From Ornithinicoccus hortensis (GTDB lineage: Bacteria > Actinomycetota > Actinomycetes > Actinomycetales > Dermatophilaceae): a DNA stretch of 64,000 nucleotides. The stretch is taken from NCBI RefSeq assembly GCF_006716185.1, contig NZ_VFOP01000001.1:434001-498000 (forward strand), given 5' to 3'. Positions 1 through 64,000 of the stretch are shown in pieces. A program made the position numbers and the translations under genes. Below the pieces are notes generated by a model. It made no database searches. It was not told the origin of the DNA and saw only the letters and a list, made by a program, of their open reading frames with translations. How positions within the stretch are numbered: position 1 is the first letter of the stretch; every line of letters starts with the position of its first letter.

Positions 1-1
1 G

Positions 2-73
2 GTGCTCGGCGAGCCCACCCAGCCGCGCACCCAGGAGTTCCTGGGCCGGGTGATCGACGCCGGACGGCTCTGA
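2..73 (+). CDS. C-terminal tail of an ABC transporter ATP-binding protein (partial)
   Basis: The window opens inside a reading frame that encodes 23 residues and stops at 71-73. The tail includes a PRTQEFLGRV motif, which is typical of the extreme C-terminus of GlnQ-type polar amino-acid ABC ATPases. The catalytic domain lies outside the window, so the substrate cannot be judged. The family assignment rests only on this short tail. Confidence 0.5.
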   Translation: MLGEPTQPRTQEFLGRVIDAGRL

Positions 74-107
74 AAGGGCCTGCCAGAACCGCCCGCGGCC
101 GACGCCG

Positions 108-578
108 TCAGAGCGGACCCAGCACGTCGCCCGGGTCCGCGGCGAGCTCCAGCGTCTCCAGAACGGTGAGCAGCTGGCGCTCCTCGTAGCGGAAGTGGGA
201 CTCCATCGTCGCCGCGATCCCCTCGAGGTGCCCGGTGAGTTCGGCCGGTCCGGCGGACCGGTCGACCGCGGCCTGCAGGCCGGCCAGCAGGTGGTTGATC
301 ATCGAGTGGTCCTGCTGCAGCGAGCGCAGCGTGTCCCGCAGCTCCGGATGCGCCACCGCGATCGCCGGGAACAGGTCCCGGTCCTCGCCCTCGTGGTGCC
401 CGGTCAGCGCAGCGCAGAAGCCGTGGCAGAACAGGAGCAGGTCGCGGCTGGCACGCCCGGGCTCCTGCCCGTCGGCGACGGCCTCCATCGTGACCCGCAG
501 TGCGGTCCGCAGCCGTTCGTGCACGGTGCGCAGCTCGGTGCTCCAGGCGATCAGCCTGGTCTGTTCGCCCTCAGTCAC
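108..578 (-). CDS. Hemerythrin HHE cation-binding domain protein
   Basis: This 156-residue protein is a single four-helix HHE domain. The expected iron ligands are visible: His20, His-His-Glu at 61-63, His91, His128 and Glu132-133. Proteins of this family bind a di-iron centre and sense or store O2 or NO, or take part in iron-sulfur repair. The start is a GTG at 578 with no obvious Shine-Dalgarno sequence. The gene is monocistronic and convergent with the ABC gene tail. There are no membrane segments, so it should be cytoplasmic. The physiological role is not shown by its neighbours. Confidence 0.85.
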   Translation of the reverse strand: MTEGEQTRLIAWSTELRTVHERLRTALRVTMEAVADGQEPGRASRDLLLFCHGFCAALTGHHEGEDRDLFPAIAVAHPELRDTLRSLQQDHSMINHLLAGLQAAVDRSAGPAELTGHLEGIAATMESHFRYEERQLLTVLETLELAADPGDVLGPL

Positions 579-700
579 GCGAGGGCGAAGGGGTCGACGT
601 CATCAACGTCGTCCTCCTTCGTGTCCGGCGCCTCCATGCCTGACACGGTCTGTCACCGGCACGCGACGCTGGCGGGAGCCTACCTGAGAGGGTGGATCCC

Positions 701-1723
701 ATGGCGAACCGCGCAGTCATCCTCGGCGGCACCGGAACCCTCACCCGGACAGCGGAACTGATGGCGGACCACGACTGGCGGGTCACCGTCACCGCACGCA
801 ACCCGGACACCGTCCCCGGCCACCTCGCCGGCCTGGGGGTCGACGTCGCCCTCGTCGACCGCGACGACGAGGCGGCCACCGCCGCGGTCGTCGGCGCCGG
901 GGCGGACCTCCTCGTGGACGGGCAGTGCTACACCCCGGAGCATGCCCGGTCGCTGGCCCGGTGGTCGCGGGCGTGCGGCTCCACCGTGATGCTCTCCGCC
1001 AAGGCGGTGTATGTCGACAGCCGGGGGCGGCACACGAACTCACCGGAGGCGCCGGTCTGGGACGGCACGCTCACCGAGGACCGGCCGACGATGGAGTTCC
1101 ACGGGGAGCCCTACGCCTCCGCCGAGGGGTACGGCGCCAACAAGGCGGAGGCCGAGCGGGTCCTGCGGGCGGAGGGCCAGCGCATGACGGTGCTGCGGCC
1201 CAGCAAGATCCACGGCGCCCACCTGCGCCGGGCCCGGTTGTGGGAGATCGTGCTGCGGGTGCTCTGCGACCGGCGCCGGATGCCGGTCCGGCGCGGCGAC
1301 CTGGTGGAGTCCACCACCTCGACCGAGGTGATCGCCCGGGCGGTCTGGGCGGCCGCGCAGCACCCGGCGACGCGGGTGCTCAACGTCGCCGACAGCGACC
1401 CCCGCCCCGCCCGGGACCTGGTGCGGGAGGTGGCCGAGCTGGCCGGTGGCCCGCTGGACCTCGTGGACGTCGACGGGTGCGACTGCCCCGAGTCGGTCGG
1501 GCGCCTCCCCTGGACGGTCGACATGGTGCTCGACACGACCGCGCTGCGGGCGCTGGGCGTGCCGGACGTGAGCTTCGCGCAGACTGCCGCCGCCGAGGTG
1601 GACTGGCTCAGGTCGCTCGCGACCCGCACCGACGACGGTGCCTGGGCCATCCCCGACGGGATCGAGGTCGGGACGCCCGACCTCGCGGCGGAGGACGCCT
1701 GCCTCCGGCGGGTGCGGGGTTAG
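701..1723 (+). CDS. NAD-dependent epimerase/dehydratase family protein
   Basis: A Rossmann-fold short-chain dehydrogenase of the extended (epimerase) class, about 340 residues. The N-terminus carries the nucleotide-binding motif GGTGTLTR, here with one Gly replaced. A Tyr-x-x-x-Lys pair (YGANK, about residue 150) fits the SDR catalytic Tyr/Lys. A GTG three codons upstream could also be used, but the GAGAGG at 686-691 is better spaced for the ATG at 701. Substrate unknown. The family includes sugar-nucleotide epimerases and reductases, and nothing adjacent points to a pathway. Confidence 0.8.
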   Translation: MANRAVILGGTGTLTRTAELMADHDWRVTVTARNPDTVPGHLAGLGVDVALVDRDDEAATAAVVGAGADLLVDGQCYTPEHARSLARWSRACGSTVMLSAKAVYVDSRGRHTNSPEAPVWDGTLTEDRPTMEFHGEPYASAEGYGANKAEAERVLRAEGQRMTVLRPSKIHGAHLRRARLWEIVLRVLCDRRRMPVRRGDLVESTTSTEVIARAVWAAAQHPATRVLNVADSDPRPARDLVREVAELAGGPLDLVDVDGCDCPESVGRLPWTVDMVLDTTALRALGVPDVSFAQTAAAEVDWLRSLATRTDDGAWAIPDGIEVGTPDLAAEDACLRRVRG

Positions 1724-1792
1724 CGGGCGGAGTCAGCGCGGAAGGCGCCCGAGCGTGCAGGGTCAGCGCGGGCGAGGTCAGCGCGTGCCGGG

Positions 1793-2692
1793 TCAGGCTG
1801 ACCGGGCGAGGGCGAGCAGCGCGTCCGTCCGCGGGCCCGGACCGTGCCAGGTGATCCGGGAGACCGCCGTGACGACGGCGTTCACCCGGCTCCAGGCGAG
1901 CAGCCGGTCGGGGTCCAGGTCCACCAGGGACGCGAGTTCCCGGGCACGGGGCACCATCTGACCCGGCGCGCCGTCGACGACCACGAAGTCGACCATGTCG
2001 AAGCACCGGTCGCCGACACAGAGCTTGGGGTCGATGACCACGAGCCCCCGCTCTCCGCCGTGCAGCACGTTGCCGAGGTGGAGGTCACCGTGGATTACGG
2101 CGTCCTCGCGGTCGTCCCGGAGGAGCTGCCGGCAGTCCTCGACGGCCCGCTGCCAGAGCGCATCCGGCACGTGCGGGCGCACCTGCGGCCGGGTCCGCCG
2201 CTCACCGATCCGCTCGAACATCTCCTCGCACCGGTCGGCGAGCACGTCGTGCACGCCGGAGGGACTCGTGGCGTGCAGGTCTCGCAGCAGGGCCGCCCAC
2301 GTCTCCGGGGTGGGCGGGGCGGTGCGGGTGCTGTCCAGGGTGTCGCCCGGCAGGATCCGTTCGAGCAGGACGGCCCCAGCGGCCGCGTCCTCCGCCAGGA
2401 CGGCCGGCGCCCGGCCGGTCGGCGCGAGGTGACGGAGCATGGCCGCCTGCCGGGACAGGAAGTCCGCGTCCGGGCTCACCTTGAGCACGGCGGGCACCCC
2501 GCGCGAGGTCTCGACGGACAGCACGACCGAGGTCGCGCCGGAGTCGTAGAGCGAACCGTGGCGCAGGCCCCACCGCGCGGTCAGATCCGCCACGATCCCG
2601 GGCAACGCCCGTCCGAAGGCGTCGGCACGCCCGGCACCGAACCGGTCGTCCAGCGCCGCGCCCTCCCGGACCAGGTCCTCGTCGGTGATCAT
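1793..2692 (-). CDS. Aminoglycoside O-phosphotransferase, APH(6)-like kinase
   Basis: A 299-residue kinase-fold protein of the aminoglycoside/hydroxyurea phosphotransferase family. The catalytic loop HGDLHLGN (201-208) and the metal-binding DPK (221-223) are intact, with a candidate ATP lysine at Lys71. APH(6) enzymes phosphorylate streptomycin, but many chromosomal actinobacterial members have no proven antibiotic substrate. Composition matches the host chromosome, so it looks resident rather than acquired. It is a single-gene unit with a 66-bp gap to the sigma-factor gene on the same strand. Confidence 0.8.
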   Translation of the reverse strand: MITDEDLVREGAALDDRFGAGRADAFGRALPGIVADLTARWGLRHGSLYDSGATSVVLSVETSRGVPAVLKVSPDADFLSRQAAMLRHLAPTGRAPAVLAEDAAAGAVLLERILPGDTLDSTRTAPPTPETWAALLRDLHATSPSGVHDVLADRCEEMFERIGERRTRPQVRPHVPDALWQRAVEDCRQLLRDDREDAVIHGDLHLGNVLHGGERGLVVIDPKLCVGDRCFDMVDFVVVDGAPGQMVPRARELASLVDLDPDRLLAWSRVNAVVTAVSRITWHGPGPRTDALLALARSA

Positions 2693-2758
2693 CCGGGGAC
2701 CCTACCCAGGCCCAGCCCGACAACGCCCCCGGTTATCCGCACCCACAACCGGGCGGGG

Positions 2759-3892
2759 TCATGCACCGTGCAGCCGCGCGGCCTGTCGGGTGAGGTGGTC
2801 CCGCTCGGCCACGCTGGCAGCCTGGCGGGCGGCCTCGGCATACAGCCTCCCCGCCGTCCTGAGGTCGCCCGCACGCGCGTGCAGGTAGGCGGCCACGGCG
2901 GTCCGCCGCGGCACGTCGTCCGGCACCGCCTCGAGGGCCCGCAACCCGACCCGGGGGCCGTCCACCTGCGCCAGCGCCACCACCCGGTTGAGCGCCACGA
3001 CGGGGCTGTCGGTGAAGGTGGTCAGTTCGTCGTACCAGTCCAGGACCTGGGGCCAGTCGGTCTCCCCGGCGGTCGGGGCATCGGCATGCAGGGCGGCGAT
3101 CGCGGCCTGGCACTGGAACTCCCCCAACCGGTCCCGCGCCAGTGCGCGCTGCAGGACCGCCACACCCTCGGCGATCAGGTCGGTGTCCCACAGCGCACGG
3201 TCCTGCTCGGCGAGCGGCACCAGCGCACCGGCCGGCGTGAACCGGGAGCCGCGCCGCGCGTGGTGCAGGAGCGTCAGCGCCAACAGTCCGGCGGCCTCGG
3301 GGTCCGAGGTCGCGGCGGACAGCTGGCGGGTCAGCCGGATCGCCTCGGCCGCCAGGTCGACGTCGCCGCCGTAGCCCTCGTTGAAGATCAGGTAGAGGAC
3401 CCGCAGCACCCGCCCGAGGTCGCCCGGCCCCGAGACGCCCTCGGCCGCGACCGTCCGCTTGGCCCGGCTGATCCGCTGGGCCATCGTGGCCTCGGGGACG
3501 AGGTATGCCGACGCGATCTGCCGGGTGGTCAGGCCGCCGACGGCGCGCAGCGTCAGGGCGACCGCCGACGAGGGCGTCAGGGCCGGGTGGCAGCACAGGA
3601 AGAGCAGCAGCAGGGTGTCGTCCTGCTGCTGCGCGGGGCCGGGTGCGGGCTCGACGTGGTCGCGCAGCTCCCGGCGCCGGCGGGCCGACTCGGCGCGGAC
3701 CACGTCGAGGTGTTTGCGCCAGGCCACTGTGACCAGCCAGCCCACCGGGTCGTCCGGCTCCCCGTCGGGCCAGCGGCGCACCGCCTCGAGCAGTGCCTCC
3801 TGGACGGCGTCCTCGGCGGCGGCGAAGTCGACCCCGCGGCGGACCAGGACACCCAGGGCCTGGGGTCCGACGACCTTGAGCAGGTCATCCAT
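2759..3892 (-). CDS. ECF42-type RNA polymerase sigma factor
   Basis: At 377 residues this is much longer than a minimal ECF sigma factor. The N-terminal third holds sigma2 and sigma4 regions. The remainder is the long helical (TPR-like, DUF6596) C-terminal extension that defines the ECF42 group. No anti-sigma factor is adjacent. Instead the gene directly follows a YCII/DGPF gene, 33 bp upstream on the same strand, which is the hallmark partner of ECF42 and probably its co-transcribed target. Activity is thought to be controlled through the C-terminal extension. The stimulus is unknown. Confidence 0.9.
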   Translation of the reverse strand: MDDLLKVVGPQALGVLVRRGVDFAAAEDAVQEALLEAVRRWPDGEPDDPVGWLVTVAWRKHLDVVRAESARRRRELRDHVEPAPGPAQQQDDTLLLLFLCCHPALTPSSAVALTLRAVGGLTTRQIASAYLVPEATMAQRISRAKRTVAAEGVSGPGDLGRVLRVLYLIFNEGYGGDVDLAAEAIRLTRQLSAATSDPEAAGLLALTLLHHARRGSRFTPAGALVPLAEQDRALWDTDLIAEGVAVLQRALARDRLGEFQCQAAIAALHADAPTAGETDWPQVLDWYDELTTFTDSPVVALNRVVALAQVDGPRVGLRALEAVPDDVPRRTAVAAYLHARAGDLRTAGRLYAEAARQAASVAERDHLTRQAARLHGA

Positions 3893-3925
3893 CCGTCGTC
3901 CCCCGCGGGCGCCGCCAGGCGGGCA

Positions 3926-4339
3926 TCATTCGGTCACGGTCGGCACCTCGGTCAGGAACGGCCGCACCTCGATCCACTCGTGGATCGGCCGGCCGCCCTT
4001 GCCCGGGGCGGAGGACAGGTAGGCCGCGGCCTCGTGGGCCCGCTCGACCGAGTCGACGTCGATCACCATCCAGCCGGCGATCAGGTCCTTGGTCTCCGCG
4101 AACGGTCCATCGGTCACCGGCGGCCGCCCCTCCCCGTCGTACCGGACGAAGGTGCCCTCCGGCGACAGCGCCTGGGCGTCGACGAACTCGCCACGTTCGC
4201 GGAGATCGTCGGCGACCGTGTTCATGAACGCGATGTGGTCGGCGACTTCCTGCTCGGTCCACTCCGACATCGGCGAGTCCGTGCCCGGAAGCGGATCCGG
4301 GATGCCGCGGTAGTGCTTCAGCAACAGGTACTTGGCCAT
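3926..4339 (-). CDS. YCII-related (DGPF-domain) protein
   Basis: A small YCII-fold protein of 137 residues that carries the family signature DGPFAETKDL. The ATG at 4339 is chosen because a GAGAGA Shine-Dalgarno lies just upstream and the conserved MAKYLLLKHY begins there; the longer upstream reading frame has no family similarity. The gene precedes and is probably co-transcribed with the ECF42 sigma gene. DGPF proteins have no established enzyme activity; they accompany ECF42 factors in actinobacteria and proteobacteria. Likely cytoplasmic. Confidence 0.88.
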   Translation of the reverse strand: MAKYLLLKHYRGIPDPLPGTDSPMSEWTEQEVADHIAFMNTVADDLRERGEFVDAQALSPEGTFVRYDGEGRPPVTDGPFAETKDLIAGWMVIDVDSVERAHEAAAYLSSAPGKGGRPIHEWIEVRPFLTEVPTVTE

Positions 4340-4421
4340 GGGTCTCTCCTCGTATGTCGTGACCGCCATTGTGGCCGTCTCACCCCGGGGACGGAGCGGC
4401 CCGTGCGTTCTCGACATGTGT

Positions 4422-4449
4422 TGTTGAGATGCAGCGAAGGTTGCACAAC
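4422..4449 (-). repeat. 28-bp boundary repeat, copy 1
   Basis: Read on the minus strand, this matches the copy at 45556-45583 at 25 of 28 positions. It shares the core TTCGCTGCATCTC with the copy at 13378-13390. It lies between the YCII operon start and the first island gene. It is paired with a short inverted TCTCGACA at 4409-4416. The function is unknown. It could be a recombination site or a binding site. Confidence 0.6.
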
Positions 4450-4534
4450 CCTGAGCGGCGGACCTTGCACGCTCGAGTCCGCCGCGGCTGGTCGTGCAAA
4501 GTAGCGGTTCACTGTCGGCGGCAAGACAGGATGC

Positions 4535-5017
4535 CTACAGTTCGTCGAGGACTGCGAGGTCGTGGAGGTCCACGGCACGCGGGGGATAGCCACTTCGAAG
4601 CTCTCGGGCTCGCTCGGCACTGGCCACGACGACCGCTTGGCCGTCGATGAGGCCGGTGACTCTCTGCTTAGAAGGGTGGAGGTACACCTCGCCGTCGAGA
4701 CCTTGTTGAACTCCGGTACCGGCCGGGTCCAAGCGCATTGCGTGGACGTCTACTTGCCCCAAGGGACTCGATAGCTCCACGCGGACTGGTCGCCAATCCT
4801 CGGTGACTCGGTAGCCGCGGGAGGTGAGCCAGGCCATGAAGTCGGCCTCGTGATCTTCGTCGATAAACACGTCGAGATCTTGGTGGGGTCGAGTCTGTCG
4901 TCCCACCAGCGCATCGACACCCCATCCGCCGTTGACCTGATAGACCACACCGTTGGCGTCAAGCCAGGCGACGATCTGCACCACCTCGGCGGCGGTCATC
5001 TGGGAGGAGGTCTCCAT
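4535..5017 (-). CDS. Nucleotidyltransferase, lincosamide/aminoglycoside adenylyltransferase-like
   Basis: A 160-residue protein of the LinB/ANT(2'')-type nucleotidyltransferase fold. The GGWGVDALVG motif (about 30-39) and the metal-binding HQDLDVFID (Asp47, Asp49) are present. Family members adenylylate antibiotics such as lincosamides or aminoglycosides, but many are of unknown substrate and could equally be toxin-type transferases. The ATG at 5017 is preferred because GGGAG lies about 9 nt upstream. A second in-frame ATG is at 4999. It is the first gene of the accessory island and is read opposite to the next one. Confidence 0.75.
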   Translation of the reverse strand: METSSQMTAAEVVQIVAWLDANGVVYQVNGGWGVDALVGRQTRPHQDLDVFIDEDHEADFMAWLTSRGYRVTEDWRPVRVELSSPLGQVDVHAMRLDPAGTGVQQGLDGEVYLHPSKQRVTGLIDGQAVVVASAERARELRSGYPPRAVDLHDLAVLDEL

Positions 5018-5052
5018 AGGACAAGTCTCCCTCACCACCCACGGGGATCTTG

Positions 5053-5064
5053 CGACCTGCGGCA
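5053..5064 (+). repeat. Island intergenic motif CGACCTGCGGCA
   Basis: This is one of five close matches (core CGACCYGCGGCA) found only in gaps between island genes, all on the plus strand. Here it continues as TGAGCGTG and forms an imperfect inverted repeat: 5060-5072 pairs with 5101-5113 at 11 of 13 positions. It lies between the divergent nucleotidyltransferase and methyltransferase genes. Confidence 0.5.
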
Positions 5065-5220
5065 TGAGCGTGCACTCCGTCACCGTGCCCCGGGGCCCCA
5101 CATGCGCATGCCGACTCACGCCTGAACCACTCTCGCCCCTTCAGCTGCCAGTGGACTCTCTCCGGATACCACGCGGATATCGCGTCGACACGCGGCCGAC
5201 CGCCGGCCAGGTGGCAGGGA

Positions 5221-5958
5221 ATGAAGGAAGATGATTTGATGCGCCTGAGCACGGTCGAACAACTCTTCCAGCGCCTCGACGAGGTGGTCGCCGCTCATGA
5301 ACGAGGAGACCGGACCTCCCGGGAGTCCGAGCACTTCTGGGAGAAGATGCTGACGATCCCCAACCACCCGTTGAACACGAATCTGCCCGACGAGCCGCTC
5401 GTCGACTGGTATGAGCGAGGCTTTCTGGGTGACCTCAATGAGGCACGCGTCCTCGACGTCGGGTGCGGCAACGGACGTAACTCGGCCTGGCTGGCGAGCA
5501 AGGGCGCGAAGGTCACGGGTATCGACATTGCTACAGGACTGCTCGACGTCATGCGCCCCCGGATGCCCGAAGGTGTCACCCTCCTGCCTGTCGACGTCTT
5601 GCGTGAGGAACTCCCCGGTGATGCCTTCGACCTCGTGTATGACTCCGGCTGTTTCCACCATCTGGCCCCCCATCGACGCATCACGTACCTGGAGCAGGTG
5701 ATGCCCCGCGTTGCACGCGCCGGTAAGTATGGCATCGTCACCTTCGCCCAGGAGCGGCAGTCCAGCCCCAGCGACACCGAGATCCTCGTCAGCGGCGACA
5801 CGGCAGGCGGAACCTCGTTCGCGCTCAAGGATCTGGAGGCGATCTTTTGCCCGCATCTCCAACTTGTCGAAGCCCGCCCCGTCGCCGCAGGCATATCGGA
5901 AACCTTCGGCGCAGACTTTCTGAACGCAGCTCTGTTCACTCAACGGACGGGCCATTGA
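5221..5958 (+). CDS. Class I SAM-dependent methyltransferase
   Basis: This 245-residue Rossmann methyltransferase has motif I VLDVGCGNG (77-85) and an acidic post-I residue (GIDIA). It resembles small-molecule methyltransferases and thiopurine/tellurite-type enzymes more than DNA methylases, because no NPPY or PC motif is present. Two starts are possible: ATG 5221, or ATG 5239, which has GGAAG upstream within the first codons. Codon use is less G+C-rich than the chromosomal genes. It stands alone in the island, divergent from the nucleotidyltransferase. Substrate unknown. Confidence 0.8.
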   Translation: MKEDDLMRLSTVEQLFQRLDEVVAAHERGDRTSRESEHFWEKMLTIPNHPLNTNLPDEPLVDWYERGFLGDLNEARVLDVGCGNGRNSAWLASKGAKVTGIDIATGLLDVMRPRMPEGVTLLPVDVLREELPGDAFDLVYDSGCFHHLAPHRRITYLEQVMPRVARAGKYGIVTFAQERQSSPSDTEILVSGDTAGGTSFALKDLEAIFCPHLQLVEARPVAAGISETFGADFLNAALFTQRTGH

Positions 5959-6031
5959 AACACCTCAAAGCAGCGGTTCGGTCGCATGGACGTGCTCAAC
6001 TGAAGGGCCGCTCCAGCCCCGGCCAGGCCAG

Positions 6032-6043
6032 CGACCCGCGGCA
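6032..6043 (+). repeat. Island intergenic motif CGACCCGCGGCA
   Basis: This is the second copy of the plus-strand intergenic motif. It lies 74 bp beyond the methyltransferase stop, between two convergent genes, so it is unlikely to be a promoter for either. Confidence 0.5.
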
Positions 6044-6090
6044 GTGTCGGACGAGCGTAGCCGTCCTCCACGCGGCAGATCCGTGCGCTT

Positions 6091-6906
6091 CTAGAGAGGC
6101 TTGACGGTCACGGCACGGTAGGCAAAGCCGTCCTGGTCTGCAGGCTCGAACTCGAGCGCGACGGTCTGTCCGGGGACGAGTTCTCCGTACTCGGTCGCCT
6201 GGATGTGGCTGAAGTGGACCCAGCATCCACCCGGCGTCTGCTGGGAGTCCACGACGCCCCATCCTTCCTCCGGGTGCCACTCGAGCACGACTGCCTCGAT
6301 CGCGTAGTTCTCTGCACTCGGCTCGGCGGGCTCTCTGGAGGACGCCACCTTCTGTGCCGGTTCGAGATCGACCAGGTAACAGCTGCTGGGGTTGCGGTCA
6401 GCCGTGATGTCGAGTTGCGCCATTGGGCGTACGTGAAAGACGGGCTGGCGGTCGATCAGCATTACATCCGTGAGTCGCCAGTCACGGCGCACGTCGAGCT
6501 GGTGGAATGCTTCCCACTCATAGTCGGGCACGACTTCAAGCCGACCGACCGCTTCACCCATCGCCCCGAGGGACGGGGTCTTGAAGTCGGCGGAGTACCG
6601 CTCCAGCGCTTCGTGACCATCCGCGGTCTGTACCGAGCGGACGGCGGCCGGCTCGAGCAGGACCAGACACTCGCCGATGTCGATCACAGCCGCCTGCCGC
6701 CAGGCGGCGACCACGACGCCTCGCAGTCGGTGGGTGATGTCACCCTCCGTTGCCGCCCCTGCGGTCCACGCGCCTGTGGTCCTCTCTGCGCTCGGTCCGA
6801 ACGTGTCGCAGCTCAGTCGCAGCCCCTTGTGAGCCAACACCTCGCCGATGCACAGCTCAGGTACCTCGCCGTCGCCGAGGAGCCAGGTCTCCAGGGTGGC
6901 CCACAT
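6091..6906 (-). CDS. Unknown protein with C-terminal cold-shock-like domain
   Basis: A 271-residue protein. The last 70 or so residues look like a cold-shock OB fold: an EEGWGVV strand resembling RNP1, followed by WVHFSHI and a VALEFEPADQDGFAYRAV ending. That fold binds single-stranded nucleic acid. The first 200 residues are not recognised. The ATG at 6906 is chosen over an upstream TTG at 6969; a -10-like TACGGT lies 7 nt before it, suggesting a leaderless mRNA. The gene is alone, between a methyltransferase and a zinc-ribbon nuclease, so nucleic-acid sensing in defence is conceivable but unproven. Confidence 0.65.
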   Translation of the reverse strand: MWATLETWLLGDGEVPELCIGEVLAHKGLRLSCDTFGPSAERTTGAWTAGAATEGDITHRLRGVVVAAWRQAAVIDIGECLVLLEPAAVRSVQTADGHEALERYSADFKTPSLGAMGEAVGRLEVVPDYEWEAFHQLDVRRDWRLTDVMLIDRQPVFHVRPMAQLDITADRNPSSCYLVDLEPAQKVASSREPAEPSAENYAIEAVVLEWHPEEGWGVVDSQQTPGGCWVHFSHIQATEYGELVPGQTVALEFEPADQDGFAYRAVTVKPL

Positions 6907-6956
6907 CTCACAAACCGTAGCGCCCACAGGGCGATACCCGCCCTCGTCCGAGGCAG

Positions 6957-7242
6957 CTACCTGCGGCAAAACAGGACGCCGGTGCGCCGACTCCGCATGT
7001 CATGAGCCTTCGCGCAGTTCTCGCTCCTGCGGCATACAGCCGCAATAGCACGACCATCGCCGCACTGGGAGGGGTCGCTTGCAGCCGATCGCGGCGCTCA
7101 AGGGAAGGGCCGAGTGTGCCGGCGCGTAGTCGCACGCGCTTGGCGCTTGTGTGGGACCCGCTCACCGACGCTCTTGCGAAATCCTGAGTGTTCATCACCG
7201 GCGACGCGCCAGGGCTTGACCGGGCGTGACAGCATTCGGCGC
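6957..7242. other. Intergenic region with two weaker motif copies
   Basis: Two diverged copies of the island motif lie here, at 6957-6968 (continuing AAACAGGACGCC, close to 4516-4533) and 7023-7034. The latter starts a small hairpin, TGCGGC-ataca-GCCGCA, at 7029-7045. The rest, up to the nuclease start, shows no convincing reading frame. Confidence 0.35.
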
Positions 7243-9078
7243 ATGGCTCGGGAGACGCAGGAGTGCTCGGAGGCCGGGTGCAGGCGACCGGCTGTTTTCC
7301 GTACACGCACGAAGCCGACGTGGTGCGATGAGCACATCACCGCCATCTTCCAAACCGGTGGCCTTGAGCCGTTGGAGCCATTCGAGGGGCCGAAGAAGTG
7401 GCGCCTGACCCGGTGTCTTGCCTGTGGGTGCGAGGCGCACTACCGATTCGAGTACGTGATCGACCAAAATGGCATCGGCGTCGCGACGTGCAGGGCCTGC
7501 TACTGGCGTAAGTGGGCAGCCGACCAGCGAGGGCTGATGGAGGGGTTCGCAGACCTGACGCCGCCGTCGGTCGCGGTCGCCAAAGAGTTCGTGGAGCAGC
7601 ACGGTTTCAAGTACCTGGGTCCACTGACCGAACCGTCACTTCGGGATGATCCCCACCGGACGCGCTGTTTGCACTGCGGACGCATCGCGGCGCAACGACT
7701 CGGTGACGTGGGATGGGGCTGCCAGTGTCAGACAAACCCCCGGCGGGCGGCACAGACATCTGACTCGCCCGGCACCCGTCAACCTGGCACGAAGCCCACT
7801 AAGGACCTCCTCAAGGACTCGGGGCTGCCGGTCCTGACGTGGTGGGACCACGAGGTCAACGACGACACGGACTGGAACACGGCGACGGTGAAGGCGCGCC
7901 GAGAGGTGGGATGGAAGTGCCCGGAGTGCGACCTTCGGTTCAGCGCTCGTATCCTCGACATGACCGGCTACCCCAGCTGCCCGACCTGCTCCGTCAGAAG
8001 GAAGGCTGAGTGGCAGGCCGAGTACGCACGACTGAAGGTCACGCCCGTCGCGGACGTGCCTGAGCTCGCTGCGGCGTGGGCTGACGATGCCGACCCGACT
8101 CTCGTGACCGTCGCAGGCGGCGGTATGACCTTGCGACGCTTCCGGTGCCCGGCCGGCCACCATCCGCGGATCACTCCGCTCAGCTTCCTGCGCAACGGAT
8201 GCCCTTCCTGCAAGGGGAACGAGACCCGTACCGCACGCTTACAAGCCGTGGCAGCGGACCCCGGTGCGCACGCCATGAACCGCGAGATCGCGTCCCAGTG
8301 GCATACCGCCAAGAACGGCTCCCTGAAGCTCGAGACCACCTCGCCGGGTTCGCGAAAGACCGTGTGGTGGAAGAGTTGGGAGTGTGGCCACTCGTGGCAG
8401 GCCAGCCCCGCAGAAAGAGAGAAGGGGCAACGACTGCGCTGCCCCGAGTGCCGGACCATCCTCGACTCCATTGCTTACCACTTCCCGGAGATAGCCGATG
8501 AGTGGTCGCCGGACAACCCGCTCACCGCCTGGCAGGTCCGTCCGAGTGGCTCAACGGCATTTACGCCCGTCTGGGTCTGCAGCAATAACTTTCACCACAC
8601 TTGGACCGCAACCTTGTCCAGTCGAGCGGCCGGTTCAGGGTGTCCCGAGTGCCGTGAAGCCGGCAAATCCAAGGTCGAGCTCGCCCACCACGAGTCTGCA
8701 GTCCGCGTTTTCGGTGCCGCGTCCTCTGGGCAAGCCGTTGCCGACGAAGCGTTCACCCACGGCGCCCGCTGGCTCGTAGACATCACCACGGTGAACAGCA
8801 CTGGTCTGCAATTGGCGATCGAGTACGACGGCGCCTACTGGCACGCCGACAAAGCGACGATCGACACCGCAAAGTCTCTGGACCTACTCGCCGCTGGCTG
8901 GGCCGTCGTCCGGCTCCGCGAATACCCCCTTCCTACCTTGAACATCGACCACCCCTTCTATACCGAATTGGTCGTCCATGCGACCGCTCCAGACCCCGAC
9001 GCGGTGATGCGCCGGGTCGAACAGTGGACTGCGAGCCTCCACCCTGATGTTGGCCACGTTCGGCGGGACCATCGATGA
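7243..9078 (+). CDS. Multi-zinc-ribbon protein with C-terminal Vsr/PD-(D/E)XK-like nuclease
   Basis: A 611-residue protein. At least six paired-cysteine modules (CLACG, CLHCG, CPEC...CPTC, CPSC, CGHSW...CPEC, CPEC) match the DUF4379-type zinc-ribbon repeats with intervening W-HP/W-P motifs. The C-terminal 110 residues contain VDI..., IEYDGAYWH and AGWAVVRLREYPL, resembling Vsr/DUF559 restriction-like endonucleases. Such fusions occur in mobile and defence-rich loci and are predicted to read and cut DNA. The ATG at 7243 is chosen because the Cys-rich part begins just after it. Target and partner genes are unknown; no methylase of DNA type is adjacent. Confidence 0.72.
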   Translation: MARETQECSEAGCRRPAVFRTRTKPTWCDEHITAIFQTGGLEPLEPFEGPKKWRLTRCLACGCEAHYRFEYVIDQNGIGVATCRACYWRKWAADQRGLMEGFADLTPPSVAVAKEFVEQHGFKYLGPLTEPSLRDDPHRTRCLHCGRIAAQRLGDVGWGCQCQTNPRRAAQTSDSPGTRQPGTKPTKDLLKDSGLPVLTWWDHEVNDDTDWNTATVKARREVGWKCPECDLRFSARILDMTGYPSCPTCSVRRKAEWQAEYARLKVTPVADVPELAAAWADDADPTLVTVAGGGMTLRRFRCPAGHHPRITPLSFLRNGCPSCKGNETRTARLQAVAADPGAHAMNREIASQWHTAKNGSLKLETTSPGSRKTVWWKSWECGHSWQASPAEREKGQRLRCPECRTILDSIAYHFPEIADEWSPDNPLTAWQVRPSGSTAFTPVWVCSNNFHHTWTATLSSRAAGSGCPECREAGKSKVELAHHESAVRVFGAASSGQAVADEAFTHGARWLVDITTVNSTGLQLAIEYDGAYWHADKATIDTAKSLDLLAAGWAVVRLREYPLPTLNIDHPFYTELVVHATAPDPDAVMRRVEQWTASLHPDVGHVRRDHR

Positions 9079-9161
9079 GGCGTCACGCGTTGCTCCTAGC
9101 GGCTTGTCTGGACGTCCGCGCCCGCGTCACTCGCGGCGAAAGGACGCACCTCTGGAATGAC

Positions 9162-9173
9162 CGACCCGCGGCA
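9162..9173 (+). repeat. Island intergenic motif CGACCCGCGGCA
   Basis: This is the third strong copy. It continues TGACAGTGC, so the match to the 5053 copy extends to 17 of 21 positions. It lies between the nuclease stop and the next gene's promoter. A looser copy (ACTCGCGGCGAAAGGACGC) is about 30 bp upstream. Confidence 0.5.
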
Positions 9174-9223
9174 TGACAGTGCGTTTCGTGCAGGTCCCAT
9201 CCGAACGCCTCTAGGCTCGCAGC

Positions 9224-9766
9224 ATGAAGCCAGCCCCTCGGCAGGTAGCCAAAACCGTGACTCAGATCCTCCGGTCAGTCTGGCCGCAGGGCCTCGATGA
9301 GGGACTCCTATGGCTGGAGGCGATGGGAATTCGGACCGACACGGCCACGGAGACACCCCGGAGACGATCCTCTCGTTCCTGGCATATGGCCTCCATGCCC
9401 ACGTGGGGGACGGCGAGAGCGGGTTGGGGCACTTACCAAGACCGGTTCGCCGACGTTTTCTGGTTCCTCTGGGACGACGAAAGCTCCGAGCGCGTCCTTC
9501 ACGCGGCGACCGAACTGGCTGACCATCTCGCCGACGCCCTGGGTGAACCGACAGAGACCACAGAACCGACACCACTCAGCGGAGGGACCTGGTGGTGGCA
9601 ACTGGAAGGGCACAGCATCGAGATGTATGCCTACACCGACGCCCGAACGCCTGATGGCCACCCGACAGGGCCGCCCTGCGTGCAGCTGTCCGTCGACCTG
9701 CGAGAGGTGTCAGATCCTCGCGAAGCCGAAGCGCGTCGGTTGCAAGGAGGGCCGGGGTTTGGATAG
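9224..9766 (+). CDS. Hypothetical protein (possible internal compensated frameshift)
   Basis: A 180-residue reading frame without a family I recognise with confidence; the second half (FADVFWFLWDD, GGTWWWQLEGHSIEMYAY, VQLSVDLREVSDPREAE) looks like a conserved globular domain of actinobacterial DUF type. A TAGGCT -10 sits 6 nt before the ATG, so translation is probably leaderless. Codons of residues 45-70 (9356-9436) have poor third-position G+C in this frame, while the +1 frame reads plausible protein there. That suggests either two compensating indels or a non-conserved loop. Soluble; function unknown. Confidence 0.55.
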   Translation: MKPAPRQVAKTVTQILRSVWPQGLDEGLLWLEAMGIRTDTATETPRRRSSRSWHMASMPTWGTARAGWGTYQDRFADVFWFLWDDESSERVLHAATELADHLADALGEPTETTEPTPLSGGTWWWQLEGHSIEMYAYTDARTPDGHPTGPPCVQLSVDLREVSDPREAEARRLQGGPGFG

Positions 9767-9778
9767 TGCCGTCAAGCG

Positions 9779-9790
9779 CGACCTGCGGCA
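9779..9790 (+). repeat. Island intergenic motif CGACCTGCGGCA
   Basis: This is the fourth strong copy. It starts 13 bp after the preceding stop codon and lies upstream of the next gene's own promoter. Confidence 0.5.
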
Positions 9791-9871
9791 GATGCGTGGC
9801 CTGCTCGGCGGGCCCGTGTAGGGATACGCGTGGCGTCCTGAGTTTGGTCCTCGGTCGTTAAGATTCACCCC

Positions 9872-10330
9872 GTGCTGAACAAACCCCGAGCTGGCGCTCG
9901 GCCAACCACGTCCGAAGACGGCCCACACCGACAGGTCGACCAGCAGGCACCGCCAGCCATTTGGGGCCAGCTGGTCGCCGACGTCTTCGCCCTCGAGGGC
10001 GTCGTCGAGGGGATCAGCCAGGTGTCTCCCGCATCGTCGCGGGCGGTCTACCTCAGAGACATGACGCAGGAAATTGCGCCTGAAACGTCTCTGGCGCCAG
10101 GCAAGCGCCTCGAACCGGTGCATCTTCACGGGGTACAGGACACCAGCGTGCATCTGGTCCTGCCCACGGCCCGAGGTCAAGAGCTGGCCCGTCTGGGCTG
10201 GGCAGAACCGCACCAGTACGCGGATTACGGCACAGAGTTCATGATCTACGGTCCTCGAGACGCCGCCGAGCTGACAGGTGTTCTGTCCGTCATCGAAGAT
10301 AGCCTGAACTTCGCGCGCGCCGGCGCCTAA
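9872..10330 (+). CDS. Luciferase-domain (DUF5519-like) protein
   Basis: A 152-residue protein. The central and C-terminal segments (LEPVHLHGVQDTSVHLVLP and ARLGWAEPHQYADYG...MIYGPRDAAEL) match the pattern of the small luciferase/DUF5519 family: a conserved H-x-H-G and a terminal W-x-x-PH followed by YGPR. No catalytic activity is established for these stand-alone proteins. The GTG start at 9872 is 7 nt after a TAAGAT -10 element, implying a leaderless transcript of its own. Soluble; no operon partners. Confidence 0.6.
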   Translation: MLNKPRAGARPTTSEDGPHRQVDQQAPPAIWGQLVADVFALEGVVEGISQVSPASSRAVYLRDMTQEIAPETSLAPGKRLEPVHLHGVQDTSVHLVLPTARGQELARLGWAEPHQYADYGTEFMIYGPRDAAELTGVLSVIEDSLNFARAGA

Positions 10331-10348
10331 CAGCACTGGAAACACGCG

Positions 10349-10358
10349 CGTCGCGGCA
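10349..10358 (+). repeat. Weaker copy of the island motif (CGTCGCGGCA)
   Basis: This sits 19 bp beyond the preceding stop. It has the same orientation as the stronger copies and continues TGGTCGGACGC. It is listed because position and orientation fit the pattern, although the 5' half has diverged. Confidence 0.3.
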
Positions 10359-10427
10359 TGGTCGGACGCTACGCGTTCACAGCGGCAGATGCGCGCGTTC
10401 GCCCGAGCATGCGGTTACGCTCCGACG

Positions 10428-10682
10428 ATGACCCGTCGACGGCTACGAGTCCTGCTGATCGCCGGGCTTCCATTGGTCTTCGCCATTGGCTTGTTCATAG
10501 CCTCTGCCGTCAACTGGCATGCGGCGGAAAACAAGTGCGGCGTGCTGTTCGCATTCGATGAGCGCTTCGTTGACGCACACGAAGTCAGCTTCGAGAATCG
10601 CCTGTTGCCTCTGCCCGTCGAGTGCCGGTTCGACAACGGCATCACCGTCTCCCACCGCTGGTGGCCTACCGCCTCCGGGTGA
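10428..10682 (+). CDS. Small single-pass membrane protein
   Basis: 84 residues. The sequence runs Arg-rich N-terminus (MTRRRLR), one hydrophobic segment at about 8-27, and then a short extracytoplasmic tail with two cysteines (Cys37 and Cys64) that could form a disulfide. The ATG at 10428 is chosen because a TACGCT -10 lies 6 nt upstream and the Arg-rich start fits a membrane anchor. The family is not recognised. It is another single gene in the island with its own promoter. Confidence 0.6.
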   Translation: MTRRRLRVLLIAGLPLVFAIGLFIASAVNWHAAENKCGVLFAFDERFVDAHEVSFENRLLPLPVECRFDNGITVSHRWWPTASG

Positions 10683-10697
10683 GCCTCAGATCCGTCA

Positions 10698-10709
10698 CGA
10701 CTCGCGGCA
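10698..10709 (+). repeat. Island intergenic motif CGACTCGCGGCA
   Basis: This is the fifth strong copy. It continues TGAGCG as at 5053. It lies between two convergent genes, 16 bp after one stop and 13 bp before the other, and is framed by GATCCG/CGGATC inverted hexamers (10689-10694 and 10714-10719). Confidence 0.5.
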
Positions 10710-10721
10710 TGAGCGGATCGA

Positions 10722-11165
10722 TCAAGTTCTGGTAGCGGAGGCCTCGACCGGGGACAGGATGAGGCCTTCGTGGGTCACCGTTGATCCGAGAACCGTGTCG
10801 GACTGGTCCAGGAAGGTGACGTCGACGTTGCCCAGCCGGGTGAAGTTCACCGAGTCGCCGGTGGCGGCTGATACGTACTCGAAGAGACCGCCGAGCTCGT
10901 TCAGTGCACGAAAGATGGCTCGGTCATACGGGTATCGGAGCAAGACGGCGGTCGGTTGGGGTCGGAGATAACCGGGACGCGCTCCGACCCCCTCCTGGCG
11001 TATGGGAGAGAGCCACTCCAGCTCGTGAGTCAACGGGTGATCGGTGTCCCCGTCGTGAAAGAGCAACTCTATGGTTGCGGTCTTCGGCCGGAGCGACTCC
11101 ATCCACTTCGCTTGAGCCGCCTCATCAAGGGCGGGAATCACAACAAACTCAGCCTTCGTGCTCAC
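10722..11165 (-). CDS. Hypothetical protein
   Basis: 147 residues from a GTG at 11165 that has a strong GGAGG about 7 nt upstream. The protein is predicted soluble and mixed alpha/beta, with no family I recognise. It contains LLRYPYDRAIFRALNELGG and a C-terminal beta-rich part. It is the last gene before a 136-bp gap and the regulator/membrane operon. It lacks the start-proximal -10 seen in the neighbouring cassettes and instead uses a Shine-Dalgarno leader. Confidence 0.6.
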   Translation of the reverse strand: MSTKAEFVVIPALDEAAQAKWMESLRPKTATIELLFHDGDTDHPLTHELEWLSPIRQEGVGARPGYLRPQPTAVLLRYPYDRAIFRALNELGGLFEYVSAATGDSVNFTRLGNVDVTFLDQSDTVLGSTVTHEGLILSPVEASATRT

Positions 11166-11301
11166 AGGCCCTCCTCTCGGCAGGGCCGATCCTCTCATGT
11201 GCGAGAGGCACGTCCAGTGGTCGCGCCTCGGCCGTTGCGGGCGTTGACAGTGAGCCGGAGAGCGCGCCAGAGAAGCTCGGCTCGTGTGTGATTGGCGGTG
11301 C

Positions 11302-11598
11302 TTAACCCGCGAGTCCGGTGATTCTGCGCAGCTCGGCCAGGTGTCCCTGGAGTGCGGCGCGGCCAGTGTCGGTCAGGGTGAGCCAGGTTCTGGCCCGTCC
11401 GCGTTGGTTCTCCTTGGTGGTATGGACGTAGTCGGCGTCGACGAGGACTTTGAGGTGCTTGCTGACGACGTAGTCACTGACACCGAGAGCTTGTTGCACG
11501 GTGGCGAAGTCGACGGAGTCGACCTCAGCTAGCAGGCCACAGATTTGCAACCGATTTCGCGCATGAATGATCTCGTCGAACCGGGGTGCGGTGCTCAC
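11302..11598 (-). CDS. Winged-helix transcriptional regulator (MarR/ArsR-like)
   Basis: A 98-residue winged-helix DNA-binding protein. FDEIIHARNRLQICGLLAEV opens the first helix, the recognition region is FATVQQALGVSDYVVSKHLKVL, and the wing includes KENQRGRARTWLTLTDTG. This is the small winged-helix family often paired with a membrane protein. The GTG start overlaps the TGA of the upstream gene (GTGA), so translation is coupled. It probably represses its own operon through the inverted repeat at 12125-12141. It lacks the Cys ligands of metal-sensing ArsR proteins. Confidence 0.82.
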   Translation of the reverse strand: MSTAPRFDEIIHARNRLQICGLLAEVDSVDFATVQQALGVSDYVVSKHLKVLVDADYVHTTKENQRGRARTWLTLTDTGRAALQGHLAELRRITGLAG

Positions 11599-12104
11599 GG
11601 GCGGTTCTTGGTGGTGTCGGTGGGGAACCGTCCCTGGGCCAGACGCCGGTCGGTCCACTGTTCGTAAACGTTGGTGAAGGTGAACCCGACAGCGGCCCCG
11701 ATGAGGGGTGCGAGCTCGAGCCCGGCGAACTTCTGCAGTAGCGCGCACACCACGAACAGGCCGATCAGCATGAACGAGGGGATGGTCCAGCCGTTGTGGT
11801 AACGGTCGAAGGAGGCACCCGTGCTCTGCCGGAGGAGCTCACGGAGGCCAAGCGGGCCGATGATCACCGTCACGACCAGAAGTGATGCGCCGGTGCTGGC
11901 CGATCCGAAGGACAGGGTTTCGTACGGCATGCCCGAACCTACGAACATCACAGCCACAATCGAGGCGGAGACGAGCTTGTACCACCACGGCGTGACCAGA
12001 TGGTGACCGAACCGAGCCCGAGCCGCGTCTAGGTCCTGAAGGGCCGCGCGCGCCTCGTAAGCGCCGGGTCCCTCGGTGTGGGGGCCGTGTCCTGGGGTTG
12101 CCAT
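11595..12104 (-). CDS. Four-TM membrane protein co-transcribed with the regulator
   Basis: 169 residues. A soluble helical N-terminus of about 40 residues is followed by four hydrophobic segments (about 42-60, 72-90, 108-125 and 130-148). No transporter signature is seen. Such DUF-type membrane proteins are commonly encoded with PadR or winged-helix regulators. The ATG at 12104 follows a TAGCTT -10 by 6 nt, so the operon mRNA is likely leaderless. It overlaps the downstream regulator gene by 4 bp. Confidence 0.7.
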   Translation of the reverse strand: MATPGHGPHTEGPGAYEARAALQDLDAARARFGHHLVTPWWYKLVSASIVAVMFVGSGMPYETLSFGSASTGASLLVVTVIIGPLGLRELLRQSTGASFDRYHNGWTIPSFMLIGLFVVCALLQKFAGLELAPLIGAAVGFTFTNVYEQWTDRRLAQGRFPTDTTKNRP

Positions 12105-12142
12105 AGTGGCAAGCTAGCCTGTCGCTTGCCTTGTTGGCAAGT
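12105..12142 (-). promoter_or_regulatory. Leaderless promoter with inverted-repeat operator
   Basis: On the minus strand a -35 TTGCCA (12139-12134) and a -10 TAGCTT are 18 bp apart, with the start codon 6 nt downstream. A perfect inverted repeat CTTGCC-ttgtt-GGCAAG (12125-12141) covers the -35 element, and a third half-site GGCAAG lies at 12108-12113 over the -10. This is a good candidate operator for the winged-helix regulator encoded by the same operon. Confidence 0.65.
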
Positions 12143-12321
12143 CGAGGGCCCGGCACCCTCCCGAAGCATCCGACTCTCGGCGGTACAGCGATGTACCGAC
12201 CCTGGGCAGGCGGGGGCGCTGGTCACTGGCGTTATCCGTGGTGGGTGCGGCCATAGAATGGACGCGGGCTCGGCCCGATCCGAGGATGTCGGAGGTGAGG
12301 TGGCGCTCAGCTCTGGGAGTG

Positions 12322-12349
12322 AGCCCCCAACGGCCGGGGGTTCGGGGCT
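12322..12349 (-). terminator. GC-rich hairpin downstream of lsr2
   Basis: The stretch contains the inverted arms AGCCCC/GGGGCT and the nested CCCCC/GGGGG. It is placed 15 bp beyond the lsr2 stop. No U-tract follows, as is usual for actinobacterial terminators, so the call is tentative. Confidence 0.4.
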
Positions 12350-12363
12350 GTGACGTCGTGTGC

Positions 12364-12705
12364 TCAGGCCTTGTGGGCGGTTTCCCACTGGTCGATCAGG
12401 TCTTGGGGCAGTCGACCACGCTTGGGGTAGTCGATGCCCTGGTCGTCCAGCCATGACTTGATGGCTTTGGTCTGGGAGGGGTCACGGGGGGTGCTGCCGC
12501 CGCTGCCGGCCCGGCGGCGACCACCGATGCGGCGGGCGGCGTTCACGTACTTCTGGATCGTGTCGGCGAACTCGTCTGCTTCTGTCTGGGAGAGGTCGAT
12601 CTCGTAGTCCACTCCGAGGAAGCCGAACGTGACGGTCTGGCCGTCCGCGCCGAGTTCGTTCCCGGTCAGGTCTGAGACAAGGATGGTCTGCACCTTCTGC
12701 GCCAT
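12364..12705 (-). CDS. lsr2: Lsr2 nucleoid-associated xenogeneic silencer
   Basis: The 113-residue protein has the Lsr2 layout: an N-terminal dimerisation region (MAQKVQTILVSDLTG, then a beta-rich part with VTFGFLGVDYEIDLS), an Arg/Gly linker, and a C-terminal DNA-binding domain. The canonical AT-hook-like RGR is present in PKRGRLP. Lsr2 binds AT-rich DNA, bridges it and silences foreign genes. Its position at the inner edge of a lower-G+C island is suggestive, although lsr2 paralogs are common. Single gene, ATG start at 12705. Confidence 0.93.
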   Translation of the reverse strand: MAQKVQTILVSDLTGNELGADGQTVTFGFLGVDYEIDLSQTEADEFADTIQKYVNAARRIGGRRRAGSGGSTPRDPSQTKAIKSWLDDQGIDYPKRGRLPQDLIDQWETAHKA

Positions 12706-13449
12706 TGAGGCTCCTACCGGGGTTGGGATAGATCGACGTTCACCCTATGCGGTCATCCGCTGCCTCGGTGCACGATTGTCTCCGCCCAGGGCGGACTGAG
12801 GGCTTGAACTCGTTGAAGAACCAGCCCGCCTGGTCGGGCGCGTCCCGGGAAGTCACCTGCGGTGCTCGCGCCCCGTCGTTTGCTGCCGCCAGCCAGCCCG
12901 ACTTGGACGCCGACCACGTCACGCAGCCTGCTCGGCGTCATCGACAGGGCTCTGATCGTCACTGTGAGCCACGTCCACACCCTGACCACGCCGCCCCCTC
13001 TTTCAGCTGCCCTTGTAGCGCACGAGGGCGGGCCGCGAATCGTCAGCATTTGCTGGGGCTCGAGGGGTGGAGCGGGGACGTCTTGCTTGACGCTCTTACT
13101 GAAGGCCCGACGGGCAGGTGGGGCCAAGTTGCGCGGGCAAGGGTGCTAACCCGGGATCGGGCAAGGTGGGCTCTGGTCGAGCTCGCGGTGTGTGATGACT
13201 CGCCTTGCGTGCACCGCGCCGCTCGCCCCCAGTTGGAATGTCAGCCGTGGGGGTGTCCGCTCAGCGCTTCCGTCCACTCATGCGCTTTGGCAGCACGGGC
13301 CAGCAACCCACATCACTAGACGTGATGCTGGGCATTACATGTGCCTATTGATTCATACGAAGGTCGTTTGTGAACGATTCGCTGCATCTCGACATGTGTG
13401 GGGTCGGCGCACGAAGGCGGCGGCTGGACAGCGGGGCTAGAGTCGGGCC
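12706..13449. other. 744-bp region without a convincing gene
   Basis: The open frames here lack start signals, family similarity and consistent third-position G+C. The region holds the 28-bp repeat copy at 13366-13394 and the fdhA promoter: a TAGAGT -10 at 13438-13443, 6 nt before the ATG. It may be a decayed island end. Confidence 0.4.
13366..13394 (+). repeat. 28-bp boundary repeat, copy 2
   Basis: It shares the exact 17-mer TTCGCTGCATCTCGACA (13378-13394) with the copy at 45567-45583. The 5' part (GTTTGTGAACGA) is a diverged version of GTTGTGCACGC. It lies 55 bp upstream of fdhA, at the right edge of the island. Confidence 0.6.
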
Positions 13450-16400
13450 ATGGCGCGGCACTTCCTCCAGTGGCCGGTTCTCCGACAAGTCAGTTCCGGG
13501 GACCGGTTCGGCAGGGGCCCGGCCGTGACCTCGACCAGGACCCGCGACCTGACCTCCCGCAACGCCACGGCGGACCGGGTCGTGCAGAGCGTCTGCCCGT
13601 ACTGCGCGGTGGGCTGCGGGCAGAAGGTCTACGTCAAGGACGAGAAGGTCATCCAGATCGAGGGCGACCCCGACTCCCCGATCTCGCGGGGACGGCTGTG
13701 CCCGAAGGGGGCGGCCAGCGAGCAACTGGTCAACGCGCCCGGCCGGCAGACCGAGGTGCTCTACCGGGCCCCGCGGGCGACCGAGTGGCAGCGGCTGGAA
13801 CTGGACACGGCGATCGAGATGATCGCCGACCGGTTCGTGGAGTCCCGGCGCAACACCTGGCAGGACATCGACCACCAGGGCCGCAAGGTGCGCCGCACCA
13901 TGGGCATCGCCTCGCTGGGCGGCGCGACGCTGGACAACGAGGAGAACTACCTCATCAAGAAGTTGTTCACCGCGGCGGGCGCCATCCAGATCGAGAACCA
14001 GGCCCGCATATGACACTCCGCCACGGTTCCCAGTCTGGGAGCCTCGTTCGGACGCGGCGGCGCCACACAGACCCTGCAGGACATGGCCAACGCGGACTGC
14101 ATCATCCTGCAGGGCGGCAACATGGCCGAGGCGCACCCGGTCGGTTTCCAGTGGGTCGCCGAGGCGAAGGCCAGGGGCGCCCGGGTGATTCACGTCGACC
14201 CGCGGCTGACCCGGACCGGCGCCGTTGCTGACCGGCACGTCCCCATCCGCGCCGGGTCCGACGTCGTGCTGCTCGGCGGGTTGATCAACCACGTGCTCAC
14301 CCACGACCTGTGGTTCAAGGAGTACGTCGTCGCCTACACCAACGCGGCCACGCTGGTCGTCGAGGACTTCCGGGACACCGAGGACCTGGGCGGGCTCTTC
14401 TCCGGCTTCGACCCCGAGACCGGCCAGTACGACCCGGCGAGCTGGGCGTATGCCGGGGCCGACCGCGACGGGATCGGCGCCCCGTCCGGTGGTCACGAGC
14501 ACGGCGCCAGCGCGCAGGCACGGGCGGCCGGTGACGAGCACGGCAGCGGCGGTCCCGCCCTGGAGCACGCCGGGGTGCAGCGGGACGAGACCCTGCAGCA
14601 CCCCCGCACGGTCTTCCAGATCCTGAAGCGCCATTACGCCCGCTACACCCCGGAGATGGTGCGGGAGCTGTGCGGCATCGGCCAGGAGGACTTCGACTAC
14701 CTCGCCGAGTCCATCGTGACCAACTCCGGCCGCGAACGCACCACCTGCTTCGGCTACGCGACCGGTTGGACGCAGCACACGCTCGGCGCGCAGTTCATCC
14801 GCACCGCGGCCATCCTGCAGTTGCTGATGGGCAACGTGGGGCGCCCCGGCGGCGGGATCATGGCGCTGCGGGGGCACGCCAGCATCCAGGGGTCGACCGA
14901 CATCCCGACCCTGTTCAACCTGCTGCCCGGCTACCTACCGGTGCCCACCGCGGGCCTGCACGACACCCTCGAGGAGTACCTGTCCTCCATCTACTCCGAG
15001 GGGCAGAAGGGATACTGGGCCCACGCGGACGCCTACACGGTCAGCCTGCTCAAGGCCTGGTGGGGCGAGCACGCGCAGCCGGAGAACGACTGGGCCTACG
15101 ACTACCTCCCCCGGCTCACCGGGGCGCACGGCACCTACCAGACCACGCTGGCCATGCTGGACGACCAGGTCGAGGGCTACTTCATCCTCGGCCAGAACCC
15201 CGCCGTCGGGTCGGCGAACGGCCGGATGCAGCGCCGGGCGATGTCCCACCTGAAGTGGCTGGTGGTGCGCGACTTCAGCATGATCGAGTCGGCGACCTGG
15301 TGGAAGGAGGGGCCGGAGATCGAGACCGGGGAGCTGCGCACCGAGGACATCGAGACCGAGGTGTTCTTCCTGCCGGCGGCCACCCACGTGGAGAAGGCCG
15401 GGTCCTTCACCCAGACCCAGCGGTTGCTCCAGTGGCGGCACCAGGCGGTGGCGCCCCCGGGGGACTGCCAGAGCGAGCTCGACTTCTTCCACGCCCTGGG
15501 CTGCCGGATCCGCGAGCGCCTCGCCGGGTCGACCGACGAGCGGGACCGTCCGCTGCTCGACCTGACCTGGGACTACCCGACCAACGAGCACGGGGAGCCG
15601 GAGCCGGAGGCGGTGCTGGCCGAGATCAACGGCCGCCACCTCACCGGGCCGCGGGCCGGGGAACCGCTGTCGTCCTACACCCAGATGCAGCCCGACGGCT
15701 CGACCTCGGGCGGGTGCTGGATCTACACCGGCGTGTATGCCGACGGGATCAACAAGGCGGCCCGGCGGGTCCCCCGTGGCGGCGACCGACCGAACCAGTC
15801 GGAGTGGGGCTGGGCCTGGCCCGCCGACCGCCGGATCCTCTACAACCGGGCCTCCGCCGACCCCGACGGCAACCCGTGGAGCGAGCGCAAGCGGTATGTC
15901 TGGTGGGACGCCGAGCAGGGTCGCTGGGTCGGCCACGACGAGCCGGACTTCCCGCTCGACCGTGCCCCCCACAGCACCCCGGACCCGGGGGCCGGTGGTC
16001 CGGAGGCGCTGGCCGGTGACGACCCGTTCATCATGCAGGCCGACGGCAAGGGCTGGCTGTTCGCCCCCAAGGGGCTGGTCGACGGTCCGCTGCCGACCCA
16101 CTACGAGGCGATGGAGTCGCCGGTGGCCAACGCGCTCTACCCGCAGCAGCAGAGCCCGGCGCGGTTGATGTACCCGCGCGCCGACAACCTGGGCGCCCCG
16201 AGCGCCGGCACCCCCGGCGTCGAGGTCTACCCCTTCGTGTTCACCACCTACCGCCTCACCGAGCACCACACCGCGGGCGGGATGAGCCGGTGGCTGCCCT
16301 ACCTGTCCGAGCTCCAGCCGGAGATGTTCTGCGAAGTCTCCCCCGAGTTGGCGGCCGAGCGGGGGCTGGAACACGAGGGGTGGGCCACGATCATCTCCCC

Positions 16401-16758
16401 GCGCGGGGCGATCGAGGCCCGGGTGATGGTCACCGGACGGCTCACCCCGCTGCAGATCGGGGGCCGCACGGTGCACCAGGTCGGCCTGCCCTACCACTGG
16501 GGCGTCGGCTCCCACGCGCTGGTCTCCGGGGACGCCGCCAACGACCTGATCGGGATCCACCTGGACCCGAACACCCAGATCCAGGAGTCCAAGGTCGGGT
16601 CGTGCGACATCGTCCCGGGGCGGCGCCCGGTGGGTGCCGCGCTGCTCGCGCTGGTGGAGGAGTACCGCGCCCGCGCCGGGGTGACCGTCGAGACCGATGC
16701 GCGCCGGGTCACCGACCCCGGGTGGGCCCCCGACCCCGAGCCCGGAGGAGAGGACTGA
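13450..16758 (+). CDS. fdhA: Formate dehydrogenase alpha subunit, selenoprotein
   Basis: A 1,102-residue molybdopterin oxidoreductase oxidising formate to CO2. It is read through one in-frame UGA at 14011-14013, giving Sec188 in the context NQARI-U-HSATVPSLG, the FdnG/FdoG-type active site. A [4Fe-4S] cluster is bound by Cys49, Cys52, Cys56 and Cys84 (CPYCAVGC...LCPKG). The TAGAGT at 13438-13443 suggests leaderless expression. It heads the fdhABC operon, followed by tRNA-Sec and selB. A His/Gly-rich insertion of about 30 residues follows the Sec region (about residues 345-380). There is no clear twin-arginine signal, so the complex may face the cytoplasm. A naive caller would split it into two genes. 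Confidence 0.95.
14011..14043 (+). promoter_or_regulatory. UGA-Sec codon with bacterial SECIS-like hairpin
   Basis: Directly after the UGA (14011-14013), an 8-bp stem (14025-14032 with 14036-14043, one G-U pair) closes a GUC loop within CCCAGUCUGGG. Loop position, about 20 nt after the UGA, and the GUCU sequence resemble the E. coli fdh SECIS bound by SelB domain IV. Confidence 0.8.
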
Positions 16759-17816
16759 TGGGACAGCTGAAGGGACCGACCGACCCGACGGCGGACGCGG
16801 GGTGGGAGGCGGCCCACCCGCGCAAGGGGTTCTTCACCGACACCTCGATCTGCATCGGCTGCAAGGCCTGCGAGGTGGCCTGCAAGGAGTGGAACCGCAA
16901 CCCCCGGGACGGGGACCTCGAGTTCACCGGCATGTCCTACGACAACACCACCTCCCTCGGCGCGAGCACCTGGCGACACGTGGCGTTCATCGAGCAGGAC
17001 GGCGAGCAGGTGGCCCGGGCCCGGGAGTCGGGACGGCAGCTGGTGAGCCTGGGTATGCCGACGCTCCGGCAGGACGTCGCCCGTCCGGGGACGGCGGCGG
17101 CGACGGGGACGACAACGGCGGGGGCGACGGCAGAGGCGACGGCAGAGGCGCCGGAAGGCACGGCATACACCCCGCCGGACACCCCCGAGTTCCGCTGGCT
17201 GATGTCCTCCGACGTGTGCAAGCACTGCACCCACGCCGGCTGCCTCGACGTGTGCCCCACGGGCGCGCTGTTCCGCACCGAGTTCGGCACGGTCGTCATC
17301 CAGGACGACATCTGCAACGGCTGCGGCACCTGTGTCGCCGGGTGCCCATTCGGGGTGGTCGAGCGCCGCAGCGACGGGACCGCGGCGCCGACGCTGCGCA
17401 GCGGGGAGCGCAAGGGCGAGCAGCCCGAGGTGCCCAAGCGCGGCGTCGCCCAGAAGTGCACCCTCTGCTACGACCGGCTGTTGGACGACGAGATCCCGGC
17501 CTGCGCCAAGACCTGCCCCACGACCTCCATCACGTTCGGCGACCACGACGACCTGGTGGACCGGGCCCGGGAGCGGGTCGCCGAGCTGCACGCCCAGGGG
17601 CAGACCGAGGCCCGCCTCTACGGCGCCAACGAGCGCGACGGAGTGGGCGGCACCGGGTCGGTCTTCCTGCTCCTGGACGAGCCGGAGGTCTACGGCCTGC
17701 CGCCGGACCCGCGGGTGTGCACCGCGGACCTGATGACGATGTACAAGCGCGCCACGGTGGCCGCCGTCGGGATGGTGGCCGCGGCCGCAGTCGCCTTCCT
17801 GGGAGGGAGAGGATGA
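16758..17816 (+). CDS. fdhB: Formate dehydrogenase iron-sulfur subunit
   Basis: A 352-residue ferredoxin-like subunit. It passes electrons from FdhA to the membrane subunit through four [4Fe-4S] clusters. Cys groups are visible at CIGCKACEVACK, CKHCTHAGCLDVCP, CNGCGTCVAGCP and CTLCYDR...CAKTCP. The start ATG overlaps the fdhA stop by one base (TGATG), and its end overlaps fdhC by 4 bp. A low-complexity Thr/Ala linker (about 110-135) arises from a tandem GCGACGGCAGAG repeat in the DNA. One C-terminal hydrophobic helix may anchor it to the membrane. Confidence 0.93.
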   Translation: MGQLKGPTDPTADAGWEAAHPRKGFFTDTSICIGCKACEVACKEWNRNPRDGDLEFTGMSYDNTTSLGASTWRHVAFIEQDGEQVARARESGRQLVSLGMPTLRQDVARPGTAAATGTTTAGATAEATAEAPEGTAYTPPDTPEFRWLMSSDVCKHCTHAGCLDVCPTGALFRTEFGTVVIQDDICNGCGTCVAGCPFGVVERRSDGTAAPTLRSGERKGEQPEVPKRGVAQKCTLCYDRLLDDEIPACAKTCPTTSITFGDHDDLVDRARERVAELHAQGQTEARLYGANERDGVGGTGSVFLLLDEPEVYGLPPDPRVCTADLMTMYKRATVAAVGMVAAAAVAFLGGRG

Positions 17817-18901
17817 CCCACTCCGCGTTCGACGAGGTGCGGCCCCCGGAGCCGCCGCGCCGACGCCGCCGGGGCGGCAGGGGCAGGCGCCGCCGACCGG
17901 GTGGTGGTGAGGGCAACCGCGAGATGGTGATGGTCCCGGAGGCGGAGTTCACCTCCTACTACGGCCGCCCCGTCGTCAAGCCTCCACCGTGGGGTCACGA
18001 GGTCGCCGCCTACCTGTTCCTGGGTGGCTTGGCGGCCGGCTCCGGCCTGCTCGGGGCGGGTGCCCAGGTGACCGGACGCCCCACGCTGCGCCGCAACGCC
18101 CGCCTCACGGCGCTGGGCGCGGTCGGGCTGGGCACCGTGGCCCTGGTCAAGGACCTGGGTCGTCCTGAGCGCTTCTACAACATGCTGCGCACCTTCAAGG
18201 TCACCTCCCCGATGAGCGTCGGCTCGTGGATCCTCACCGCCTTCAGCAGCTGCCTGTCGGTCGCCGCCACGGCCGAGCTCGACCGGGTCACCGGGCGGCG
18301 GCTGCCACTCGGGCCGTTGCGCCGGGTGCTCACCGGTCTGGAGGGCCCCGCCGGTCTCGGCGCGGGGCTGTTCGCGCCCCCGCTGGGTGCCTACACGGCG
18401 GTGCTGCTCTCCGACACCGCGGTCCCCACCTGGAACGACGCGCACCGCGACCTCCCGTTCGTCTTCGTCAGCTCGGCCAGCCTGGCGGCCGGCGGCATGG
18501 CGATGCTGACCACCCCGACGCGGGAGGCCGGGCCCGCCCGGGCGCTGGCCGCGTTGGGCGTGGTCGGCGACGTCACCGCGATGCGGCTGATGGAACGCCG
18601 GATGGACCCGGTCACCGTCGAGCCGCTGCACGAGGGGACGGCCGGCAAGATGCTGGCCTGGAGCGAACGGCTAGCGATCGCCGGTGGTCTGGGGGCGCTG
18701 CTGGGCGGCCGGTGCCGACCGGTGGCGGTCGTCTCCGGCGCCGCGCTGGTGGCCGCCTCGGCGCTGACCCGGCTCGGCGTCTTCGACGCCGGGCTGCACT
18801 CCGCCCGGGATCCGCGCTACACGATCAAACCGCAACGCCGGCGGCTTGAGGCACGCCGGGCGGCCGGTGTCACCGACGACTCGATCACCACCGTCGGCTG
18901 A
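17813..18901 (+). CDS. fdhC: NrfD/PsrC-type membrane subunit of formate dehydrogenase
   Basis: This 362-residue multi-spanning protein belongs to the NrfD/PsrC (polysulfide reductase) family. Its role would be to anchor FdhAB and exchange electrons with quinones. The ATG overlaps the fdhB TGA (ATGA). An Arg/Gly-rich cytoplasmic N-terminus (residues 14-32) is unusual. The segment YNMLRTFKVTSPMSVGSWIL and about eight hydrophobic helices follow. It completes the fdhABC operon, which fits a quinone-reducing respiratory enzyme rather than a hydrogen-lyase complex. Confidence 0.88.
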   Translation: MTHSAFDEVRPPEPPRRRRRGGRGRRRRPGGGEGNREMVMVPEAEFTSYYGRPVVKPPPWGHEVAAYLFLGGLAAGSGLLGAGAQVTGRPTLRRNARLTALGAVGLGTVALVKDLGRPERFYNMLRTFKVTSPMSVGSWILTAFSSCLSVAATAELDRVTGRRLPLGPLRRVLTGLEGPAGLGAGLFAPPLGAYTAVLLSDTAVPTWNDAHRDLPFVFVSSASLAAGGMAMLTTPTREAGPARALAALGVVGDVTAMRLMERRMDPVTVEPLHEGTAGKMLAWSERLAIAGGLGALLGGRCRPVAVVSGAALVAASALTRLGVFDAGLHSARDPRYTIKPQRRRLEARRAAGVTDDSITTVG

Positions 18902-18930
18902 CCGTCCCGTTGGTAGGGTCGGGTCAGCGA

Positions 18931-19026
18931 GGAGGCGTCTGGGCACCTGGTGGTCCCCCCGGTCTTCAACACCGGTGAGGCCGAGTAGCTCGGCCTGGCG
19001 GGTTCGATTCCCGTCCGCCTCCGCCA
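18931..19026 (+). tRNA. selC: tRNA-Sec (anticodon TCA)
   Basis: The gene has a long acceptor stem (GGAGGCG pairing with CGCCTCC), a discriminator G, an encoded CCA (19024-19026), an anticodon loop reading CTTCAAC with anticodon TCA, an extra-long variable arm (GAGGCCGAGTAGCTCGGCC region), and GGTTCGATTCC in the T-arm. At about 96 nt it is the right size for tRNA-Sec, which is charged with Ser and converted by SelA. It lies 29 bp after fdhC. Confidence 0.95.
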
Positions 19027-19093
19027 CCCCCTCCCGAGGCGAACCAGGAGGTACCGTGACCCGCACGCCGGTCCCCCCTGGACGGTCGGTGCG

Positions 19094-20899
19094 ATGACCG
19101 ACTTCGTCGTCGCCACCGCCGGTCACGTCGACCACGGCAAGAGCACCCTGCTCCGGGCGCTCACCGGGATGGAGGCGGACCGCTGGGCCGAGGAGCGCCG
19201 CCGCGGGCTCACCATCGACCTCGGCTTCGTCTGGACCACGCTGCCCTCGGGCCGTGCCGTGGCCTTCGTGGACGTGCCCGGCCACGAACGGTTCATCGGC
19301 AACATGCTGGCCGGGCTCGGCCCCGTGCCCGTCGTGTGTTTCCTCGTCGCCGCGGACGCCGGCTGGCAGGCCCAGTCGAGCGAGCACCGGGACGCGGTCG
19401 CGGCACTGGGCATCCGGCACGGACTCCTCGTGGTCTCCCGGGCCGACCGGGCCCCCGACCGGGTCGCGGAGGTGACGGCGCAGGCCCGTGCCGAACTGGC
19501 GGACACCGGCCTGCGGGACGCGCCCGCGGTGGCGGTGGCGGCGCTGCACGACACCGGTGTCGAGGCGGCGCGGTCCGCCCTGGACGAGGTGCTGGGCACC
19601 CTGCCGACGGCTCCGGACTCCGGCCGGGTCCGGGTGTGGGTCGACCGCTCCTTCACGATCACCGGCGCCGGCACCGTGCTCACCGGCACCCTGGCGGCCG
19701 GGACGGTGCACACCGGTGACCGGTTGGACGTGCTCGGCGCGGACGGCCCGGCCGGGGCACGTCCGCTCGTGGTGCGCGGCCTGGAGAGCCGCGGCGCACC
19801 GCATACCTCCCTGGGGCCGGTCAACCGGGTGGCCCTGAACGTCCGGGGTGCCGCCGCCGAAGACATCCGGCGCGGCGACGTCCTCCTCACCCCCGGTGCC
19901 TGGCCGACCAGCCGGCTCCTCGACATACGCCGCTCCGGGGGCGCTGCCCTCACCGAGGCGCCCGAACGGGTCACCGTGCACCTGGGCACGGTCGCCGTCC
20001 CCGCGCGGTTGCGTCCGTTCGACGCCGAGCACGGCAGACTCACCCTGTCGCGCGCGCTGCCCGTCGTCACCGGGGACCGGTTGGTCCTGCGCCACCCGGG
20101 CACCCGGCGGGTGCTGGGCGGAGCCCTCGTGCTCGACGCGGAACCCCCGGCGCTGCGCCGGCGCGGAGCCGGCGACCGGCGGGCGACCGCCCTGGCGGCG
20201 ATGGACCCGGCCGGGGACCCGGCCACCGAGGTGGCCCGGCGGGGTGCCGTCCGGCGCAGCCACCTGGACCGGCTCGGGATCACCGGCGACCGCTCGAGCC
20301 CGCCCGAGGGGGTCCTCGTCCTCGACGACTGGTGGGTGCACGAAGCCACCCACGCGGCCTGGCTGGAGCAGCTGCGCACGCTCGTCCGCGACGCCCAGCT
20401 GGAGGACCCGCTGGCCCCGGGACCGTCCCTGGGAGCGGCACGGGACCACCTGCGGCTGCCCGACCCGGGCCTGCTGGCACCGCTGGTGTCCGCGGCCGGA
20501 CTGGTCCAGGAGCACGGTCACCTCACCGAGCCGGGTCGCGCGGAGGACCTCGGACCCGCCGAGGCGGCGGTGGCGGAGCTCGAGCGACGGCTCGGGGTGG
20601 ACCCGTTCGCGGCGCCGGAGGCCGACGACCTGCGCGACCTCGGACTGGGTCAGCGCGAGCTCGCGACGGCGGAGCGGCGCGGTCGACTGTTGCGGCTCCG
20701 GGACGGCGTGGTGCTGCTGCCCACCGCCCCGGCCCTGGCCATGCGCACCCTCGCCGGACTGCCGCAGCCGTTCACCACCAGCCAGGCCAGGCAGGCGCTG
20801 GGCACGACCCGCCGGGTGGCCATCCCGCTGCTGGAGCACCTGGACGGGCGCGGCTGGACCCGGCGGCTCGACGCTGGCCACCGGCAGGTATGCCGTTAG
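19094..20899 (+). CDS. selB: Selenocysteine-specific elongation factor SelB
   Basis: A 601-residue translational GTPase delivering Sec-tRNA to UGA codons next to a SECIS. The G domain is clear: G1 GHVDHGKST (10-18), G3 DVPGHE, and a divergent G4 SRAD in place of the usual T/NKxD. EF-Tu-like domains II and III follow, then winged-helix repeats (domain IV) that bind the SECIS. It follows tRNA-Sec and fdhABC, giving a compact decoding module. Its stop overlaps the convergent MFS gene stop. SelA and SelD are not seen in this window. Confidence 0.95.
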   Translation: MTDFVVATAGHVDHGKSTLLRALTGMEADRWAEERRRGLTIDLGFVWTTLPSGRAVAFVDVPGHERFIGNMLAGLGPVPVVCFLVAADAGWQAQSSEHRDAVAALGIRHGLLVVSRADRAPDRVAEVTAQARAELADTGLRDAPAVAVAALHDTGVEAARSALDEVLGTLPTAPDSGRVRVWVDRSFTITGAGTVLTGTLAAGTVHTGDRLDVLGADGPAGARPLVVRGLESRGAPHTSLGPVNRVALNVRGAAAEDIRRGDVLLTPGAWPTSRLLDIRRSGGAALTEAPERVTVHLGTVAVPARLRPFDAEHGRLTLSRALPVVTGDRLVLRHPGTRRVLGGALVLDAEPPALRRRGAGDRRATALAAMDPAGDPATEVARRGAVRRSHLDRLGITGDRSSPPEGVLVLDDWWVHEATHAAWLEQLRTLVRDAQLEDPLAPGPSLGAARDHLRLPDPGLLAPLVSAAGLVQEHGHLTEPGRAEDLGPAEAAVAELERRLGVDPFAAPEADDLRDLGLGQRELATAERRGRLLRLRDGVVLLPTAPALAMRTLAGLPQPFTTSQARQALGTTRRVAIPLLEHLDGRGWTRRLDAGHRQVCR

Positions 20900-22143
20900 G
20901 CGCCCTCGGAGGCACGCGGGCGGAGCCGCAGGTAGAGCCAGGCGGCAGGCGCCTGGATGGCGGCGGCCAGCATGAGCGCGGCGGGCACGCTGGTCCGGCC
21001 GGCGACGGCGCCGAGGGCCGGCCCGCCCACGACCTGACCGACCGCATCGGCCTGCCCCATCATCGACAGCGTCGTGGCACGTGCCTGCGAGGAGACGTGC
21101 CGGTTCAGCCAGGCACGTTGCACGGGGTGGCCCACCGAGATCGCGGCGTCCCTCCCCCACCGACCCGACAGGGCCACCCAGACGTTCCCGGCCAGCGCGA
21201 ACACGGCCACGCCGAGCACCTGCACCAGCACGATCACGGCCATCACGCGGGTGGGGTGCTCGGCCTGCAGAGCACGCGGCGCCAGCCGGTTCGCGGCCAG
21301 GCTCGCAACCAGCCCCAGCAGGGAGCTGATCAGCGCGAACAGGGTGAACCAGAAAGCGAGCCCGTCCAGGCCGGCCACGTCCGGCAGGTCCAGGTCCCGC
21401 ACGATGCGGTCCACCCACAGCCGGTCGAAGACCTCGCTGGTGAGCCCGGCGAGCAACGCGATCAGCAGGAAGGAGCGGACCACCCCGGGCCGGCGCGCCG
21501 CCCGCAGACCGTCCCGGGCGGTGCTCGCCATGTGCCCCCAGCTGTCCCGGTCCCCCCGGGGGGTCGGCCTGAACCGTTCCTCCCGCATCACGACCGCCAG
21601 CGCGACCGCCAGGAGACCGAACCCGACACCGCCGACGACGATCGGCACGTGCAGTCCCCCGGCGGTCACCGCGAGCACCCCGGCGAGCAGGATCCCCACG
21701 ACGTCCATCGCCAGGCCGGCCTGGTGGCCGCGGGTGAAGGCCGCCTGGACGAGGTCGGGTCCGACCTCGTCGGCGACCCAGGCCTCGGCGGCCCCGGACA
21801 CGAAGGTGTAGCCGATCCCCCAGACCACCTGGGCGAGCAGGATCGGCCAGAACGCGGGGTACAGGCCGATGACGACCACCCCCGCCCCGATCAGGACCAG
21901 CCCGATCACCACCGACCATTTCCGGGAGTGCAGGTCGGCCACGATCCCGGTCGGGATCTCCCCCAGGAAGCAGGTCGCTTCCAACACAGTGCCGACCAGG
22001 ACGAGTTCGAGCGGGCTCAGCCCGGCGACGTCGACCTGGTAGACGAGTCCGAGGGTGAAGGCCAGCGCCCAGAGCAGGGACCACGCACCTTGCAGGGCGA
22101 TGTAGATGGGGCCGGCGGGCAGTGACTTGGTGCGCCACGACAT
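20896..22143 (-). CDS. MFS-family exporter (drug/macrolide efflux type)
   Basis: A major facilitator of about 415 residues with 12 predicted helices. The signature loop-2/3 pattern is GEIPTGIVADLHSRKW and the central loop carries MREERFRPTPRGD. It resembles actinobacterial drug exporters. ATG 22143 is preferred (GAGGA 12 nt upstream), with alternatives at 22155 and a GTG at 22161. It has a leader of more than 150 nt with a 5-codon upstream ORF and competing hairpins, so drug-induced attenuation is plausible. Convergent with selB. Confidence 0.78.
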   Translation of the reverse strand: MSWRTKSLPAGPIYIALQGAWSLLWALAFTLGLVYQVDVAGLSPLELVLVGTVLEATCFLGEIPTGIVADLHSRKWSVVIGLVLIGAGVVVIGLYPAFWPILLAQVVWGIGYTFVSGAAEAWVADEVGPDLVQAAFTRGHQAGLAMDVVGILLAGVLAVTAGGLHVPIVVGGVGFGLLAVALAVVMREERFRPTPRGDRDSWGHMASTARDGLRAARRPGVVRSFLLIALLAGLTSEVFDRLWVDRIVRDLDLPDVAGLDGLAFWFTLFALISSLLGLVASLAANRLAPRALQAEHPTRVMAVIVLVQVLGVAVFALAGNVWVALSGRWGRDAAISVGHPVQRAWLNRHVSSQARATTLSMMGQADAVGQVVGGPALGAVAGRTSVPAALMLAAAIQAPAAWLYLRLRPRASEGA

Positions 22144-22200
22144 ACGAAGAGACATCCTCACGAGCAGAGCGGCGGACGCGCCGCGGTGAACAGGCAGAAC

Positions 22201-22235
22201 GGGTCGCGAAAAGACCCGGAGGACCCTGGGGGGTC
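22201..22235 (-). promoter_or_regulatory. Candidate attenuator hairpins in the MFS leader
   Basis: On the transcript (minus strand), four complementary pentamers occur in the order GACCC, GGGTC, GGGTC, GACCC (22235-22231, 22226-22222, 22217-22213, 22205-22201). They can form two adjacent hairpins or swap partners, as in attenuators of resistance genes. The second hairpin loop is TTTTCGC. Confidence 0.45.
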
Positions 22236-22307
22236 GACCGTTCGTGACCGGTGCCTACCGCGGGCCCGCACGACGCGGGTCACGGCTACTCGAGAGACAC
22301 GGACTGC

Positions 22308-22325
22308 TCAGGATGTGAAACGCAT
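22308..22325 (-). CDS. Five-codon leader peptide MRFTS upstream of the MFS exporter
   Basis: ATG CGT TTC ACA TCC TGA, preceded by a TAGGGT -10 with 7 nt spacing, so it would be the first thing translated on a leaderless transcript. MRF-type short peptides are typical of ribosome-stalling leaders upstream of macrolide and other drug resistance genes. The call rests on position and layout only. Confidence 0.4.
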   Translation of the reverse strand: MRFTS

Positions 22326-22358
22326 GGGGCACACCCTAACCCCTCAACGCGCCGACGT

Positions 22359-23198
22359 TCAGTCGTTCGCCCGGAGCAGTCCGTCGACGTCAGGCAGGTC
22401 CTGGAAATGGGTGACGGTCCCCGAGTCCGCGAGCTCCCGAGCTGCGGCGAGCCACCCGCCCCAGGCCGCGCGGGCCATCGTGCCCCCGACGCTGATCCGT
22501 CGCACGCCGAGGTCGGCCGCCTCCGCAACCGTGATGAACGGGGCGTTGACCAGCAGGTTCACGGGTTTCGATCCGGCAGCTGCCACGACCGCCGTGATCT
22601 CCTCCGTCGTGGTGATCCGCGGCGCGTAGAGACAGTCCGCCCCGGCCTCGGCGAAGGCCTGCAGCCTCCGGACGGTCTCGTCCAGGTCGGGGCGACCCAC
22701 GACATACCCCTCGGTCCGTGCGGTGAGCAGCACGCCGCTGCCGGTGTCGTCGATCGCCTGCCGAGCAGCGGCGACCCGCTCCACGGCCAGGGAGAAGTCG
22801 AACAACGGGTGCTCCGCGTCCCGCGTGGAGTCCTCGATGGACAGGCCGGCGATGCCGGTGTCGACGGCGAGGGTGACGTGGTCGGCCACGTCCTCGGGGT
22901 CGACCGCGAATCCCCCTTCGAAGTCGGCGTTGAGCGGCACCGTGACCGAGGCGGTCAGCCCGCGCAGGTGGTCCAGCATCCGCCCCAGGTCGAGCCCGTT
23001 GTCGGGGCGGCCGTGCGCCCACGCGGCTCCGGCGCTGGTGGAGGCCAGGGCGGGGAAACCCATGTGCTGCAGGACCACGGCACTGCCGGCGTCCCAGGGG
23101 TTCGGCATGACGAAGGTGCCCGCCTCGTGCAGCCGGTGGAACTCGGCCACCCGGTCCGCCTGCGCTCGCCCCGCTGCACTGCTCGCCTCGTCCGACAT
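22359..23198 (-). CDS. Isocitrate lyase/PEP mutase superfamily enzyme
   Basis: A 279-residue TIM-barrel protein. The PEP-mutase/methylisocitrate-lyase pattern is visible: FVMPNPWDAGSAVVLQHMGFPALASTSAG at the N-terminus, a metal site in NADFEGGF, the SIEDSTRD strand, and LLTARTEGY. The usual catalytic KKCGH Cys loop of true isocitrate lyases is absent, as in the uncharacterised carboxyvinyl-phosphonate-mutase-like subgroup. ATG 23198 is chosen because GAAAGG lies upstream and the conserved domain begins there. Single gene; substrate unknown. Confidence 0.82.
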   Translation of the reverse strand: MSDEASSAAGRAQADRVAEFHRLHEAGTFVMPNPWDAGSAVVLQHMGFPALASTSAGAAWAHGRPDNGLDLGRMLDHLRGLTASVTVPLNADFEGGFAVDPEDVADHVTLAVDTGIAGLSIEDSTRDAEHPLFDFSLAVERVAAARQAIDDTGSGVLLTARTEGYVVGRPDLDETVRRLQAFAEAGADCLYAPRITTTEEITAVVAAAGSKPVNLLVNAPFITVAEAADLGVRRISVGGTMARAAWGGWLAAARELADSGTVTHFQDLPDVDGLLRAND

Positions 23199-23296
23199 GG
23201 CACGCCTTTCGTCCGCATCCGGGGTGACCGTGTGGCGACCGGCGCCACTCGGTTCGAGGCTACGACCGCCGTAGACGGCCAACAAGCCCCGCCGCG

Positions 23297-23593
23297 ATGG
23301 GGCTCGGGATCGCGCGCGTCACCGACCCGGAGGAGTACTGGGACGAGGAGTACTCCCGGATGATGGCGGCCTGGGACGAGTGGAAGTCGGCGGAGCTGGA
23401 CCGGATCGAGGCGGAGGGCAGCGCGAAGCTGGACACCGCCGAGGAGGTCGGTTCCCGGCTGCTGGACGGGGTCGACGAGGAGGGCCAGCGCGAACTGGAC
23501 GTCACCAACCGGCTGCGGGAGGGCGACCACCTCGACTACGCCACCGGCACCAGCAAGTGGTCGGCGTACTACCAGAAGAAGGTCGGTAACTGA
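23297..23593 (+). CDS. Small acidic hypothetical protein
   Basis: 98 residues, highly charged and helical: WDEEYSRMMAAWDEWKSAELDRIEAEG, then LDVTNRLREGDHLDYATGTSKWSAYYQKKVGN. Third-position G+C is high, which supports a real gene. No Shine-Dalgarno precedes the ATG. The family is not recognised. It lies between the divergent PEP-mutase-like gene and the convergent SRPBCC gene. Confidence 0.55.
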   Translation: MGLGIARVTDPEEYWDEEYSRMMAAWDEWKSAELDRIEAEGSAKLDTAEEVGSRLLDGVDEEGQRELDVTNRLREGDHLDYATGTSKWSAYYQKKVGN

Positions 23594-23608
23594 GCCGGAC
23601 CGGAGGCC

Positions 23609-24085
23609 TCAGGCGTAGTAGCCCTCACGCAGGTTGATGCCGTGCTCGACCCAGACCTTCAGCGCGGCGAGCATGCCGGTCCATCCCTCACAGTTGTCGA
23701 AGGCATTCGCGGCGCCCTCGACGGTGGGGAGCCAGGCGGACTCGGTGATGGTGACCAACGTCCGGGTGTCACCGTCGATGGCCTCGAACTCGAAGGTCGT
23801 GGTGGTCACCCCGCGGTCACCGGTCACTGCCTCGCCGCCCCACTCGATCACGATCCGGTGGGGCGGTGCGGCGTCCACCACGGTCACCGGGAACCTCCCG
23901 GGGAAGTCGTGGAAGTCCCAGCTCACCTCGGCACCGGGCTCGAGGCGCCCCCGTGCTCCGCCGGTGGTGAAGTAGCGGGACAGTTGCGCGGGGTCGGCAA
24001 CAGCCTCGTAGACCTCGGCGACGGGACGGGAGACCCGGCCGGACACGCTGAAGCTGAGCTCGGACAATGGAGTTTCTGAAGTCAT
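23609..24085 (-). CDS. SRPBCC (AHSA1-like) domain protein
   Basis: A 158-residue START/Bet v1-like domain of the Aha1 C-terminal type. Matching motifs are VSRPVAEVYEAVADPAQLSRYF, VTVVDAAPPHRIVIEW and a terminal GWTGMLAALKVWVEHG. These bind small hydrophobic ligands or act in stress responses. The gene is divergent from an ArsR-type repressor with only 16 bp between the start codons, a very common regulator/target pairing in actinobacteria. Cytoplasmic. Confidence 0.85.
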   Translation of the reverse strand: MTSETPLSELSFSVSGRVSRPVAEVYEAVADPAQLSRYFTTGGARGRLEPGAEVSWDFHDFPGRFPVTVVDAAPPHRIVIEWGGEAVTGDRGVTTTTFEFEAIDGDTRTLVTITESAWLPTVEGAANAFDNCEGWTGMLAALKVWVEHGINLREGYYA

Positions 24086-24104
24086 GTGATATTTTTACAA
24101 CATG
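24083..24104. promoter_or_regulatory. Shared AT-rich operator between SRPBCC and ArsR genes
   Basis: The start codons are separated by 16 bp that are strikingly AT-rich (ATATTTTTACAA). They are bracketed by inverted CATGT/ACATG pentamers that include both start codons. This is probably the binding site of the ArsR protein. Confidence 0.45.
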
Positions 24105-24434
24105 TCGGTCGAGGGGCGCAAGGGCGACGCCGACGACGACCTCGTGTTCAAGGCGCTGGCCTCGCCGACCCGGCGCCGCATGCTCGATGCGCTGAGGGCC
24201 GGGTCGCTCACCACCGGTGAGCTGTGCGCACGCTGTCCCGAACTGGACCGGACGACCGTGCTGCAGCACCTGCGGGTGCTGGAGCGGGCGGACCTGGTGA
24301 TCGGTCGTCGGCAGGGCAAGGAACGGCACCTCACCCTCGCGCCGTCTCCCATCAAGCGGATCCACGACCGATGGATCGGCGAGTACGCCCGGGCCGCGGT
24401 CGAGCTGTTGGACCGGCTGGAGGAGGAGAGCTGA
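24102..24434 (+). CDS. ArsR-family winged-helix repressor
   Basis: A 110-residue winged-helix protein. KALASPTRRRMLDALRAG leads into the recognition helix region RTTVLQHLRVLERADLVIGRRQGKERHLTL. No cysteine metal site of the ArsR/SmtB type is apparent, so this is the non-metal subgroup that regulates adjacent SRPBCC (AHSA1) genes. Divergent and nearly abutting the target gene. Autoregulation is likely through the AT-rich spacer. Confidence 0.88.
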   Translation: MSVEGRKGDADDDLVFKALASPTRRRMLDALRAGSLTTGELCARCPELDRTTVLQHLRVLERADLVIGRRQGKERHLTLAPSPIKRIHDRWIGEYARAAVELLDRLEEES

Positions 24435-24489
24435 GAGGCCGTCACCGCGGCGGCGGGACTGTGTCGGCGTCCTTTGGTGTTGACCGGGC

Positions 24490-24741
24490 ATGAAACGCAT
24501 CGGCTTCCTGTCCTTCGGGCACTGGACCCCGCACCCCCAGTCCGCCGCGCAGTCGGCATCCGACGTGCTGCTGCAGTCCATCGACCTCGCGGTCGCGGCC
24601 GAGGAGGTCGGGGCGGACGGCGCCTACTTCCGGGTGCACCACTTCGCCCGGCAGCTCGCCTCACCGTTCCCGCTGTTGGCCGCCGTCGGGGCGCGCACCG
24701 ACAGGATCGAGATCGGCACCGGGGTCATCGACATGCGCTAG
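24490..24741 (+). pseudogene. 5' fragment of a luciferase-like (LLM) flavin monooxygenase gene
   Basis: 83 residues of an LLM-class flavin oxidoreductase: GFLSFGHWTPH, DLAVAAEEVGADGAYFRVHHFARQ, DRIEIGTGVIDMR. The frame then stops at a TAG supplied by the inserted element. The remainder of the domain resumes in register at 32697. Together they would give about 341 residues, the normal family length. The gene was therefore split by integration of the 24733-32696 element and is presumably inactive while it is resident. Confidence 0.92.
24733..24740. repeat. attL core of the serine-integrase element
   Basis: ATGCGCTA, matching the right-end ATGCACTA except for one base. To the left lies LLM coding sequence. 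To the right the reading frame is immediately closed. Arg is the family-typical residue here (DMRYENP), suggesting that the crossover lies in the CTA part. Confidence 0.75.
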
Positions 24742-24943
24742 CGCATATCTCTGCTGTAACACCGGCTATCGGACTGGCTTCGCATCCTTCTCCACCTGTA
24801 ACGACAACATCAGCTTCGGTAATCGCTCGGGGTCAGCATCGTACGTAGGTGCACCCTCATTGAGAGGTCGTCGACTTGGGGGGCAGGTTCCGCTCACCGC
24901 GTTCAGTGCCAGCAGAACCCTACGTCCTGGACTCTGATTTGAG

Positions 24944-25915
24944 ATGATGGATGGCATGGATGATGGAGACTCTGGTGCCCCGCTGGAAGTGATGGATCGA
25001 CTCATCGCGGCTTCAGGCTTGCCTGCTCCTGTCTCAGTCCAAACGATTGACAGCGACGGCAATGGGCTAGACAACAGGCTGATGAGGGCCGAATTGACCG
25101 ATGGCCGCATGGTAGTCATGCGGCAGAGCCGAGTGGCTACCACGTCACCGCGTCGGCGAGTCGACTTCCTGCGCGCCAACGGCATCAACACACCGAAGCT
25201 CTTTGCATCTGATGACGCTGGAGCCGCACTTTGGGAGTACATCTCCGGTCAAACACTGGCCGATTCAGTCGCGAACGGTACAGCGGACCGCACGGCATGG
25301 CGAAGGACCGGTGCTGCCCTGGCCGAATTGCACGCCGTCACATTTCCCGCCTCACTTGAGGGAACAATCGATGCAGATTCTTTGAGCCTACGAACTACCG
25401 ATCCGGTCGAGAGTTTGCTCGACAACCTCGCTGCTAGCGGTCCATGGGTCGAGAAGCATCGTCCGCGACTGCGCGGTGCTCTCGAACACGTGAGGTGCTT
25501 TATCGCTGACCGGGCGACTCAGATCCGTACCGCCCGACCGAGCGTGCTTCATGGCGACGTCAACCTGCTGAACATCGTCGTCAACGAAGACGAAGCGCGG
25601 CTGATCGACTGGGATTTCCCACGTGTTGGCCAGCCCCTGGCCGAACTCTCCGCACTTGATGAGCACGCTTACCTCCACGGACTCGACGGTCTCCCTTCTT
25701 CGTTCTTCGAGGGGTACGACCGCCCCGTGCCTCGTGACCTGCTCCTGGCCTACCGAATCGTCGGATGCATCGGATGGCTCGCCAGTGGTGACTGGGAGGA
25801 GTGGGACCGTGCTCCAGAGCTCCCAGACGCGGCTCGGTCGCGCTTGGACAAGTGGCACCAGCGTCTACTCGACTGGTCGATTGGAATACCCGAGGTAATC
25901 ACTACGCTCCGGTGA
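24944..25915 (+). CDS. Phosphotransferase-family (APH-like) cargo enzyme
   Basis: A 323-residue kinase-fold protein with the catalytic loop VLHGDVNLLNIV and metal motif LIDWDFPRVG. These are diagnostic of the aminoglycoside phosphotransferase superfamily, which also includes choline, macrolide and other small-molecule kinases. It sits at the left end of the integrated element, away from the transfer and replication genes, with the typical position and lower G+C of acquired cargo. The start is uncertain among three nearby ATGs (24944, 24947, 24956). Resistance to an antibiotic is possible but not shown. Confidence 0.75.
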   Translation: MMDGMDDGDSGAPLEVMDRLIAASGLPAPVSVQTIDSDGNGLDNRLMRAELTDGRMVVMRQSRVATTSPRRRVDFLRANGINTPKLFASDDAGAALWEYISGQTLADSVANGTADRTAWRRTGAALAELHAVTFPASLEGTIDADSLSLRTTDPVESLLDNLAASGPWVEKHRPRLRGALEHVRCFIADRATQIRTARPSVLHGDVNLLNIVVNEDEARLIDWDFPRVGQPLAELSALDEHAYLHGLDGLPSSFFEGYDRPVPRDLLLAYRIVGCIGWLASGDWEEWDRAPELPDAARSRLDKWHQRLLDWSIGIPEVITTLR

Positions 25916-26005
25916 TCAAGACTAGCCATCTGAATGACATAGGCCCAGGTCGAGCCACTCGAGCTCGCCTTCTTGGCTCACGCTGCACAGCAGGAGAAGC
26001 GCCAG

Positions 26006-26869
26006 TCACCCGCGCCCCCGCCAGGTCTCTACGAGGCCGGCGACCCAGCGGGCGGACGCGAAGAGCCCGTAGCCGGCCCCGGCGATGCCCACGGCGACCA
26101 CGAGCCAGCGCCCGATGCCGAGCCACACGCTCCCGTCCACGTCCAGCGCCCACTGCGTGCCTGTGATGAGCCCGGCGATGCCCATCCAGAGCCCGGCGAC
26201 GACCACGGCGACCGGCAGGAGGGCGAGGCACATCGCGGCGGCGGCACTCCAGAGCTGACGCGCTTCGAGCTTCGCTGTGGCGGCGATGATCCGCTCGGCC
26301 CAGGCGTTCGAGGCGTCGAGCTTCGCCGTGACGACCTGTCCTGCCTCCCCGGCGACCTGCTCGACGGCCTTCGCGACCCGATCCTCGGTCCGTTTCTCGA
26401 TGCGCTGCACCGCGCCGCCGACCTGGCCCACGAGCTTCTGGTTCGCAGCCGCCTGCGCCTTGAGCCCGTCAATCGCCGAGGCCGTAGCCGCGTGATTCTT
26501 CTGCGCTTCGGCGATCAAACTCTGCGAGGCGGCGCTCAGCCGCTTCCCGTCGAGACTCTTCACGAACTCGCTGAGCGTGCTCTCGATCTCGCTCAGCCTG
26601 CTCTCGACGCTCTCGATCTGCGGAGGCATGCCGACGGACTGCTGCGAGGTCGACGCCCGGTCGATGCGCTTCGCCAGCTCCTCGTCCATGACCTTCACGA
26701 AGCCCGCCAGCTTCTTCTGCTGCTCGGCCAGCCGGTCGATCCTCGCGTTCTGCGCCTCGACGGCGGCGAGGATCGAGGTCAAGGTCTCCATCATGTCCGG
26801 ACTGCCAAGCTGCTGCGGCGATCCGCTCTGCTCGTTCTGCTGCTTCAGCCTGTCGAGCGCTGCGCTCAT
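26006..26869 (-). CDS. Coiled-coil membrane mobilization accessory protein nested in the relaxase gene
   Basis: 287 residues. A Gln/Glu-rich coiled-coil N-terminal two-thirds is followed by two hydrophobic segments (about 205-230 and 245-270). Its first 401 bp overlap the 3' end of the relaxase gene in another frame. A GGAG about 8 nt before the ATG at 26869 lies inside the relaxase coding region and supports a genuine internal start. The layout recalls ColE1-type mbeA/mbeB, where a relaxosome accessory protein is nested within the relaxase gene. Family not otherwise recognised. Confidence 0.7.
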   Translation of the reverse strand: MSAALDRLKQQNEQSGSPQQLGSPDMMETLTSILAAVEAQNARIDRLAEQQKKLAGFVKVMDEELAKRIDRASTSQQSVGMPPQIESVESRLSEIESTLSEFVKSLDGKRLSAASQSLIAEAQKNHAATASAIDGLKAQAAANQKLVGQVGGAVQRIEKRTEDRVAKAVEQVAGEAGQVVTAKLDASNAWAERIIAATAKLEARQLWSAAAAMCLALLPVAVVVAGLWMGIAGLITGTQWALDVDGSVWLGIGRWLVVAVGIAGAGYGLFASARWVAGLVETWRGRG

Positions 26870-27743
26870 GTTCCTGCTCCTTCTGCTGCTGGTGGTAGTC
26901 GAAGAACGCCTGCGCGCCCTCCGGCGTGAAATCTGCCGAGAGTGCGCTCGTGCGCTTGCGGCGCTCGGCGCGCCCGGACTCGCCCCTGCGGTCCTCGATG
27001 TAGAGCGTCCAGGTCTCCTTGCCGACGTTCTTCCCGCGCTTGCTCACGGCGGTGTGCAGCCGCATCCGCGGCACCCGGTCGCCGTCATCGCCGAGCTGCT
27101 GGTTCTGCTCCGCGATCACCGCTTCGAGACCGGCCTTGTCCGTCGCGCGGGGATCCGCCAGGGCGGCACTCATCCGGTCGCCCATCTCGCGGTCGAGGCC
27201 ACCCTCAGCGAAGTCCTCGCGGCGCAGCTCCCAGTCCTTCGGCGCGTGCTCCAGCCGCTTCACGACCGAGAGCCCGTGCTCGCGCATCAGCTCATCGTTC
27301 GCCGTCTGCACGCCCTTCTGGTTCCCGGCCTTGCGGTCGTGGAACGTCCGGTAGTCCGAAAGGGCCCTACCCGTCTCGTTGTTGTGGTTGATGACGAGGA
27401 CGTGGTTGTGGGCCTTGCCGCCGCGACCATCGGTGTGGGTGACCACGAGGCAGTCGGAGCGCGGGTGCATCTTCTTCGCGAACTGGTAGCCCAGATCGTT
27501 CACCCGCTGCACGTCCTCCGGCCTCGTCGGGTCGAACTCCTCGTCGCTGAACGACTGGCGGTAGTGCAGCGCCTCGACATCCCGCTTGGTGTTCTGCGTG
27601 AGTGCCTGGGCGCGGCGCGCGAACGCGCCGGGGCCTCCCGGCACGTCGCACGTGACCGCGACCCCACGCTCGTCCCCCTTGCCTCGGATGTAGCGCTCCG
27701 TATCGGCGGCGCTGGCGCTCGGGCTGTAGTGCGTGGTGCTCAT
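26469..27743 (-). CDS. Relaxase (MobA/VirD2-type mobilization nuclease)
   Basis: 424 residues. The N-terminal relaxase domain carries the metal-binding histidine triad: His103 (VTHTD), and His112 and His114 (AHNHVLVIN). It has a candidate nucleophile tyrosine near the N-terminus (Tyr6 or Tyr18). It would nick oriT and pilot the strand. The MobC-like gene overlaps its start by 4 bp. The last 133 codons overlap the nested mob gene and read as a low-complexity Arg/Glu tail, which is either a disordered extension or the by-product of the other frame. Confidence 0.88.
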   Translation of the reverse strand: MSTTHYSPSASAADTERYIRGKGDERGVAVTCDVPGGPGAFARRAQALTQNTKRDVEALHYRQSFSDEEFDPTRPEDVQRVNDLGYQFAKKMHPRSDCLVVTHTDGRGGKAHNHVLVINHNNETGRALSDYRTFHDRKAGNQKGVQTANDELMREHGLSVVKRLEHAPKDWELRREDFAEGGLDREMGDRMSAALADPRATDKAGLEAVIAEQNQQLGDDGDRVPRMRLHTAVSKRGKNVGKETWTLYIEDRRGESGRAERRKRTSALSADFTPEGAQAFFDYHQQQKEQEHERSARQAEAAERAERIAAAAWQSGHDGDLDLDPRRRRGAEREDRPAGRAAEEAGGLREGHGRGAGEAHRPGVDLAAVRRHASADRERREQAERDREHAQRVREESRREAAERRLAEFDRRSAEESRGYGLGD

Positions 27744-28330
27744 GAGGCCGTCCGATCCCCGAGCAGCTCGCGGACCTCGCGCAGCAGCTCGATCAGCTCG
27801 GGCACTTCCGCAGAGAGCGCCACGGGCTCACCGGCTCGTGCGCGGCGGTCGAGGTCGTTGACGTTGATCGCGAGCGGGCGCACCTTAGCGGCCAGCTCGC
27901 GGGCATCCGCCGAGGCCTGCACGTGCGCCTCGACCCCGAGCAGGTGCGCGGCCACTGCGGCGTCCAGTTCCTCGCTCCGAGAGGCATGGAGCGCATCACG
28001 CACGACGGTCCGCACCCACGTGCTCGGAGCCAGTCCGAGCCGCTTCGCACGAGTGCGAAGCGCCCCGAGCGTGGCGTCATCGAAGCGGGTATCGAGCCGC
28101 CCGCCGCTGCCACGACGACGCTTCGCGCCGCCGTGACTCTGGCGCACAGCCTCCGCATCAGCCCGACCGGTGTTCACCTGGGAGTCGGCCTGCTGCTCCA
28201 CCTGTACGCCAGAGTGGCAAGCAGTAGCCCCGTCGGACACATCGCTGGCGCTCGTGTCCTCCGGAGCTGCTTGCGAGGGGCCTCCGGCCCCCTCGACCCC
28301 CTGGAAGAGCGCGTCCAGTTCGGTGCTCAT
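27740..28330 (-). CDS. MobC-like relaxosome protein
   Basis: 196 residues. A variable N-terminus is followed by a ribbon-helix-helix/MobC-like core (RLDTRFDDATLGALRTRAKRLGLAPSTWVRTVVRDAL) and a conserved INVNDLDRRARAG motif typical of bacterial mobilization protein MobC. MobC melts DNA near the nick and helps load the relaxase. Translationally coupled on both sides: 4-bp overlaps with the rep gene upstream and the relaxase downstream. Confidence 0.82.
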   Translation of the reverse strand: MSTELDALFQGVEGAGGPSQAAPEDTSASDVSDGATACHSGVQVEQQADSQVNTGRADAEAVRQSHGGAKRRRGSGGRLDTRFDDATLGALRTRAKRLGLAPSTWVRTVVRDALHASRSEELDAAVAAHLLGVEAHVQASADARELAAKVRPLAINVNDLDRRARAGEPVALSAEVPELIELLREVRELLGDRTAS

Positions 28331-30579
28331 CGCGCACCTCCCACGACCAGCAGACCGCCGTTCGCGCGAAGGCGCGCAACCTTCGCATCGAGCGCCTTCT
28401 GCTTTGCCTCAACACGGCGCTGGCGCTCGTCCTCGGAAAGCGCCGGGCACTCGTCACCGTGCCGCGCGTAGACGCCCGCCTGCGGGGTAGCACAGGTGCA
28501 GAGCCTCAGCTCGCGGTTGTGCTCCTCCAGCTCGGCGAGCCGCTTGCGCTGCTGCTGCTCGACGATCTCCCGGTCACGCTTCGCAGCCTCTTCGGCGGCG
28601 GAGATCTCCTCAGCACTCGGCTGGATCGGCTGACCGACTCCGGCGAACTCCGCGAACAGATCGTCTCCGTCGATCGCGTCCAGCTTGGGGCGGGCGATCC
28701 GGTCGTGCTGCTCCACGATCGGCGCGACCGTGCGCGCCTCGATCTCCCCGCGAACGCGCTGCCGCTCCGCCGTGTCCTTGATCGCCTTGCACCTGCGTGC
28801 CAGCAGCTCCAGATCCTGGCGCATATGCTCGTACCGCTCGTAGCTCTGGTACTCGCGGGTGCCATTAAGCACGCCGGAGTTCACGAAGATCGAGAACTCG
28901 CGCTCGGCGACCGGGATGATCACCGGGAAGCGGCGGAATCCCTGCCCGAGGTTCTCCGCTTCGTGCTTGACCCGCACGCCGCCCTGCATCGACTCGTACT
29001 CACCCGCCAGGCCGCGGAGGAACTCCTCGTAGCCCTCCGGCCCCGTCACGATGTTCACCCGGTTGATCAGCTGCGTCTTCGAGCCCTTGATGTTCACGAT
29101 CGGCTTCTCGTCCGGCTCGCGCCACGGGCCGAGGATGCGGAAGAGCATGCCGCGGCTCTTCGCCGTGCGGATCATGTCGCCGACGCGCATGTCCTCCCAG
29201 ATCACCACCGGCTCGCCGTCGTACCCCTCCCACGAAACGTTCTCGCCGCCTACCTTGAAGTATGGCTTGTCCGCCCCTGGAGCCAGGGCGCGAGCGAGCG
29301 CCTTCGCGAGCAAGTCCTTGCCCGTGCCGCCCTCGCCGAACACGTAGAAGTTCATGACCGACTCCGGCGCGTCCTGGTACGAGAGGAAGTCGCCGCGCAA
29401 CTTCTGGAAGTGCGCCAGGTTGCCCTTCGCGAAGTAGATCGCGGGCTCCTGATCACGGACCTGCTTCAGTGTCAGCGAGCCCTTGCCCACAGCCTGGAAG
29501 AGCTTGCTGAGCTTCGCGCCACCGCCACCCTCAGCGGCATTGCGGCGCATCGCCATGTGCGCATCCAGCTCCCGGCCGAAGTCGAAGTTCGCGACGATCC
29601 GCCCCCGGCCGTACTGGTACTTACCGGGCTTGCCCTCCTGCGTCTTGTCCACGAGGTAGTGCCGATCCGACTGGTGGATACCGGGGATGGCGTCCTTCCC
29701 GCGCGACTCATGCGGCAGGTACTCGCTGAGGTCGAAGAACGCCTTCTCCGCAGCGCCGCGGCCCTTGTGCTCGGTTCCGTCCTGCTCCGCGGTCTCCTTC
29801 GGCGGCTTCACGCGAGCCGAGGGAATCGAGAACGCATCGGAGACCGTGCGGATCGTGGGGCGCGGACCCTCCGCGTCGGCGACCCACAGCACCATGTGCG
29901 CGTGCAGGCCCTTGATTCCGCAGCACACCGTCTCGCCGGTGCCTTCGTCCACCTCGACCAGGCGGTCATGCGGGTGCCACACGTAGGCCCAGCGATGCAG
30001 GCGATCGCCCAGCACCGCGAGCCCCTCGTCGAGCTGCTCCTGCGTGAGCATGACCTCGCCGGTCTCCGGGTGCTCGCGGTACTGCATCACCGAGAACACC
30101 CGCGACTGCATCCGGGCGCGCTTCACCTGCTCCGCGCTCTCCGCAGCCTTCGCACGGGCGAAGAACTCCTTCGCCTCGGCGACCTGCGCGGGCGTGGACT
30201 CGACAACGAAGGGCTCTACCTCATCGCTGGGATCGGCCCCCGGCACGTCCAGCTCGGCATAGTCCACGACTGCAACTGCGGTGGGCGCCTGTGCAGCCGT
30301 TTCCGAAACGGATGCGCGGCCACCCAAGGAGGGCCGCGCATGCTGATCGGCGTTGGTTCCCAGGTCAGAGGTGAGATCAGTGGTCGTGCTGGAGGCGTCG
30401 AACTTGATCGTTGCAGCCGTATAGCCGTTTCCTGCGAAATCTTGCTCGGCTGCACGAACGTGGTTCCCGTCGTCCGAATTGGCGACGGGCAGCCCGGCTC
30501 CGCCGGGTGCCAGGCCAGGCCCTCCGGGCGGGGTCAGGTCGGCGGGAGCGGTGCTGCTGGTGCGATCCGTGAGACTCAT
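28327..30579 (-). CDS. Replication initiator: HUH endonuclease fused to P-loop helicase
   Basis: 750 residues. After a disordered N-terminus (1-125), a Rep_2-like HUH domain shows His226-x-His228 (LHAHMVLWV) and a tyrosine motif Y308LVDK followed by KYQY, as in pE194/pMV158-type rolling-circle initiators. A superfamily-3-like ATPase follows, with Walker A GEGGTGKD (415-422) and Walker B VVIWEDM (458-464). The C-terminus has a CxC...C pattern and coiled coil. The HUH plus helicase order is that of CRESS-DNA virus Reps. It probably drives rolling-circle replication of the excised element. Confidence 0.85.
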   Translation of the reverse strand: MSLTDRTSSTAPADLTPPGGPGLAPGGAGLPVANSDDGNHVRAAEQDFAGNGYTAATIKFDASSTTTDLTSDLGTNADQHARPSLGGRASVSETAAQAPTAVAVVDYAELDVPGADPSDEVEPFVVESTPAQVAEAKEFFARAKAAESAEQVKRARMQSRVFSVMQYREHPETGEVMLTQEQLDEGLAVLGDRLHRWAYVWHPHDRLVEVDEGTGETVCCGIKGLHAHMVLWVADAEGPRPTIRTVSDAFSIPSARVKPPKETAEQDGTEHKGRGAAEKAFFDLSEYLPHESRGKDAIPGIHQSDRHYLVDKTQEGKPGKYQYGRGRIVANFDFGRELDAHMAMRRNAAEGGGGAKLSKLFQAVGKGSLTLKQVRDQEPAIYFAKGNLAHFQKLRGDFLSYQDAPESVMNFYVFGEGGTGKDLLAKALARALAPGADKPYFKVGGENVSWEGYDGEPVVIWEDMRVGDMIRTAKSRGMLFRILGPWREPDEKPIVNIKGSKTQLINRVNIVTGPEGYEEFLRGLAGEYESMQGGVRVKHEAENLGQGFRRFPVIIPVAEREFSIFVNSGVLNGTREYQSYERYEHMRQDLELLARRCKAIKDTAERQRVRGEIEARTVAPIVEQHDRIARPKLDAIDGDDLFAEFAGVGQPIQPSAEEISAAEEAAKRDREIVEQQQRKRLAELEEHNRELRLCTCATPQAGVYARHGDECPALSEDERQRRVEAKQKALDAKVARLRANGGLLVVGGAR

Positions 30580-30827
30580 CAGCGCTCACCGCCCTTGCGG
30601 TAGCGCTTGATGACGGCCTGGTGGGTGACGCCGAGGGCGTCGCCGATCTTCGCCCAAGTCACGCCCTCGGTGCGGGCGCCGGCGACAGCGATCTCGACGG
30701 CCTCTTCCAACACGGAGCGAAGCACGCCGAGGTCGTAGAGGCGAGCCTCGGTATCGGCGAGGGAAGGGTCTCCCTGACGCCAGCGGAACGCATCGACGTG
30801 ATCGAAGGCGGCAGTGTTGGCGCTCAT
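30579..30827 (-). CDS. Small helix-turn-helix protein of the rep operon
   Basis: 82 residues ending in a helix-turn-helix (GVTWAKIGDALGVTHQAVIKRYRKG). It probably represses the rep/mob operon or binds the origin. It abuts rep with a TGATG stop/start overlap and follows the small upstream gene with a 4-bp overlap, so all are one transcription unit. Confidence 0.75.
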   Translation of the reverse strand: MSANTAAFDHVDAFRWRQGDPSLADTEARLYDLGVLRSVLEEAVEIAVAGARTEGVTWAKIGDALGVTHQAVIKRYRKGGER

Positions 30828-31039
30828 CGGGCACCACCCATCACGGCGGCGACCGCGGCGCGCTGGCGCGGGGTCAGCGGGGTGCGGGCCAGTCGCTGAC
30901 CAGCTACGCGGCCAGCTTCGCGAGCGGCTACGACTGCGGGGTCGAGGCCGTGGGCCTTCTTGGCGGGTGCGGTGCTCCGGTCAGGAACGGAGCAGTGGGG
31001 CGCAGATGCGCGAGAAGAGTCGATAACGACGGTAGACAC
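30824..31039 (-). CDS. Small basic protein, first gene of the rep operon
   Basis: 71 residues from a GTG at 31039 with AGGA about 7 nt upstream. It ends in a helical segment (LTPRQRAAVAAVMGGAR) and overlaps the HTH gene by 4 bp (ATGA type). There is no recognised family. The tight coupling to the HTH and rep genes is the main evidence that it is real. Confidence 0.5.
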   Translation of the reverse strand: MSTVVIDSSRASAPHCSVPDRSTAPAKKAHGLDPAVVAAREAGRVAGQRLARTPLTPRQRAAVAAVMGGAR

Positions 31040-31175
31040 TGGAAGTCCTCATGCTTGAACCTCCGGTTCCCCGCCACGGTAGTTGGGCTGTTTGACCGGC
31101 TGCTCATCCGGGAGTAGTACCGCCAGCTTCTAAGTCTGGCCCCCGGTGGGATCTTCTTGTCTGCAACCATTCTCC

Positions 31176-31215
31176 CATGACTCGACTCACCATTGCAATG
31201 ATGAGTCGAGTCATG
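31176..31215. repeat. 14-bp perfect inverted repeat between integrase and rep operon
   Basis: The arms CATGACTCGACTCA (31176-31189) and TGAGTCGAGTCATG (31202-31215) are perfect complements around a 12-nt spacer that itself contains the palindrome ATTGCAAT. It is placed just after the integrase stop and upstream of the rep operon. It could be a terminator, but lacks a T-run. The double-strand origin or oriT of the element are attractive alternatives. Confidence 0.7.
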
Positions 31216-31217
31216 AG

Positions 31218-32654
31218 TCAGTCGCGTCTCGGCTCGATCCGAATGAGGTCGGGGTCGAACTTCACGTGACCAGGAACGATGGGCTCGATCGTCACCGTCA
31301 CCAGCTCATCCACGAGCATCCGGCGGCGGTCCACGTCCAACGCCTTCCACTTCGACTCGACCACCTCGCGGCGTTCCGCGGTGCCGACCGGCTCGTCCAC
31401 CTCCGCGAGCAGCTTCGCCGCCACCGACACCGAGCGGTCGAGCAGCTCCGCGTCGATCTCGTCGATGCGTGCCTTCACGTCGTTGATCGCCGCCGTGATC
31501 TCCAGGACCGGCTGGTGGATGTCGCGCAGCAGCGGACTCAGCTCCTTCACGCGTTCGACCAGGGCGTTCCGCTCAGTCAGCAGTTCTTCGCGGTCGGGCC
31601 CGGCGTCTTCCTGGGGCATCACGAGGTCGTGCACGTCCACCGAGGACAGACGGGTGAGCACCGCCTCGGCGACCATCGCATCGACGGGCTCGCGCTGGCG
31701 GGTCAGGTGGAACTTTTCGCCGCAGCGGTACGTCGGGTGCTTGCGGCTGTTCGTCCCCGAGACGAGCGTCGCGCCGCACTTCCCACACAGTCCGATCGTG
31801 GACAGAAGGTACTTCGGCTGATTGCCCTGCCTCGCCGACCTCCGCACATTGTCCTCCAGCTTCGCCACCGCGGCCCGCCACGTCTGCTCGCTCACGATGG
31901 GCGGGAACATCCCGTCCTGCACCGGGTACAGCTCGCCCGAGGCGTAGTGCTTGATGTAGCCAGCGTATTGCGGATTCGCCAGCAGGTAGCGCACGGCATC
32001 GACGGAGAACTCCGACCCGCGGGCAGTGCGGTGACCAGCGCGGTTCAGGTCCTCGCGGATGCGGCGGATCGACAGCGACGGCTCACCGAGGAACGCATCG
32101 AACGCCCGCCGAACGGCCTCAGCCTCATCCTCGATCAGTTCACCCTCCCTCGTCCAGCCGAATGCCTTCCACGTGGACGCCGGGATGCCCTCGGCTCGGC
32201 GACGCTCGTTCGACCTGATCTGACGTTCAGCCTTGCGCCGTGCCTCGAACCGGGCCAACGCGGCGAGCATCGTCGCCCGGAACTCGCCGTCGGCCGTAGA
32301 GAGGTCGATCTCGCCGTCCACCGTGACGACCCTCAGGCCGAGGTCGATCAGCGTGTTCAGATCCTTCGTGCTGCGCAGCAGCCGGTCCATGTCCACCGCG
32401 ACCACCATCGAGAACCGGCCAGCCTTGGCGTCCTCCAGCATCTCGGCCCAGCGCGTGCCAGCACGGCGCTTCTTCGTCGCCGACACTGCGTTATCCTCGT
32501 AGACCTCGACCACATTCCAGTCCTTGGCCTCGGCGAGCGCCCTGATCTTCCGCAGTTGCGTATCGACCGTCCAGCGGTCGCCCTTGCGGTCCATGGAGGC
32601 GCGGACGTATGCCGCCACCTCGTTCGTCTTCCTCAGCGCTACCAGTTCGACCAT
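31218..32654 (-). CDS. int: Large serine recombinase (integrase)
   Basis: 478 residues. The N-terminal resolvase domain has the nucleophile Ser20 in AAYVRAS and the DRLLRS and ARFEARRKAERQ motifs. A recombinase domain and a zinc ribbon (CGKCG...YRC, about 270-295) follow, then a coiled-coil region. Large serine integrases catalyse directional attP x attB recombination. The ATG (32654) is 38 bp from the right att core, the usual position next to attP. It explains the insertion into the LLM gene. No excision factor gene is recognised. Confidence 0.93.
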   Translation of the reverse strand: MVELVALRKTNEVAAYVRASMDRKGDRWTVDTQLRKIRALAEAKDWNVVEVYEDNAVSATKKRRAGTRWAEMLEDAKAGRFSMVVAVDMDRLLRSTKDLNTLIDLGLRVVTVDGEIDLSTADGEFRATMLAALARFEARRKAERQIRSNERRRAEGIPASTWKAFGWTREGELIEDEAEAVRRAFDAFLGEPSLSIRRIREDLNRAGHRTARGSEFSVDAVRYLLANPQYAGYIKHYASGELYPVQDGMFPPIVSEQTWRAAVAKLEDNVRRSARQGNQPKYLLSTIGLCGKCGATLVSGTNSRKHPTYRCGEKFHLTRQREPVDAMVAEAVLTRLSSVDVHDLVMPQEDAGPDREELLTERNALVERVKELSPLLRDIHQPVLEITAAINDVKARIDEIDAELLDRSVSVAAKLLAEVDEPVGTAERREVVESKWKALDVDRRRMLVDELVTVTIEPIVPGHVKFDPDLIRIEPRRD

Positions 32655-32692
32655 GTAACCAAGCTTACGCGAACGAGTGTTTCAACCTCGAT

Positions 32693-32700
32693 ATGCACTA
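32693..32700. repeat. attR core of the serine-integrase element
   Basis: ATGCACTA, one base different from the left core. Downstream the LLM reading frame resumes (YENPLYMAEDAGAADL). Confidence 0.75.
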
Positions 32701-33469
32701 CGAGAACCCGCTCTACATGGCCGAGGACGCCGGCGCCGCCGACCTGATCGCCGGCGGCCGGCTGCAGCTCGGGATCAGCCGGGGGTCGCCCGAGCAGGTC
32801 GTCGAGGGCTACCGCTACTTCGACCACCACCCCGCCGACGGTGAGACCGACGCCGACATGGCGCGACGGCATACGGCCCGCTTCCTGGAGGTGCTCTCCG
32901 GCGAGGGGTTCGCCGAGCCCAGCCCCCGGCCGATGTTCCCGAACCCGCCCGGCCTGCTGCGCGTCGAGCCGCACTCCGAGGGGCTGCGCGAGCGGATCTG
33001 GTGGGGAGCCGGGACGCGGGCGACCGCGGAGTGGACGGCCGAGCAGGGGATGCACCTGATGAGCTCGACGCTGCTCACCGAGGACACCGGCGTGCCCTTC
33101 CACGAGCTGCAGGCCGAGCAGATCCGGTTGTTCCGGGAGCGCTGGGCCGAGGTCGGGCACCAGCGGGAGGCGCGGGTATCGGTGAGCCGCAGCATCTTCC
33201 CGCTGGTGACCGCGCAGGACCATGCGCTCTTCGGGCTCGAGTCACGCAGTTCGGACCAGGTGGGGGTGATCGACGGGGTCCGGGCCCGGTTCGGCAAGAC
33301 GTATGCCGCGGAGCCGGACGAGCTGGTGCGCCAACTGGGTGAGGACCAGGCGATCGCAGAGGCCGACACGCTGCTGCTCACCGTGCCCAACCAGCTCGGC
33401 GTCGACTACAACGCGCACCTGCTGCGCACCCTGGTGGAGGACGTGGCGCCCGCCCTCGGCTGGCGGTGA
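32697..33469 (+). pseudogene. 3' fragment of the split LLM flavin monooxygenase gene
   Basis: About 257 residues of the LLM barrel: YENPLYMAEDAGAADLIAGGRLQLGISRGSPEQV, then GLRERIWWGAGTRATAEWTAEQGMHLMSSTLL and a normal C-terminus. It continues the domain broken at 24740. An in-frame path extends 5' into element DNA (from 32609), but this offers no sensible start. Frame and sequence are otherwise undamaged, so precise excision would restore the gene. Confidence 0.9.
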
Positions 33470-33527
33470 CCCGGGCCTCCGCCCGTTGCCGCGTCCGGTG
33501 CCGGGGCCGTCCGCGACTAGGAGAACG

Positions 33528-33573
33528 TTCGGGGCACTGGTAGCACGTTCGAACGTGCCACCAGTGCCCCGAA
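33528..33573. terminator. 46-bp near-perfect palindrome, bidirectional terminator
   Basis: The two 23-nt arms (33528-33550, 33551-33573) are complementary except for one position that would be a G-U pair in RNA. The centre is GCACGTTCGAACGTGC. It lies between the convergent LLM fragment and ATP-grasp gene, 58 bp and 49 bp from the stops. A U-tract is lacking, as is common in actinobacteria. Confidence 0.75.
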
Positions 33574-33621
33574 CCGTCTACCAGTGGGCGTGCCCGGACG
33601 CTGCCGGCCCGCCGAGAGCGA

Positions 33622-34833
33622 TCACCCGGCGTAGAGCTGCAGCTCCCGGGCGAACCGGTCGCCGATCCGCAGCGCCTCGTCCAGGTCCGGGTGGCGGTAG
33701 ATGATCATCCCGTCGGACAGCAGGGTGGCGCGCCAGTCGCGGCGCGGGGCCCCGACCGGGAGCAGGTCGAGCACGCACACGTGCTGACCGAGGTCGGCCA
33801 TCAGCCGCTCCAGCCCGCTCACCCTGGTGATCCGCCCGGTGCCCTGGGCCCGCTTGAACATGGTGGCCGCGTTGAACCGGTGCGTCAGCGGCGGGGCGGT
33901 GCCGGTGGTGATGGCCAGCGCCCAGGTCCGAAACAGGTCGGCATCGGTCGCATAGTTCATGATGTCGACCGTGCGGGCCCCCGGCGGACGGGCCCCGATC
34001 TCGCCGAAGACGACCTCGCCGTCGGCCTTGAGGTACCACTCCATGTGGGTGAATCCCTCGGTGAAGTCGAGCGCCTTGAGCACCTCGCGGCCCATCGCGA
34101 TGCCGCCGGCCAAGCGCGGGTCCTCCTTGTCCCTCAGGACCATGGTCACCGGGCTGATCCACTCGTGGCTGCGGGCCTGGAGCGGGCGCGGGAGGTACCA
34201 GCTGACGTTCTCGAAGAGCACCTCGCCGTTGCCGCAGACCGTGTCGTAGGTGAACTCCTCCCCGTCGATGAACTCCTCGACGCTGACCAGCGGGACGTGC
34301 CGGATCATCGTCTGCACCTCGGCGAGCTCCTCGGCCGAGTCCACCCGGTAGGTGTCGGCCGACCCGGCGCCGGCGATCGGCTTGACGATCAGCGGGAAGC
34401 CGATCCGCTCGGCGGCCTCCCACACCTCCGCGCCGGCCCGGGCCGACTCGTGGCGGGGCGTGCGGATCCCCGCCTCGTCCAGCACCTGCTTCATCTTCTC
34501 CTTGTCGCGGAACCAGGTGGCGTGCTCCACGCTCATCCCGGGCAGGCCCAGGTGCTCGCGGATCCGGGCCGCCAGCACGACATACGGCTCCCAGAGGCAC
34601 TCGACCCGGTCGATCCGCACGTGCCGGGACAGCCCCTTGAGGGCGGCCAGCACGGCACGCTCGTCGGAGAGCGAGACGTGCTCGTAGTGGGCCAGGCTCC
34701 CCCGCGCCTCGGACGGGAGCATGCTGCGGGGCTGGTCGCCCACCCCGATGACCTGCGCGCCGGTCTCGGCGAGCGCCCGGGTGAAGAAGGCCTGCTCGTA
34801 GGGAAAGCCCGGGGACAGCATCACGATGTTCAC
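33622..34833 (-). CDS. ATP-grasp domain ligase A
   Basis: 403 residues. It has a preATP-grasp N-terminal domain, then the ATP-grasp core with FRDKEKMKQVLDEAGIRTPRH, FPLIVKPIAGAGSADTYRV, EEFIDGEEFTYDTV and a metal-site region FGEIGARPPGA. ATP-grasp enzymes join a carboxylate to an amine or thiol via an acyl-phosphate (D-Ala-D-Ala ligase, carnosine synthase-like). It is second in a two-gene operon, 10 bp after a paralogous ATP-grasp gene. The substrate is unknown; a dipeptide or modified amino acid is plausible. Confidence 0.85.
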   Translation of the reverse strand: MNIVMLSPGFPYEQAFFTRALAETGAQVIGVGDQPRSMLPSEARGSLAHYEHVSLSDERAVLAALKGLSRHVRIDRVECLWEPYVVLAARIREHLGLPGMSVEHATWFRDKEKMKQVLDEAGIRTPRHESARAGAEVWEAAERIGFPLIVKPIAGAGSADTYRVDSAEELAEVQTMIRHVPLVSVEEFIDGEEFTYDTVCGNGEVLFENVSWYLPRPLQARSHEWISPVTMVLRDKEDPRLAGGIAMGREVLKALDFTEGFTHMEWYLKADGEVVFGEIGARPPGARTVDIMNYATDADLFRTWALAITTGTAPPLTHRFNAATMFKRAQGTGRITRVSGLERLMADLGQHVCVLDLLPVGAPRRDWRATLLSDGMIIYRHPDLDEALRIGDRFARELQLYAG

Positions 34834-34843
34834 GGCATACCTC

Positions 34844-36073
34844 TCAGTCCGACTCGACGAGTTCCACGCGCACCCCGGAGATGATCCGGTCCAGCGCCTC
34901 GCGGACCGCGCCGGTGTCCTGGTGTCGGACGGTGATGAAGCCCTCCCCCTCGTAGGAGCTCGACGCCGGCTGGCCGGGCTGCGGCAGCCGGGCCGAGACG
35001 ATCAGCTGCCCGAGGTCGCGCCGGATCTCCTCCAGGCCGTGCACCGCCCGGACCCGGCCGCGGCCCATCCCCCGCAGGTATGCCGTGCCGCTGGCGTAGA
35101 CGCGGTCGGGACGGTCAAACTCGTCCCTGAGGACCAGCCGCGCCCAGAGGGTGAAGAAGTCGACGTCGTGGCTGAACCCGATCATCGAGGCCAGCTGGGC
35201 CCCGGGCGGCCGGGCGCCGACCTCGGAGATGGCCACCGAGCCGTCGGGGCGGGCGAACCACTCCATGTGGGAGAACGCCGTCTCGACCCCCAGCGCCCGC
35301 AGCGCCGCGGGGCCGGCCCGGTGGATCTCGGCGTACTCCGGACCGCTGACGTCCTGCGGCAGCACGACGGTCCACTGCATCCACGGGTTGCGCAGCACCT
35401 CCAGCGGCGGCGGCACGTAGTCCGACACCGAGGACCACAGGGTCTGCCCGCCCAGGGTGACCGAGTCGAAGGTGTGCTCCCGACCGGTGAGGTACTCCTC
35501 CAGCAGCCAGGCCTCCGACGGGCTGCCCTGCGCGGCCCGGAGCCAGGAGTCGAAGTCCTGCTGGGTGTCCAGCCGGTAGGTCGCCTTGGCGCCGGCCCCG
35601 TCCGGCGGCTTGGCCACGAGCGGGAACCCGACGTGGTCGAGGAAGCGGGTGGCCTGGTCGGTGTGGTGCACCAACTGGTGCCGGGCACAGGGCAGGCCGG
35701 CCGCGCGCAGCACGTCCTTCATCCGGGACTTCTCGCGCACGTTGCGGGCGCTGGTCTCGTCCATGCCCGGTATGCCGAGTGCGTCCCGGACCTGCGCCAG
35801 CGGCACCTGGAGCTGCTCCAGGATGCCGATGAGGCGCTCGACCGGGCCGAGTTGGGCGCTCAGCCCGCGGACGCCGTCGGTGATCTGTTGGGGGTCGAGG
35901 CCGTCGCTGATCTCCCAGTGTCCGGCGACCGCCTCCCGGAGCTCGGGATCGAGTCGCTCCAGCGGAGTGGCCGTGATCACCCCCAAGCGGACGCCCGGCA
36001 GCCGCGCAGCCGCGAGGACGAACTGGCTGGTGGCCTCCAGCAGGTAGGGAGCGACGAACGCTGCATTCACCAT
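34844..36073 (-). CDS. ATP-grasp domain ligase B
   Basis: 409 residues, paralogous to the downstream gene: SRMKDVLRAAGLPCARH, FPLVAKPPDGAGAKATYRL, LLEEYLTGREHTFDSV, ISEVGARPPGAQL. It starts at ATG 36073, 6 nt after a TACTGT -10, so probably leaderless. It is first in the pair. Tandem non-identical ATP-grasp genes suggest two consecutive condensations or a heteromeric ligase. It is divergent, with 144 bp, from an mraY-type gene, which may or may not be functionally connected. Confidence 0.85.
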   Translation of the reverse strand: MVNAAFVAPYLLEATSQFVLAAARLPGVRLGVITATPLERLDPELREAVAGHWEISDGLDPQQITDGVRGLSAQLGPVERLIGILEQLQVPLAQVRDALGIPGMDETSARNVREKSRMKDVLRAAGLPCARHQLVHHTDQATRFLDHVGFPLVAKPPDGAGAKATYRLDTQQDFDSWLRAAQGSPSEAWLLEEYLTGREHTFDSVTLGGQTLWSSVSDYVPPPLEVLRNPWMQWTVVLPQDVSGPEYAEIHRAGPAALRALGVETAFSHMEWFARPDGSVAISEVGARPPGAQLASMIGFSHDVDFFTLWARLVLRDEFDRPDRVYASGTAYLRGMGRGRVRAVHGLEEIRRDLGQLIVSARLPQPGQPASSSYEGEGFITVRHQDTGAVREALDRIISGVRVELVESD

Positions 36074-36217
36074 GCGTGAACAGTAGGGCGTGACGCGCCC
36101 CCGCGCACGCTTCCCGCCGGCTGCCCGGTCGGTCGTGACCGGCCGCCCGGTTAGGGTGACCCAGGCGACGCCTACCGTCGGGGCGCCCCACAGGGTGACT
36201 TTCGGGAAGAGGGGCCG

Positions 36218-37330
36218 ATGATCAACGTCTTGCTGGCAGGGGGGATCGCCATGCTGGTGGCGTTGCTCGGGACGCCACTGTTCATCCGGTTCCTGGTCCG
36301 CCGGCAGTACGGCCAGTTCATCCGGGACGACCTGACCCAGCACCACCACAAACGGGGCAAGCCCACGATGGGCGGGGCGGTGATCATCGGCGCCACGCTC
36401 CTGGGCTACTTCGGCTCGCGGCCGGTGCTGATGGTGCTGGGTGGCTCCGGGCTGGTCGAGGTGGAGGCCACCGCACCCACGCTCGGCGCCCTGCTGGTGC
36501 TCTTCCTGCTGGTGGGCCTGGGGCTGATCGGCTTCCTCGACGACTACACCAAGATCTCCAAGGAGCGCAGCCTCGGCCTGACCTCGGTCCAGAAGCTCAT
36601 CGGGCAGAGCCTGATCACGGTCGTCTTCGCCCTCGCGGCGCTCCTGGTGACCGACGGCCAGGGGCGGGCGGTCGCCTCGACCGCGGTCTCCTTCGTCCGC
36701 GACACCCGGCTCGACCTCGCCTTCGCCGGCCCGCTGGTGGGCGTGGTGCTGTTCCTGCTGTGGGCGAACCTGCTGATCACCGGCGCCTCCAACGGGGTCA
36801 ACATCACCGACGGCCTCGACGGCCTGGCGACCGGTGCCTCGGTGATGGTGTTCGGGGCCTACACGCTGATCAGCCTGTGGCAGTTCAACCAGGGCTGCGA
36901 CCTGGTGCCGGGCCCGAAGTGCTACGAGGTGCGGGACAGCCTGGACCTGGCGATCGTGGCGTGCGCCGTCGCCGGGGCCTGCTTCGGGTTCCTGTGGTGG
37001 AACGCGGCGCCCGCGCAGATCATCATGGGCGACACCGGCTCCCTGTCGCTGGGGGCCGCCCTCGCCGGGATGGCGATCGTGACCCGCACCCAGTTGCTGC
37101 TGCCGATCCTCGGCGCCCTGTTCGTCATCATCACCCTGTCGGTGATCATCCAGGTGGTGAGCTTCAAGCTGACCCGGCGACGGGTCTTCCGGATGGCTCC
37201 GCTGCACCACCACTTCGAGCTGGTCGGCTGGGCCGAGGTGACCATCGTCGCGCGGTTCTGGATCATCGCCGGGATCGGGGTCGCGGTCGGCCTCGCGCTG
37301 TTCTACGGCGAGTGGGCCACCGACCTGTAG
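36218..37330 (+). CDS. mraY: Phospho-N-acetylmuramoyl-pentapeptide transferase (MraY-type)
   Basis: 370 residues with about ten membrane helices and all family signatures: HHHKRGKPTMGG, FLDDYTKISK, GVNITDGLDGLATG, MGDTGSLSLG and MAPLHHHFE. It transfers phospho-MurNAc-pentapeptide to undecaprenyl phosphate to make lipid I. Unusually it is not in a dcw cluster: no mur/fts genes flank it. It may be a second copy or a relocated single copy. A TAGGGT -10-like element lies about 60 bp upstream. Confidence 0.92.
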   Translation: MINVLLAGGIAMLVALLGTPLFIRFLVRRQYGQFIRDDLTQHHHKRGKPTMGGAVIIGATLLGYFGSRPVLMVLGGSGLVEVEATAPTLGALLVLFLLVGLGLIGFLDDYTKISKERSLGLTSVQKLIGQSLITVVFALAALLVTDGQGRAVASTAVSFVRDTRLDLAFAGPLVGVVLFLLWANLLITGASNGVNITDGLDGLATGASVMVFGAYTLISLWQFNQGCDLVPGPKCYEVRDSLDLAIVACAVAGACFGFLWWNAAPAQIIMGDTGSLSLGAALAGMAIVTRTQLLLPILGALFVIITLSVIIQVVSFKLTRRRVFRMAPLHHHFELVGWAEVTIVARFWIIAGIGVAVGLALFYGEWATDL

Positions 37331-37343
37331 CCACCCCGGCCCG

Positions 37344-38096
37344 TCAGGCGGCCTCGCAGATGCACAGCTGGAGCTGGGACTGCGCGGTGAACGGTCCACC
37401 GGACCAGTCGCCGAAGCGATCGAGGAGCCGGAGGCCACCGAGCTCCAGGAGCAGCAGCAGTTCCTGCGGGAAGATGCTGCGGATCTCCAGCGGCACGACG
37501 GCGAAGTCGGGCTCCGCATCGGTCGACAGGTGCCACGTCCCACGGGTCACCTGGTCCCGTGCGTCGTAGGTCTCGGCGACCTCGACGCGCACCGTCCCGC
37601 GCACGGGGTCGGTGAACGTCAACGACTCCCGGGCGCGACGCATACCGTCGGCCCCGGCGAGCAGATGCACGCTCGGGCTGAAGATGTCGAAGACCACCCG
37701 CCCGCCAGGGGCCAGGTGGTCCCGCGCCGAGCGGAGACAGCGCACCAGGTCCTGCGCCTCGTGCAGGTGCAGCAGGGAGTTGGCCGGGATGGTCACGAGG
37801 TCGAAGGTGCGGCCCAGGTCGAAGGCGCGCATGTCGCCCTGCACCCACTCCACCGCGACCCCCTGCCCGTGCGCCTTGCGGGCCGCCTCGGCGAGCATCT
37901 GCGCGGAGTTGTCCAGCCCGACGCACGGGTGGCCGTCGGCCGCGATGGGGATCAACTTGCCGCCGGTGCCGCAGCCGAGTTCCAGCACCCGCCCGCCCTG
38001 CCGGTCGGCGTGCGCGCGGTAGAAGTCGACCGCCGGACCTCCCCCCGGAAACAGGAGGTCGTACACCTGCGCATCCGCATAGAACGCCTCGCCCAC
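37344..38096 (-). CDS. Class I SAM-dependent methyltransferase
   Basis: 250 residues. It shows YDLLFPGG, motif I VLELGCGTGG, motif II-like LDNSAQML, and DLVTIPANSLLHL, matching the small-molecule methyltransferase_25/11 type. The GTG at 38096 is chosen because an AGGTGGG lies about 7 nt upstream and the conserved region starts there. Convergent with mraY (13-bp gap). Substrate unknown. Confidence 0.8.
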   Translation of the reverse strand: MGEAFYADAQVYDLLFPGGGPAVDFYRAHADRQGGRVLELGCGTGGKLIPIAADGHPCVGLDNSAQMLAEAARKAHGQGVAVEWVQGDMRAFDLGRTFDLVTIPANSLLHLHEAQDLVRCLRSARDHLAPGGRVVFDIFSPSVHLLAGADGMRRARESLTFTDPVRGTVRVEVAETYDARDQVTRGTWHLSTDAEPDFAVVPLEIRSIFPQELLLLLELGGLRLLDRFGDWSGGPFTAQSQLQLCICEAA

Positions 38097-38252
38097 AGCG
38101 ATCCCACCTCTCCTCGACCGGCCGTGCCATCGTCGCAAACCGACCGGCACCGGGTCGAGCGAGTTGCCCGCGCCGGGAGAGGATCCCGTTGGCCACCGGG
38201 GACGGGCGGCCTCTACCCTCGGCGGGGCGAACTACGCAACGGAAGGGGCCCG

Positions 38253-40121
38253 ATGACCGTCGAGATCATGCTGGTGCTCGCCGTCGTCGTGGCCGCCCTG
38301 GTCCTCTTCGCCACGCAGTGGTTGCCGGTCGACATCACGGCGCTCCTGGTCCTCCTGGTCCTGATGGTCATCCCGTTCGTCGGTCAGGCCAGCTGGTTGC
38401 AGGACCGGGGGATCGACCTCCCGTCGGCCTTCCCCACGGTCGCCGAAGGCCTCTCCGGGCTGTCGAACCCTGCCACGGTCACCGTCCTGGCGATGTTCAT
38501 GTTGTCGGCCGGGGTGCAGGCGTCCGGCCTGATCCACGTCGTGGCCAACCGCCTCGCGCCCCTCATCGGGTCCTCCGAGCTGCGGCTGGTCGTCGTGATC
38601 GGTGTCGTCGTCGGCCTGTTGTCCGGCTTCATCAACAACACCGCGGCCGTGGCGGTGGCGATGCCCATGGTGATCGACCTGACGCGACGGCTCGGTCTGC
38701 GGGCGAGCCGGATCCTGATGCCGCTGAGCTTCTTTGCGCAGCTGGGCGGGATGCTGACGCTGATCGGCACCTCCACCAGCATCCTGGCCTCGAGCCTGCT
38801 GCGTGAGGAGCAGGCCTTCGGCCGTGACCTGCGGATGTTCGAGTTCAGTGCCCTCGGGGCGCTCGGGCTGGGTGTGGGGCTGCTCTACTTCGTCACCGTC
38901 GGGCGGTTGCTGCTGCCCTCCCGGGACGAGGGCGCCGGGGCCGAGGACGGGGAGCAGACCTTCCTGGTCGAGCTGATGGTGCCTGGCGACAGCGACCTGG
39001 TGGGGCAGACGCTCGCCGAGGCGGAGTTCGAGGCACGGGCCGGCGTCGACGTAGTGCGGCTGAGCCGGGACGCTGCCCCCGCCCGGAGCGGTGCGCCCGC
39101 AGCGGGGCAGGACGCGGGGCGAGCGGACCGGGACCCGGACGAGGTCACCGTCGAGGCCGGGGACGTGCTGCTGGTCCGCGCCACGCCGATCCAGGTGATG
39201 GACCTGGCCGACTCGGAGACGGTGCAGGTGGTCTCCGACCTGGTGAGCCGCCGGCGGATCACCCCCGACGACGACAGCACCCTGGTGCGGGTCCTGCTCA
39301 AGGACCGGCGCTGGTTCAACGGCCGGGCGGCTCGGGACGTGGACCTCGCGGGCCGGGTCGGTGGCCGCCTGGTCGGGGTGGAGATGGCGCGCCCCCGCGC
39401 GGACCGGCTGGCCGAGGAGCGGTTGCACGTGGGTGAGATCGTGCTGGTCCAGGTCCCGACCCGCAGCCTGGAGCGGCTGCGGCGGCGGCCGGAGATCATC
39501 CTGCTCGACGAGTTCGACAACGACTTCGGCACCCGGCAGATGTGGATCGCCGGGTCGGTGCTCGCCGGCGTCGTCGGGGTCGCCGCGCTGACGCCGCTGC
39601 CCATCGTGGTCAGCGCCCTGGTCGGCGTGGTCGTGATGGTCCTCACCGGGGTGCTCCGCAAGGAGGACATGTATCCGAGCGTCTCGTGGGACGTGATCTT
39701 CCTGCTCGCCGGGATGATCCCGCTGGGCATCGCGCTGACCAAGTCCGGCGCCGCCGACGGTGCCGCCAGCCTGCTCAGCGACGCGGCGTCCGGGTGGCAC
39801 CCGCTGGTGGTCCTGCTCGCCCTCTACCTGGCGACGACGATCCTGACCGAGCTGGTCAGCAACAACGCCACGGTGGTCATCGCGATCCCGGTAGCCGTGG
39901 CCCTGGCGGACTCCCTGGGCATCGACGTGCTGGCCGTCGCCCTGGTCGTGATCTTCGCGGCCTCGACCAGCTTCCTGTCGCCGATCGGCTACCAGACCAA
40001 CACGATGGTGTTCGGGACCGGGTTGTACCGGTTCACCGACTTCGCCAAGGTCGGGGCGCCGTTGAACATCCTGCTGATGGGCCTGACCTGTGTCGCCGTG
40101 TGGTGGTGGCTGCTGACCTGA
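38253..40121 (+). CDS. SLC13-family permease with TrkA-C domains
   Basis: 622 residues. Two six-helix halves are separated by a cytoplasmic segment (about 215-425) with two RCK_C (TrkA-C) repeats. The re-entrant signatures SFINNTAAVAV in the first half and ELVSNNATVVIAI in the second are those of the SLC13/ArsB-NhaD superfamily. Likely substrates are sulfate or dicarboxylates, with Na+ or H+ coupling. ATG 38253 follows GGAAGGGG. Single gene. Confidence 0.87.
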   Translation: MTVEIMLVLAVVVAALVLFATQWLPVDITALLVLLVLMVIPFVGQASWLQDRGIDLPSAFPTVAEGLSGLSNPATVTVLAMFMLSAGVQASGLIHVVANRLAPLIGSSELRLVVVIGVVVGLLSGFINNTAAVAVAMPMVIDLTRRLGLRASRILMPLSFFAQLGGMLTLIGTSTSILASSLLREEQAFGRDLRMFEFSALGALGLGVGLLYFVTVGRLLLPSRDEGAGAEDGEQTFLVELMVPGDSDLVGQTLAEAEFEARAGVDVVRLSRDAAPARSGAPAAGQDAGRADRDPDEVTVEAGDVLLVRATPIQVMDLADSETVQVVSDLVSRRRITPDDDSTLVRVLLKDRRWFNGRAARDVDLAGRVGGRLVGVEMARPRADRLAEERLHVGEIVLVQVPTRSLERLRRRPEIILLDEFDNDFGTRQMWIAGSVLAGVVGVAALTPLPIVVSALVGVVVMVLTGVLRKEDMYPSVSWDVIFLLAGMIPLGIALTKSGAADGAASLLSDAASGWHPLVVLLALYLATTILTELVSNNATVVIAIPVAVALADSLGIDVLAVALVVIFAASTSFLSPIGYQTNTMVFGTGLYRFTDFAKVGAPLNILLMGLTCVAVWWWLLT

Positions 40122-40172
40122 GCGACCGGCACCACCTGACCTGGCACGGGACGGACACGGAAGGCGACCGGC

Positions 40173-40865
40173 ATGACCGACTACGACACCTTCGCGCAGG
40201 CATACGCGGCTGCCAACGAGACCAGCCTGCTCAATGCCTGGTACGCGCGACCGGCCATGGTCGAGCTGGCCGGCGACGTTGCGGGCGCCCGGGTGCTGGA
40301 CGCCGGGTGCGGGTCCGGCCCGCTGGCCGCGTCGCTGCGTGACGGGGGCGCGACCGTGAGCGGGTTCGACCTCAGCGCCGACATGGTGGCCCTGGCCCGC
40401 GAGCGCCTCGGCGACGATGTGGACCTGAGGGTTGCCGACCTCGGTGAGCCGCTCCCCTACCAGGACGACGCCTTCGACGTCGCCGTCTGCTCGCTGGCAC
40501 TGCACTACCTGCGCGACTGGGTGGCGCCGTTGACCGAGCTGCGGCGCGTCCTGCGACCCGGCGGACGGTTGGTCGTCTCGGTCCCCCACCCCGCGGCATA
40601 CCTGGTCAACTATCCCGGCCGCGACTACTTCGCCGTGACCCGCTACTCCGAGGAGTTCGAGTTCGCCGGGGTCAGTGCCGTCCTGACCTACTGGCACCGC
40701 CCGCTGCACGCCATGACGGACGCGTTCACCGGCGCCGGCTTCCGGATCGCCGTCGTGAGCGAGCCTCCCTGGTCGCCCGACACCCCCGTTGACCTCCTGC
40801 CCGCCAACGCGAAGGAGCGCACCGCCTTCGTATGCTTCCTCTTCTTCGTCCTGGAAGCCCCCTGA
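40173..40865 (+). CDS. Class I SAM-dependent methyltransferase
   Basis: 230 residues of the UbiE/Methyltransf_11 type: motif I VLDAGCGSGPLAASL, motif II FDLSADMV, DVAVCSLALHYL, and the C-terminal VLRPGGRLVVSVPHP. It starts 51 bp after the permease stop at an ATG preceded by GGAAGG. Cytoplasmic; substrate unknown. It resembles the next gene in fold but not closely in sequence. Confidence 0.82.
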   Translation: MTDYDTFAQAYAAANETSLLNAWYARPAMVELAGDVAGARVLDAGCGSGPLAASLRDGGATVSGFDLSADMVALARERLGDDVDLRVADLGEPLPYQDDAFDVAVCSLALHYLRDWVAPLTELRRVLRPGGRLVVSVPHPAAYLVNYPGRDYFAVTRYSEEFEFAGVSAVLTYWHRPLHAMTDAFTGAGFRIAVVSEPPWSPDTPVDLLPANAKERTAFVCFLFFVLEAP

Positions 40866-40943
40866 GCGGACCGCCCCGCGCGGCCGGGACGTGGGCGCGG
40901 AAATCGGTTGCCCCACCCGGGAGCGTCATGGACCATCGGGGCC

Positions 40944-41681
40944 GTGACCGAACAGCAACAGGCCAATGAGTTCGACAACCCGGTGTCCGCCGCGATCTAC
41001 GACACGGCCGAGGGGACGCGGGACGACCTGGACCACTACATCGCTATCGTCGAGGAGCTCGGCGCCCGCTCGGTGATCGACGTCGGCTGCGGCACGGGGG
41101 TGTTGGCGATCCTGCTCGCCGACCGGGGACACACCGTCACCGGCGTGGACCCCGCCGGCGCCATGCTCGAGGTAGCCCGCGCCAAGGCCGGTGCCGAAGA
41201 CGTCCGGTGGGTGCACGGCACCGCCGAGGCCCTGCCCGGACTGACGCAGCCGGCCGACGTGGCCATGATGACCGGCAACGTGGCACAGGTCTTCCTCACC
41301 GACGAGGAGTGGCTGGGCACGCTCCGCGCGGTCTCCGAGGTCCTCGTCCCCGGCGGCCACCTCGTCTTCGAGACGCGCAACCCCGAGCGGCGCGCCTGGG
41401 AGGACTGGGCCGGGTGGGGCTCCTCGGTCTACCAGGTCGAGGGCGTCGGCGAGGTGCGCGACATGTTCGAGCTGGTCCGGGTGGAGGAGCCCTATGTCAC
41501 CTTCCGCTCCGACAACACGCTGCCCGACGGCACGGTCGTGCCCAGCGAGTCGACGTTGATCTTCCGGACGATGCCGGAGTTGGAACGCACCCTCGCCGAG
41601 GCGGGCTTCACCATCCGCGATGTCCGCGACGCCCCGGACCGGCCCGGCCGGGAATGGGTGGTGATCGCCCAGCGTCCGTGA
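40944..41681 (+). CDS. Class I SAM-dependent methyltransferase
   Basis: 245 residues: motif I VIDVGCGTGVLAILLA, VDPAGAMLEVARAKAG, MMTGNVAQVFL and a beta-rich insertion before the C-terminus. The GTG at 40944 is chosen because family similarity begins there; the longer frame from 40908 is not supported. It lies 78 bp after another methyltransferase, so they may share a transcript. Substrate unknown. Confidence 0.8.
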   Translation: MTEQQQANEFDNPVSAAIYDTAEGTRDDLDHYIAIVEELGARSVIDVGCGTGVLAILLADRGHTVTGVDPAGAMLEVARAKAGAEDVRWVHGTAEALPGLTQPADVAMMTGNVAQVFLTDEEWLGTLRAVSEVLVPGGHLVFETRNPERRAWEDWAGWGSSVYQVEGVGEVRDMFELVRVEEPYVTFRSDNTLPDGTVVPSESTLIFRTMPELERTLAEAGFTIRDVRDAPDRPGREWVVIAQRP

Positions 41682-41756
41682 GCTTCCGGGGGGGGGTTCA
41701 CCCAAGCAGCCAGTGCAAGCCCGGAGTCGGGACGTCCATCACCTCGGAGGAACGCC

Positions 41757-42506
41757 ATGACTGACCATCCCGTCCTCACCGACTTCCTCGCCGCGGCCGA
41801 GGTGCACGCCGACGTGACCGCGCTGCGCCCGGACTACCGGGTGCTCCTGCTCGCCGTCGACGGCCTGACGCCGGGGGCGGGTGACGGGACGAGCGAGAGA
41901 TTGCTGCAGCAGGCCGAGACTGTCGCCCATGACCTCCTCGCCGACACCGACGTGGCGGAGCTCCCGCACGTCGCGGCATGGCGCGACGCATACCGCGCCT
42001 TCGGCGCCAAGCCACAGCGGACCCGCAACAGCCTCGAGGCGCTCGTCCGGCGGGCCGCGGTGGGCCTGCCGCGCGTCAACCGCCTCACCGACATCTACAA
42101 CGCGATCAGCGTGATCCACCAGCTGCCCCTCGGGGGTGAGGACCTCCGGGCATACGCCGGCCCGCCGCGCCTGCTCCGCGCCGCCGGGTCGGAGACCTTC
42201 GAGACGGCGGCGGATGGTGCCGACGTCGTCGAGCACCCCGAGCCGGGCGAGGTGGTCTGGTGCGACGCTGCGGGTGTCACGTGCCGACGGTGGAACTGGC
42301 GCCAGTGCCGACGCACCCAGCTCACCCCGCATACGACATCGGCCGTCTTCATCCTCGACGCGTTGGCCCCCATGTCCGACGCGGCCCTCGCCACTGCCGG
42401 GGACGACCTCGCCGCCCAACTGGCCCGCCTGGGCCCTGACGTCGAGATCGCCAGCCGACTCATCAACCCCACCCCACCCTCCGACCCACCTCAGGACGAC
42501 CAGTGA
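41757..42506 (+). CDS. B3/B4 tRNA-binding-domain protein
   Basis: 249 residues matching the stand-alone B3/B4 domain of phenylalanyl-tRNA synthetase beta: WRDAYRAFGAKPQRTRNSLEALVRRA, LPRVNRLTDIYNAISVIHQLPLGGEDL, and the beta strands after it. Stand-alone copies are thought to edit or bind aminoacyl-tRNA or amino acids, but their role is not firmly known. ATG after GGAGGAAC. Overlaps the next gene by 4 bp (GTGA). Confidence 0.85.
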   Translation: MTDHPVLTDFLAAAEVHADVTALRPDYRVLLLAVDGLTPGAGDGTSERLLQQAETVAHDLLADTDVAELPHVAAWRDAYRAFGAKPQRTRNSLEALVRRAAVGLPRVNRLTDIYNAISVIHQLPLGGEDLRAYAGPPRLLRAAGSETFETAADGADVVEHPEPGEVVWCDAAGVTCRRWNWRQCRRTQLTPHTTSAVFILDALAPMSDAALATAGDDLAAQLARLGPDVEIASRLINPTPPSDPPQDDQ

Positions 42507-42847
42507 TCTGCTGCCAGTTCATCTTCAAACCCGGCACCTACGACGACGACTTCCACCGCCTCGACGCGGAGATCGACGCCTATGCCCGCAGCCTCCCGGG
42601 TTTCGACCGGGTCGAGAAGTGGCTCTCCCCCGAGGGTGACGTGGTCAACGCCATGTACTACTTCACCGACCGGAAGTCGGTGGCGCAGCTGGGCAGGTTC
42701 CCGACCCACCGCGAGGCCAAGGAGCAGGTGGACCGGTGGTACGACGGCTACCGCATCGTCGTCAGCGACGTCCGTGCGACCTACGGCGACGGACGCCTGC
42801 CGGCACCCGCATCGGCCCACCCGGCCGACGACCGGGAGCAGCCCTGA
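42503..42847 (+). CDS. Antibiotic-biosynthesis-monooxygenase-fold (dimeric alpha-beta barrel) protein
   Basis: 114 residues with the ABM/ferredoxin-like dimeric barrel pattern: FIFKPGTYDDDFHRLDAEIDAYARSLPGF, then VNAMYYFTDRKSVAQLGRFPTHREAKEQ. Starts at GTG 42503 within the stop of the B3/B4 gene, so the pair is co-translated. Such proteins are small cofactorless oxygenases or heme-binding proteins; the exact role is unknown. Confidence 0.7.
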   Translation: MICCQFIFKPGTYDDDFHRLDAEIDAYARSLPGFDRVEKWLSPEGDVVNAMYYFTDRKSVAQLGRFPTHREAKEQVDRWYDGYRIVVSDVRATYGDGRLPAPASAHPADDREQP

Positions 42848-42923
42848 CCTGACCTGCCGGGTCGGGGCCGATGACGTAGAAGGTGCGCTTGTCTGCGACA
42901 GCGTCTGCTGATCCACTTGCCTC

Positions 42924-43409
42924 GTGACCGAACCTCTCTCGCTGCGCCCGCTGGCCGTCGCTGACGCCGCGGTCATGACGACCGTCCTGGCCGACCCCTC
43001 GCTCTACGAGTTCACCGGCGGCGAGCCACCCACCCACGACGACCTGGCGCGCCGTTACGCCGTCCAGACCAGGGGTGGCTCCGCGGACGGGAGCGAACGG
43101 TGGATCAACTCGGTCGTCGTCCTCGGCCACCAGCCCATCGGCTACGTCCAGGCCACGGTTCCCCGTGATGGCGGACCGGCCGAGGTCGCCTGGGTGATCG
43201 GCCGGCCCTGGCAGGGACACGGGTATGCCGCTCGGGCCGCGCGGCTGCTGCTCGACGACCTGGCGCACGAGGGCGTCGACACCGCGGTGGCCCACATCCA
43301 CCCGGGGCACGGTTCCTCCGAGCGCACGGCGGAGCGTCTCGGCCTGACTCCCACCGAGATCGTCGTCGACGGTGAGGTCCGGTGGGCGGGCCCTACCGCC
43401 CTGGGCTGA
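42924..43409 (+). CDS. GNAT-family N-acetyltransferase
   Basis: 161 residues, RimJ/RimL-like GNAT: LSLRPLAVADAAVM at the N-terminus, PIGYVQATV, AEVAWVIGRPWQGHGYAARAARLLLDDL with the acetyl-CoA-binding Q/R-x-x-G-x-G/A region, and HPGHGSSERTAERLGL. GTG start at 42924. Single gene; it could acetylate a protein N-terminus or a small molecule. Confidence 0.85.
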   Translation: MTEPLSLRPLAVADAAVMTTVLADPSLYEFTGGEPPTHDDLARRYAVQTRGGSADGSERWINSVVVLGHQPIGYVQATVPRDGGPAEVAWVIGRPWQGHGYAARAARLLLDDLAHEGVDTAVAHIHPGHGSSERTAERLGLTPTEIVVDGEVRWAGPTALG

Positions 43410-43491
43410 GCAGCACGCCGGGTCCGGTTCACGGGGGCCAGCGCTGTCGTCGGCGTCGTCGTTGAAGCAGGCAGTCGACCGATGGTTCGGA

Positions 43492-43690
43492 TCAGCCCGG
43501 CCACACCAGGTTGGTCAGCACGAGGTAGGTGCCTGTTCCGGTGACGAGGCTGAGCAACAGGTTGCGCCGCCAGAGATGGAGCGACGGTGACGACGGCCCC
43601 CGCGACCTCGGGTATGCCGTATCCGCGCTGGAGGTCGGCACCGGCGAGCAGGTGCACGGACAGCACCGCCATCACGCCCACCACCTTCGA
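43492..43690 (-). pseudogene. azlD: azlD remnant (branched-chain amino-acid exporter small subunit)
   Basis: The minus strand encodes VVGVMAVLSVHLLAGADL...GYGIPEVAGAVVTVA, then, after a shift near 43580-43585 (two bases missing), LWRRNLLLSLVTGTGTYLVLTNLVW and a stop. This is the typical C-terminal third of AzlD. The N-terminal part and the partner azlC are missing. The missing end is exactly where the toxin-antitoxin genes begin, so insertion of that patch probably truncated the gene. Confidence 0.65.
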
Positions 43691-43700
43691 TTCGCCGCGC

Positions 43701-43739
43701 CTGGTCTGACTTGTCTGACACAGGGGTAGGATTGGTGTC
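43701..43739 (+). promoter_or_regulatory. Toxin-antitoxin promoter with tandem TCTGAC repeats
   Basis: A TAGGAT -10 (43727-43732) ends 7 nt before the antitoxin ATG, so the mRNA is likely leaderless. Two direct TCTGAC repeats (43705-43710, 43714-43719) just upstream could be the autoregulatory operator. Confidence 0.5.
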
Positions 43740-43997
43740 ATGACCACAATCAGCGCACGAGACGCATCCCGGGGATTCTCCACGCTGCTCGACCGCGTCG
43801 AGTATGACGGCGAGGAGTACACCGTCGAGCGTGACGGTCGGGTAGTAGCTCGTATCGTGCCGGCGACTACGCGCACCGTCGCAGGCTTCCTCGCTCGCCG
43901 CGCCGGACGTCTGCCGCTCGACGACGATTTCGCTGCCGAGGCTACGAGCGCAAACCCCCTTCTCACCGTGGACACAGCAGACCCATGGCACGCCTGA
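43740..43997 (+). CDS. Phd/YefM-type antitoxin
   Basis: 85 residues. The N-terminal Phd/YefM DNA-binding fold is clear (TISARDASRGFSTLLDRVEYDGEEYTVERDGRVVARIVP). The C-terminal tail (DDDFAAEATSANPLL) would wrap the toxin. It neutralises VapC and represses the operon. It overlaps the toxin gene by 13 bp. Located in a small accessory patch next to the broken azlD. Confidence 0.9.
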   Translation: MTTISARDASRGFSTLLDRVEYDGEEYTVERDGRVVARIVPATTRTVAGFLARRAGRLPLDDDFAAEATSANPLLTVDTADPWHA

Positions 43998-44383
43998 TCC
44001 TCGACACCAACGCCCTTATCCAGCTCGACCGCCACGGAGAGCGCGTCACCGGGATCTCCGAGTCTGACGACATCGCCATCGCTGCGGTCACGCTCGCCGA
44101 ACTGCGGCATGGCGCCCTGGCGGCGGACACGGCCAGGCGGCAGACGCGTGAGCAATTCATCCAGGACGTCGAGGAGACGATCGAGGTGCTGCCGTACACG
44201 CGATCGACCGCGGCGGAGCACGCCGCGCTACTCGACCACGTTCGTCGCTCAGGTAAACCTCGTGGCGCCCACGACCTCATCATCGCTGCGCACGCACGGC
44301 AGACCGGGCGCCGCGTCGTCTCCCTCGACGTCAAGGCACGCTTCAACGACCTACCCGGCGTCGGCATATCCACTGGGCAGTAA
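43985..44383 (+). CDS. vapC: VapC-type PIN-domain ribonuclease toxin
   Basis: 132 residues. PIN-domain acidic residues are present: Asp7 in LILDTNALI, Glu in AVTLAELRHG, Asp in RGAHDLIIAAHA, and the terminal SLDVKARFNDLPGV. VapC toxins cut tRNA or rRNA and inhibit translation. Co-translated with the Phd-type antitoxin. Mixed Phd-VapC pairing is common in actinobacteria. Confidence 0.92.
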   Translation: MARLILDTNALIQLDRHGERVTGISESDDIAIAAVTLAELRHGALAADTARRQTREQFIQDVEETIEVLPYTRSTAAEHAALLDHVRRSGKPRGAHDLIIAAHARQTGRRVVSLDVKARFNDLPGVGISTGQ

Positions 44384-44672
44384 CCGCAGTCGCGGGCACA
44401 ACCGTGCTGGGAAAGCAATACAGCAAAGGGGTGCGTCGTCGAGGCAAGATCCGTTCAGGTCCATGCTCGCCAGCGCAGTTCGTGTCCTTGGCTGCACTGC
44501 GACAAGTCTTGAGTGCATCTCGACAATTGCCCGATAACCAGTGGAGTCTCCGTATCCCCGAGTGGTTGGATCCCTGCCTGAGGCTGCGCTGAGGCGGCCC
44601 GCTTCACCGTGAGGCAAACGTGGGAGTCGGGAGGCGCGGGCTGTCGTTCGTAGAGTGCTGGAGGTGGTCGCG
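44384..44672. other. Intergenic region with a 12-bp repeat copy
   Basis: No gene is seen in this 289-bp gap. It contains TGCATCTCGACA at 44514-44525, identical to part of the 28-bp repeat. A Shine-Dalgarno, GGAGGT, at 44660-44665 serves the next gene. Confidence 0.5.
44514..44525 (+). repeat. 12-bp partial copy of the 28-bp repeat
   Basis: TGCATCTCGACA recurs in direct orientation at 45572-45583. The two copies bracket the methyltransferase gene at 44673-45461. Confidence 0.4.
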
Positions 44673-45461
44673 GTGACTGGTTATGGAGCCCTTGTCGACG
44701 TGTACGAGTGGCTTATCGGGGATGACAAGTTGACCCCCGCCGACTCTGCCGCTGTGTACTGCAGCGACCTCGGGAGCGCGGTACCGCCACACGTGCGCGT
44801 CCTCGACTGCGCGTGTGGAACCGGCCAACTCGCCGTCGGGCTAGCGAGTCTCGGCCTTGACGTCGTCGCGACGGACGCCAGCGATGGGATGGTCCGCCGA
44901 ACCCAACAGCTCGCGAGCGAACACGGTGTCTCGCTTCGTGCCCTTCGTGCGAGTTGGGACGAACTGCCCGATCACCTGGAGGACTCCACGTTCGATGTGG
45001 TGTTCTGCGTCGGCAACTCGCTCGGGCACGCCGAGGGTGCAGCCGGGCGCTCAACAGCGCTGGAAGCGATGGCACGGCTATTGACCCCGGGCGGACGTAT
45101 CGTGCTCACGTCACGAAACTGGGAACGCGTCCGCTCAGCCGGCTCGCGGGTAGACGTCCGAGATCGACTCATCACCCGGGATGGCCGCAGCGCGGTTGTC
45201 AGCTACTACTGGCAGATCCAGCCGCAATGGGGGCAGGAACACTTCCTTGAGATCGTGATCGCCGAGATCAAGCACGATGGAGGAGTGCGAGCCTGCTCGG
45301 AGCGGTTGTCTATATGGCCATACCGGTATGACGACCTCGTTGCGCAACTGCACAGCTGCGGTCTCACCGTGCAGTCCACCACCTACGAGCCCGAAAACGA
45401 GGGTTACGTGCTGGTCGCCAGCCGACACGAGTCGCCCGGCACGTCCGAGCCTGCGCGCTAA
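44673..45461 (+). CDS. Class I SAM-dependent methyltransferase
   Basis: 262 residues: YGALVDVYEWLIGDDKL, motif I VLDCACGTGQLAVGLASLG, ATDASDGMV, DVVFCVGNSLGH, LTPGGRIVLTSRNWE, typical of glycine/sarcosine-type and related small-molecule methyltransferases. GTG 44673 is chosen because of GGAGGT 7 nt upstream. G+C is lower than in neighbouring core genes, and the gene is bracketed by short direct repeats, so it looks acquired. Substrate unknown. Confidence 0.8.
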   Translation: MTGYGALVDVYEWLIGDDKLTPADSAAVYCSDLGSAVPPHVRVLDCACGTGQLAVGLASLGLDVVATDASDGMVRRTQQLASEHGVSLRALRASWDELPDHLEDSTFDVVFCVGNSLGHAEGAAGRSTALEAMARLLTPGGRIVLTSRNWERVRSAGSRVDVRDRLITRDGRSAVVSYYWQIQPQWGQEHFLEIVIAEIKHDGGVRACSERLSIWPYRYDDLVAQLHSCGLTVQSTTYEPENEGYVLVASRHESPGTSEPAR

Positions 45462-45506
45462 TCCGCCGTCTGTCCTGCCACTGCCGATCTGGTGAACAGC
45501 GCAGTT

Positions 45507-45540
45507 TGCGCGGGCTCCCGCGGGAGCCCGCTCTGCGCAA
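45507..45540. terminator. 22-bp perfect palindrome, bidirectional terminator
   Basis: GCGGGCTCCCG (45510-45520) is followed by its exact complement (45521-45531), with outer TTGCGC/GCGCAA arms. It sits between the convergent methyltransferase and dnaB genes. Confidence 0.75.
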
Positions 45541-45555
45541 GATAGACCGCGTGTA

Positions 45556-45583
45556 GTTGTGCACGCTTCGCTGCATCTCGACA
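45556..45583 (+). repeat. 28-bp boundary repeat, copy 3
   Basis: It ends 4 bp from the dnaB stop codon. It is 25 of 28 identical to the reverse complement of 4422-4449 and shares an exact 17-mer with 13378-13394. Confidence 0.65.
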
Positions 45584-45587
45584 GCAA

Positions 45588-46967
45588 TCAGAAGTTGTTC
45601 GCCATGTTCGTGAACCTGCTGTAGTGCCCCTGGAACGCCACCGTGATCGTGTCCGTGGGACCGTTACGGTGCTTGGCCACGATCACGTCAGCCTCACCTT
45701 CGCGCGGTGACTCCCGCTCATACAGCGACTCACGGTGAAGCAGGATCACGACGTCAGCATCCTGTTCGATCGATCCACTTTCGCGAAGGTCGCTCATCTG
45801 CGGCTTCTTGTCGGTGCGCTGCTCGGGACCACGGTTCAGCTGCGACAGCGCGATGACCGGGACCTCGAGCTCCTTGGCGAGCAGCTTCAGTGCACGGGAG
45901 AACTCGGAGACCTCCTGCTGGCGGGACTCCACCCGCTTGCCCGAACTCATCAGCTGCAGGTAGTCGATGATGACCAGCTTCAGGTTGTGCTTCTGCTTGA
46001 GGCGCCGGCACTTGGCCCGGATCTCCATCAAGGACATGTTGGGGCTGTCATCGATGAACAGCGGCGCACCGTGGATCCGCCCCTGGGTCTCGGCGATGCG
46101 CTGCCAGTCCGAGTCCTGCAGGGTGCCCTTGCGCATGTGCTGCAGCGGGATCTTCGCCTCCGCGGACAGCAGGCGCATCGTCATCTCGGTGCGGCCCATC
46201 TCCAGGTTGAAGACGACGGTGGCCATGTTGTGCTTGATGGACGCGGAGCGGGCGATGTCTAGTGCGAAGGTCGATTTGCCGACGGCAGGTCTGGCCGCGA
46301 CGATGATCATCTGCCCGCCGTGCAAACCGTTGGTCAGCTCGTCCAGGTCGGTGAACCCGGTGGGCACCCCGGTCATCTCCCCGGAGCTGCCGGCGGCGTG
46401 CTCGATCTCGTCCATCGTCGGCTCGAGCAGTTCGGCCAGGATCGTGTAGTCCTCACCGCCCCGCTTGTCGGCGACGCCGTAGACCTCTGCCTGGGCCTGG
46501 TTGACGATGTCCTCGACATCGCCCCCGCCCTGGCCGTAGCCCATCTGGACGATGCGGGTGCCGGCCTCGACCAGGCGGCGCAGGACGGCCCGCTCGGCCA
46601 CGATCTCGGCGTAGTAGCTGGCGTTCGCCGCGGTCGGGACGGCGGCGATCAGTTGGTGCAGGTAGGCCGTGCCGCCCACCCGTGCCAGGTCGCCGCGCTT
46701 GCTCAGCTCGTCGCTGACCGTGATCGCGTCGACCGGCTCACCCCGGGAGTAGAGGTCGACGATAGCGTCGTGGATGGTCTCGTGGTTGGGCCGGTAGAAG
46801 TCGCTGGGCTTGACCAGCTCGGCGCAGTCGGCGATGGCGTCCTTGGACAGCATCATGCTGCCGAGGGCGCTCTGCTCGGCAGCCAGGTCTTGGGGCGGCA
46901 CCCGCTCGTCGGGCGGCCCGTCGGGCACCTCGGAATACATCCCGTGGTCCAGCTCGCTGAGCGACAT
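45588..46967 (-). CDS. dnaB: Replicative DNA helicase DnaB
   Basis: 459 residues. The N-terminal helical domain (PPQDLAAEQSALGSMML...SDFYRPNHETIHDAI) is followed by a RecA-like helicase with Walker A ARPAVGKST, Walker B LVIIDYLQLM, the QQEVSEFSRALKLLAKEL motif and an arginine-finger region SGSIEQDADVV. No intein is present. The ATG at 46967 has GGAGGG 5-10 nt upstream. Hexameric helicase that unwinds at the fork. It lies on the same strand as the rpsF-ssb-rpsR-rplI operon 10 kb upstream, the usual actinobacterial origin-side order but with extra genes between. Confidence 0.96.
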   Translation of the reverse strand: MSLSELDHGMYSEVPDGPPDERVPPQDLAAEQSALGSMMLSKDAIADCAELVKPSDFYRPNHETIHDAIVDLYSRGEPVDAITVSDELSKRGDLARVGGTAYLHQLIAAVPTAANASYYAEIVAERAVLRRLVEAGTRIVQMGYGQGGGDVEDIVNQAQAEVYGVADKRGGEDYTILAELLEPTMDEIEHAAGSSGEMTGVPTGFTDLDELTNGLHGGQMIIVAARPAVGKSTFALDIARSASIKHNMATVVFNLEMGRTEMTMRLLSAEAKIPLQHMRKGTLQDSDWQRIAETQGRIHGAPLFIDDSPNMSLMEIRAKCRRLKQKHNLKLVIIDYLQLMSSGKRVESRQQEVSEFSRALKLLAKELEVPVIALSQLNRGPEQRTDKKPQMSDLRESGSIEQDADVVILLHRESLYERESPREGEADVIVAKHRNGPTDTITVAFQGHYSRFTNMANNF

Positions 46968-47112
46968 CCAGCCCTCCATCTCTCTGCGTCTGAACACAAC
47001 CATCCCCCACCGACAGAGCCCGCGGGCCGGCCGTCCACAGCCGGGTCCGCACTCGCTCGGTGAGGGGATTCGCCCCAGAGTAGGCGTCCGCGCGGCCCCG
47101 GCCAAGCAGCCC

Positions 47113-47189
47113 TGTGGACGGACCTGTGGACCCCCTGTGCACAACGTTGGGGACGATCGTGCACAGGTTGTGCACAGGCGTGTGGATAC
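47113..47189. promoter_or_regulatory. Cluster of DnaA-box-like sequences upstream of dnaB
   Basis: Six 9-mers resembling the reverse complement of TTGTCCACA lie on one strand within 77 bp: TGTGGACGG (47113), TGTGGACCC (47125), TGTGCACAA (47136), TGCACAGG (47160), TGTGCACAG (47169) and TGTGGATAC (47181). None is a perfect box. The 319-bp gap between dnaB and the MATE gene holds no other gene. Confidence 0.45.
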
Positions 47190-47286
47190 CGCCCGGTCTC
47201 TCCTGGTGATGCCGCCCTGACCTGCACGGACGTCGTCCACCGGGTGTGGAGGCAAGAAACTCTCGGCGACGTTCTAGGCTCACACC

Positions 47287-48606
47287 GTGCCCACCGACCA
47301 CCGCCGCGAGATCCTCCGCCTGGCCATCCCGGCCTTCCTGGCGCTGGTGGCCGAGCCGCTGTTCCTGCTGGCCGACTCGGCCATCGTGGGCTATCTGGGG
47401 ACGGAGTCGCTGGCCGGGCTGGGCGTGGCCAGCGCAGTCCTTCTGACGGCCACCAACATCTTCGTCTTCCTCGCCTACGGCACGACCGCGGCGGTCTCCC
47501 GCAGGTTGGGCGCCGGCGACCAGCGCGGGGCCCTGTCCACGGGCGTCGACGGCGTCTGGCTGGCCCTCATCCTCGGCGCGGTGGCGACGGTGGTGGTCAT
47601 CGCGTGGGCCCCCGGACTGGTCGGGCTGTTCGGCGCCGGGCCGGGCGCCCGGGATGAGGCGGTCACCTACCTGCGCATCTCGGCCGTCGGGATCCCCCCG
47701 ATGCTCGTCGTGCTCGCCGCCACCGGGGTGTTGCGGGGCCTGCAGGATACCCGCACGCCGCTGGTCGCGGCCGTGGCCGGGTTCGGCACTAACGCGGTGC
47801 TCTCCTTCCTGCTCGTCCACCCGGTCGGGCTCGGCATCGCGGGCGCCGCGTGGGGCAGCGTCATCGCCCAGAGCGGTATGGCGATCGGCCTGTGCGCCGT
47901 CCTGGTCACCGGCGCCCGTCGGCTCGGTGCCCCCCTGTCGCTGCACCCGGGCGGGGTGCTGCGCGCGGCCCTCGACGGGATCCCCCTGCTGATCCGCACC
48001 CTCGCCCTGCGTGCCGCCCTGCTGGTCACGACCTGGTATGCCGCGGGGCTGGGGGACGCGGAACTGGCCGCCCACCAGGTGGCGATGACCGTGTGGTCGG
48101 CCCTGGCGTTCGCGCTGGACGCGTTGGCGATCGCCGGGCAGGCGCTCACCGGCAAGGCGCTCGGCGCCGGTGACGCCGCGGGCACCCGCCAGGTGATGGC
48201 CACGATGATCCGGTGGGGGATCTGGTTCGGGGTGGTGCTCGGCGCGGTGATCGTGGCCGGGCACCGGATCATCCCGCTCGGTTTCTCCACCGACCCCCGG
48301 GTCCACGCCGCCCTCGCGGCGGCCCTCATCGTGGTGGCCTGCGGGCAACCCGTGGCCGCGGTCGCCTTCGTGCTCGACGGGGTCCTGATCGGGGCCGGCG
48401 ACACCCGTTGGCTGGCGCTGGCGCAGACCGTCTGCCTGATCGGCTACCTGCCGATGATGGGGGTCCTGGTGTGGCTGGACCTGGTCGGGATCCGGGGGCT
48501 GGTCGGGCTGTGGATCGCCTTCACCGGGTTCATGGCGCTGCGGGCGGCCCTGCTGTGGTGGCGCTCGCGCAGCGACGTCTGGATGGTGGTCGGCGCGGTC
48601 CGCTGA
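47287..48606 (+). CDS. MATE-family efflux transporter
   Basis: 439 residues with twelve predicted helices in two homologous halves. LAIPAFLALVAEPLFLLADSAIVGYLGTESLAGLGVA is the MATE/DinF signature. It exports cationic drugs or metabolites in exchange for Na+ or H+. The GTG start is 6 nt after a TAGGCT -10 (47275-47280), so leaderless. It lies 15 bp upstream of the glutaminase gene, and the two may be co-transcribed. Confidence 0.92.
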   Translation: MPTDHRREILRLAIPAFLALVAEPLFLLADSAIVGYLGTESLAGLGVASAVLLTATNIFVFLAYGTTAAVSRRLGAGDQRGALSTGVDGVWLALILGAVATVVVIAWAPGLVGLFGAGPGARDEAVTYLRISAVGIPPMLVVLAATGVLRGLQDTRTPLVAAVAGFGTNAVLSFLLVHPVGLGIAGAAWGSVIAQSGMAIGLCAVLVTGARRLGAPLSLHPGGVLRAALDGIPLLIRTLALRAALLVTTWYAAGLGDAELAAHQVAMTVWSALAFALDALAIAGQALTGKALGAGDAAGTRQVMATMIRWGIWFGVVLGAVIVAGHRIIPLGFSTDPRVHAALAAALIVVACGQPVAAVAFVLDGVLIGAGDTRWLALAQTVCLIGYLPMMGVLVWLDLVGIRGLVGLWIAFTGFMALRAALLWWRSRSDVWMVVGAVR

Positions 48607-48621
48607 GGCACACTGGCGACC

Positions 48622-49836
48622 ATGCGTTCACCCGTCTCCGACTACCTGGCCGAGGTCCTGGAGGGCTGCGCGGGCGACACCTCTGGGGCCAACGCCGACT
48701 ACATCCCGGAACTGGCACGGGCCGACAGCGACCGCTTCGCCGTGGCCGTCGCGACGCTCACCGGCTACGTGCACGGTGCCGGGGACACCGACGTGATGTT
48801 CACCATGCAGTCGATCTCGAAACCCTTCGTGCACGCCCTCGCCCTGCAGGACCGGGGGCTGCCGGCGTTCCTGGACAAGATCGACGTGGAGCCCTCCGGG
48901 GAGGCCTTCAACGAGCTCTCCCTCGAGGAGGGGACGACCCGCCCGCGGAACCCGATGATCAACGCCGGAGCGATCACCACCAGCACCCTGGTCGGGGAGC
49001 CGGACAGCACCCTGGCGCACCGCTGGGAGCGGATCCTGGGCGGCCTCAGCGCGTTCGCCGGACGGGAGCTGGAGGTCGACGAGGCGGTCTTCTCCTCCGA
49101 GCTGGAGACCGCGCACCGCAACCTGGCGATCGCGCACATGCTGCGCGGCTACGACACCATCACCGAGGACCCCGAGGCGGTCGTGGCCAACTACACCCGG
49201 CAGTGCTCCCTGCGGGTCACCACCCGGGACCTGGCACTGATGGCGGCCACCCTGGCCAACGGCGGCGTCCAGCCGCTCACCGGGGAACGCGTGGTCGACC
49301 CTCCGGTGGTCCGCGAGGTGCTCAGCGTGATGACGACCTGCGGCATGTACGACGCCGCCGGCGACTGGGTGACCCGGGTCGGGATCCCCGCCAAGAGCGG
49401 CGTCGCGGGCGGCATCATCGGCGCGCTGCCGGGCCAGGTCGGCCTGGCGGTCTTCTCCCCGCGGCTGGACGAGCACGGCGCCAGTGTCCGTGGGGTCCGG
49501 GTCTGTGAGCGTCTCTCGCAGGAGATGGGGATGCACCTGATGGAGGCGCCCGCCCCGGCCCGCTCGGTGCTGCGGGAGAGCGGGGTCCGGGAGGTCGACG
49601 GCATCGGCACCGCCCACGTCTACGCCCTGCAGGGCATGCTCCAGTTCGCCGGTGTGGAGCAGGTCCTCCACGACCTGACCGAGGAACCGCCGAGCACGCC
49701 CCAGGTCGTGCTGGACCTGTCCCAGGTGTACTCGGTCAACTCGGTGGGTCGGCGGATGCTGCGCGAGGCAGTGCGCCGCCTCGGCCTAGACGGGCTCACC
49801 GTGCATGTGGTGGACCCGGAGGGCATGCTCGACTAG
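48622..49836 (+). CDS. glsA: Glutaminase A with C-terminal STAS domain
   Basis: 404 residues. The serine-hydrolase glutaminase fold has the nucleophile in MQSISKPF, plus NPMINAGAI and the Tyr/Asn motifs YDTITEDPEAVVANYTRQCSL and PAKSGVAGGIIG. It converts glutamine to glutamate and ammonia. The last 90 or so residues (VVLDLSQVYSVNSVGRRMLREAVRRL) form a STAS/anti-sigma-antagonist-like domain, a known fusion in actinobacterial glutaminases that may link activity to regulation or membrane partners. Confidence 0.93.
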   Translation: MRSPVSDYLAEVLEGCAGDTSGANADYIPELARADSDRFAVAVATLTGYVHGAGDTDVMFTMQSISKPFVHALALQDRGLPAFLDKIDVEPSGEAFNELSLEEGTTRPRNPMINAGAITTSTLVGEPDSTLAHRWERILGGLSAFAGRELEVDEAVFSSELETAHRNLAIAHMLRGYDTITEDPEAVVANYTRQCSLRVTTRDLALMAATLANGGVQPLTGERVVDPPVVREVLSVMTTCGMYDAAGDWVTRVGIPAKSGVAGGIIGALPGQVGLAVFSPRLDEHGASVRGVRVCERLSQEMGMHLMEAPAPARSVLRESGVREVDGIGTAHVYALQGMLQFAGVEQVLHDLTEEPPSTPQVVLDLSQVYSVNSVGRRMLREAVRRLGLDGLTVHVVDPEGMLD

Positions 49837-49868
49837 GAGCACCGCCCTCCGGGCCAGCCCCGGTGCTC
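49837..49868. terminator. Hairpin between convergent genes
   Basis: The arms GAGCACCG (49837-49844) and CGGTGCTC (49861-49868) are perfectly complementary. They follow the glsA stop directly and overlap the stop of the convergent gene. Confidence 0.65.
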
Positions 49869-50838
49869 AGCCCAGGTCGGCCGGACCGGCCGCCTCCGCG
49901 GCCTCCTGTGCCTCGACCACCCGGACCTCGCGCGCGGTGTCCACCTCGGCCCGGACGGCCTGGGCGGTGCGCATCGAGTGGGTGCCGAACCGGGGGGCGT
50001 TCGCGGCCGGGGCCTCGGCGAACTGCCCGAGCAACTCGCCGCGGACGCGGTTGTCCGAGGCGACCGGCGCGGGGTCGTTGCCCTCGCCGCTCAGGTTGCC
50101 ACGGATGATGTTGTCCGACACCTGCACGTCGCCGGTCGTGCCGGAGACGTCCACGTCGCCGCCCCAGACGCTGGACCCCAGGTCGCACCCGCCGAGCGGT
50201 CCGCCGGCCCCGAGCTGCACGCCATACGCGTTGTCGGTGAACGAGGCGTCACCGTCGATCTCGCTGCCGCAGACCAACGACCCGTATGCCGCGCCGTCCA
50301 GCGACACCTGCCCGACCACGACCGAGTCGATCAGGTCCGCGTAGTAGGCGTTGCTCACCTCGACCGCCCGACCGGCCTGGGAGCCCTCGAGCTGGAAGGC
50401 CCCGCTGGTCGCCGAGACCTTCCCGACGAAGGTCGTCCCGAGGGCCGACAGGAAGGTGTCCGCGTTGTCACCGGTGCCGGTGTAGCGCTGCACCGAGGAG
50501 TAGTCCAGGTAGACCCCGTAGCCGGCCCGGTTGGCCAGGTTGCCACCCACCGAGGAGTCGGTCAGGTCGAGGTAGGCGTCGCCCTGGACGATGGTGTTGC
50601 CCTCGATCGTGACGCCGGTCCCGACGAGATCGGCCCCCGCCCGGACCGTGACGTTGCCCTGGATCGTGGTGCCGTCCAGGGTGCAGGACTGGCCGGCAGG
50701 GACGACGAGGTCGTTCGGGACCGTCACCGCACCGCCCTCGCCCACACAGGTGGTAACCAGGTCGGCGCTGGCGGGCGGTGCCGCGCCGAAGGCCGCGACG
50801 AGGGAGGCCCCGAACAGGGCCGCGAGGGTTCGCTTCAT
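49867..50838 (-). CDS. Secreted beta-helix-like repeat protein
   Basis: 323 residues. A classic signal peptide (MKRTLAALFGASLVAAFGAAPPASA, cleavage near 25) precedes a long series of degenerate hexad/parallel-beta repeats: TIQGNVTVRAGADLVGTGVTIEGNTIVQGDAYLDL and similar runs to about residue 260. This suggests a right-handed beta-helix. Three cysteines are spaced as if disulfide-linked. The C-terminus is an Ala/Glu-rich tail. No enzyme motif is seen. Probably an extracellular structural or surface protein. ATG 50838 is chosen because of the signal peptide; the longer upstream frame is unsupported. Confidence 0.75.
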   Translation of the reverse strand: MKRTLAALFGASLVAAFGAAPPASADLVTTCVGEGGAVTVPNDLVVPAGQSCTLDGTTIQGNVTVRAGADLVGTGVTIEGNTIVQGDAYLDLTDSSVGGNLANRAGYGVYLDYSSVQRYTGTGDNADTFLSALGTTFVGKVSATSGAFQLEGSQAGRAVEVSNAYYADLIDSVVVGQVSLDGAAYGSLVCGSEIDGDASFTDNAYGVQLGAGGPLGGCDLGSSVWGGDVDVSGTTGDVQVSDNIIRGNLSGEGNDPAPVASDNRVRGELLGQFAEAPAANAPRFGTHSMRTAQAVRAEVDTAREVRVVEAQEAAEAAGPADLG

Positions 50839-51010
50839 GGGGATTCTCCTTGCGTTCGGGGGCAGCACGCGCTGTCCCCGGGGATCGACGAGACGTCCGA
50901 ATGCGCTCTCCCACAATCCTGCCGGGGCGCCAGCCGGAGTTCGACACCCCGGAGGAATCCATTCGGTGAAGAGATGGTCAAGCCGGGGCCAGTACTCTCC
51001 CCGGTGCCGG

Positions 51011-51442
51011 TCAGTCCCGCGGTCGGTCCCGGTCCTCCACGCCCCGGTCCTCCACGCCCCGGTCCGACCCGTCCGGGTCATCGCCGTCCCGCTCCGGCAG
51101 GTCGCGGCCCGGACCCGCGGCCGGACCCAGGTGCACGTCGCTCGGCGCGACCTGGCCAGTGCGGAAGCCGGCACGGCCCACCATGTGGGCGCCGACCGGG
51201 ATGGTCAGCAGCTGGAAGAGCCCGATCAGCATCAACATGCCGACGTCGAGCCCCGAGCGGGTGCGCAGCCCGACGGCGACGAGCACCAACAGCACCCCCA
51301 GGACCTGGGGCTTGGTCGCGGCGTGCATCCGGGTCAACAGGTCCGGGAAGCGGAGCAGTCCGAGCGAGGCGGCCAGGCACAGGATGGCACCCGCGGTCAG
51401 CAGGACCATCCCGAGGACGTCGGCGATCTGGGCCCAGTTCAT
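51011..51442 (-). CDS. mnhG: Na+/H+ antiporter subunit G
   Basis: 143 residues: three membrane helices with the MnhG/PhaG signature LRFPDLLTRMHAATKPQVLGVLLVL. A hydrophilic Asp/Arg-rich tail of about 40 residues includes a duplicated DRGVE. It is the last gene of the mnhA-G operon, starting 4 bp inside mnhF. Part of the hetero-oligomeric Mrp-type cation/proton antiporter. Confidence 0.93.
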   Translation of the reverse strand: MNWAQIADVLGMVLLTAGAILCLAASLGLLRFPDLLTRMHAATKPQVLGVLLVLVAVGLRTRSGLDVGMLMLIGLFQLLTIPVGAHMVGRAGFRTGQVAPSDVHLGPAAGPGRDLPERDGDDPDGSDRGVEDRGVEDRDRPRD

Positions 51443-51741
51443 GACGGGTCGGCCTCCTCGTCCGGGCCGAACTCGACCGGGTAGTCCCGGTCGTCGGCGG
51501 CGAACCGCGCCACGGCCACCGACCCCATGAACCCGACCAGCGAGAGCGAGATCAGGATCGGCAGCGCGCTGGACCCCGGGTTGACCGCCACGTAGACGCC
51601 GAGGGCGCAGACCACGATCGAGACCAGCACGTCGGTGGCCACGACCCGGTCGAGCACGCTCGGACCGGTGACGATGCGGATCAGGGTGAGCAGGGCGGCC
51701 AGGGTGAGCAGGCCGCCGATGAGCCAGGTCATCACCGTCAT
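51439..51741 (-). CDS. mnhF: Na+/H+ antiporter subunit F
   Basis: 100 residues with three helices; GPSVLDRVVATDVLVSIVVCALGVY and LPILISLSLVGFMGSVAVARF are the MnhF/PhaF pattern. Both ends overlap neighbouring mnh genes by 4 bp, indicating translational coupling. Confidence 0.94.
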   Translation of the reverse strand: MTVMTWLIGGLLTLAALLTLIRIVTGPSVLDRVVATDVLVSIVVCALGVYVAVNPGSSALPILISLSLVGFMGSVAVARFAADDRDYPVEFGPDEEADPS

Positions 51742-52301
51742 GCGGCACCTCCGGAGCTCGGTTCCTTCCCACGCCGCGGGCGGGCGTCGAGGACCGCCTG
51801 CGGGTCCGGGTCGAAGGCCCGCAGCACCCGCTCCTCCTGGGCGAGGACGGCGCGACGGATGCGTTCGGCCTCCGCCCGCGTGGTGATGTTGAGCACGTGC
51901 AGCGTCAGCCGGCCGGACCGGCTCTCCAGGTCGATCACCAGCGTCCCGGGGACCAGCGCGACCATCTCGGCGGTGATCGTCTGGAGCAGTTCGTTGCGGC
52001 CGTGCAGGTGCAGGTCCACCACCATGCCGCGCGGGGGGTCACCGGGTCGGAAGGTGAGCCAGGCCACCTGGACGGAGGCGAGCACCATGTCGGACAGGAA
52101 CCGGGAGACCAGGATCGCCAACCCCCACGGTCGGACGGTCACGTCGACCGCCAGCCTGGGCAGCGGGAAGATCAGCAGGATCGCCAGGGAGAGCAGGATG
52201 CCGCCGACGATGTTGCCGATGGTCAACTGACCCCAGAGCAGGATCCAGACCACGGTCATCCACAGGGCGGGACCCCACTGGATCCGGGAACGGCGCGCCA
52301 T
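51738..52301 (-). CDS. mnhE: Na+/H+ antiporter subunit E
   Basis: 187 residues with two N-terminal helices (WMTVVWILLWGQLTIGNIVGGILLSLAI) and the conserved TPGTLVIDL-like segment VALVPGTLVIDLE...LTLHVLN of MnhE. The C-terminal cytoplasmic tail is longer than in Bacillus homologs. ATG 52301 overlaps the mnhD stop by one base. Confidence 0.94.
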   Translation of the reverse strand: MARRSRIQWGPALWMTVVWILLWGQLTIGNIVGGILLSLAILLIFPLPRLAVDVTVRPWGLAILVSRFLSDMVLASVQVAWLTFRPGDPPRGMVVDLHLHGRNELLQTITAEMVALVPGTLVIDLESRSGRLTLHVLNITTRAEAERIRRAVLAQEERVLRAFDPDPQAVLDARPRRGKEPSSGGAA

Positions 52302-53851
52302 CACAGACCCCCTGCCGATCCGAGGACGGCGGTCAGGTACGGCGCCCTGAGCAGCAGGTCGAGGGCGGCCCGGCTGGTGACCTCGAAGAGCGGCCCGGCG
52401 ACCACGGTCAGCCCCAGGCTGACCGCCACCAGGGACGCGGTCGGCAGCACCAGGCCGGTGCCGAGCGCCTGGGCGTGCCCGCCACGCAGCGGACCCGACC
52501 CGCTCAGCCCCTCCGGGGTGGCCCCCCAGAACGCCCGGCCCCAGACCCGCACCACGGCATACAGGGTGAGCAGGCTGGTCAGCACCGACCCGGCCACGAC
52601 CAGCAGCGCCAGCCAGGAGCCGTCGGCGGCACCCGCCTGCATCAGCCCCACCTTGCCGATGAAGCCGGAGAACGGCGGGATGCCGGCCAGGTTCATCGCC
52701 GGCACGAAGAACAGCACCGCCAGGAGCGGGGAGACCCGGGCTAGGCCGCCGAGCTTGGAGGCGGCGGTGCTGCCGCCGACGCGTTCGATCAACCCGGTCA
52801 CCAGGAACAGTGTCGTCTGGATGATGATGTGGTGCATCACGTAGAAAATCGCCGAGGACAGGCCCACCTGCGAGCCGAGCGCGATGCCGAAGAGCAGGTA
52901 GCCGATGTGGCTGACCAACGTGAAGGACAGCATCCGCTTGATGTCGTCCTGCGCCACCGCCCCGAGGATGCCGACGATCATGGTCAGCAGCGCGGCCCAG
53001 AGCAGCAGGTCGTTCAGGTCGCCGTTCGGGAACAGCAGGGTCTGGGTGCGGATCAGCGCGTAGATCCCGACCTTGGTGAGCAGGCCGGCGAAGACGGCCG
53101 TGACCGGCGCCGGCGCGGTCGGGTAGGAGTCGGGCAACCAGCCCGACATGGGGAAGACGGCGGCCTTGATGCAGAACCCCAGGATCAGCAGCAGGTGGAT
53201 CACGACCTGGGTGTTCTGGGGCAGGTCGGGCACCCGCTCGGCCAACAGCGCCAGGTTCACCGTGCCGGTGGCGGCGTAGGTCATCGCGAGCGCGATCAGG
53301 AAGACCATCGAGGAGAGCAGGCTGACGAAGACGTAGGTCACGCCGGCCGACACCCGTGGCCCGGTGCCGCCCAAGGTCAACAGCACGAAGCTCGCGGCCA
53401 ACAACATCTCGAAACCGACGTAGATGTGGAACAGGTCGCCGGAGATGAAGGTGGTCGACACCCCGGCCGACAGCACCAGCAGGGTGGGGTGGAAGATCGG
53501 CAACGGGGCGTGGCCGTCGGACTCCTCGTCGAAGGAGGACCGGCCCTGGCCGATCGAGTAGCGCAGCACGCCCATGGTGCAGATCACCGAGATGATCACC
53601 ATCAGCGCGGAGAGCCGGTCCACCACGAGCACGATGCCCTCGGTGGGCGCCCAGCCACCGACCTGCATCACCTGCGGGCCGTCCTGGTCGGCGGCCCACA
53701 GCAGCACGCCGGCGGTGACCAGCACGGCGGTGAGCACCGACATGCTGGTCAGTCGCTGCACCCGGGTGCGGCCCGCGGCGGCCAGCGTCACGCCGGCCCC
53801 CAGCAGCGGGAGCACGACCGGCATCGGGACGAGCCAGGAGAGGTCGTTCAC
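52301..53851 (-). CDS. mnhD: Na+/H+ antiporter subunit D
   Basis: 516 residues and about 14 helices, homologous to complex I NuoN/NuoM. It has the proton-channel helix region MSGWLPDSYPTAPAPVTAVFAGLLTKVGIYALIR with the conserved lysine, and HIGYLLFGIALGS. It forms part of the proton pathway. Overlaps mnhC by 4 bp. Confidence 0.95.
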   Translation of the reverse strand: MNDLSWLVPMPVVLPLLGAGVTLAAAGRTRVQRLTSMSVLTAVLVTAGVLLWAADQDGPQVMQVGGWAPTEGIVLVVDRLSALMVIISVICTMGVLRYSIGQGRSSFDEESDGHAPLPIFHPTLLVLSAGVSTTFISGDLFHIYVGFEMLLAASFVLLTLGGTGPRVSAGVTYVFVSLLSSMVFLIALAMTYAATGTVNLALLAERVPDLPQNTQVVIHLLLILGFCIKAAVFPMSGWLPDSYPTAPAPVTAVFAGLLTKVGIYALIRTQTLLFPNGDLNDLLLWAALLTMIVGILGAVAQDDIKRMLSFTLVSHIGYLLFGIALGSQVGLSSAIFYVMHHIIIQTTLFLVTGLIERVGGSTAASKLGGLARVSPLLAVLFFVPAMNLAGIPPFSGFIGKVGLMQAGAADGSWLALLVVAGSVLTSLLTLYAVVRVWGRAFWGATPEGLSGSGPLRGGHAQALGTGLVLPTASLVAVSLGLTVVAGPLFEVTSRAALDLLLRAPYLTAVLGSAGGL

Positions 53852-54357
53852 GACTCCCCCCTCTCGGCCCGGCCCTCGGCGCCCACCTCGGCGTCGTAGT
53901 CGGGCTCGAGCTCACTGTCCTCGGACTCCGACTCCACGACGTCGACCGCGATGGTCGCGGCGGCCTCCTCGGCGGACGGGGAGCCGGACATGTCGTTGCT
54001 CTCGGCCATCTGGTGGATCCGCGAGGACTCGGGGTCGTCGGAGTAGAGGTCGCTGCGGTCCAGCTGCCAGGACCGGTGGGCCAGGGCCAGCACGAAGGCG
54101 GTCATCCCGAGGGTGATCACGATCGCGGTGAGGACCATGGCCTGGGGCACCGGGTCGGCGATCGCGCCGCCGTCACCCTCGCCCAGGATCGGCACCTCGC
54201 CGGCGGGGCCGGAGGCGACCAGGAAGAGGATGTTGATCCCGTTGCCCATCAGCACGACCCCGACGAGGGCACGGACGATGGACCGGGCCAGCAGCAGGTA
54301 GACGCCGCACCCGATCATCCCGGAGGCGAGCAGCACGTAGGTGAGGTTCGGGGTCAT
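53848..54357 (-). CDS. mnhC: Na+/H+ antiporter subunit C
   Basis: 169 residues: three helices homologous to NuoK (YLLLARSIVRALVGVVLMGNGINILFLVA, QAMVLTAIVITLGMTAFVLALAHR). An acidic C-terminal extension of about 60 residues (EEAAATIAVDVVESESEDSELEPDYDAE) is longer than usual. The ATG overlaps the mnhA stop by 4 bp. Confidence 0.94.
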   Translation of the reverse strand: MTPNLTYVLLASGMIGCGVYLLLARSIVRALVGVVLMGNGINILFLVASGPAGEVPILGEGDGGAIADPVPQAMVLTAIVITLGMTAFVLALAHRSWQLDRSDLYSDDPESSRIHQMAESNDMSGSPSAEEAAATIAVDVVESESEDSELEPDYDAEVGAEGRAERGES

Positions 54358-57254
54358 ACCGTCTCCTCCTCCCGGGACTCCTCGTCGGCGGCGATCTGGT
54401 CGTCCAGCGCCGAGCCCAGGCTGCGCAGGATGTCGAGCATCAGGCCGACGACGACCAGGTAGACGCCGACGTCGAAGAACACCGAGGTCACCAGGTGGAC
54501 GTCGCCGATGAAGGGGATCGGCACGTCGAACACCCAGCTGGTCAGGGCGGCCTCGCCGAACAGCATCGGCGTCATCGCCGACGCGGCGGCGATGAACAGG
54601 CCGCTGCCCAGCAACAGACCGGGCATCACCGGCGCGGCGACCCGCAGCTCGTAGCCGCGGCCCGCGAGGTAGCGCAGCGCCAGGGCGAGACCGCAGACCA
54701 GGCCCGCGGCGAACCCGCCGCCGGGGTTGTTGTGGCCGGAGAACAGCAGGTATGCCGACCAGATCACGATGGTGTGGAAGACCAGCCGGGTGACCACCTC
54801 GAAGATGGTCGACCGGCGCTCCGGTGCCACGGCCTCGGCGTCGGTGGCGAGCCACCGGCGGTGCTGCGGCGCGGGCGCTTCCTCGCCGGTGCGCGCGGTC
54901 GCGTACGGCAGCGGCCCCTCGGTCCGGCTGCGCCAGGACGCCCGGATCTGCTTGCGGACCCGGGCGACCGCCTCGCCCCGGAGGAAGACCAGGCTGGCGA
55001 CGCCGGTGGCCGCGGCCAGCACCACCGACAGCTCACCCATCGTGTCCCACGCACGCGTGTCGACCAGGATGACGTTGACGATGTTGCTGCCCCCGCCGTA
55101 GTCGGGCGCGCTCTCCACCAGGCCCTCGCCGCTCGGGGGGTGGATCCGCACCGCCGAGGCGGTCAGTGCGACGCCGGCGACGACCACCCCGACCCCGAGG
55201 CCGAGCAGTGCCCGCAGCCGCCGGGTGAGCACCGACGGGTCGTCCGGGAACTTGCCGGACAGGCGGCGGAGCACCAGCACGAAGACCACCAAGGACACCG
55301 TCTCGACCAGCACCTGGGTCAGCGCCAGGTCGGGGGCGCCGTGCAGCAGGAACATCATCGCCGTGCCGTACCCGGTGACCCCGAGCAGGAAGATCGCCCG
55401 GTAGCGGCGGCGGGCCCGGGTCGCGGCCAGCGAGGCGAGCAGGATCAGCCCGGCGACGGCCGGTTGGGCCGGGTTGTCCCAGAGCCGCACCTCGGTCGGC
55501 CAGGTCACCCCACGGAGCAGCTGGATCCCGGGCAGCAGCGCCAACATCACCAGGATGGTGCCGAGCAGCGAGGGCAGCGAGCCGCGGGCGAAGGCACCGG
55601 TGACCTCCAGGGCCAACCGGTCGATCCCCCGCATCAGCAACTGGTAGAGGGCACCGGCGTCCAGCGGGCGGGGCAGCGCCGCCTGGAACTTGGCGACCGG
55701 TTTGCGGCCCAGGAAGAGCAGGACACCGACCAGCCAGGTGAGCAGGGTGAGCAGGAAGGCGGCGTTCACCCCGTGCCACAACCCCAGGTGGACCGGGTGC
55801 TCGCCCTCGGGCCAGTACTCGGCATACGGCGCCAGGAAGGGCTCGACGACCGGGCCGGCCAGCGGGCCGAAGACCAGGCCGGCCAGGCCGAGCAGGGCAG
55901 GGACCGCGACCAGCAGCACCTCCGGCCGGTGCCAGGTGGCCGGCTCGGTGCCCGCCTTCACCTCGTTGCCGAAGGTGCCCCACACGAAGCGGGCGCTGTA
56001 GGCGAAGGTGAGCATGGACCCGGCGACGACGACGGCCAGGGTGACCCGGTCGAGGGTGGTCTCACCGTTCAGCAACGCCCCGAAGGCGGCTTCCTTGCCG
56101 ACGAAGCCCTCCAGCGGGGGCAGGCCGGCCATCGACATCGAGGCCAGGGTGGCGGTCACCGCCAGGACGGGGGCCTTGCGCGCCAGCCCGGACAGGCGGC
56201 GGATGTCCCGGGTCCCGGTGGCGTGGTCGATGGTGCCGACCACCAGGAACAGCGAGGACTTGAACAGCGCGTGCGCCATCAACAGGGTCAGCCCGGCCAG
56301 GGCGGCCTCGCGGGTGCCGCTGCCCACCATGATGGTGATGAAGCCGAGCTGGCTCACCGTGCCGTAGGCCAGCAACAGCTTCAGGTCGTGCTGGCGCAGC
56401 GCACGGTAGGAGCCCAGCAGCATGGTGCCGCCCCCGAGCGCGAGCACGATGCCCTGCCAGGCCGGCACGTCGGCATACCCCGGGGCGAAGCGAGCCACCA
56501 GGTAGACGCCGGCCTTGACCATCGCGGCCGCGTGCAGGTAGGCGCTGACCGGGGTCGGTGCCGCCATCGCGCCGGGCAACCAGAAGTGGAACGGCAGGAG
56601 CGCGGACTTGCTCACCGCCCCGATCAGCAGCAGCACGACCCCCGCGGTAATGACCGGGCCGGAGCCCGGGTCCTCGATCAGCTCGCTAATCCGGTAGGTG
56701 TCCTGGGTCTCCCCCAGCAGGACGATGCCGACCAGCATCGCCAGGCCCCCGAAGGTGGTCACGATCAGCGCCTGCTTGGCCGCCCCCCGGCTGGTGGCGC
56801 TGTGGCTGTTGAACCCGATCAGCAGGTAGGACAGGACGCTGGTGAGCTCCCAGAAGACGTAGAGCATGAGGAGGTCGTCGGTGGTGACCAGCCCCAGCAT
56901 CACCCCGGCGAAGGCGGTCATGTAGCCGGCGAACCCGCCCAGGCCGCTGCTCTTGTCGTGGAAGTAGTGCGCGCAGTAGATGAGGATCAGGGCCCCGACG
57001 CTGCTGACGATCATCGTCATCAGCCAGGACAGGCTGTCCATCCGGAAGGCCAGTTCGATGTGCAGCGACGGCACCCACTCGAGCGTCTCCGCGGGCGGGT
57101 CGGTGCCGGCGACCCGGCTGGCCTGCAGTCCCGCCCAGACGGCCGTCGCGGTCGGGACGGTCGCGAGTGCGAGGAAGGCCTTGCTGCCCCAGAGGCGCAC
57201 TGCGGTCGGCGCGAGGAAGGCGGCGACCGCGTGGGCGACGATCAAGGCAATCAT
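54354..57254 (-). CDS. mnhA: Na+/H+ antiporter subunit A (MnhA with fused MnhB part)
   Basis: 966 residues. The N-terminal NuoL-like domain (Proton_antipo, LPGAMAAPTPVSAYLHAAAMVKAGVYLVARF) is followed by the MrpA C-terminal DUF4040-type region and then an MnhB domain (NNPGGGFAAGLVCGLALALRYLAGRG) in the same polypeptide, as in most actinobacteria. There is no separate mnhB gene. ATG 57254 is chosen because of GGAGGA upstream. First gene of the operon; used in Na+ and pH homeostasis at the membrane. Confidence 0.95.
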   Translation of the reverse strand: MIALIVAHAVAAFLAPTAVRLWGSKAFLALATVPTATAVWAGLQASRVAGTDPPAETLEWVPSLHIELAFRMDSLSWLMTMIVSSVGALILIYCAHYFHDKSSGLGGFAGYMTAFAGVMLGLVTTDDLLMLYVFWELTSVLSYLLIGFNSHSATSRGAAKQALIVTTFGGLAMLVGIVLLGETQDTYRISELIEDPGSGPVITAGVVLLLIGAVSKSALLPFHFWLPGAMAAPTPVSAYLHAAAMVKAGVYLVARFAPGYADVPAWQGIVLALGGGTMLLGSYRALRQHDLKLLLAYGTVSQLGFITIMVGSGTREAALAGLTLLMAHALFKSSLFLVVGTIDHATGTRDIRRLSGLARKAPVLAVTATLASMSMAGLPPLEGFVGKEAAFGALLNGETTLDRVTLAVVVAGSMLTFAYSARFVWGTFGNEVKAGTEPATWHRPEVLLVAVPALLGLAGLVFGPLAGPVVEPFLAPYAEYWPEGEHPVHLGLWHGVNAAFLLTLLTWLVGVLLFLGRKPVAKFQAALPRPLDAGALYQLLMRGIDRLALEVTGAFARGSLPSLLGTILVMLALLPGIQLLRGVTWPTEVRLWDNPAQPAVAGLILLASLAATRARRRYRAIFLLGVTGYGTAMMFLLHGAPDLALTQVLVETVSLVVFVLVLRRLSGKFPDDPSVLTRRLRALLGLGVGVVVAGVALTASAVRIHPPSGEGLVESAPDYGGGSNIVNVILVDTRAWDTMGELSVVLAAATGVASLVFLRGEAVARVRKQIRASWRSRTEGPLPYATARTGEEAPAPQHRRWLATDAEAVAPERRSTIFEVVTRLVFHTIVIWSAYLLFSGHNNPGGGFAAGLVCGLALALRYLAGRGYELRVAAPVMPGLLLGSGLFIAAASAMTPMLFGEAALTSWVFDVPIPFIGDVHLVTSVFFDVGVYLVVVGLMLDILRSLGSALDDQIAADEESREEETV

Positions 57255-57367
57255 GCCGTCCTCCTCGGGTCGGGTCCGAAGCCGAAGGACATCCGGGCAA
57301 GACAGTCCTCGGGCCACGATCCGCGGGGGCGGGATAGGGGAACAGGCAGCATTCTAGGGCACGGACA

Positions 57368-57409
57368 GGGCTGGGCCCGACCGGGAGCGGTCCCGGTCGG
57401 GCCCAGCCC
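57368..57409 (-). terminator. 19-bp perfect hairpin downstream of rplI
   Basis: The arms 57368-57386 and 57391-57409 are fully complementary around a GCGG loop. It begins 18 bp beyond the rplI stop and separates the ribosomal operon from the mnh operon on the same strand. Confidence 0.8.
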
Positions 57410-57426
57410 GTGTCGTGTTCCGGCGC

Positions 57427-57873
57427 TCAGGCGCCGGTGACCGTCACCGTGACGGTGGCGGTGACGTCCTCGTGCAGGCGCACGTGGGCGGTGTGGTCGC
57501 CCACGTTGCGGATCGGCGCGGGGACCTCGATCCGGCGACGGTCCACCTGCGGGCCGCCGGCGGCCGCGATGGCCTCGGCGATCTCCGCGGACGTGACCGC
57601 GCCGAACAGGCGACCACCGTTGCCGGCCCGGGCCTCGACCTGGACGGCCTGGCCCTCCAGGCTGGCCTTGGCGGAGGCGGCCTCCTCGGCGGTGCGGACC
57701 TCACGCTTGGCGCGGGCCGCGGTGATCGCGTCGACCTGCTTCTGGCCGCCCTTGGTCCAGGGGGTGCCCAGCTTGCGGGGCAGCAGGTAGTTGCGGGCGT
57801 AGCCGTCCTTGACGTCGACGACGTCCCCGGCCGAGCCGAGGCCGCTGACCGGCTGGGTCAGAATGAGCTTCAT
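57427..57873 (-). CDS. rplI: 50S ribosomal protein L9
   Basis: 148 residues. The N-terminal L9 domain ([36 protein letters not shown]) is joined by the long helix to the C-terminal domain. It binds 23S rRNA domain V. Last gene of the rpsF-ssb-rpsR-rplI operon, followed by a strong hairpin. Confidence 0.97.
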
Positions 57874-57898
57874 CAACTTCTCCTTCTCGTCAGGGTGC

Positions 57899-58135
57899 TC
57901 AGCGTGCCGAGCTGGAGTAGGGAAGCAGCGCCATCTCGCGGGCGTTCTTGACGGCGGTGGCGATCCGACGCTGCTCCTGGACCGAGACGCCGGTCACGCG
58001 ACGCGCGCGGATCTTGCCGCGGTCGGAGATGAACTTGCGCAGCAGCGCGGTGTCCTTGTAGTCGATCGCTTCGATCTTGGCGGCCTTGAGCGGGTTCGCC
58101 TTCTTCTTCGGTTTGCGCACAACGGGCTTGGCCAT
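57899..58135 (-). CDS. rpsR: 30S ribosomal protein S18
   Basis: 78 residues with the S18 core [50 protein letters not shown]. The N-terminus [13 protein letters not shown] lacks the CxxC zinc motif, so this is the zinc-independent form. Partner of S6 in the small subunit. The 95 bp upstream to ssb contain no gene. Confidence 0.97.
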
Positions 58136-58230
58136 CGTGGTGCTCTCCTAACGGTGAGAGCCCGAGCTGGTGACTCGGGATGGTGTGGATCAGATCTGTC
58201 TGTGGTGTGGTGAGCGGACTGCCCCGACGG

Positions 58231-58824
58231 TCAGAACGGCGGCTCGTCGTAGGACGGGGCGCCGCCCCAGCCGCCACCCTGCTGACCACCCTGGCCACCA
58301 CCGGCGTTGCCGCCGGTCGCCCAGGGGTCGGTCGCGGCGGGCTGGCCGCCGCCCTGCTGGCCGCCCTGGGCCGCGCCGCCGGCGTTGCCGCCGCCGTAGC
58401 CGCCCTGCTGGGCGCCACCCTGCTGACCGCCGCCGAAGCCGCCGCCGCCACCACCGCCACGCGAGGCCTTGGTGACCTTGGCGGTGGCGTAGCGCAGCGA
58501 CGGGCCGATCTCGTCGGCCTGCATCTCCATCACGGTGCGCTTCTCACCCTCCGGGGTGTCCCAGGAGCGGGAGACGAGGCGTCCGGTGACGACGACGCGG
58601 GCGCCGCGGGTCAGCGACTCGGCCACGTTCTCGGCCGCCTCGCGCCAGATGGAGCAGCGCATGAACAGCGTCTCGCCGTCCTTCCAGTCGTTGGCCTGCC
58701 GGTCGAACTGCCGGGGCGTGGAGGCCACGGTGAAGTTCGCGACGGCGGCGCCGGACGGGGTGAAGCGCAACTCCGGGTCCGCGGTGAGGTTGCCGACCAG
58801 GGTGATCGGGGTTTCGCCAGCCAT
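58231..58824 (-). CDS. ssb: Single-stranded DNA-binding protein
   Basis: 197 residues. The OB fold spans about 1-110 ([29 protein letters not shown]...[26 protein letters not shown]). A Gly/Gln-rich linker and an acidic tip, DEPPF, recruit partner proteins. Located between rpsF and rpsR as is standard. Confidence 0.96.
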
Positions 58825-58855
58825 GGGTAGTCCTAACTCGGGATGGGGATCGTGG

Positions 58856-59143
58856 TCAGGCGCCGAGGCGCATGAGCTTGGTCCGCAGCACCGTCTCGTT
58901 CAGACCGAGCTGGCGGTCGAGCTCCTGGGCGGTGGCCGACTCCGCCGTCAGCGTGACGACGGCGTAGATCCCCTCGGAGTTCTTCTTGATGTCGTACGCC
59001 AGGCGCCGACGGCCCCAGAGGTCCATGTTGTCGACGGTCCCGCCGTCCTTGGTGACAACGGCGAGCATCTTCTCCAGCGTGGGCTGGAGGGTGCGCTCGT
59101 CGGTCTCGGGGTCGAGGATGATCATGAGTTCGTACTGACGCAT
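58856..59143 (-). CDS. rpsF: 30S ribosomal protein S6
   Basis: 95 residues: [57 protein letters not shown] 59143 is chosen because AAGGAGGTGG ends about 9 nt upstream; a GTG four codons earlier would bury that site. First gene of the operon. S6 binds S18 on 16S rRNA. Confidence 0.96.
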
Positions 59144-59373
59144 GCGTGAACCCACCTCCTTCGGTCTCAGCGGTCACGGTCTCTCCGTGACAGGAGGGTT
59201 GCGATACGTCCCACCGCTTCCTGCTGGCCCCAGCCTGCCAGAGTCGACCGACACCCGCAGGCGTTGATCCACAGGGCAGCCCGGATCCGGGTCAGGTCAC
59301 GGTGAACCCGACCACTTTACCGAGCGGGGATGCCGCCGACCTAATCCGCCGCGGTCGTGGCACGATCGCGGTC

Positions 59374-60237
59374 ATGCCCGCGATGCTGCATACCCCGGTC
59401 GGTCCCGTCTCGTATGCCGTGTCCGGGCCCACCGACTCCGGTCGCCCCGACCTGGTGCTGGTCCACGGGTGGTGCTGCGACCGCTCGGTGATGGCCCCGC
59501 TGGCGGAGCACTTCTCCCGCGGGCACCGGGTGGCGCTGCTGGACCTGCGCGGTCACGGGGCCAGCCTGGAGTCCGACGACGACGGCTCGACGGGGGTCGG
59601 CCTGGCCCGGCCCGGGGAGAGCGATGCGCTGGTCCCGCCGCCGCTGCGCGAGGTGACCATCGCCGACTACGCCCGGGACGTGCTCGGGGTGTGCCGGGCC
59701 GCCCGGTTGCGCTCGCCCGTGGTCATCGGGCACAGCATGGGCGGGCTGGTCGCCCTGGAGGCGCTGCGCGGGACGACCGGCGCGGGGAGCCTGCCGCGCG
59801 GGGCGGTGCTGCTCGACCCGGCGCCGGTGCTCAACCCCCGGGGCAAGCAGATGTGGACCGACAGCGCGCCGGAGATCGCCCGGGACCACTCCGGCGCCTG
59901 GCGCCGGTCCTTCTTCGACGGCCTGTTCCTGCCCACCGACCGGGTCGGCCGGGACCGGCTGCCCGAGCTGGCGGCCGCCGTTCCGGCCACCATCGCTGCC
60001 GCGGCGGCACGGGCGATGGCCGGCTTCGACGGGGAGCGGGCGCTGCGGGAGCTCACCGTGCCGCTGCTGGTGCTGCACGCGGCATCGGTCGAACGCGGCC
60101 TGCGGGAGGCCGCCCCCGACCGGTCGCTGGTGACGACGGGACAGACGGTGGGGGCCGGGCACTTCCACCACCTGGAGGTCCCCGAGCAGGTCATCCCGAT
60201 GGTCGAGCGCTGGCTGGCCACGACCTTCGGCTCCTGA
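59374..60237 (+). CDS. Alpha/beta-fold hydrolase
   Basis: 287 residues with the oxyanion HGWC (LVLVHGWCCDRSV), nucleophile elbow GHSMGG, and a terminal histidine in GAGHFHHLEVPEQV. A lid insertion follows strand 6. Esterase/haloperoxidase-like; substrate unknown. ATG 59374 is chosen because a CACGAT -10 lies 7 nt upstream. Divergent from the rpsF operon. Confidence 0.85.
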   Translation: MPAMLHTPVGPVSYAVSGPTDSGRPDLVLVHGWCCDRSVMAPLAEHFSRGHRVALLDLRGHGASLESDDDGSTGVGLARPGESDALVPPPLREVTIADYARDVLGVCRAARLRSPVVIGHSMGGLVALEALRGTTGAGSLPRGAVLLDPAPVLNPRGKQMWTDSAPEIARDHSGAWRRSFFDGLFLPTDRVGRDRLPELAAAVPATIAAAAARAMAGFDGERALRELTVPLLVLHAASVERGLREAAPDRSLVTTGQTVGAGHFHHLEVPEQVIPMVERWLATTFGS

Positions 60238-60256
60238 CCACCGCGGTCGGAACGTC

Positions 60257-61381
60257 TCAGCCGAGTCCGGCGGCGGCCTCCAGCGCCGCGACGAACTCCG
60301 GCGCCACCACGCCCCAGTCGAACTCGGCGGCCGCGATCGCGTGCCCGGCCTCCCCCATCGTGCGGGCCGCCCCGGGGTCCGCCAGCAGTTCGAGCACGGC
60401 CGCGGTGGCCGCCGCGGCGTCCCCGAACGGGACCAGCACCCCGGCGCCGCTGCGCCGGATCAGGTCGGCCGGCACCGGCAGGGGAGTGCTCACCGCGGGT
60501 ATGCCGTGGGCCAGGTACTCGATGACCTTGGTCGGCATCGAGGGCCGGAAGTTGGCCTCGTCGTGCAGCAGCGACAGTCCGGCCAGGGCACCGTCGAGCA
60601 TCGGCAGCGCCTGGTCGCTCGGGACGAACCCGTGCCAGGTGATCGCCTTGTCGCGCACGGCCTCGCGCAGCACCTGCTCGGCGTCCCCGTGCGCGGGGCC
60701 GATGACGTGCACGGCGACGGCGCCGTCGGTGCGGTCGCGCAGCGCCGCGCCGACCTGCACCACCTCGCGGGCCCCCCGTTCCATCGTGATGCTGCCCAGG
60801 TAGACCACCCGCTGGACGCCGTCCTCCCCGGGCGTCGCGGCCGGCGGGGGGCTGGACGGGACGCGGGTGGTGTTGGGCACGACGGGGTGCGTCTTGCGGA
60901 ACCGCCCGGCGTACTGGTGGTCGGCCAGCAGCAGCGGCATCCGGCGCTCGGCCCACCGCTCCAGCCCGCGCACCGCCGCGGCGGCGGGGCGCCGGAGCGG
61001 GTCGGGCACCCAGGGCCGCACCTCCAGCGCGGCAGCGGTGTCCTCGTGCACGTCCCAGACGACGGGGGTCCCGATCGCGGTGCCGACGGTGGCCAGCAGG
61101 AGTTCGGGGTCGTGCAGCAGCACCACGTCGTGCTCGACGGCGCTACTGCGCAGCAGCGCCCGCGCCGCGCGGAGCGCCGCGATCCGGGACCGGCCGGTCG
61201 CCCGGGGGAGGTCGACCGGGGTCAACCAGGGCGTGCCCACCGGCCGGGTGAGGCCGTAGGCGGCGAAGGGTGCGGCATACGTGACCCGCCAACCGGCCTC
61301 GCGCAGCGCCTCGATCTGACGGTGCCGGATGCGCGCGTCGTCCGGGTGGTGGACGACGGTGACGACCAAGGCCGAGGGCAC
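60257..61381 (-). CDS. Glycosyltransferase family 4-like protein
   Basis: 374 residues in a GT-B fold: VVHHPDDARIRHRQIEALREAGW at the N-terminus, VYLGSITMERGAREVVQ at the linker, and the donor-binding FRPSMPTKVIEYLAHGIPAVST with the usual Glu. Starts at a GTG directly after the ABC ATPase stop. Last gene of a surface-polysaccharide operon with the ABC exporter and a nucleotide-sugar dehydrogenase. Cytoplasmic side of the membrane. Confidence 0.85.
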   Translation of the reverse strand: MPSALVVTVVHHPDDARIRHRQIEALREAGWRVTYAAPFAAYGLTRPVGTPWLTPVDLPRATGRSRIAALRAARALLRSSAVEHDVVLLHDPELLLATVGTAIGTPVVWDVHEDTAAALEVRPWVPDPLRRPAAAAVRGLERWAERRMPLLLADHQYAGRFRKTHPVVPNTTRVPSSPPPAATPGEDGVQRVVYLGSITMERGAREVVQVGAALRDRTDGAVAVHVIGPAHGDAEQVLREAVRDKAITWHGFVPSDQALPMLDGALAGLSLLHDEANFRPSMPTKVIEYLAHGIPAVSTPLPVPADLIRRSGAGVLVPFGDAAAATAAVLELLADPGAARTMGEAGHAIAAAEFDWGVVAPEFVAALEAAAGLG

Positions 61382-62272
61382 TCAGCCCTCCTTGTCGGAG
61401 CCGGAGCCGGCGGCGCGCTTCTTGGCCTCCTTGGCCTGCTTCTTCTTGGCCGCGGCCTGCTGCTTCTTCTTCTTGGCCTCCGCCTCCGCCTTGACCATCG
61501 CCTGGTAGGCGTCGACCACCTCGCCGGACGGGCCGTCCATCACGACCTCGCCCTTCTCCATCCAGATGGCGCGGGTGCACTGCGCCTTGATGGTCGAGGC
61601 GTTGTGGCTGACCATGAAGACCGTGCCGGCCGACTTGCGGAACTCCTCGATGCGGTCGCTGGCCCGCTGGCGGAACTCGGCATCACCGGTGCTCAGCGCC
61701 TCGTCCACGACCAGGATGTCCGGCACCGACGCGGTCGAGATGGCGAACCGCAACCGCGAGGCCATCCCCGAGGAGTAGGAGCTCATCGGCAGGTTGATGA
61801 ACTCCCCGATGCCGGCGAAGCGGACGATGTCCTTGTAGCGCTCGCGCACCTCCTGCTTGCTCAGGCCGAGGGCCTGGGCACCGATGAAGACGTTGCGGGC
61901 ACCGGTGAGCTGGCGGGCCAGGACGGCGCTCACCCCCAGGAGCGCCGCCTGCCCGTGGTGGTAGACCTCCCCGTTCGCGGCGGGGATCAGCCCGGCGACC
62001 GCCCGCAGCAGCGTGGACTTGCCGGAGCCGTTGCGGCCGACGATGCCGATCGACTCGCCCTTGTAGGCGATGAACGACACGTCCTTGACGGCGTGCACCT
62101 CGCGCACCCCCATGTGCCGCTTGCCGCGGTTGATCCACCGGGTCACCACGTTGTCCGCCCCCGGGGCGGGGCGGGTGGTCTTGCCCACCCCGTAGACCTT
62201 GTAGACCACGTCCAGGTGGGACACGATCACCGAGGGGACGCGGTCGTCCGTCGTGGCCTCAGGAGCGCCCAT
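61382..62272 (-). CDS. Polysaccharide/teichoic-acid ABC exporter, ATP-binding subunit
   Basis: 296 residues of the TagH/Wzt/RfbB subfamily: Walker A GRNGSGKST, a signature variant SSYSSGMASRLRF, Walker B LVVDEALSTGD, and the H-loop SHN. A Lys/Ala-rich C-terminal tail (AEAKKKKQQAAAKKKQAKEAKKRAA) is of low complexity and not a sugar-binding Wzt-C domain. Overlaps the permease gene by 14 bp. Confidence 0.92.
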   Translation of the reverse strand: MGAPEATTDDRVPSVIVSHLDVVYKVYGVGKTTRPAPGADNVVTRWINRGKRHMGVREVHAVKDVSFIAYKGESIGIVGRNGSGKSTLLRAVAGLIPAANGEVYHHGQAALLGVSAVLARQLTGARNVFIGAQALGLSKQEVRERYKDIVRFAGIGEFINLPMSSYSSGMASRLRFAISTASVPDILVVDEALSTGDAEFRQRASDRIEEFRKSAGTVFMVSHNASTIKAQCTRAIWMEKGEVVMDGPSGEVVDAYQAMVKAEAEAKKKKQQAAAKKKQAKEAKKRAAGSGSDKEG

Positions 62273-63164
62273 AGGTCGCCTCCGCCCGCCAGACCAGTAC
62301 GAAGCCGACCACGAACAGCAGGATGGCCCAGCCGCAGGACACCAGCCAGGTGACCGGCTGCACCGGGAGCTCGCCCATCAGGGTCTCGCGCACCAGGGTC
62401 AGCGTCACCGCCAGCGGCTGGTACTCCAGGATCACGGCGACCCACTCGGGGGCCCCGGCGGCGTAGTGCGCCACGGGGAAGAAGATGCCGGAGACGTAGC
62501 GCATCATCCGGGTGAGCAGCGGGATCAGGTTGCTGGCGTCGCGCACCTCGTGGACCACCCGGGCGGCGATCAGGCCGAGCCCGGTGGTCATCACCCCGAC
62601 CACGACCAGCGAGACGGGGAAGAGCAACCACTCCCAGGTCGGGGTCTGCCCCCGGACCAGCGCGATGACCACCAGGATGCCGAACGCCGGCAGCGTGGCG
62701 AAGAACTGGCTCATCGAGGTGGACAGCGGCAGCAGCACGCGGGGGAACTGCAGCGACCGGATCATCGAGATGTTGCCGGTCATCGCCCGGGCACCGTAGT
62801 TCAGGCCGCCGGAGATGTAGATGAAGGTGAACAGGCCGGTGGTGAGGAAGGTGATGAAGTCCTCGACGTTGCCCCGGGTGCCGAGCAGGAGGCCGAAGAT
62901 GAGCAGGTAGGCGACCCCGAGCAGCAGCGGGTTGAGCACCGACCACAGCAGGCCGAGCACGTTGTTCTGCGTGCCGGCGATGAAGTCGCCCTGGGCCAGG
63001 GTGACCAGGAAGCCGCGGCGCTCCCACAGGTCCTTGATGTAGGTGCCCAGCGGCGGCCGGCCACCGACCCGCTCCAACCCGTGGGCCCGGGCCAGCTCGG
63101 CCGCCTGCTCGGAGGTGAGGGCGGGGGGCAGGCCGGCCGGGTCCCCGGGACCCGTCGAGGTCAC
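62259..63164 (-). CDS. ABC-2 type polysaccharide export permease
   Basis: 301 residues. A soluble N-terminal region of about 60 residues is followed by six helices of the ABC2_membrane type (LGLLWSVLNPLLLGVAYLLIFGLLLGTRG, FFPVAHYA). It pairs with the adjacent ATPase to flip undecaprenyl-linked glycans. Overlaps the ATPase gene by 14 bp and the dehydrogenase gene by 4 bp, so the genes are translationally coupled. Confidence 0.92.
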   Translation of the reverse strand: MTSTGPGDPAGLPPALTSEQAAELARAHGLERVGGRPPLGTYIKDLWERRGFLVTLAQGDFIAGTQNNVLGLLWSVLNPLLLGVAYLLIFGLLLGTRGNVEDFITFLTTGLFTFIYISGGLNYGARAMTGNISMIRSLQFPRVLLPLSTSMSQFFATLPAFGILVVIALVRGQTPTWEWLLFPVSLVVVGVMTTGLGLIAARVVHEVRDASNLIPLLTRMMRYVSGIFFPVAHYAAGAPEWVAVILEYQPLAVTLTLVRETLMGELPVQPVTWLVSCGWAILLFVVGFVLVWRAEATYGRS

Positions 63165-64000
63165 AGCTTGCTGACCCGCTCACCAGCCGATGCCACGCCC
63201 CGGGTGTCGAAGAACCGGGTCGCGGCCGAGGCCAGCGCGTCGACGTCGTACTCGCGGTGGTTCTGCACCAGGATCGTCAGGTCGGCCTCGGCGACCGCGG
63301 TGGCCGGGTCCTCGACCCGGGACACCGACTCACCCAGCGGACCCCACGCGGTGACGTGCGGGTCGTGGAAGACGACCTTGGCGCCCTTGGCCAGCAGGTT
63401 GCGCGCCAGCGGCACGGCCGGGGACTCCCGCTGGTCGGCGATGTTCGGCTTGTAGGTCACGCCCAGCAGCAGGACGGTGGACCCCTTCAGGGACTTGGCG
63501 TCCTCGTTGAGCAGGTCCTGGGCCCGGGACACCACGTAGGAGGGCATCTGGGTGTTGATCTCCTGCGCCAGCTCGACGAATCGGAACGGGTAGCCCAGCC
63601 GCGACTTCACGTTGTAGGACAGGTAGTTCGGGTCGATCGGGATGCAGTGGCCACCCACGCCGGGGCCGGGGTAGAAGGCCTGGAAACCGAACGGCTTGGA
63701 CTTCGCCGCGTCGATGACCTCCCACAGGTCGATGCCCAGCTCGTGGCAGAACCGGGACATCTCGTTGACCAGCGCGATGTTGATGTGCCGGTAGGTGTTC
63801 TCCAGCAGCTTGGCCGTCTCCGCCTCCCGGGTGCCCTTGGTCCGCACCACGGTGTCCACGAAGCTGCCGTAGAACTTCTCGGCGGCGTCCCCGCACGCGG
63901 CGGTGTGACCGCCGACGACCTTCGGCGTGTTCTTGGCGCCGAACTTCTCGTTGCCCGGGTCGATCCGCTCCGGGGAGAAGGCCAGGAAGAAGTCCTTGCC
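63161..64000 (-). CDS. Nucleotide-sugar dehydrogenase, UDP-ManNAc/UDP-Glc type (partial)
   Basis: C-terminal 279 codons; the 5' part lies beyond the window. It has the SPERIDPGN segment, the central-domain AKLLENTYRHINIALVNEM with catalytic Asn/Lys context, the catalytic cysteine loop PGPGVGGHCIPIDP, and the C-terminal VLLLGVTYKPNIADQRESPA. It oxidises the C6 of UDP-sugars to uronates for the exported polysaccharide. The WecC type is likely from the motif style, but the sugar is not certain. Confidence 0.88.
   Translation of the reverse strand, partial: GKDFFLAFSPERIDPGNEKFGAKNTPKVVGGHTAACGDAAEKFYGSFVDTVVRTKGTREAETAKLLENTYRHINIALVNEMSRFCHELGIDLWEVIDAAKSKPFGFQAFYPGPGVGGHCIPIDPNYLSYNVKSRLGYPFRFVELAQEINTQMPSYVVSRAQDLLNEDAKSLKGSTVLLLGVTYKPNIADQRESPAVPLARNLLAKGAKVVFHDPHVTAWGPLGESVSRVEDPATAVAEADLTILVQNHREYDVDALASAATRFFDTRGVASAGERVSKL

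What the first reader, a model, noticed from the sequence alone, without database searches (positions are those of the whole stretch)
4409..13399. Cassette-like gene array with a recurring same-strand intergenic motif
The core CGACCYGCGGCA occurs at 5053, 6032, 9162 and 9779, with one-base or weaker variants at 10698, 10349, 6957, 7023 and 4512. All lie outside genes and all are on the plus strand regardless of gene orientation. They are usually 10-80 bp past a stop codon. The genes between are single, functionally unrelated and mostly self-promoted. This is the geometry of integron cassettes, but the motif is not a GTTRRRY/attC core and no IntI is present. One site (5060-5113) and one weaker site (7029-7045) form imperfect hairpins. 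It may be an undescribed actinobacterial cassette system.
Basis: partly seen in the sequence, partly recalled or inferred. Interest (0 to 1): 0.8.

Follow-up and report, generated by a model that had tools for sequence, protein, structure and literature searches.

The report
Integron-like gene cassettes in actinobacteria
A stretch of this actinobacterial genome is a row of small mobile gene cassettes joined at a short shared DNA sequence, part of a gene-swapping system, apparently undescribed, that works like the integrons of other bacteria but seems to use a different enzyme and a different joining site.

Summary
The motif is real and marks cassette boundaries. A site model trained without the window or G007 finds 10 sites in the 64-kb window, all on the + strand, all between 4518 and 10704. 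They divide an array carried on a Tn7-like element (4422-13394; inverted ends, 5-bp duplication) in which no transposase was recognised. In other species of the genus the same cassettes, up to 99.8% identical, have unrelated neighbours, and homology starts and stops at the core GCGGCA. Of 128 cross-genome matches, GCGGCA is the top 6-mer at starts (39), ends (49) and both (22; next best 2). A 309-aa Xer-like tyrosine recombinase, not found in this genome at E<=1e-40, co-occurs with such arrays across Actinomycetota; a core lies upstream of its divergent start in 14 of 22 regions read and 32 of 60 elsewhere: an integrase-attI layout. It works like an integron but is not a member: below the IntI profile cut-off, no GTTRRRY core, no folded attC detected, gene orientation mixed. 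The site resembles dif (arms around 6 bp). Catalysis is inferred, not shown. My literature searches (open-access papers only) listed no description.

The parts
4417..4421 (.). left copy of the 5-bp target duplication TGTGT
   Evidence: read; part of direct repeat TCTCGACATGTG
4422..4517 (.). left end of the Tn7-like element: inverted terminal repeat (4422-4448) and further TGCA-type repeats (TnsB-type sites, by analogy)
   Evidence: same sequence in G005
4518..4523 (+). core GCGGCA of site 1, attI-like position beside the transposon left end
4524..5064 (+). cassette 1: nucleotidyltransferase-like gene on the - strand (frame 4535-5119, likely start near 5017)
   Evidence: Pfam PF10706 1.3e-36; 99.8% identical unit in G007, 91.4% in G010
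5059..5064 (+). core of site 2
5065..6043 (+). cassette 2: methyltransferase-like gene 5221-5958 (+)
   Evidence: Pfam PF13649 2.1e-15
6038..6077 (+). sites 3 and 4 (cores 6038-6043 and 6072-6077) around a gene-less mini-cassette
6078..6968 (+). cassette 4, ending in site 5 (core 6963-6968): gene on the - strand in frame 6091-6969, weak cold-shock-domain match
   Evidence: Pfam PF00313 0.0049, under its cut-off
6969..9173 (+). cassette 5, ending in site 6 (core 9168-9173): frame 7114-9078 (+), DUF4379 treble-clef repeats
   Evidence: Pfam PF14311 5.2e-34
9174..9790 (+). cassette 6, ending in site 7 (core 9785-9790): frame 9224-9766 (+), no family
   Evidence: two copies in G007, 99.7% identical each
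9791..10358 (+). cassette 7, ending in site 8 (core 10353-10358): frame 9872-10330 (+), 'Luciferase domain' family
   Evidence: Pfam PF17648 2e-16; adjacent to cassette 6 in one G007 copy
10353..10387 (+). sites 8 and 9 (cores 10353-10358 and 10382-10387) around a gene-less mini-cassette
10388..10709 (+). cassette 9, ending in site 10 (core 10704-10709): small protein in 10428-10682 (+), no family
10710..12364 (.). region after the last scored site: small gene 10722-11168 (-), winged-helix regulator 11302-11601 (-), putative membrane gene 11595-12104 (-)
   Evidence: window 10704-11209 matches an array locus of G001 at 86%
12364..12705 (-). Lsr2-like nucleoid protein, part of the conserved right side of the carrier element
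   Evidence: Pfam PF11774 1.9e-20; window 12177-13145 is 99.2% identical to G005
13368..13394 (.). right inverted end of the Tn7-like element
   Evidence: end sequence TTCGCTGCATCTCGACA
13395..13399 (.). right copy of the 5-bp target duplication TGTGT
   Evidence: read

Best explanation
The island is an array of mobile gene cassettes carried on a non-autonomous Tn7-like transposon. Cassettes are joined by direct repeats of one short site of about 28 bp: partly symmetric arms of about 11 bp around the 6-bp core GCGGCA, in which strand exchange takes place. A 309-aa Xer-like tyrosine recombinase, encoded in relatives but not found in this genome, excises and inserts cassettes at these sites, with a preferred site just upstream of its own divergently transcribed gene. 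Arrays without that gene, such as this one, are passive stores that can be fed or emptied in trans. SHOWN: the site, its orientation, the breakpoints, the shared cassettes, the co-occurrence of the recombinase. INFERRED: that this recombinase is the catalyst, that the intermediate is a circle exchanged as double-stranded DNA, that the upstream site is preferred, and that the Tn7-like element spreads the array.
For: Breakpoints: GCGGCA is the commonest 6-mer at starts (39 of 128), ends (49 of 128) and both (22 of 128; next best 2, a shifted form) of cross-genome matches; junctions printed base by base for three window cassettes. Orientation: 475 sites on the array strand, 10 on the other. Held-out prediction: 10 sites in the window, none outside the island. 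Recombinase: conserved upstream stretch that ends at GCGGCA and then diverges: core present in 14 of 22 upstream regions of the 21 loci (my count by eye), and in 32 of 60 usable loci outside the window genus. A matrix trained on the window genus alone finds 195 sites on the array strand and 15 on the other in 61 recombinase loci outside the loci I set apart as window family, in 55 of 61; control loci without the gene give 1 site in 182 kb. Catalytic R161, H251, H277 and Y286 are invariant in 17 aligned members. Nearest curated profiles are XerD/XerC types.
Against: The window genome and G005 hold arrays but no recombinase match at E<=1e-40; in the genus 10 of the 26 genomes with sites lack any match. 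Two genus genomes have a match but no site at E<=0.01 (G006, only the 43% class; G022, an incomplete draft). Five of 20 recombinase loci gave no covariance-model site (L135, L137, L138, L139, L145). In 8 of 22 upstream regions no core was seen, and 28 of 60. Several copies are broken (stops or fragments; R254 lost in L139). No recombination has been observed; matches between related genomes are not independent.
Confidence: 0.85

Rival explanations
1. The cassettes are moved by the housekeeping XerC/XerD recombinases, like dif modules of Acinetobacter plasmids; the 309-aa recombinase is a passenger.
For: The site has a dif-like build, and arrays occur in genomes without the 309-aa gene. Long Xer-type recombinases occur in all five genomes searched (my reading of the list).
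Against: Sites cluster beside the 309-aa gene in 64 of 71 loci outside the genus, against 1 site in 182 kb of control; its upstream region ends at the core. In dif sites the 6-bp centre is the variable part (PMC6449649, passages); here it is the constant part.
Confidence: 0.1
2. The sites are mobile hairpin repeats (REP- or MITE-like) scattered between genes; the gene units are not themselves mobile.
For: Tandem 28- and 34-bp units with hairpins occur, and spans of at most 80 bp pair end to start more than shuffled (5.18 v. 3.89, 0 of 500).
Against: Whole gene units are shared with both ends at GCGGCA (22 of 128); one orientation per array; large cassettes show no hairpin signal.
Confidence: 0.03
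3. Homologous recombination between short repeats shuffles the units; no dedicated enzyme.
For: Some tandem runs are long (8.3 x 28 bp).
Against: The junctions share little beyond the core, yet break there; arm positions are conserved across genera.
Confidence: 0.02

Closest known systems
Integrons (IntI, attI, attC), and CALINs for arrays without integrase
   Same: Array of cassettes with equally oriented sites, tyrosine recombinase gene divergent from a site at the array's start, integrase-less arrays, carriage on a Tn7-like element.
   Different: Recombinase far under the IntI cut-off (61 v. 265 bits); core GCGGCA, not GTTRRRY; no folded attC detected at the 3' end of large cassettes; one and the same short site at the first position and between cassettes; genes in both directions; several units bearing the recombinase gene are themselves bounded by cores.
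dif modules (pdif, XerC/XerD) of Acinetobacter
   Same: Genes flanked by about 28-bp sites, two 11-bp arms around 6 bp (PMC6449649, passages).
   Different: Here sites are direct repeats in one orientation, the centre is invariant and the arms vary, and a dedicated recombinase co-occurs. Dif modules are flanked by inverted sites (same paper, passage).
Tn7-like transposons
   Same: The ends match elements whose relatives encode TnsA-, TnsB-, TniB- and TniQ-type proteins, some beside dnaB. Tn7-like elements with integrons as cargo, and an Actinobacteria-dominated clade, are known (PMC8649781, passages).
   Different: In the window copy no transposase was recognised; its cargo is the GCGGCA array.
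Simple (arm-less) phage integrases of Gordonia and Arthrobacter phages
   Same: Sequence relatives of the recombinase: 110 phage records, the ten listed 46-48% identical.
   Different: Phage integrases by annotation; no cassette array was looked for there.

Membership tests
Integron | Integrase of the IntI family | tested here: not met
   TIGR02249 61 bits, cut-off 265; XerD/XerC/PRK00283 124-127 bits, also under their cut-offs. R-to-H spacing 90 residues (R161-H251), 96 in XerD (counted in the alignment); the longer IntI spacing is recalled.
Integron | Core site GTTRRRY (recalled) | tested here: not met
   Breakpoint 6-mer is GCGGCA
Integron | Folded single-stranded attC at the cassette 3' end | tested here: not met
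   Folding energy z -0.20 top, 0.00 bottom, internal -0.09 (120 of 239 cassettes sampled); core complement upstream 5.32 v. 5.34 shuffled (239); end-start pairing 3.10 v. 3.10 (241). A small excess downstream (5.15 v. 5.02, 1 of 200 shuffles reach it) and in chromosomal junctions (3.40 v. 3.24, 2 of 500) is unexplained, arm symmetry being the likely cause.
Integron | attI beside a divergent integrase gene | tested here: met
   Layout met in 14 of 22 regions and 32 of 60; function not tested
Integron | Array of mobile cassettes with equally oriented sites | tested here: met
Integron | Mostly promoterless genes in one direction, read from a common promoter | tested here: not met
   Orientation only: 98 against and 85 with the array, 3 unassigned, of 186; promoters not tested
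dif module (XerC/XerD) | 28-bp sites, conserved arms, variable 6-bp centre, acted on by XerC/XerD | tested here: not met
   Length and arms similar; centre invariant, arms variable. Enzyme dependence not testable here.
Tn7-like transposon | TGT..ACA inverted ends, 5-bp target duplication | tested here: met
   Window: inverted ends, TGTGT on both sides. G005 sister element: GCATC on both sides (left copy read)
Tn7-like transposon | TnsA, TnsB, TnsC, TniQ/TnsD genes | tested here: inconclusive
   Not recognised in the 11 island proteins scanned (frames at 12747-13319 not scanned). In relatives with such ends: TnsA 3.2e-6, TniB 4.6e-13, TniQ 2e-14 and 3.3e-15, rve only 0.0055
REP/MITE hairpin repeat | The repeat moves, not the gene between repeats | tested here: not met
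   Whole gene units shared with both ends at the core

The most novel reading that the evidence does not exclude
Actinomycetota have their own, phylum-wide class of gene-capture platform, separate in enzyme and site from integrons: a Xer-like recombinase acting on short double-stranded dif-like sites with an invariant GCGGCA centre, the recombinase gene itself packaged between sites so that the platform can travel as a cassette, and a sister lineage (recombinase about 43% identical) using another core, GCGGCG.
Probability: 0.65. Interest if true: 0.93.

Novelty: new variant of a known kind. Interest (0 to 1): 0.9.

Why it matters
IntegronFinder 2.0 reports no complete integrons in Actinobacteria, one In0 and a few CALINs (PMC9024848, passages). 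If this system works as inferred, Actinomycetota do have cassette capture, missed because enzyme and site differ. The arrays read here hold acetyltransferase-, nucleotidyltransferase- and methyltransferase-like genes and many without a family (by eye), some shared almost unchanged between species, so they are a new place to look for recently moved accessory genes. A second, differently built cassette system would also show which integron features are essential and which are accidental.

Tried and rejected
Plain motif statistics: with 1-2 mismatches the 12/13-mer is not a safe sign. The first covariance model (R1) was built on a poor structural alignment (4 pairs, no covariation); it served only as a finder and was replaced by a matrix. 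Folded-attC idea: not supported for large cassettes. Adjacent pairs or triplets of other tyrosine recombinases (RIT-like; name recalled) and the phage-like integrase in L042 lie near some arrays but are not consistently linked (by eye). Empty site of the island: the right flank was found in relatives (12 loci listed; 11 compared, 76-83% identical), the left flank was not in those 11 stretches of about 4 kb. Structure of the recombinase: job interrupted, then the tool was off. Plasmids: one record, 42%. Viral contigs: one locus, 37%. PADLOC: one real match, the methyltransferase to mads_2 (1e-16); otherwise only weak ones.

Rows dropped: locus L100 (duplicate of L132), same-genome pairs, matches under 200 or over 3000 bp, under 85% identity, or within 10 bp of a locus end. 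L137 and L140 were not in the array set (L140 overlaps L089; L137 gave no site). Parts of the outputs were cut and not seen; searches list only the first places. In one search, 8 of 79 loci (window genus) were set apart, 11 of the other 71 had no usable start, and at least five of the 71 are loci whose arrays helped train that matrix; one search repeats the test without them (61 loci, training on 111 of 120 contexts). Which loci belong to the window family I set by hand from titles and contig lengths.
Full report
THE OBSERVATION. The bare motif is common genome-wide once a mismatch is allowed (129 against 156 in the reversed control), so it cannot be judged by itself; the whole site can. From 120 unique contexts at which homology between array loci breaks at GCGGCA it reads: C at -10 (0.72), G at -9 (0.58), C at -6 (0.88), GCGGCA, C at +5 (0.70), G at +6 (0.96), K, R, Y, G at +10 (0.79). 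A matrix trained on 104 of the 120, without window and G007 loci, finds 10 window sites, all on the + strand between 4518 and 10704, and none elsewhere in the 64 kb on either strand. In the 31 genomes of the genus a plain pattern of the site gives 194 hits against 45 for the pattern read backwards (summed).

THE CARRIER. The island has lower G+C (0.63-0.67) than its surroundings (0.70-0.76) and ends in inverted repeats 4422-4448 / 13368-13394 with TGTGT on both sides. The end sequence TTCGCTGCATCTCGACA (up to 1 mismatch) occurs in 17 of 31 genomes of the genus, with 0 hits of the reversed control. Relatives with such ends encode TnsA-, TniB- and TniQ-type proteins and a TnsB-sized protein with a weak rve match, some beside dnaB. 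Among 11 island proteins scanned no transposase was recognised; frames at 12747-13319 were not scanned. The first 102 bp of the left end, to the first core, are the same in G005, and two right-hand stretches are 99.2% and 98.1% identical, while the sequence after the first core differs; the G005 element has GCATC on both sides. One chassis, different cassettes.

THE CASSETTES MOVE. Among 128 matches (200-3000 bp, at least 85% identity) between array loci of different genomes, GCGGCA is the commonest 6-mer at the start (39), at the end (49) and at both (22; next best 2). The window's first cassette is 99.8% identical in G007 and 91.4% in G010; cassette 6 occurs twice in G007, once followed by cassette 7 as in the window and once by something else. 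One search prints the junctions: homology begins at the core with unrelated sequence before it and ends at the core with different sequence after it. In the array set 475 sites lie on the array strand and 10 on the other (score >=2). There are 393 spans of 20-3000 bp between neighbouring sites (score >=4), median 541 bp, 137 of them at most 80 bp.

THE RECOMBINASE. Clustering of open frames near arrays pointed to a 309-aa tyrosine recombinase (P0001). In the family search 55 of 186 genomes have a match at E<=1e-40, in two classes (about 60-100% and about 38-49% identity), and 58 of 186 have sites by covariance model. In the genus 26 of 31 have sites and 18 of 31 a match, three of these only of the lower class; 10 have sites without a match, this genome among them, which I read as integrase-less arrays. 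Upstream of the divergent gene a conserved stretch of about 60 bp runs to GCGGCA, after which each genome continues differently; the core is present in 14 of the 22 upstream regions printed. Fifteen of 20 recombinase loci gave covariance-model sites. The genome-contig scan kept 79 loci, all of Actinomycetota by title except one draft genome labelled Acidobacteria, whose contig has the length of one that the other tool places in the window genus (G022). Outside the window genus 238 sites lie on the array strand and 15 on the other, in 64 of 71 loci; 286 kb around the lower class give 9. With training on the window genus alone and family loci set apart: 195 and 15, in 55 of 61 loci; control 1 site in 182 kb. 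R161, H251, H277 and Y286 are invariant in 17 members; R254 is lost in one. The catalytic lysine I did not settle.

HOW IT PROBABLY WORKS. Partly symmetric arms around an invariant 6-bp centre, and nearest profiles XerD/XerC (best solved relative XerD), suggest exchange of double-stranded sites inside GCGGCA, like dif (28 bp, 11-6-11; PMC6449649, passages). The asymmetry of the centre would give every cassette the same site orientation whatever the direction of its gene; genes point both ways (98 and 85, 3 unassigned, of 186). A folded attC was not detected for large cassettes. Several units carrying the recombinase gene are themselves bounded by cores and shared between genomes (L091/L133, L134/L141, L142/L144 and others), so the gene seems to travel like a cassette.

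A SISTER LINEAGE? Around the lower-class recombinases GCGGCG is the top end 6-mer (38 of 183 matches), but at both ends only 2, and the top start 6-mers come from the conserved end of the gene; L241 has tandem units with GCGGCG. This is a lead, not a result.

WHAT IS KNOWN. It works like an integron; by the tests here it is not a member (profile, core, folding, orientation). IntegronFinder 2.0 (PMC9024848, passages) reports no complete integron in Actinobacteria; integron integrases carry a specific insertion (PMC8138268, passages). Searches (listings; open-access papers only, no preprints) showed no description of such a system in what they listed; that does not exclude one.

LIMITS. No recombination was observed. 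Matches between related genomes are not independent events. One genome per species was held, so gain or loss within a species was not seen. Promoters and expression were not studied.

Noticed in passing
window 44514-45583: A methyltransferase gene (44655-45461) lies between two direct copies of the Tn7-like end TGCATCTCGACA, next to the 3' end of dnaB (45588-47255, -); a PIN-domain toxin-like gene (43985-44383) precedes it.
   Followed up: partly
G000:C1:1816122-1816138 (L011 10123): A third exact copy of the 17-bp transposon end elsewhere in the genome, without an obvious partner end.
   Followed up: no
L233-L252, notably L241 8560-8780: Recombinases about 43% identical to P0001 have their own conserved upstream region and, in L241, tandem units with core GCGGCG: a possible sister cassette system.
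   Followed up: partly
L034 8327-15637, L036 13809-19338, L038 7621-15527: Complete-looking Tn7-like gene sets (TnsA-, TnsB-, TniB-, TniQ-type, second TniQ), two of them on stretches that also carry dnaB.
   Followed up: partly
L031, L027, L020: Two transposon ends face each other 5 bp (or slightly more) apart, as if elements insert beside existing ends.
   Followed up: no
window 12364-12705; L033 8893-9234: An Lsr2-like silencer gene sits in the conserved right side of the carrier in both G000 and G005; it may silence newly arrived cassettes.
   Followed up: no
G000:C1:10815-13182: Three adjacent tyrosine recombinase matches (RIT-like triplet, name recalled).
   Followed up: no
phage records: Integrases of Gordonia and Arthrobacter phages are relatives of P0001 (ten listed: 46-48% identical), which may bear on the origin of the cassette recombinase.
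   Followed up: no
window 18931-19026: A selenocysteine tRNA gene, a few kb from the gene starting near 13450 that looks like a formate dehydrogenase (by eye).
   Followed up: no
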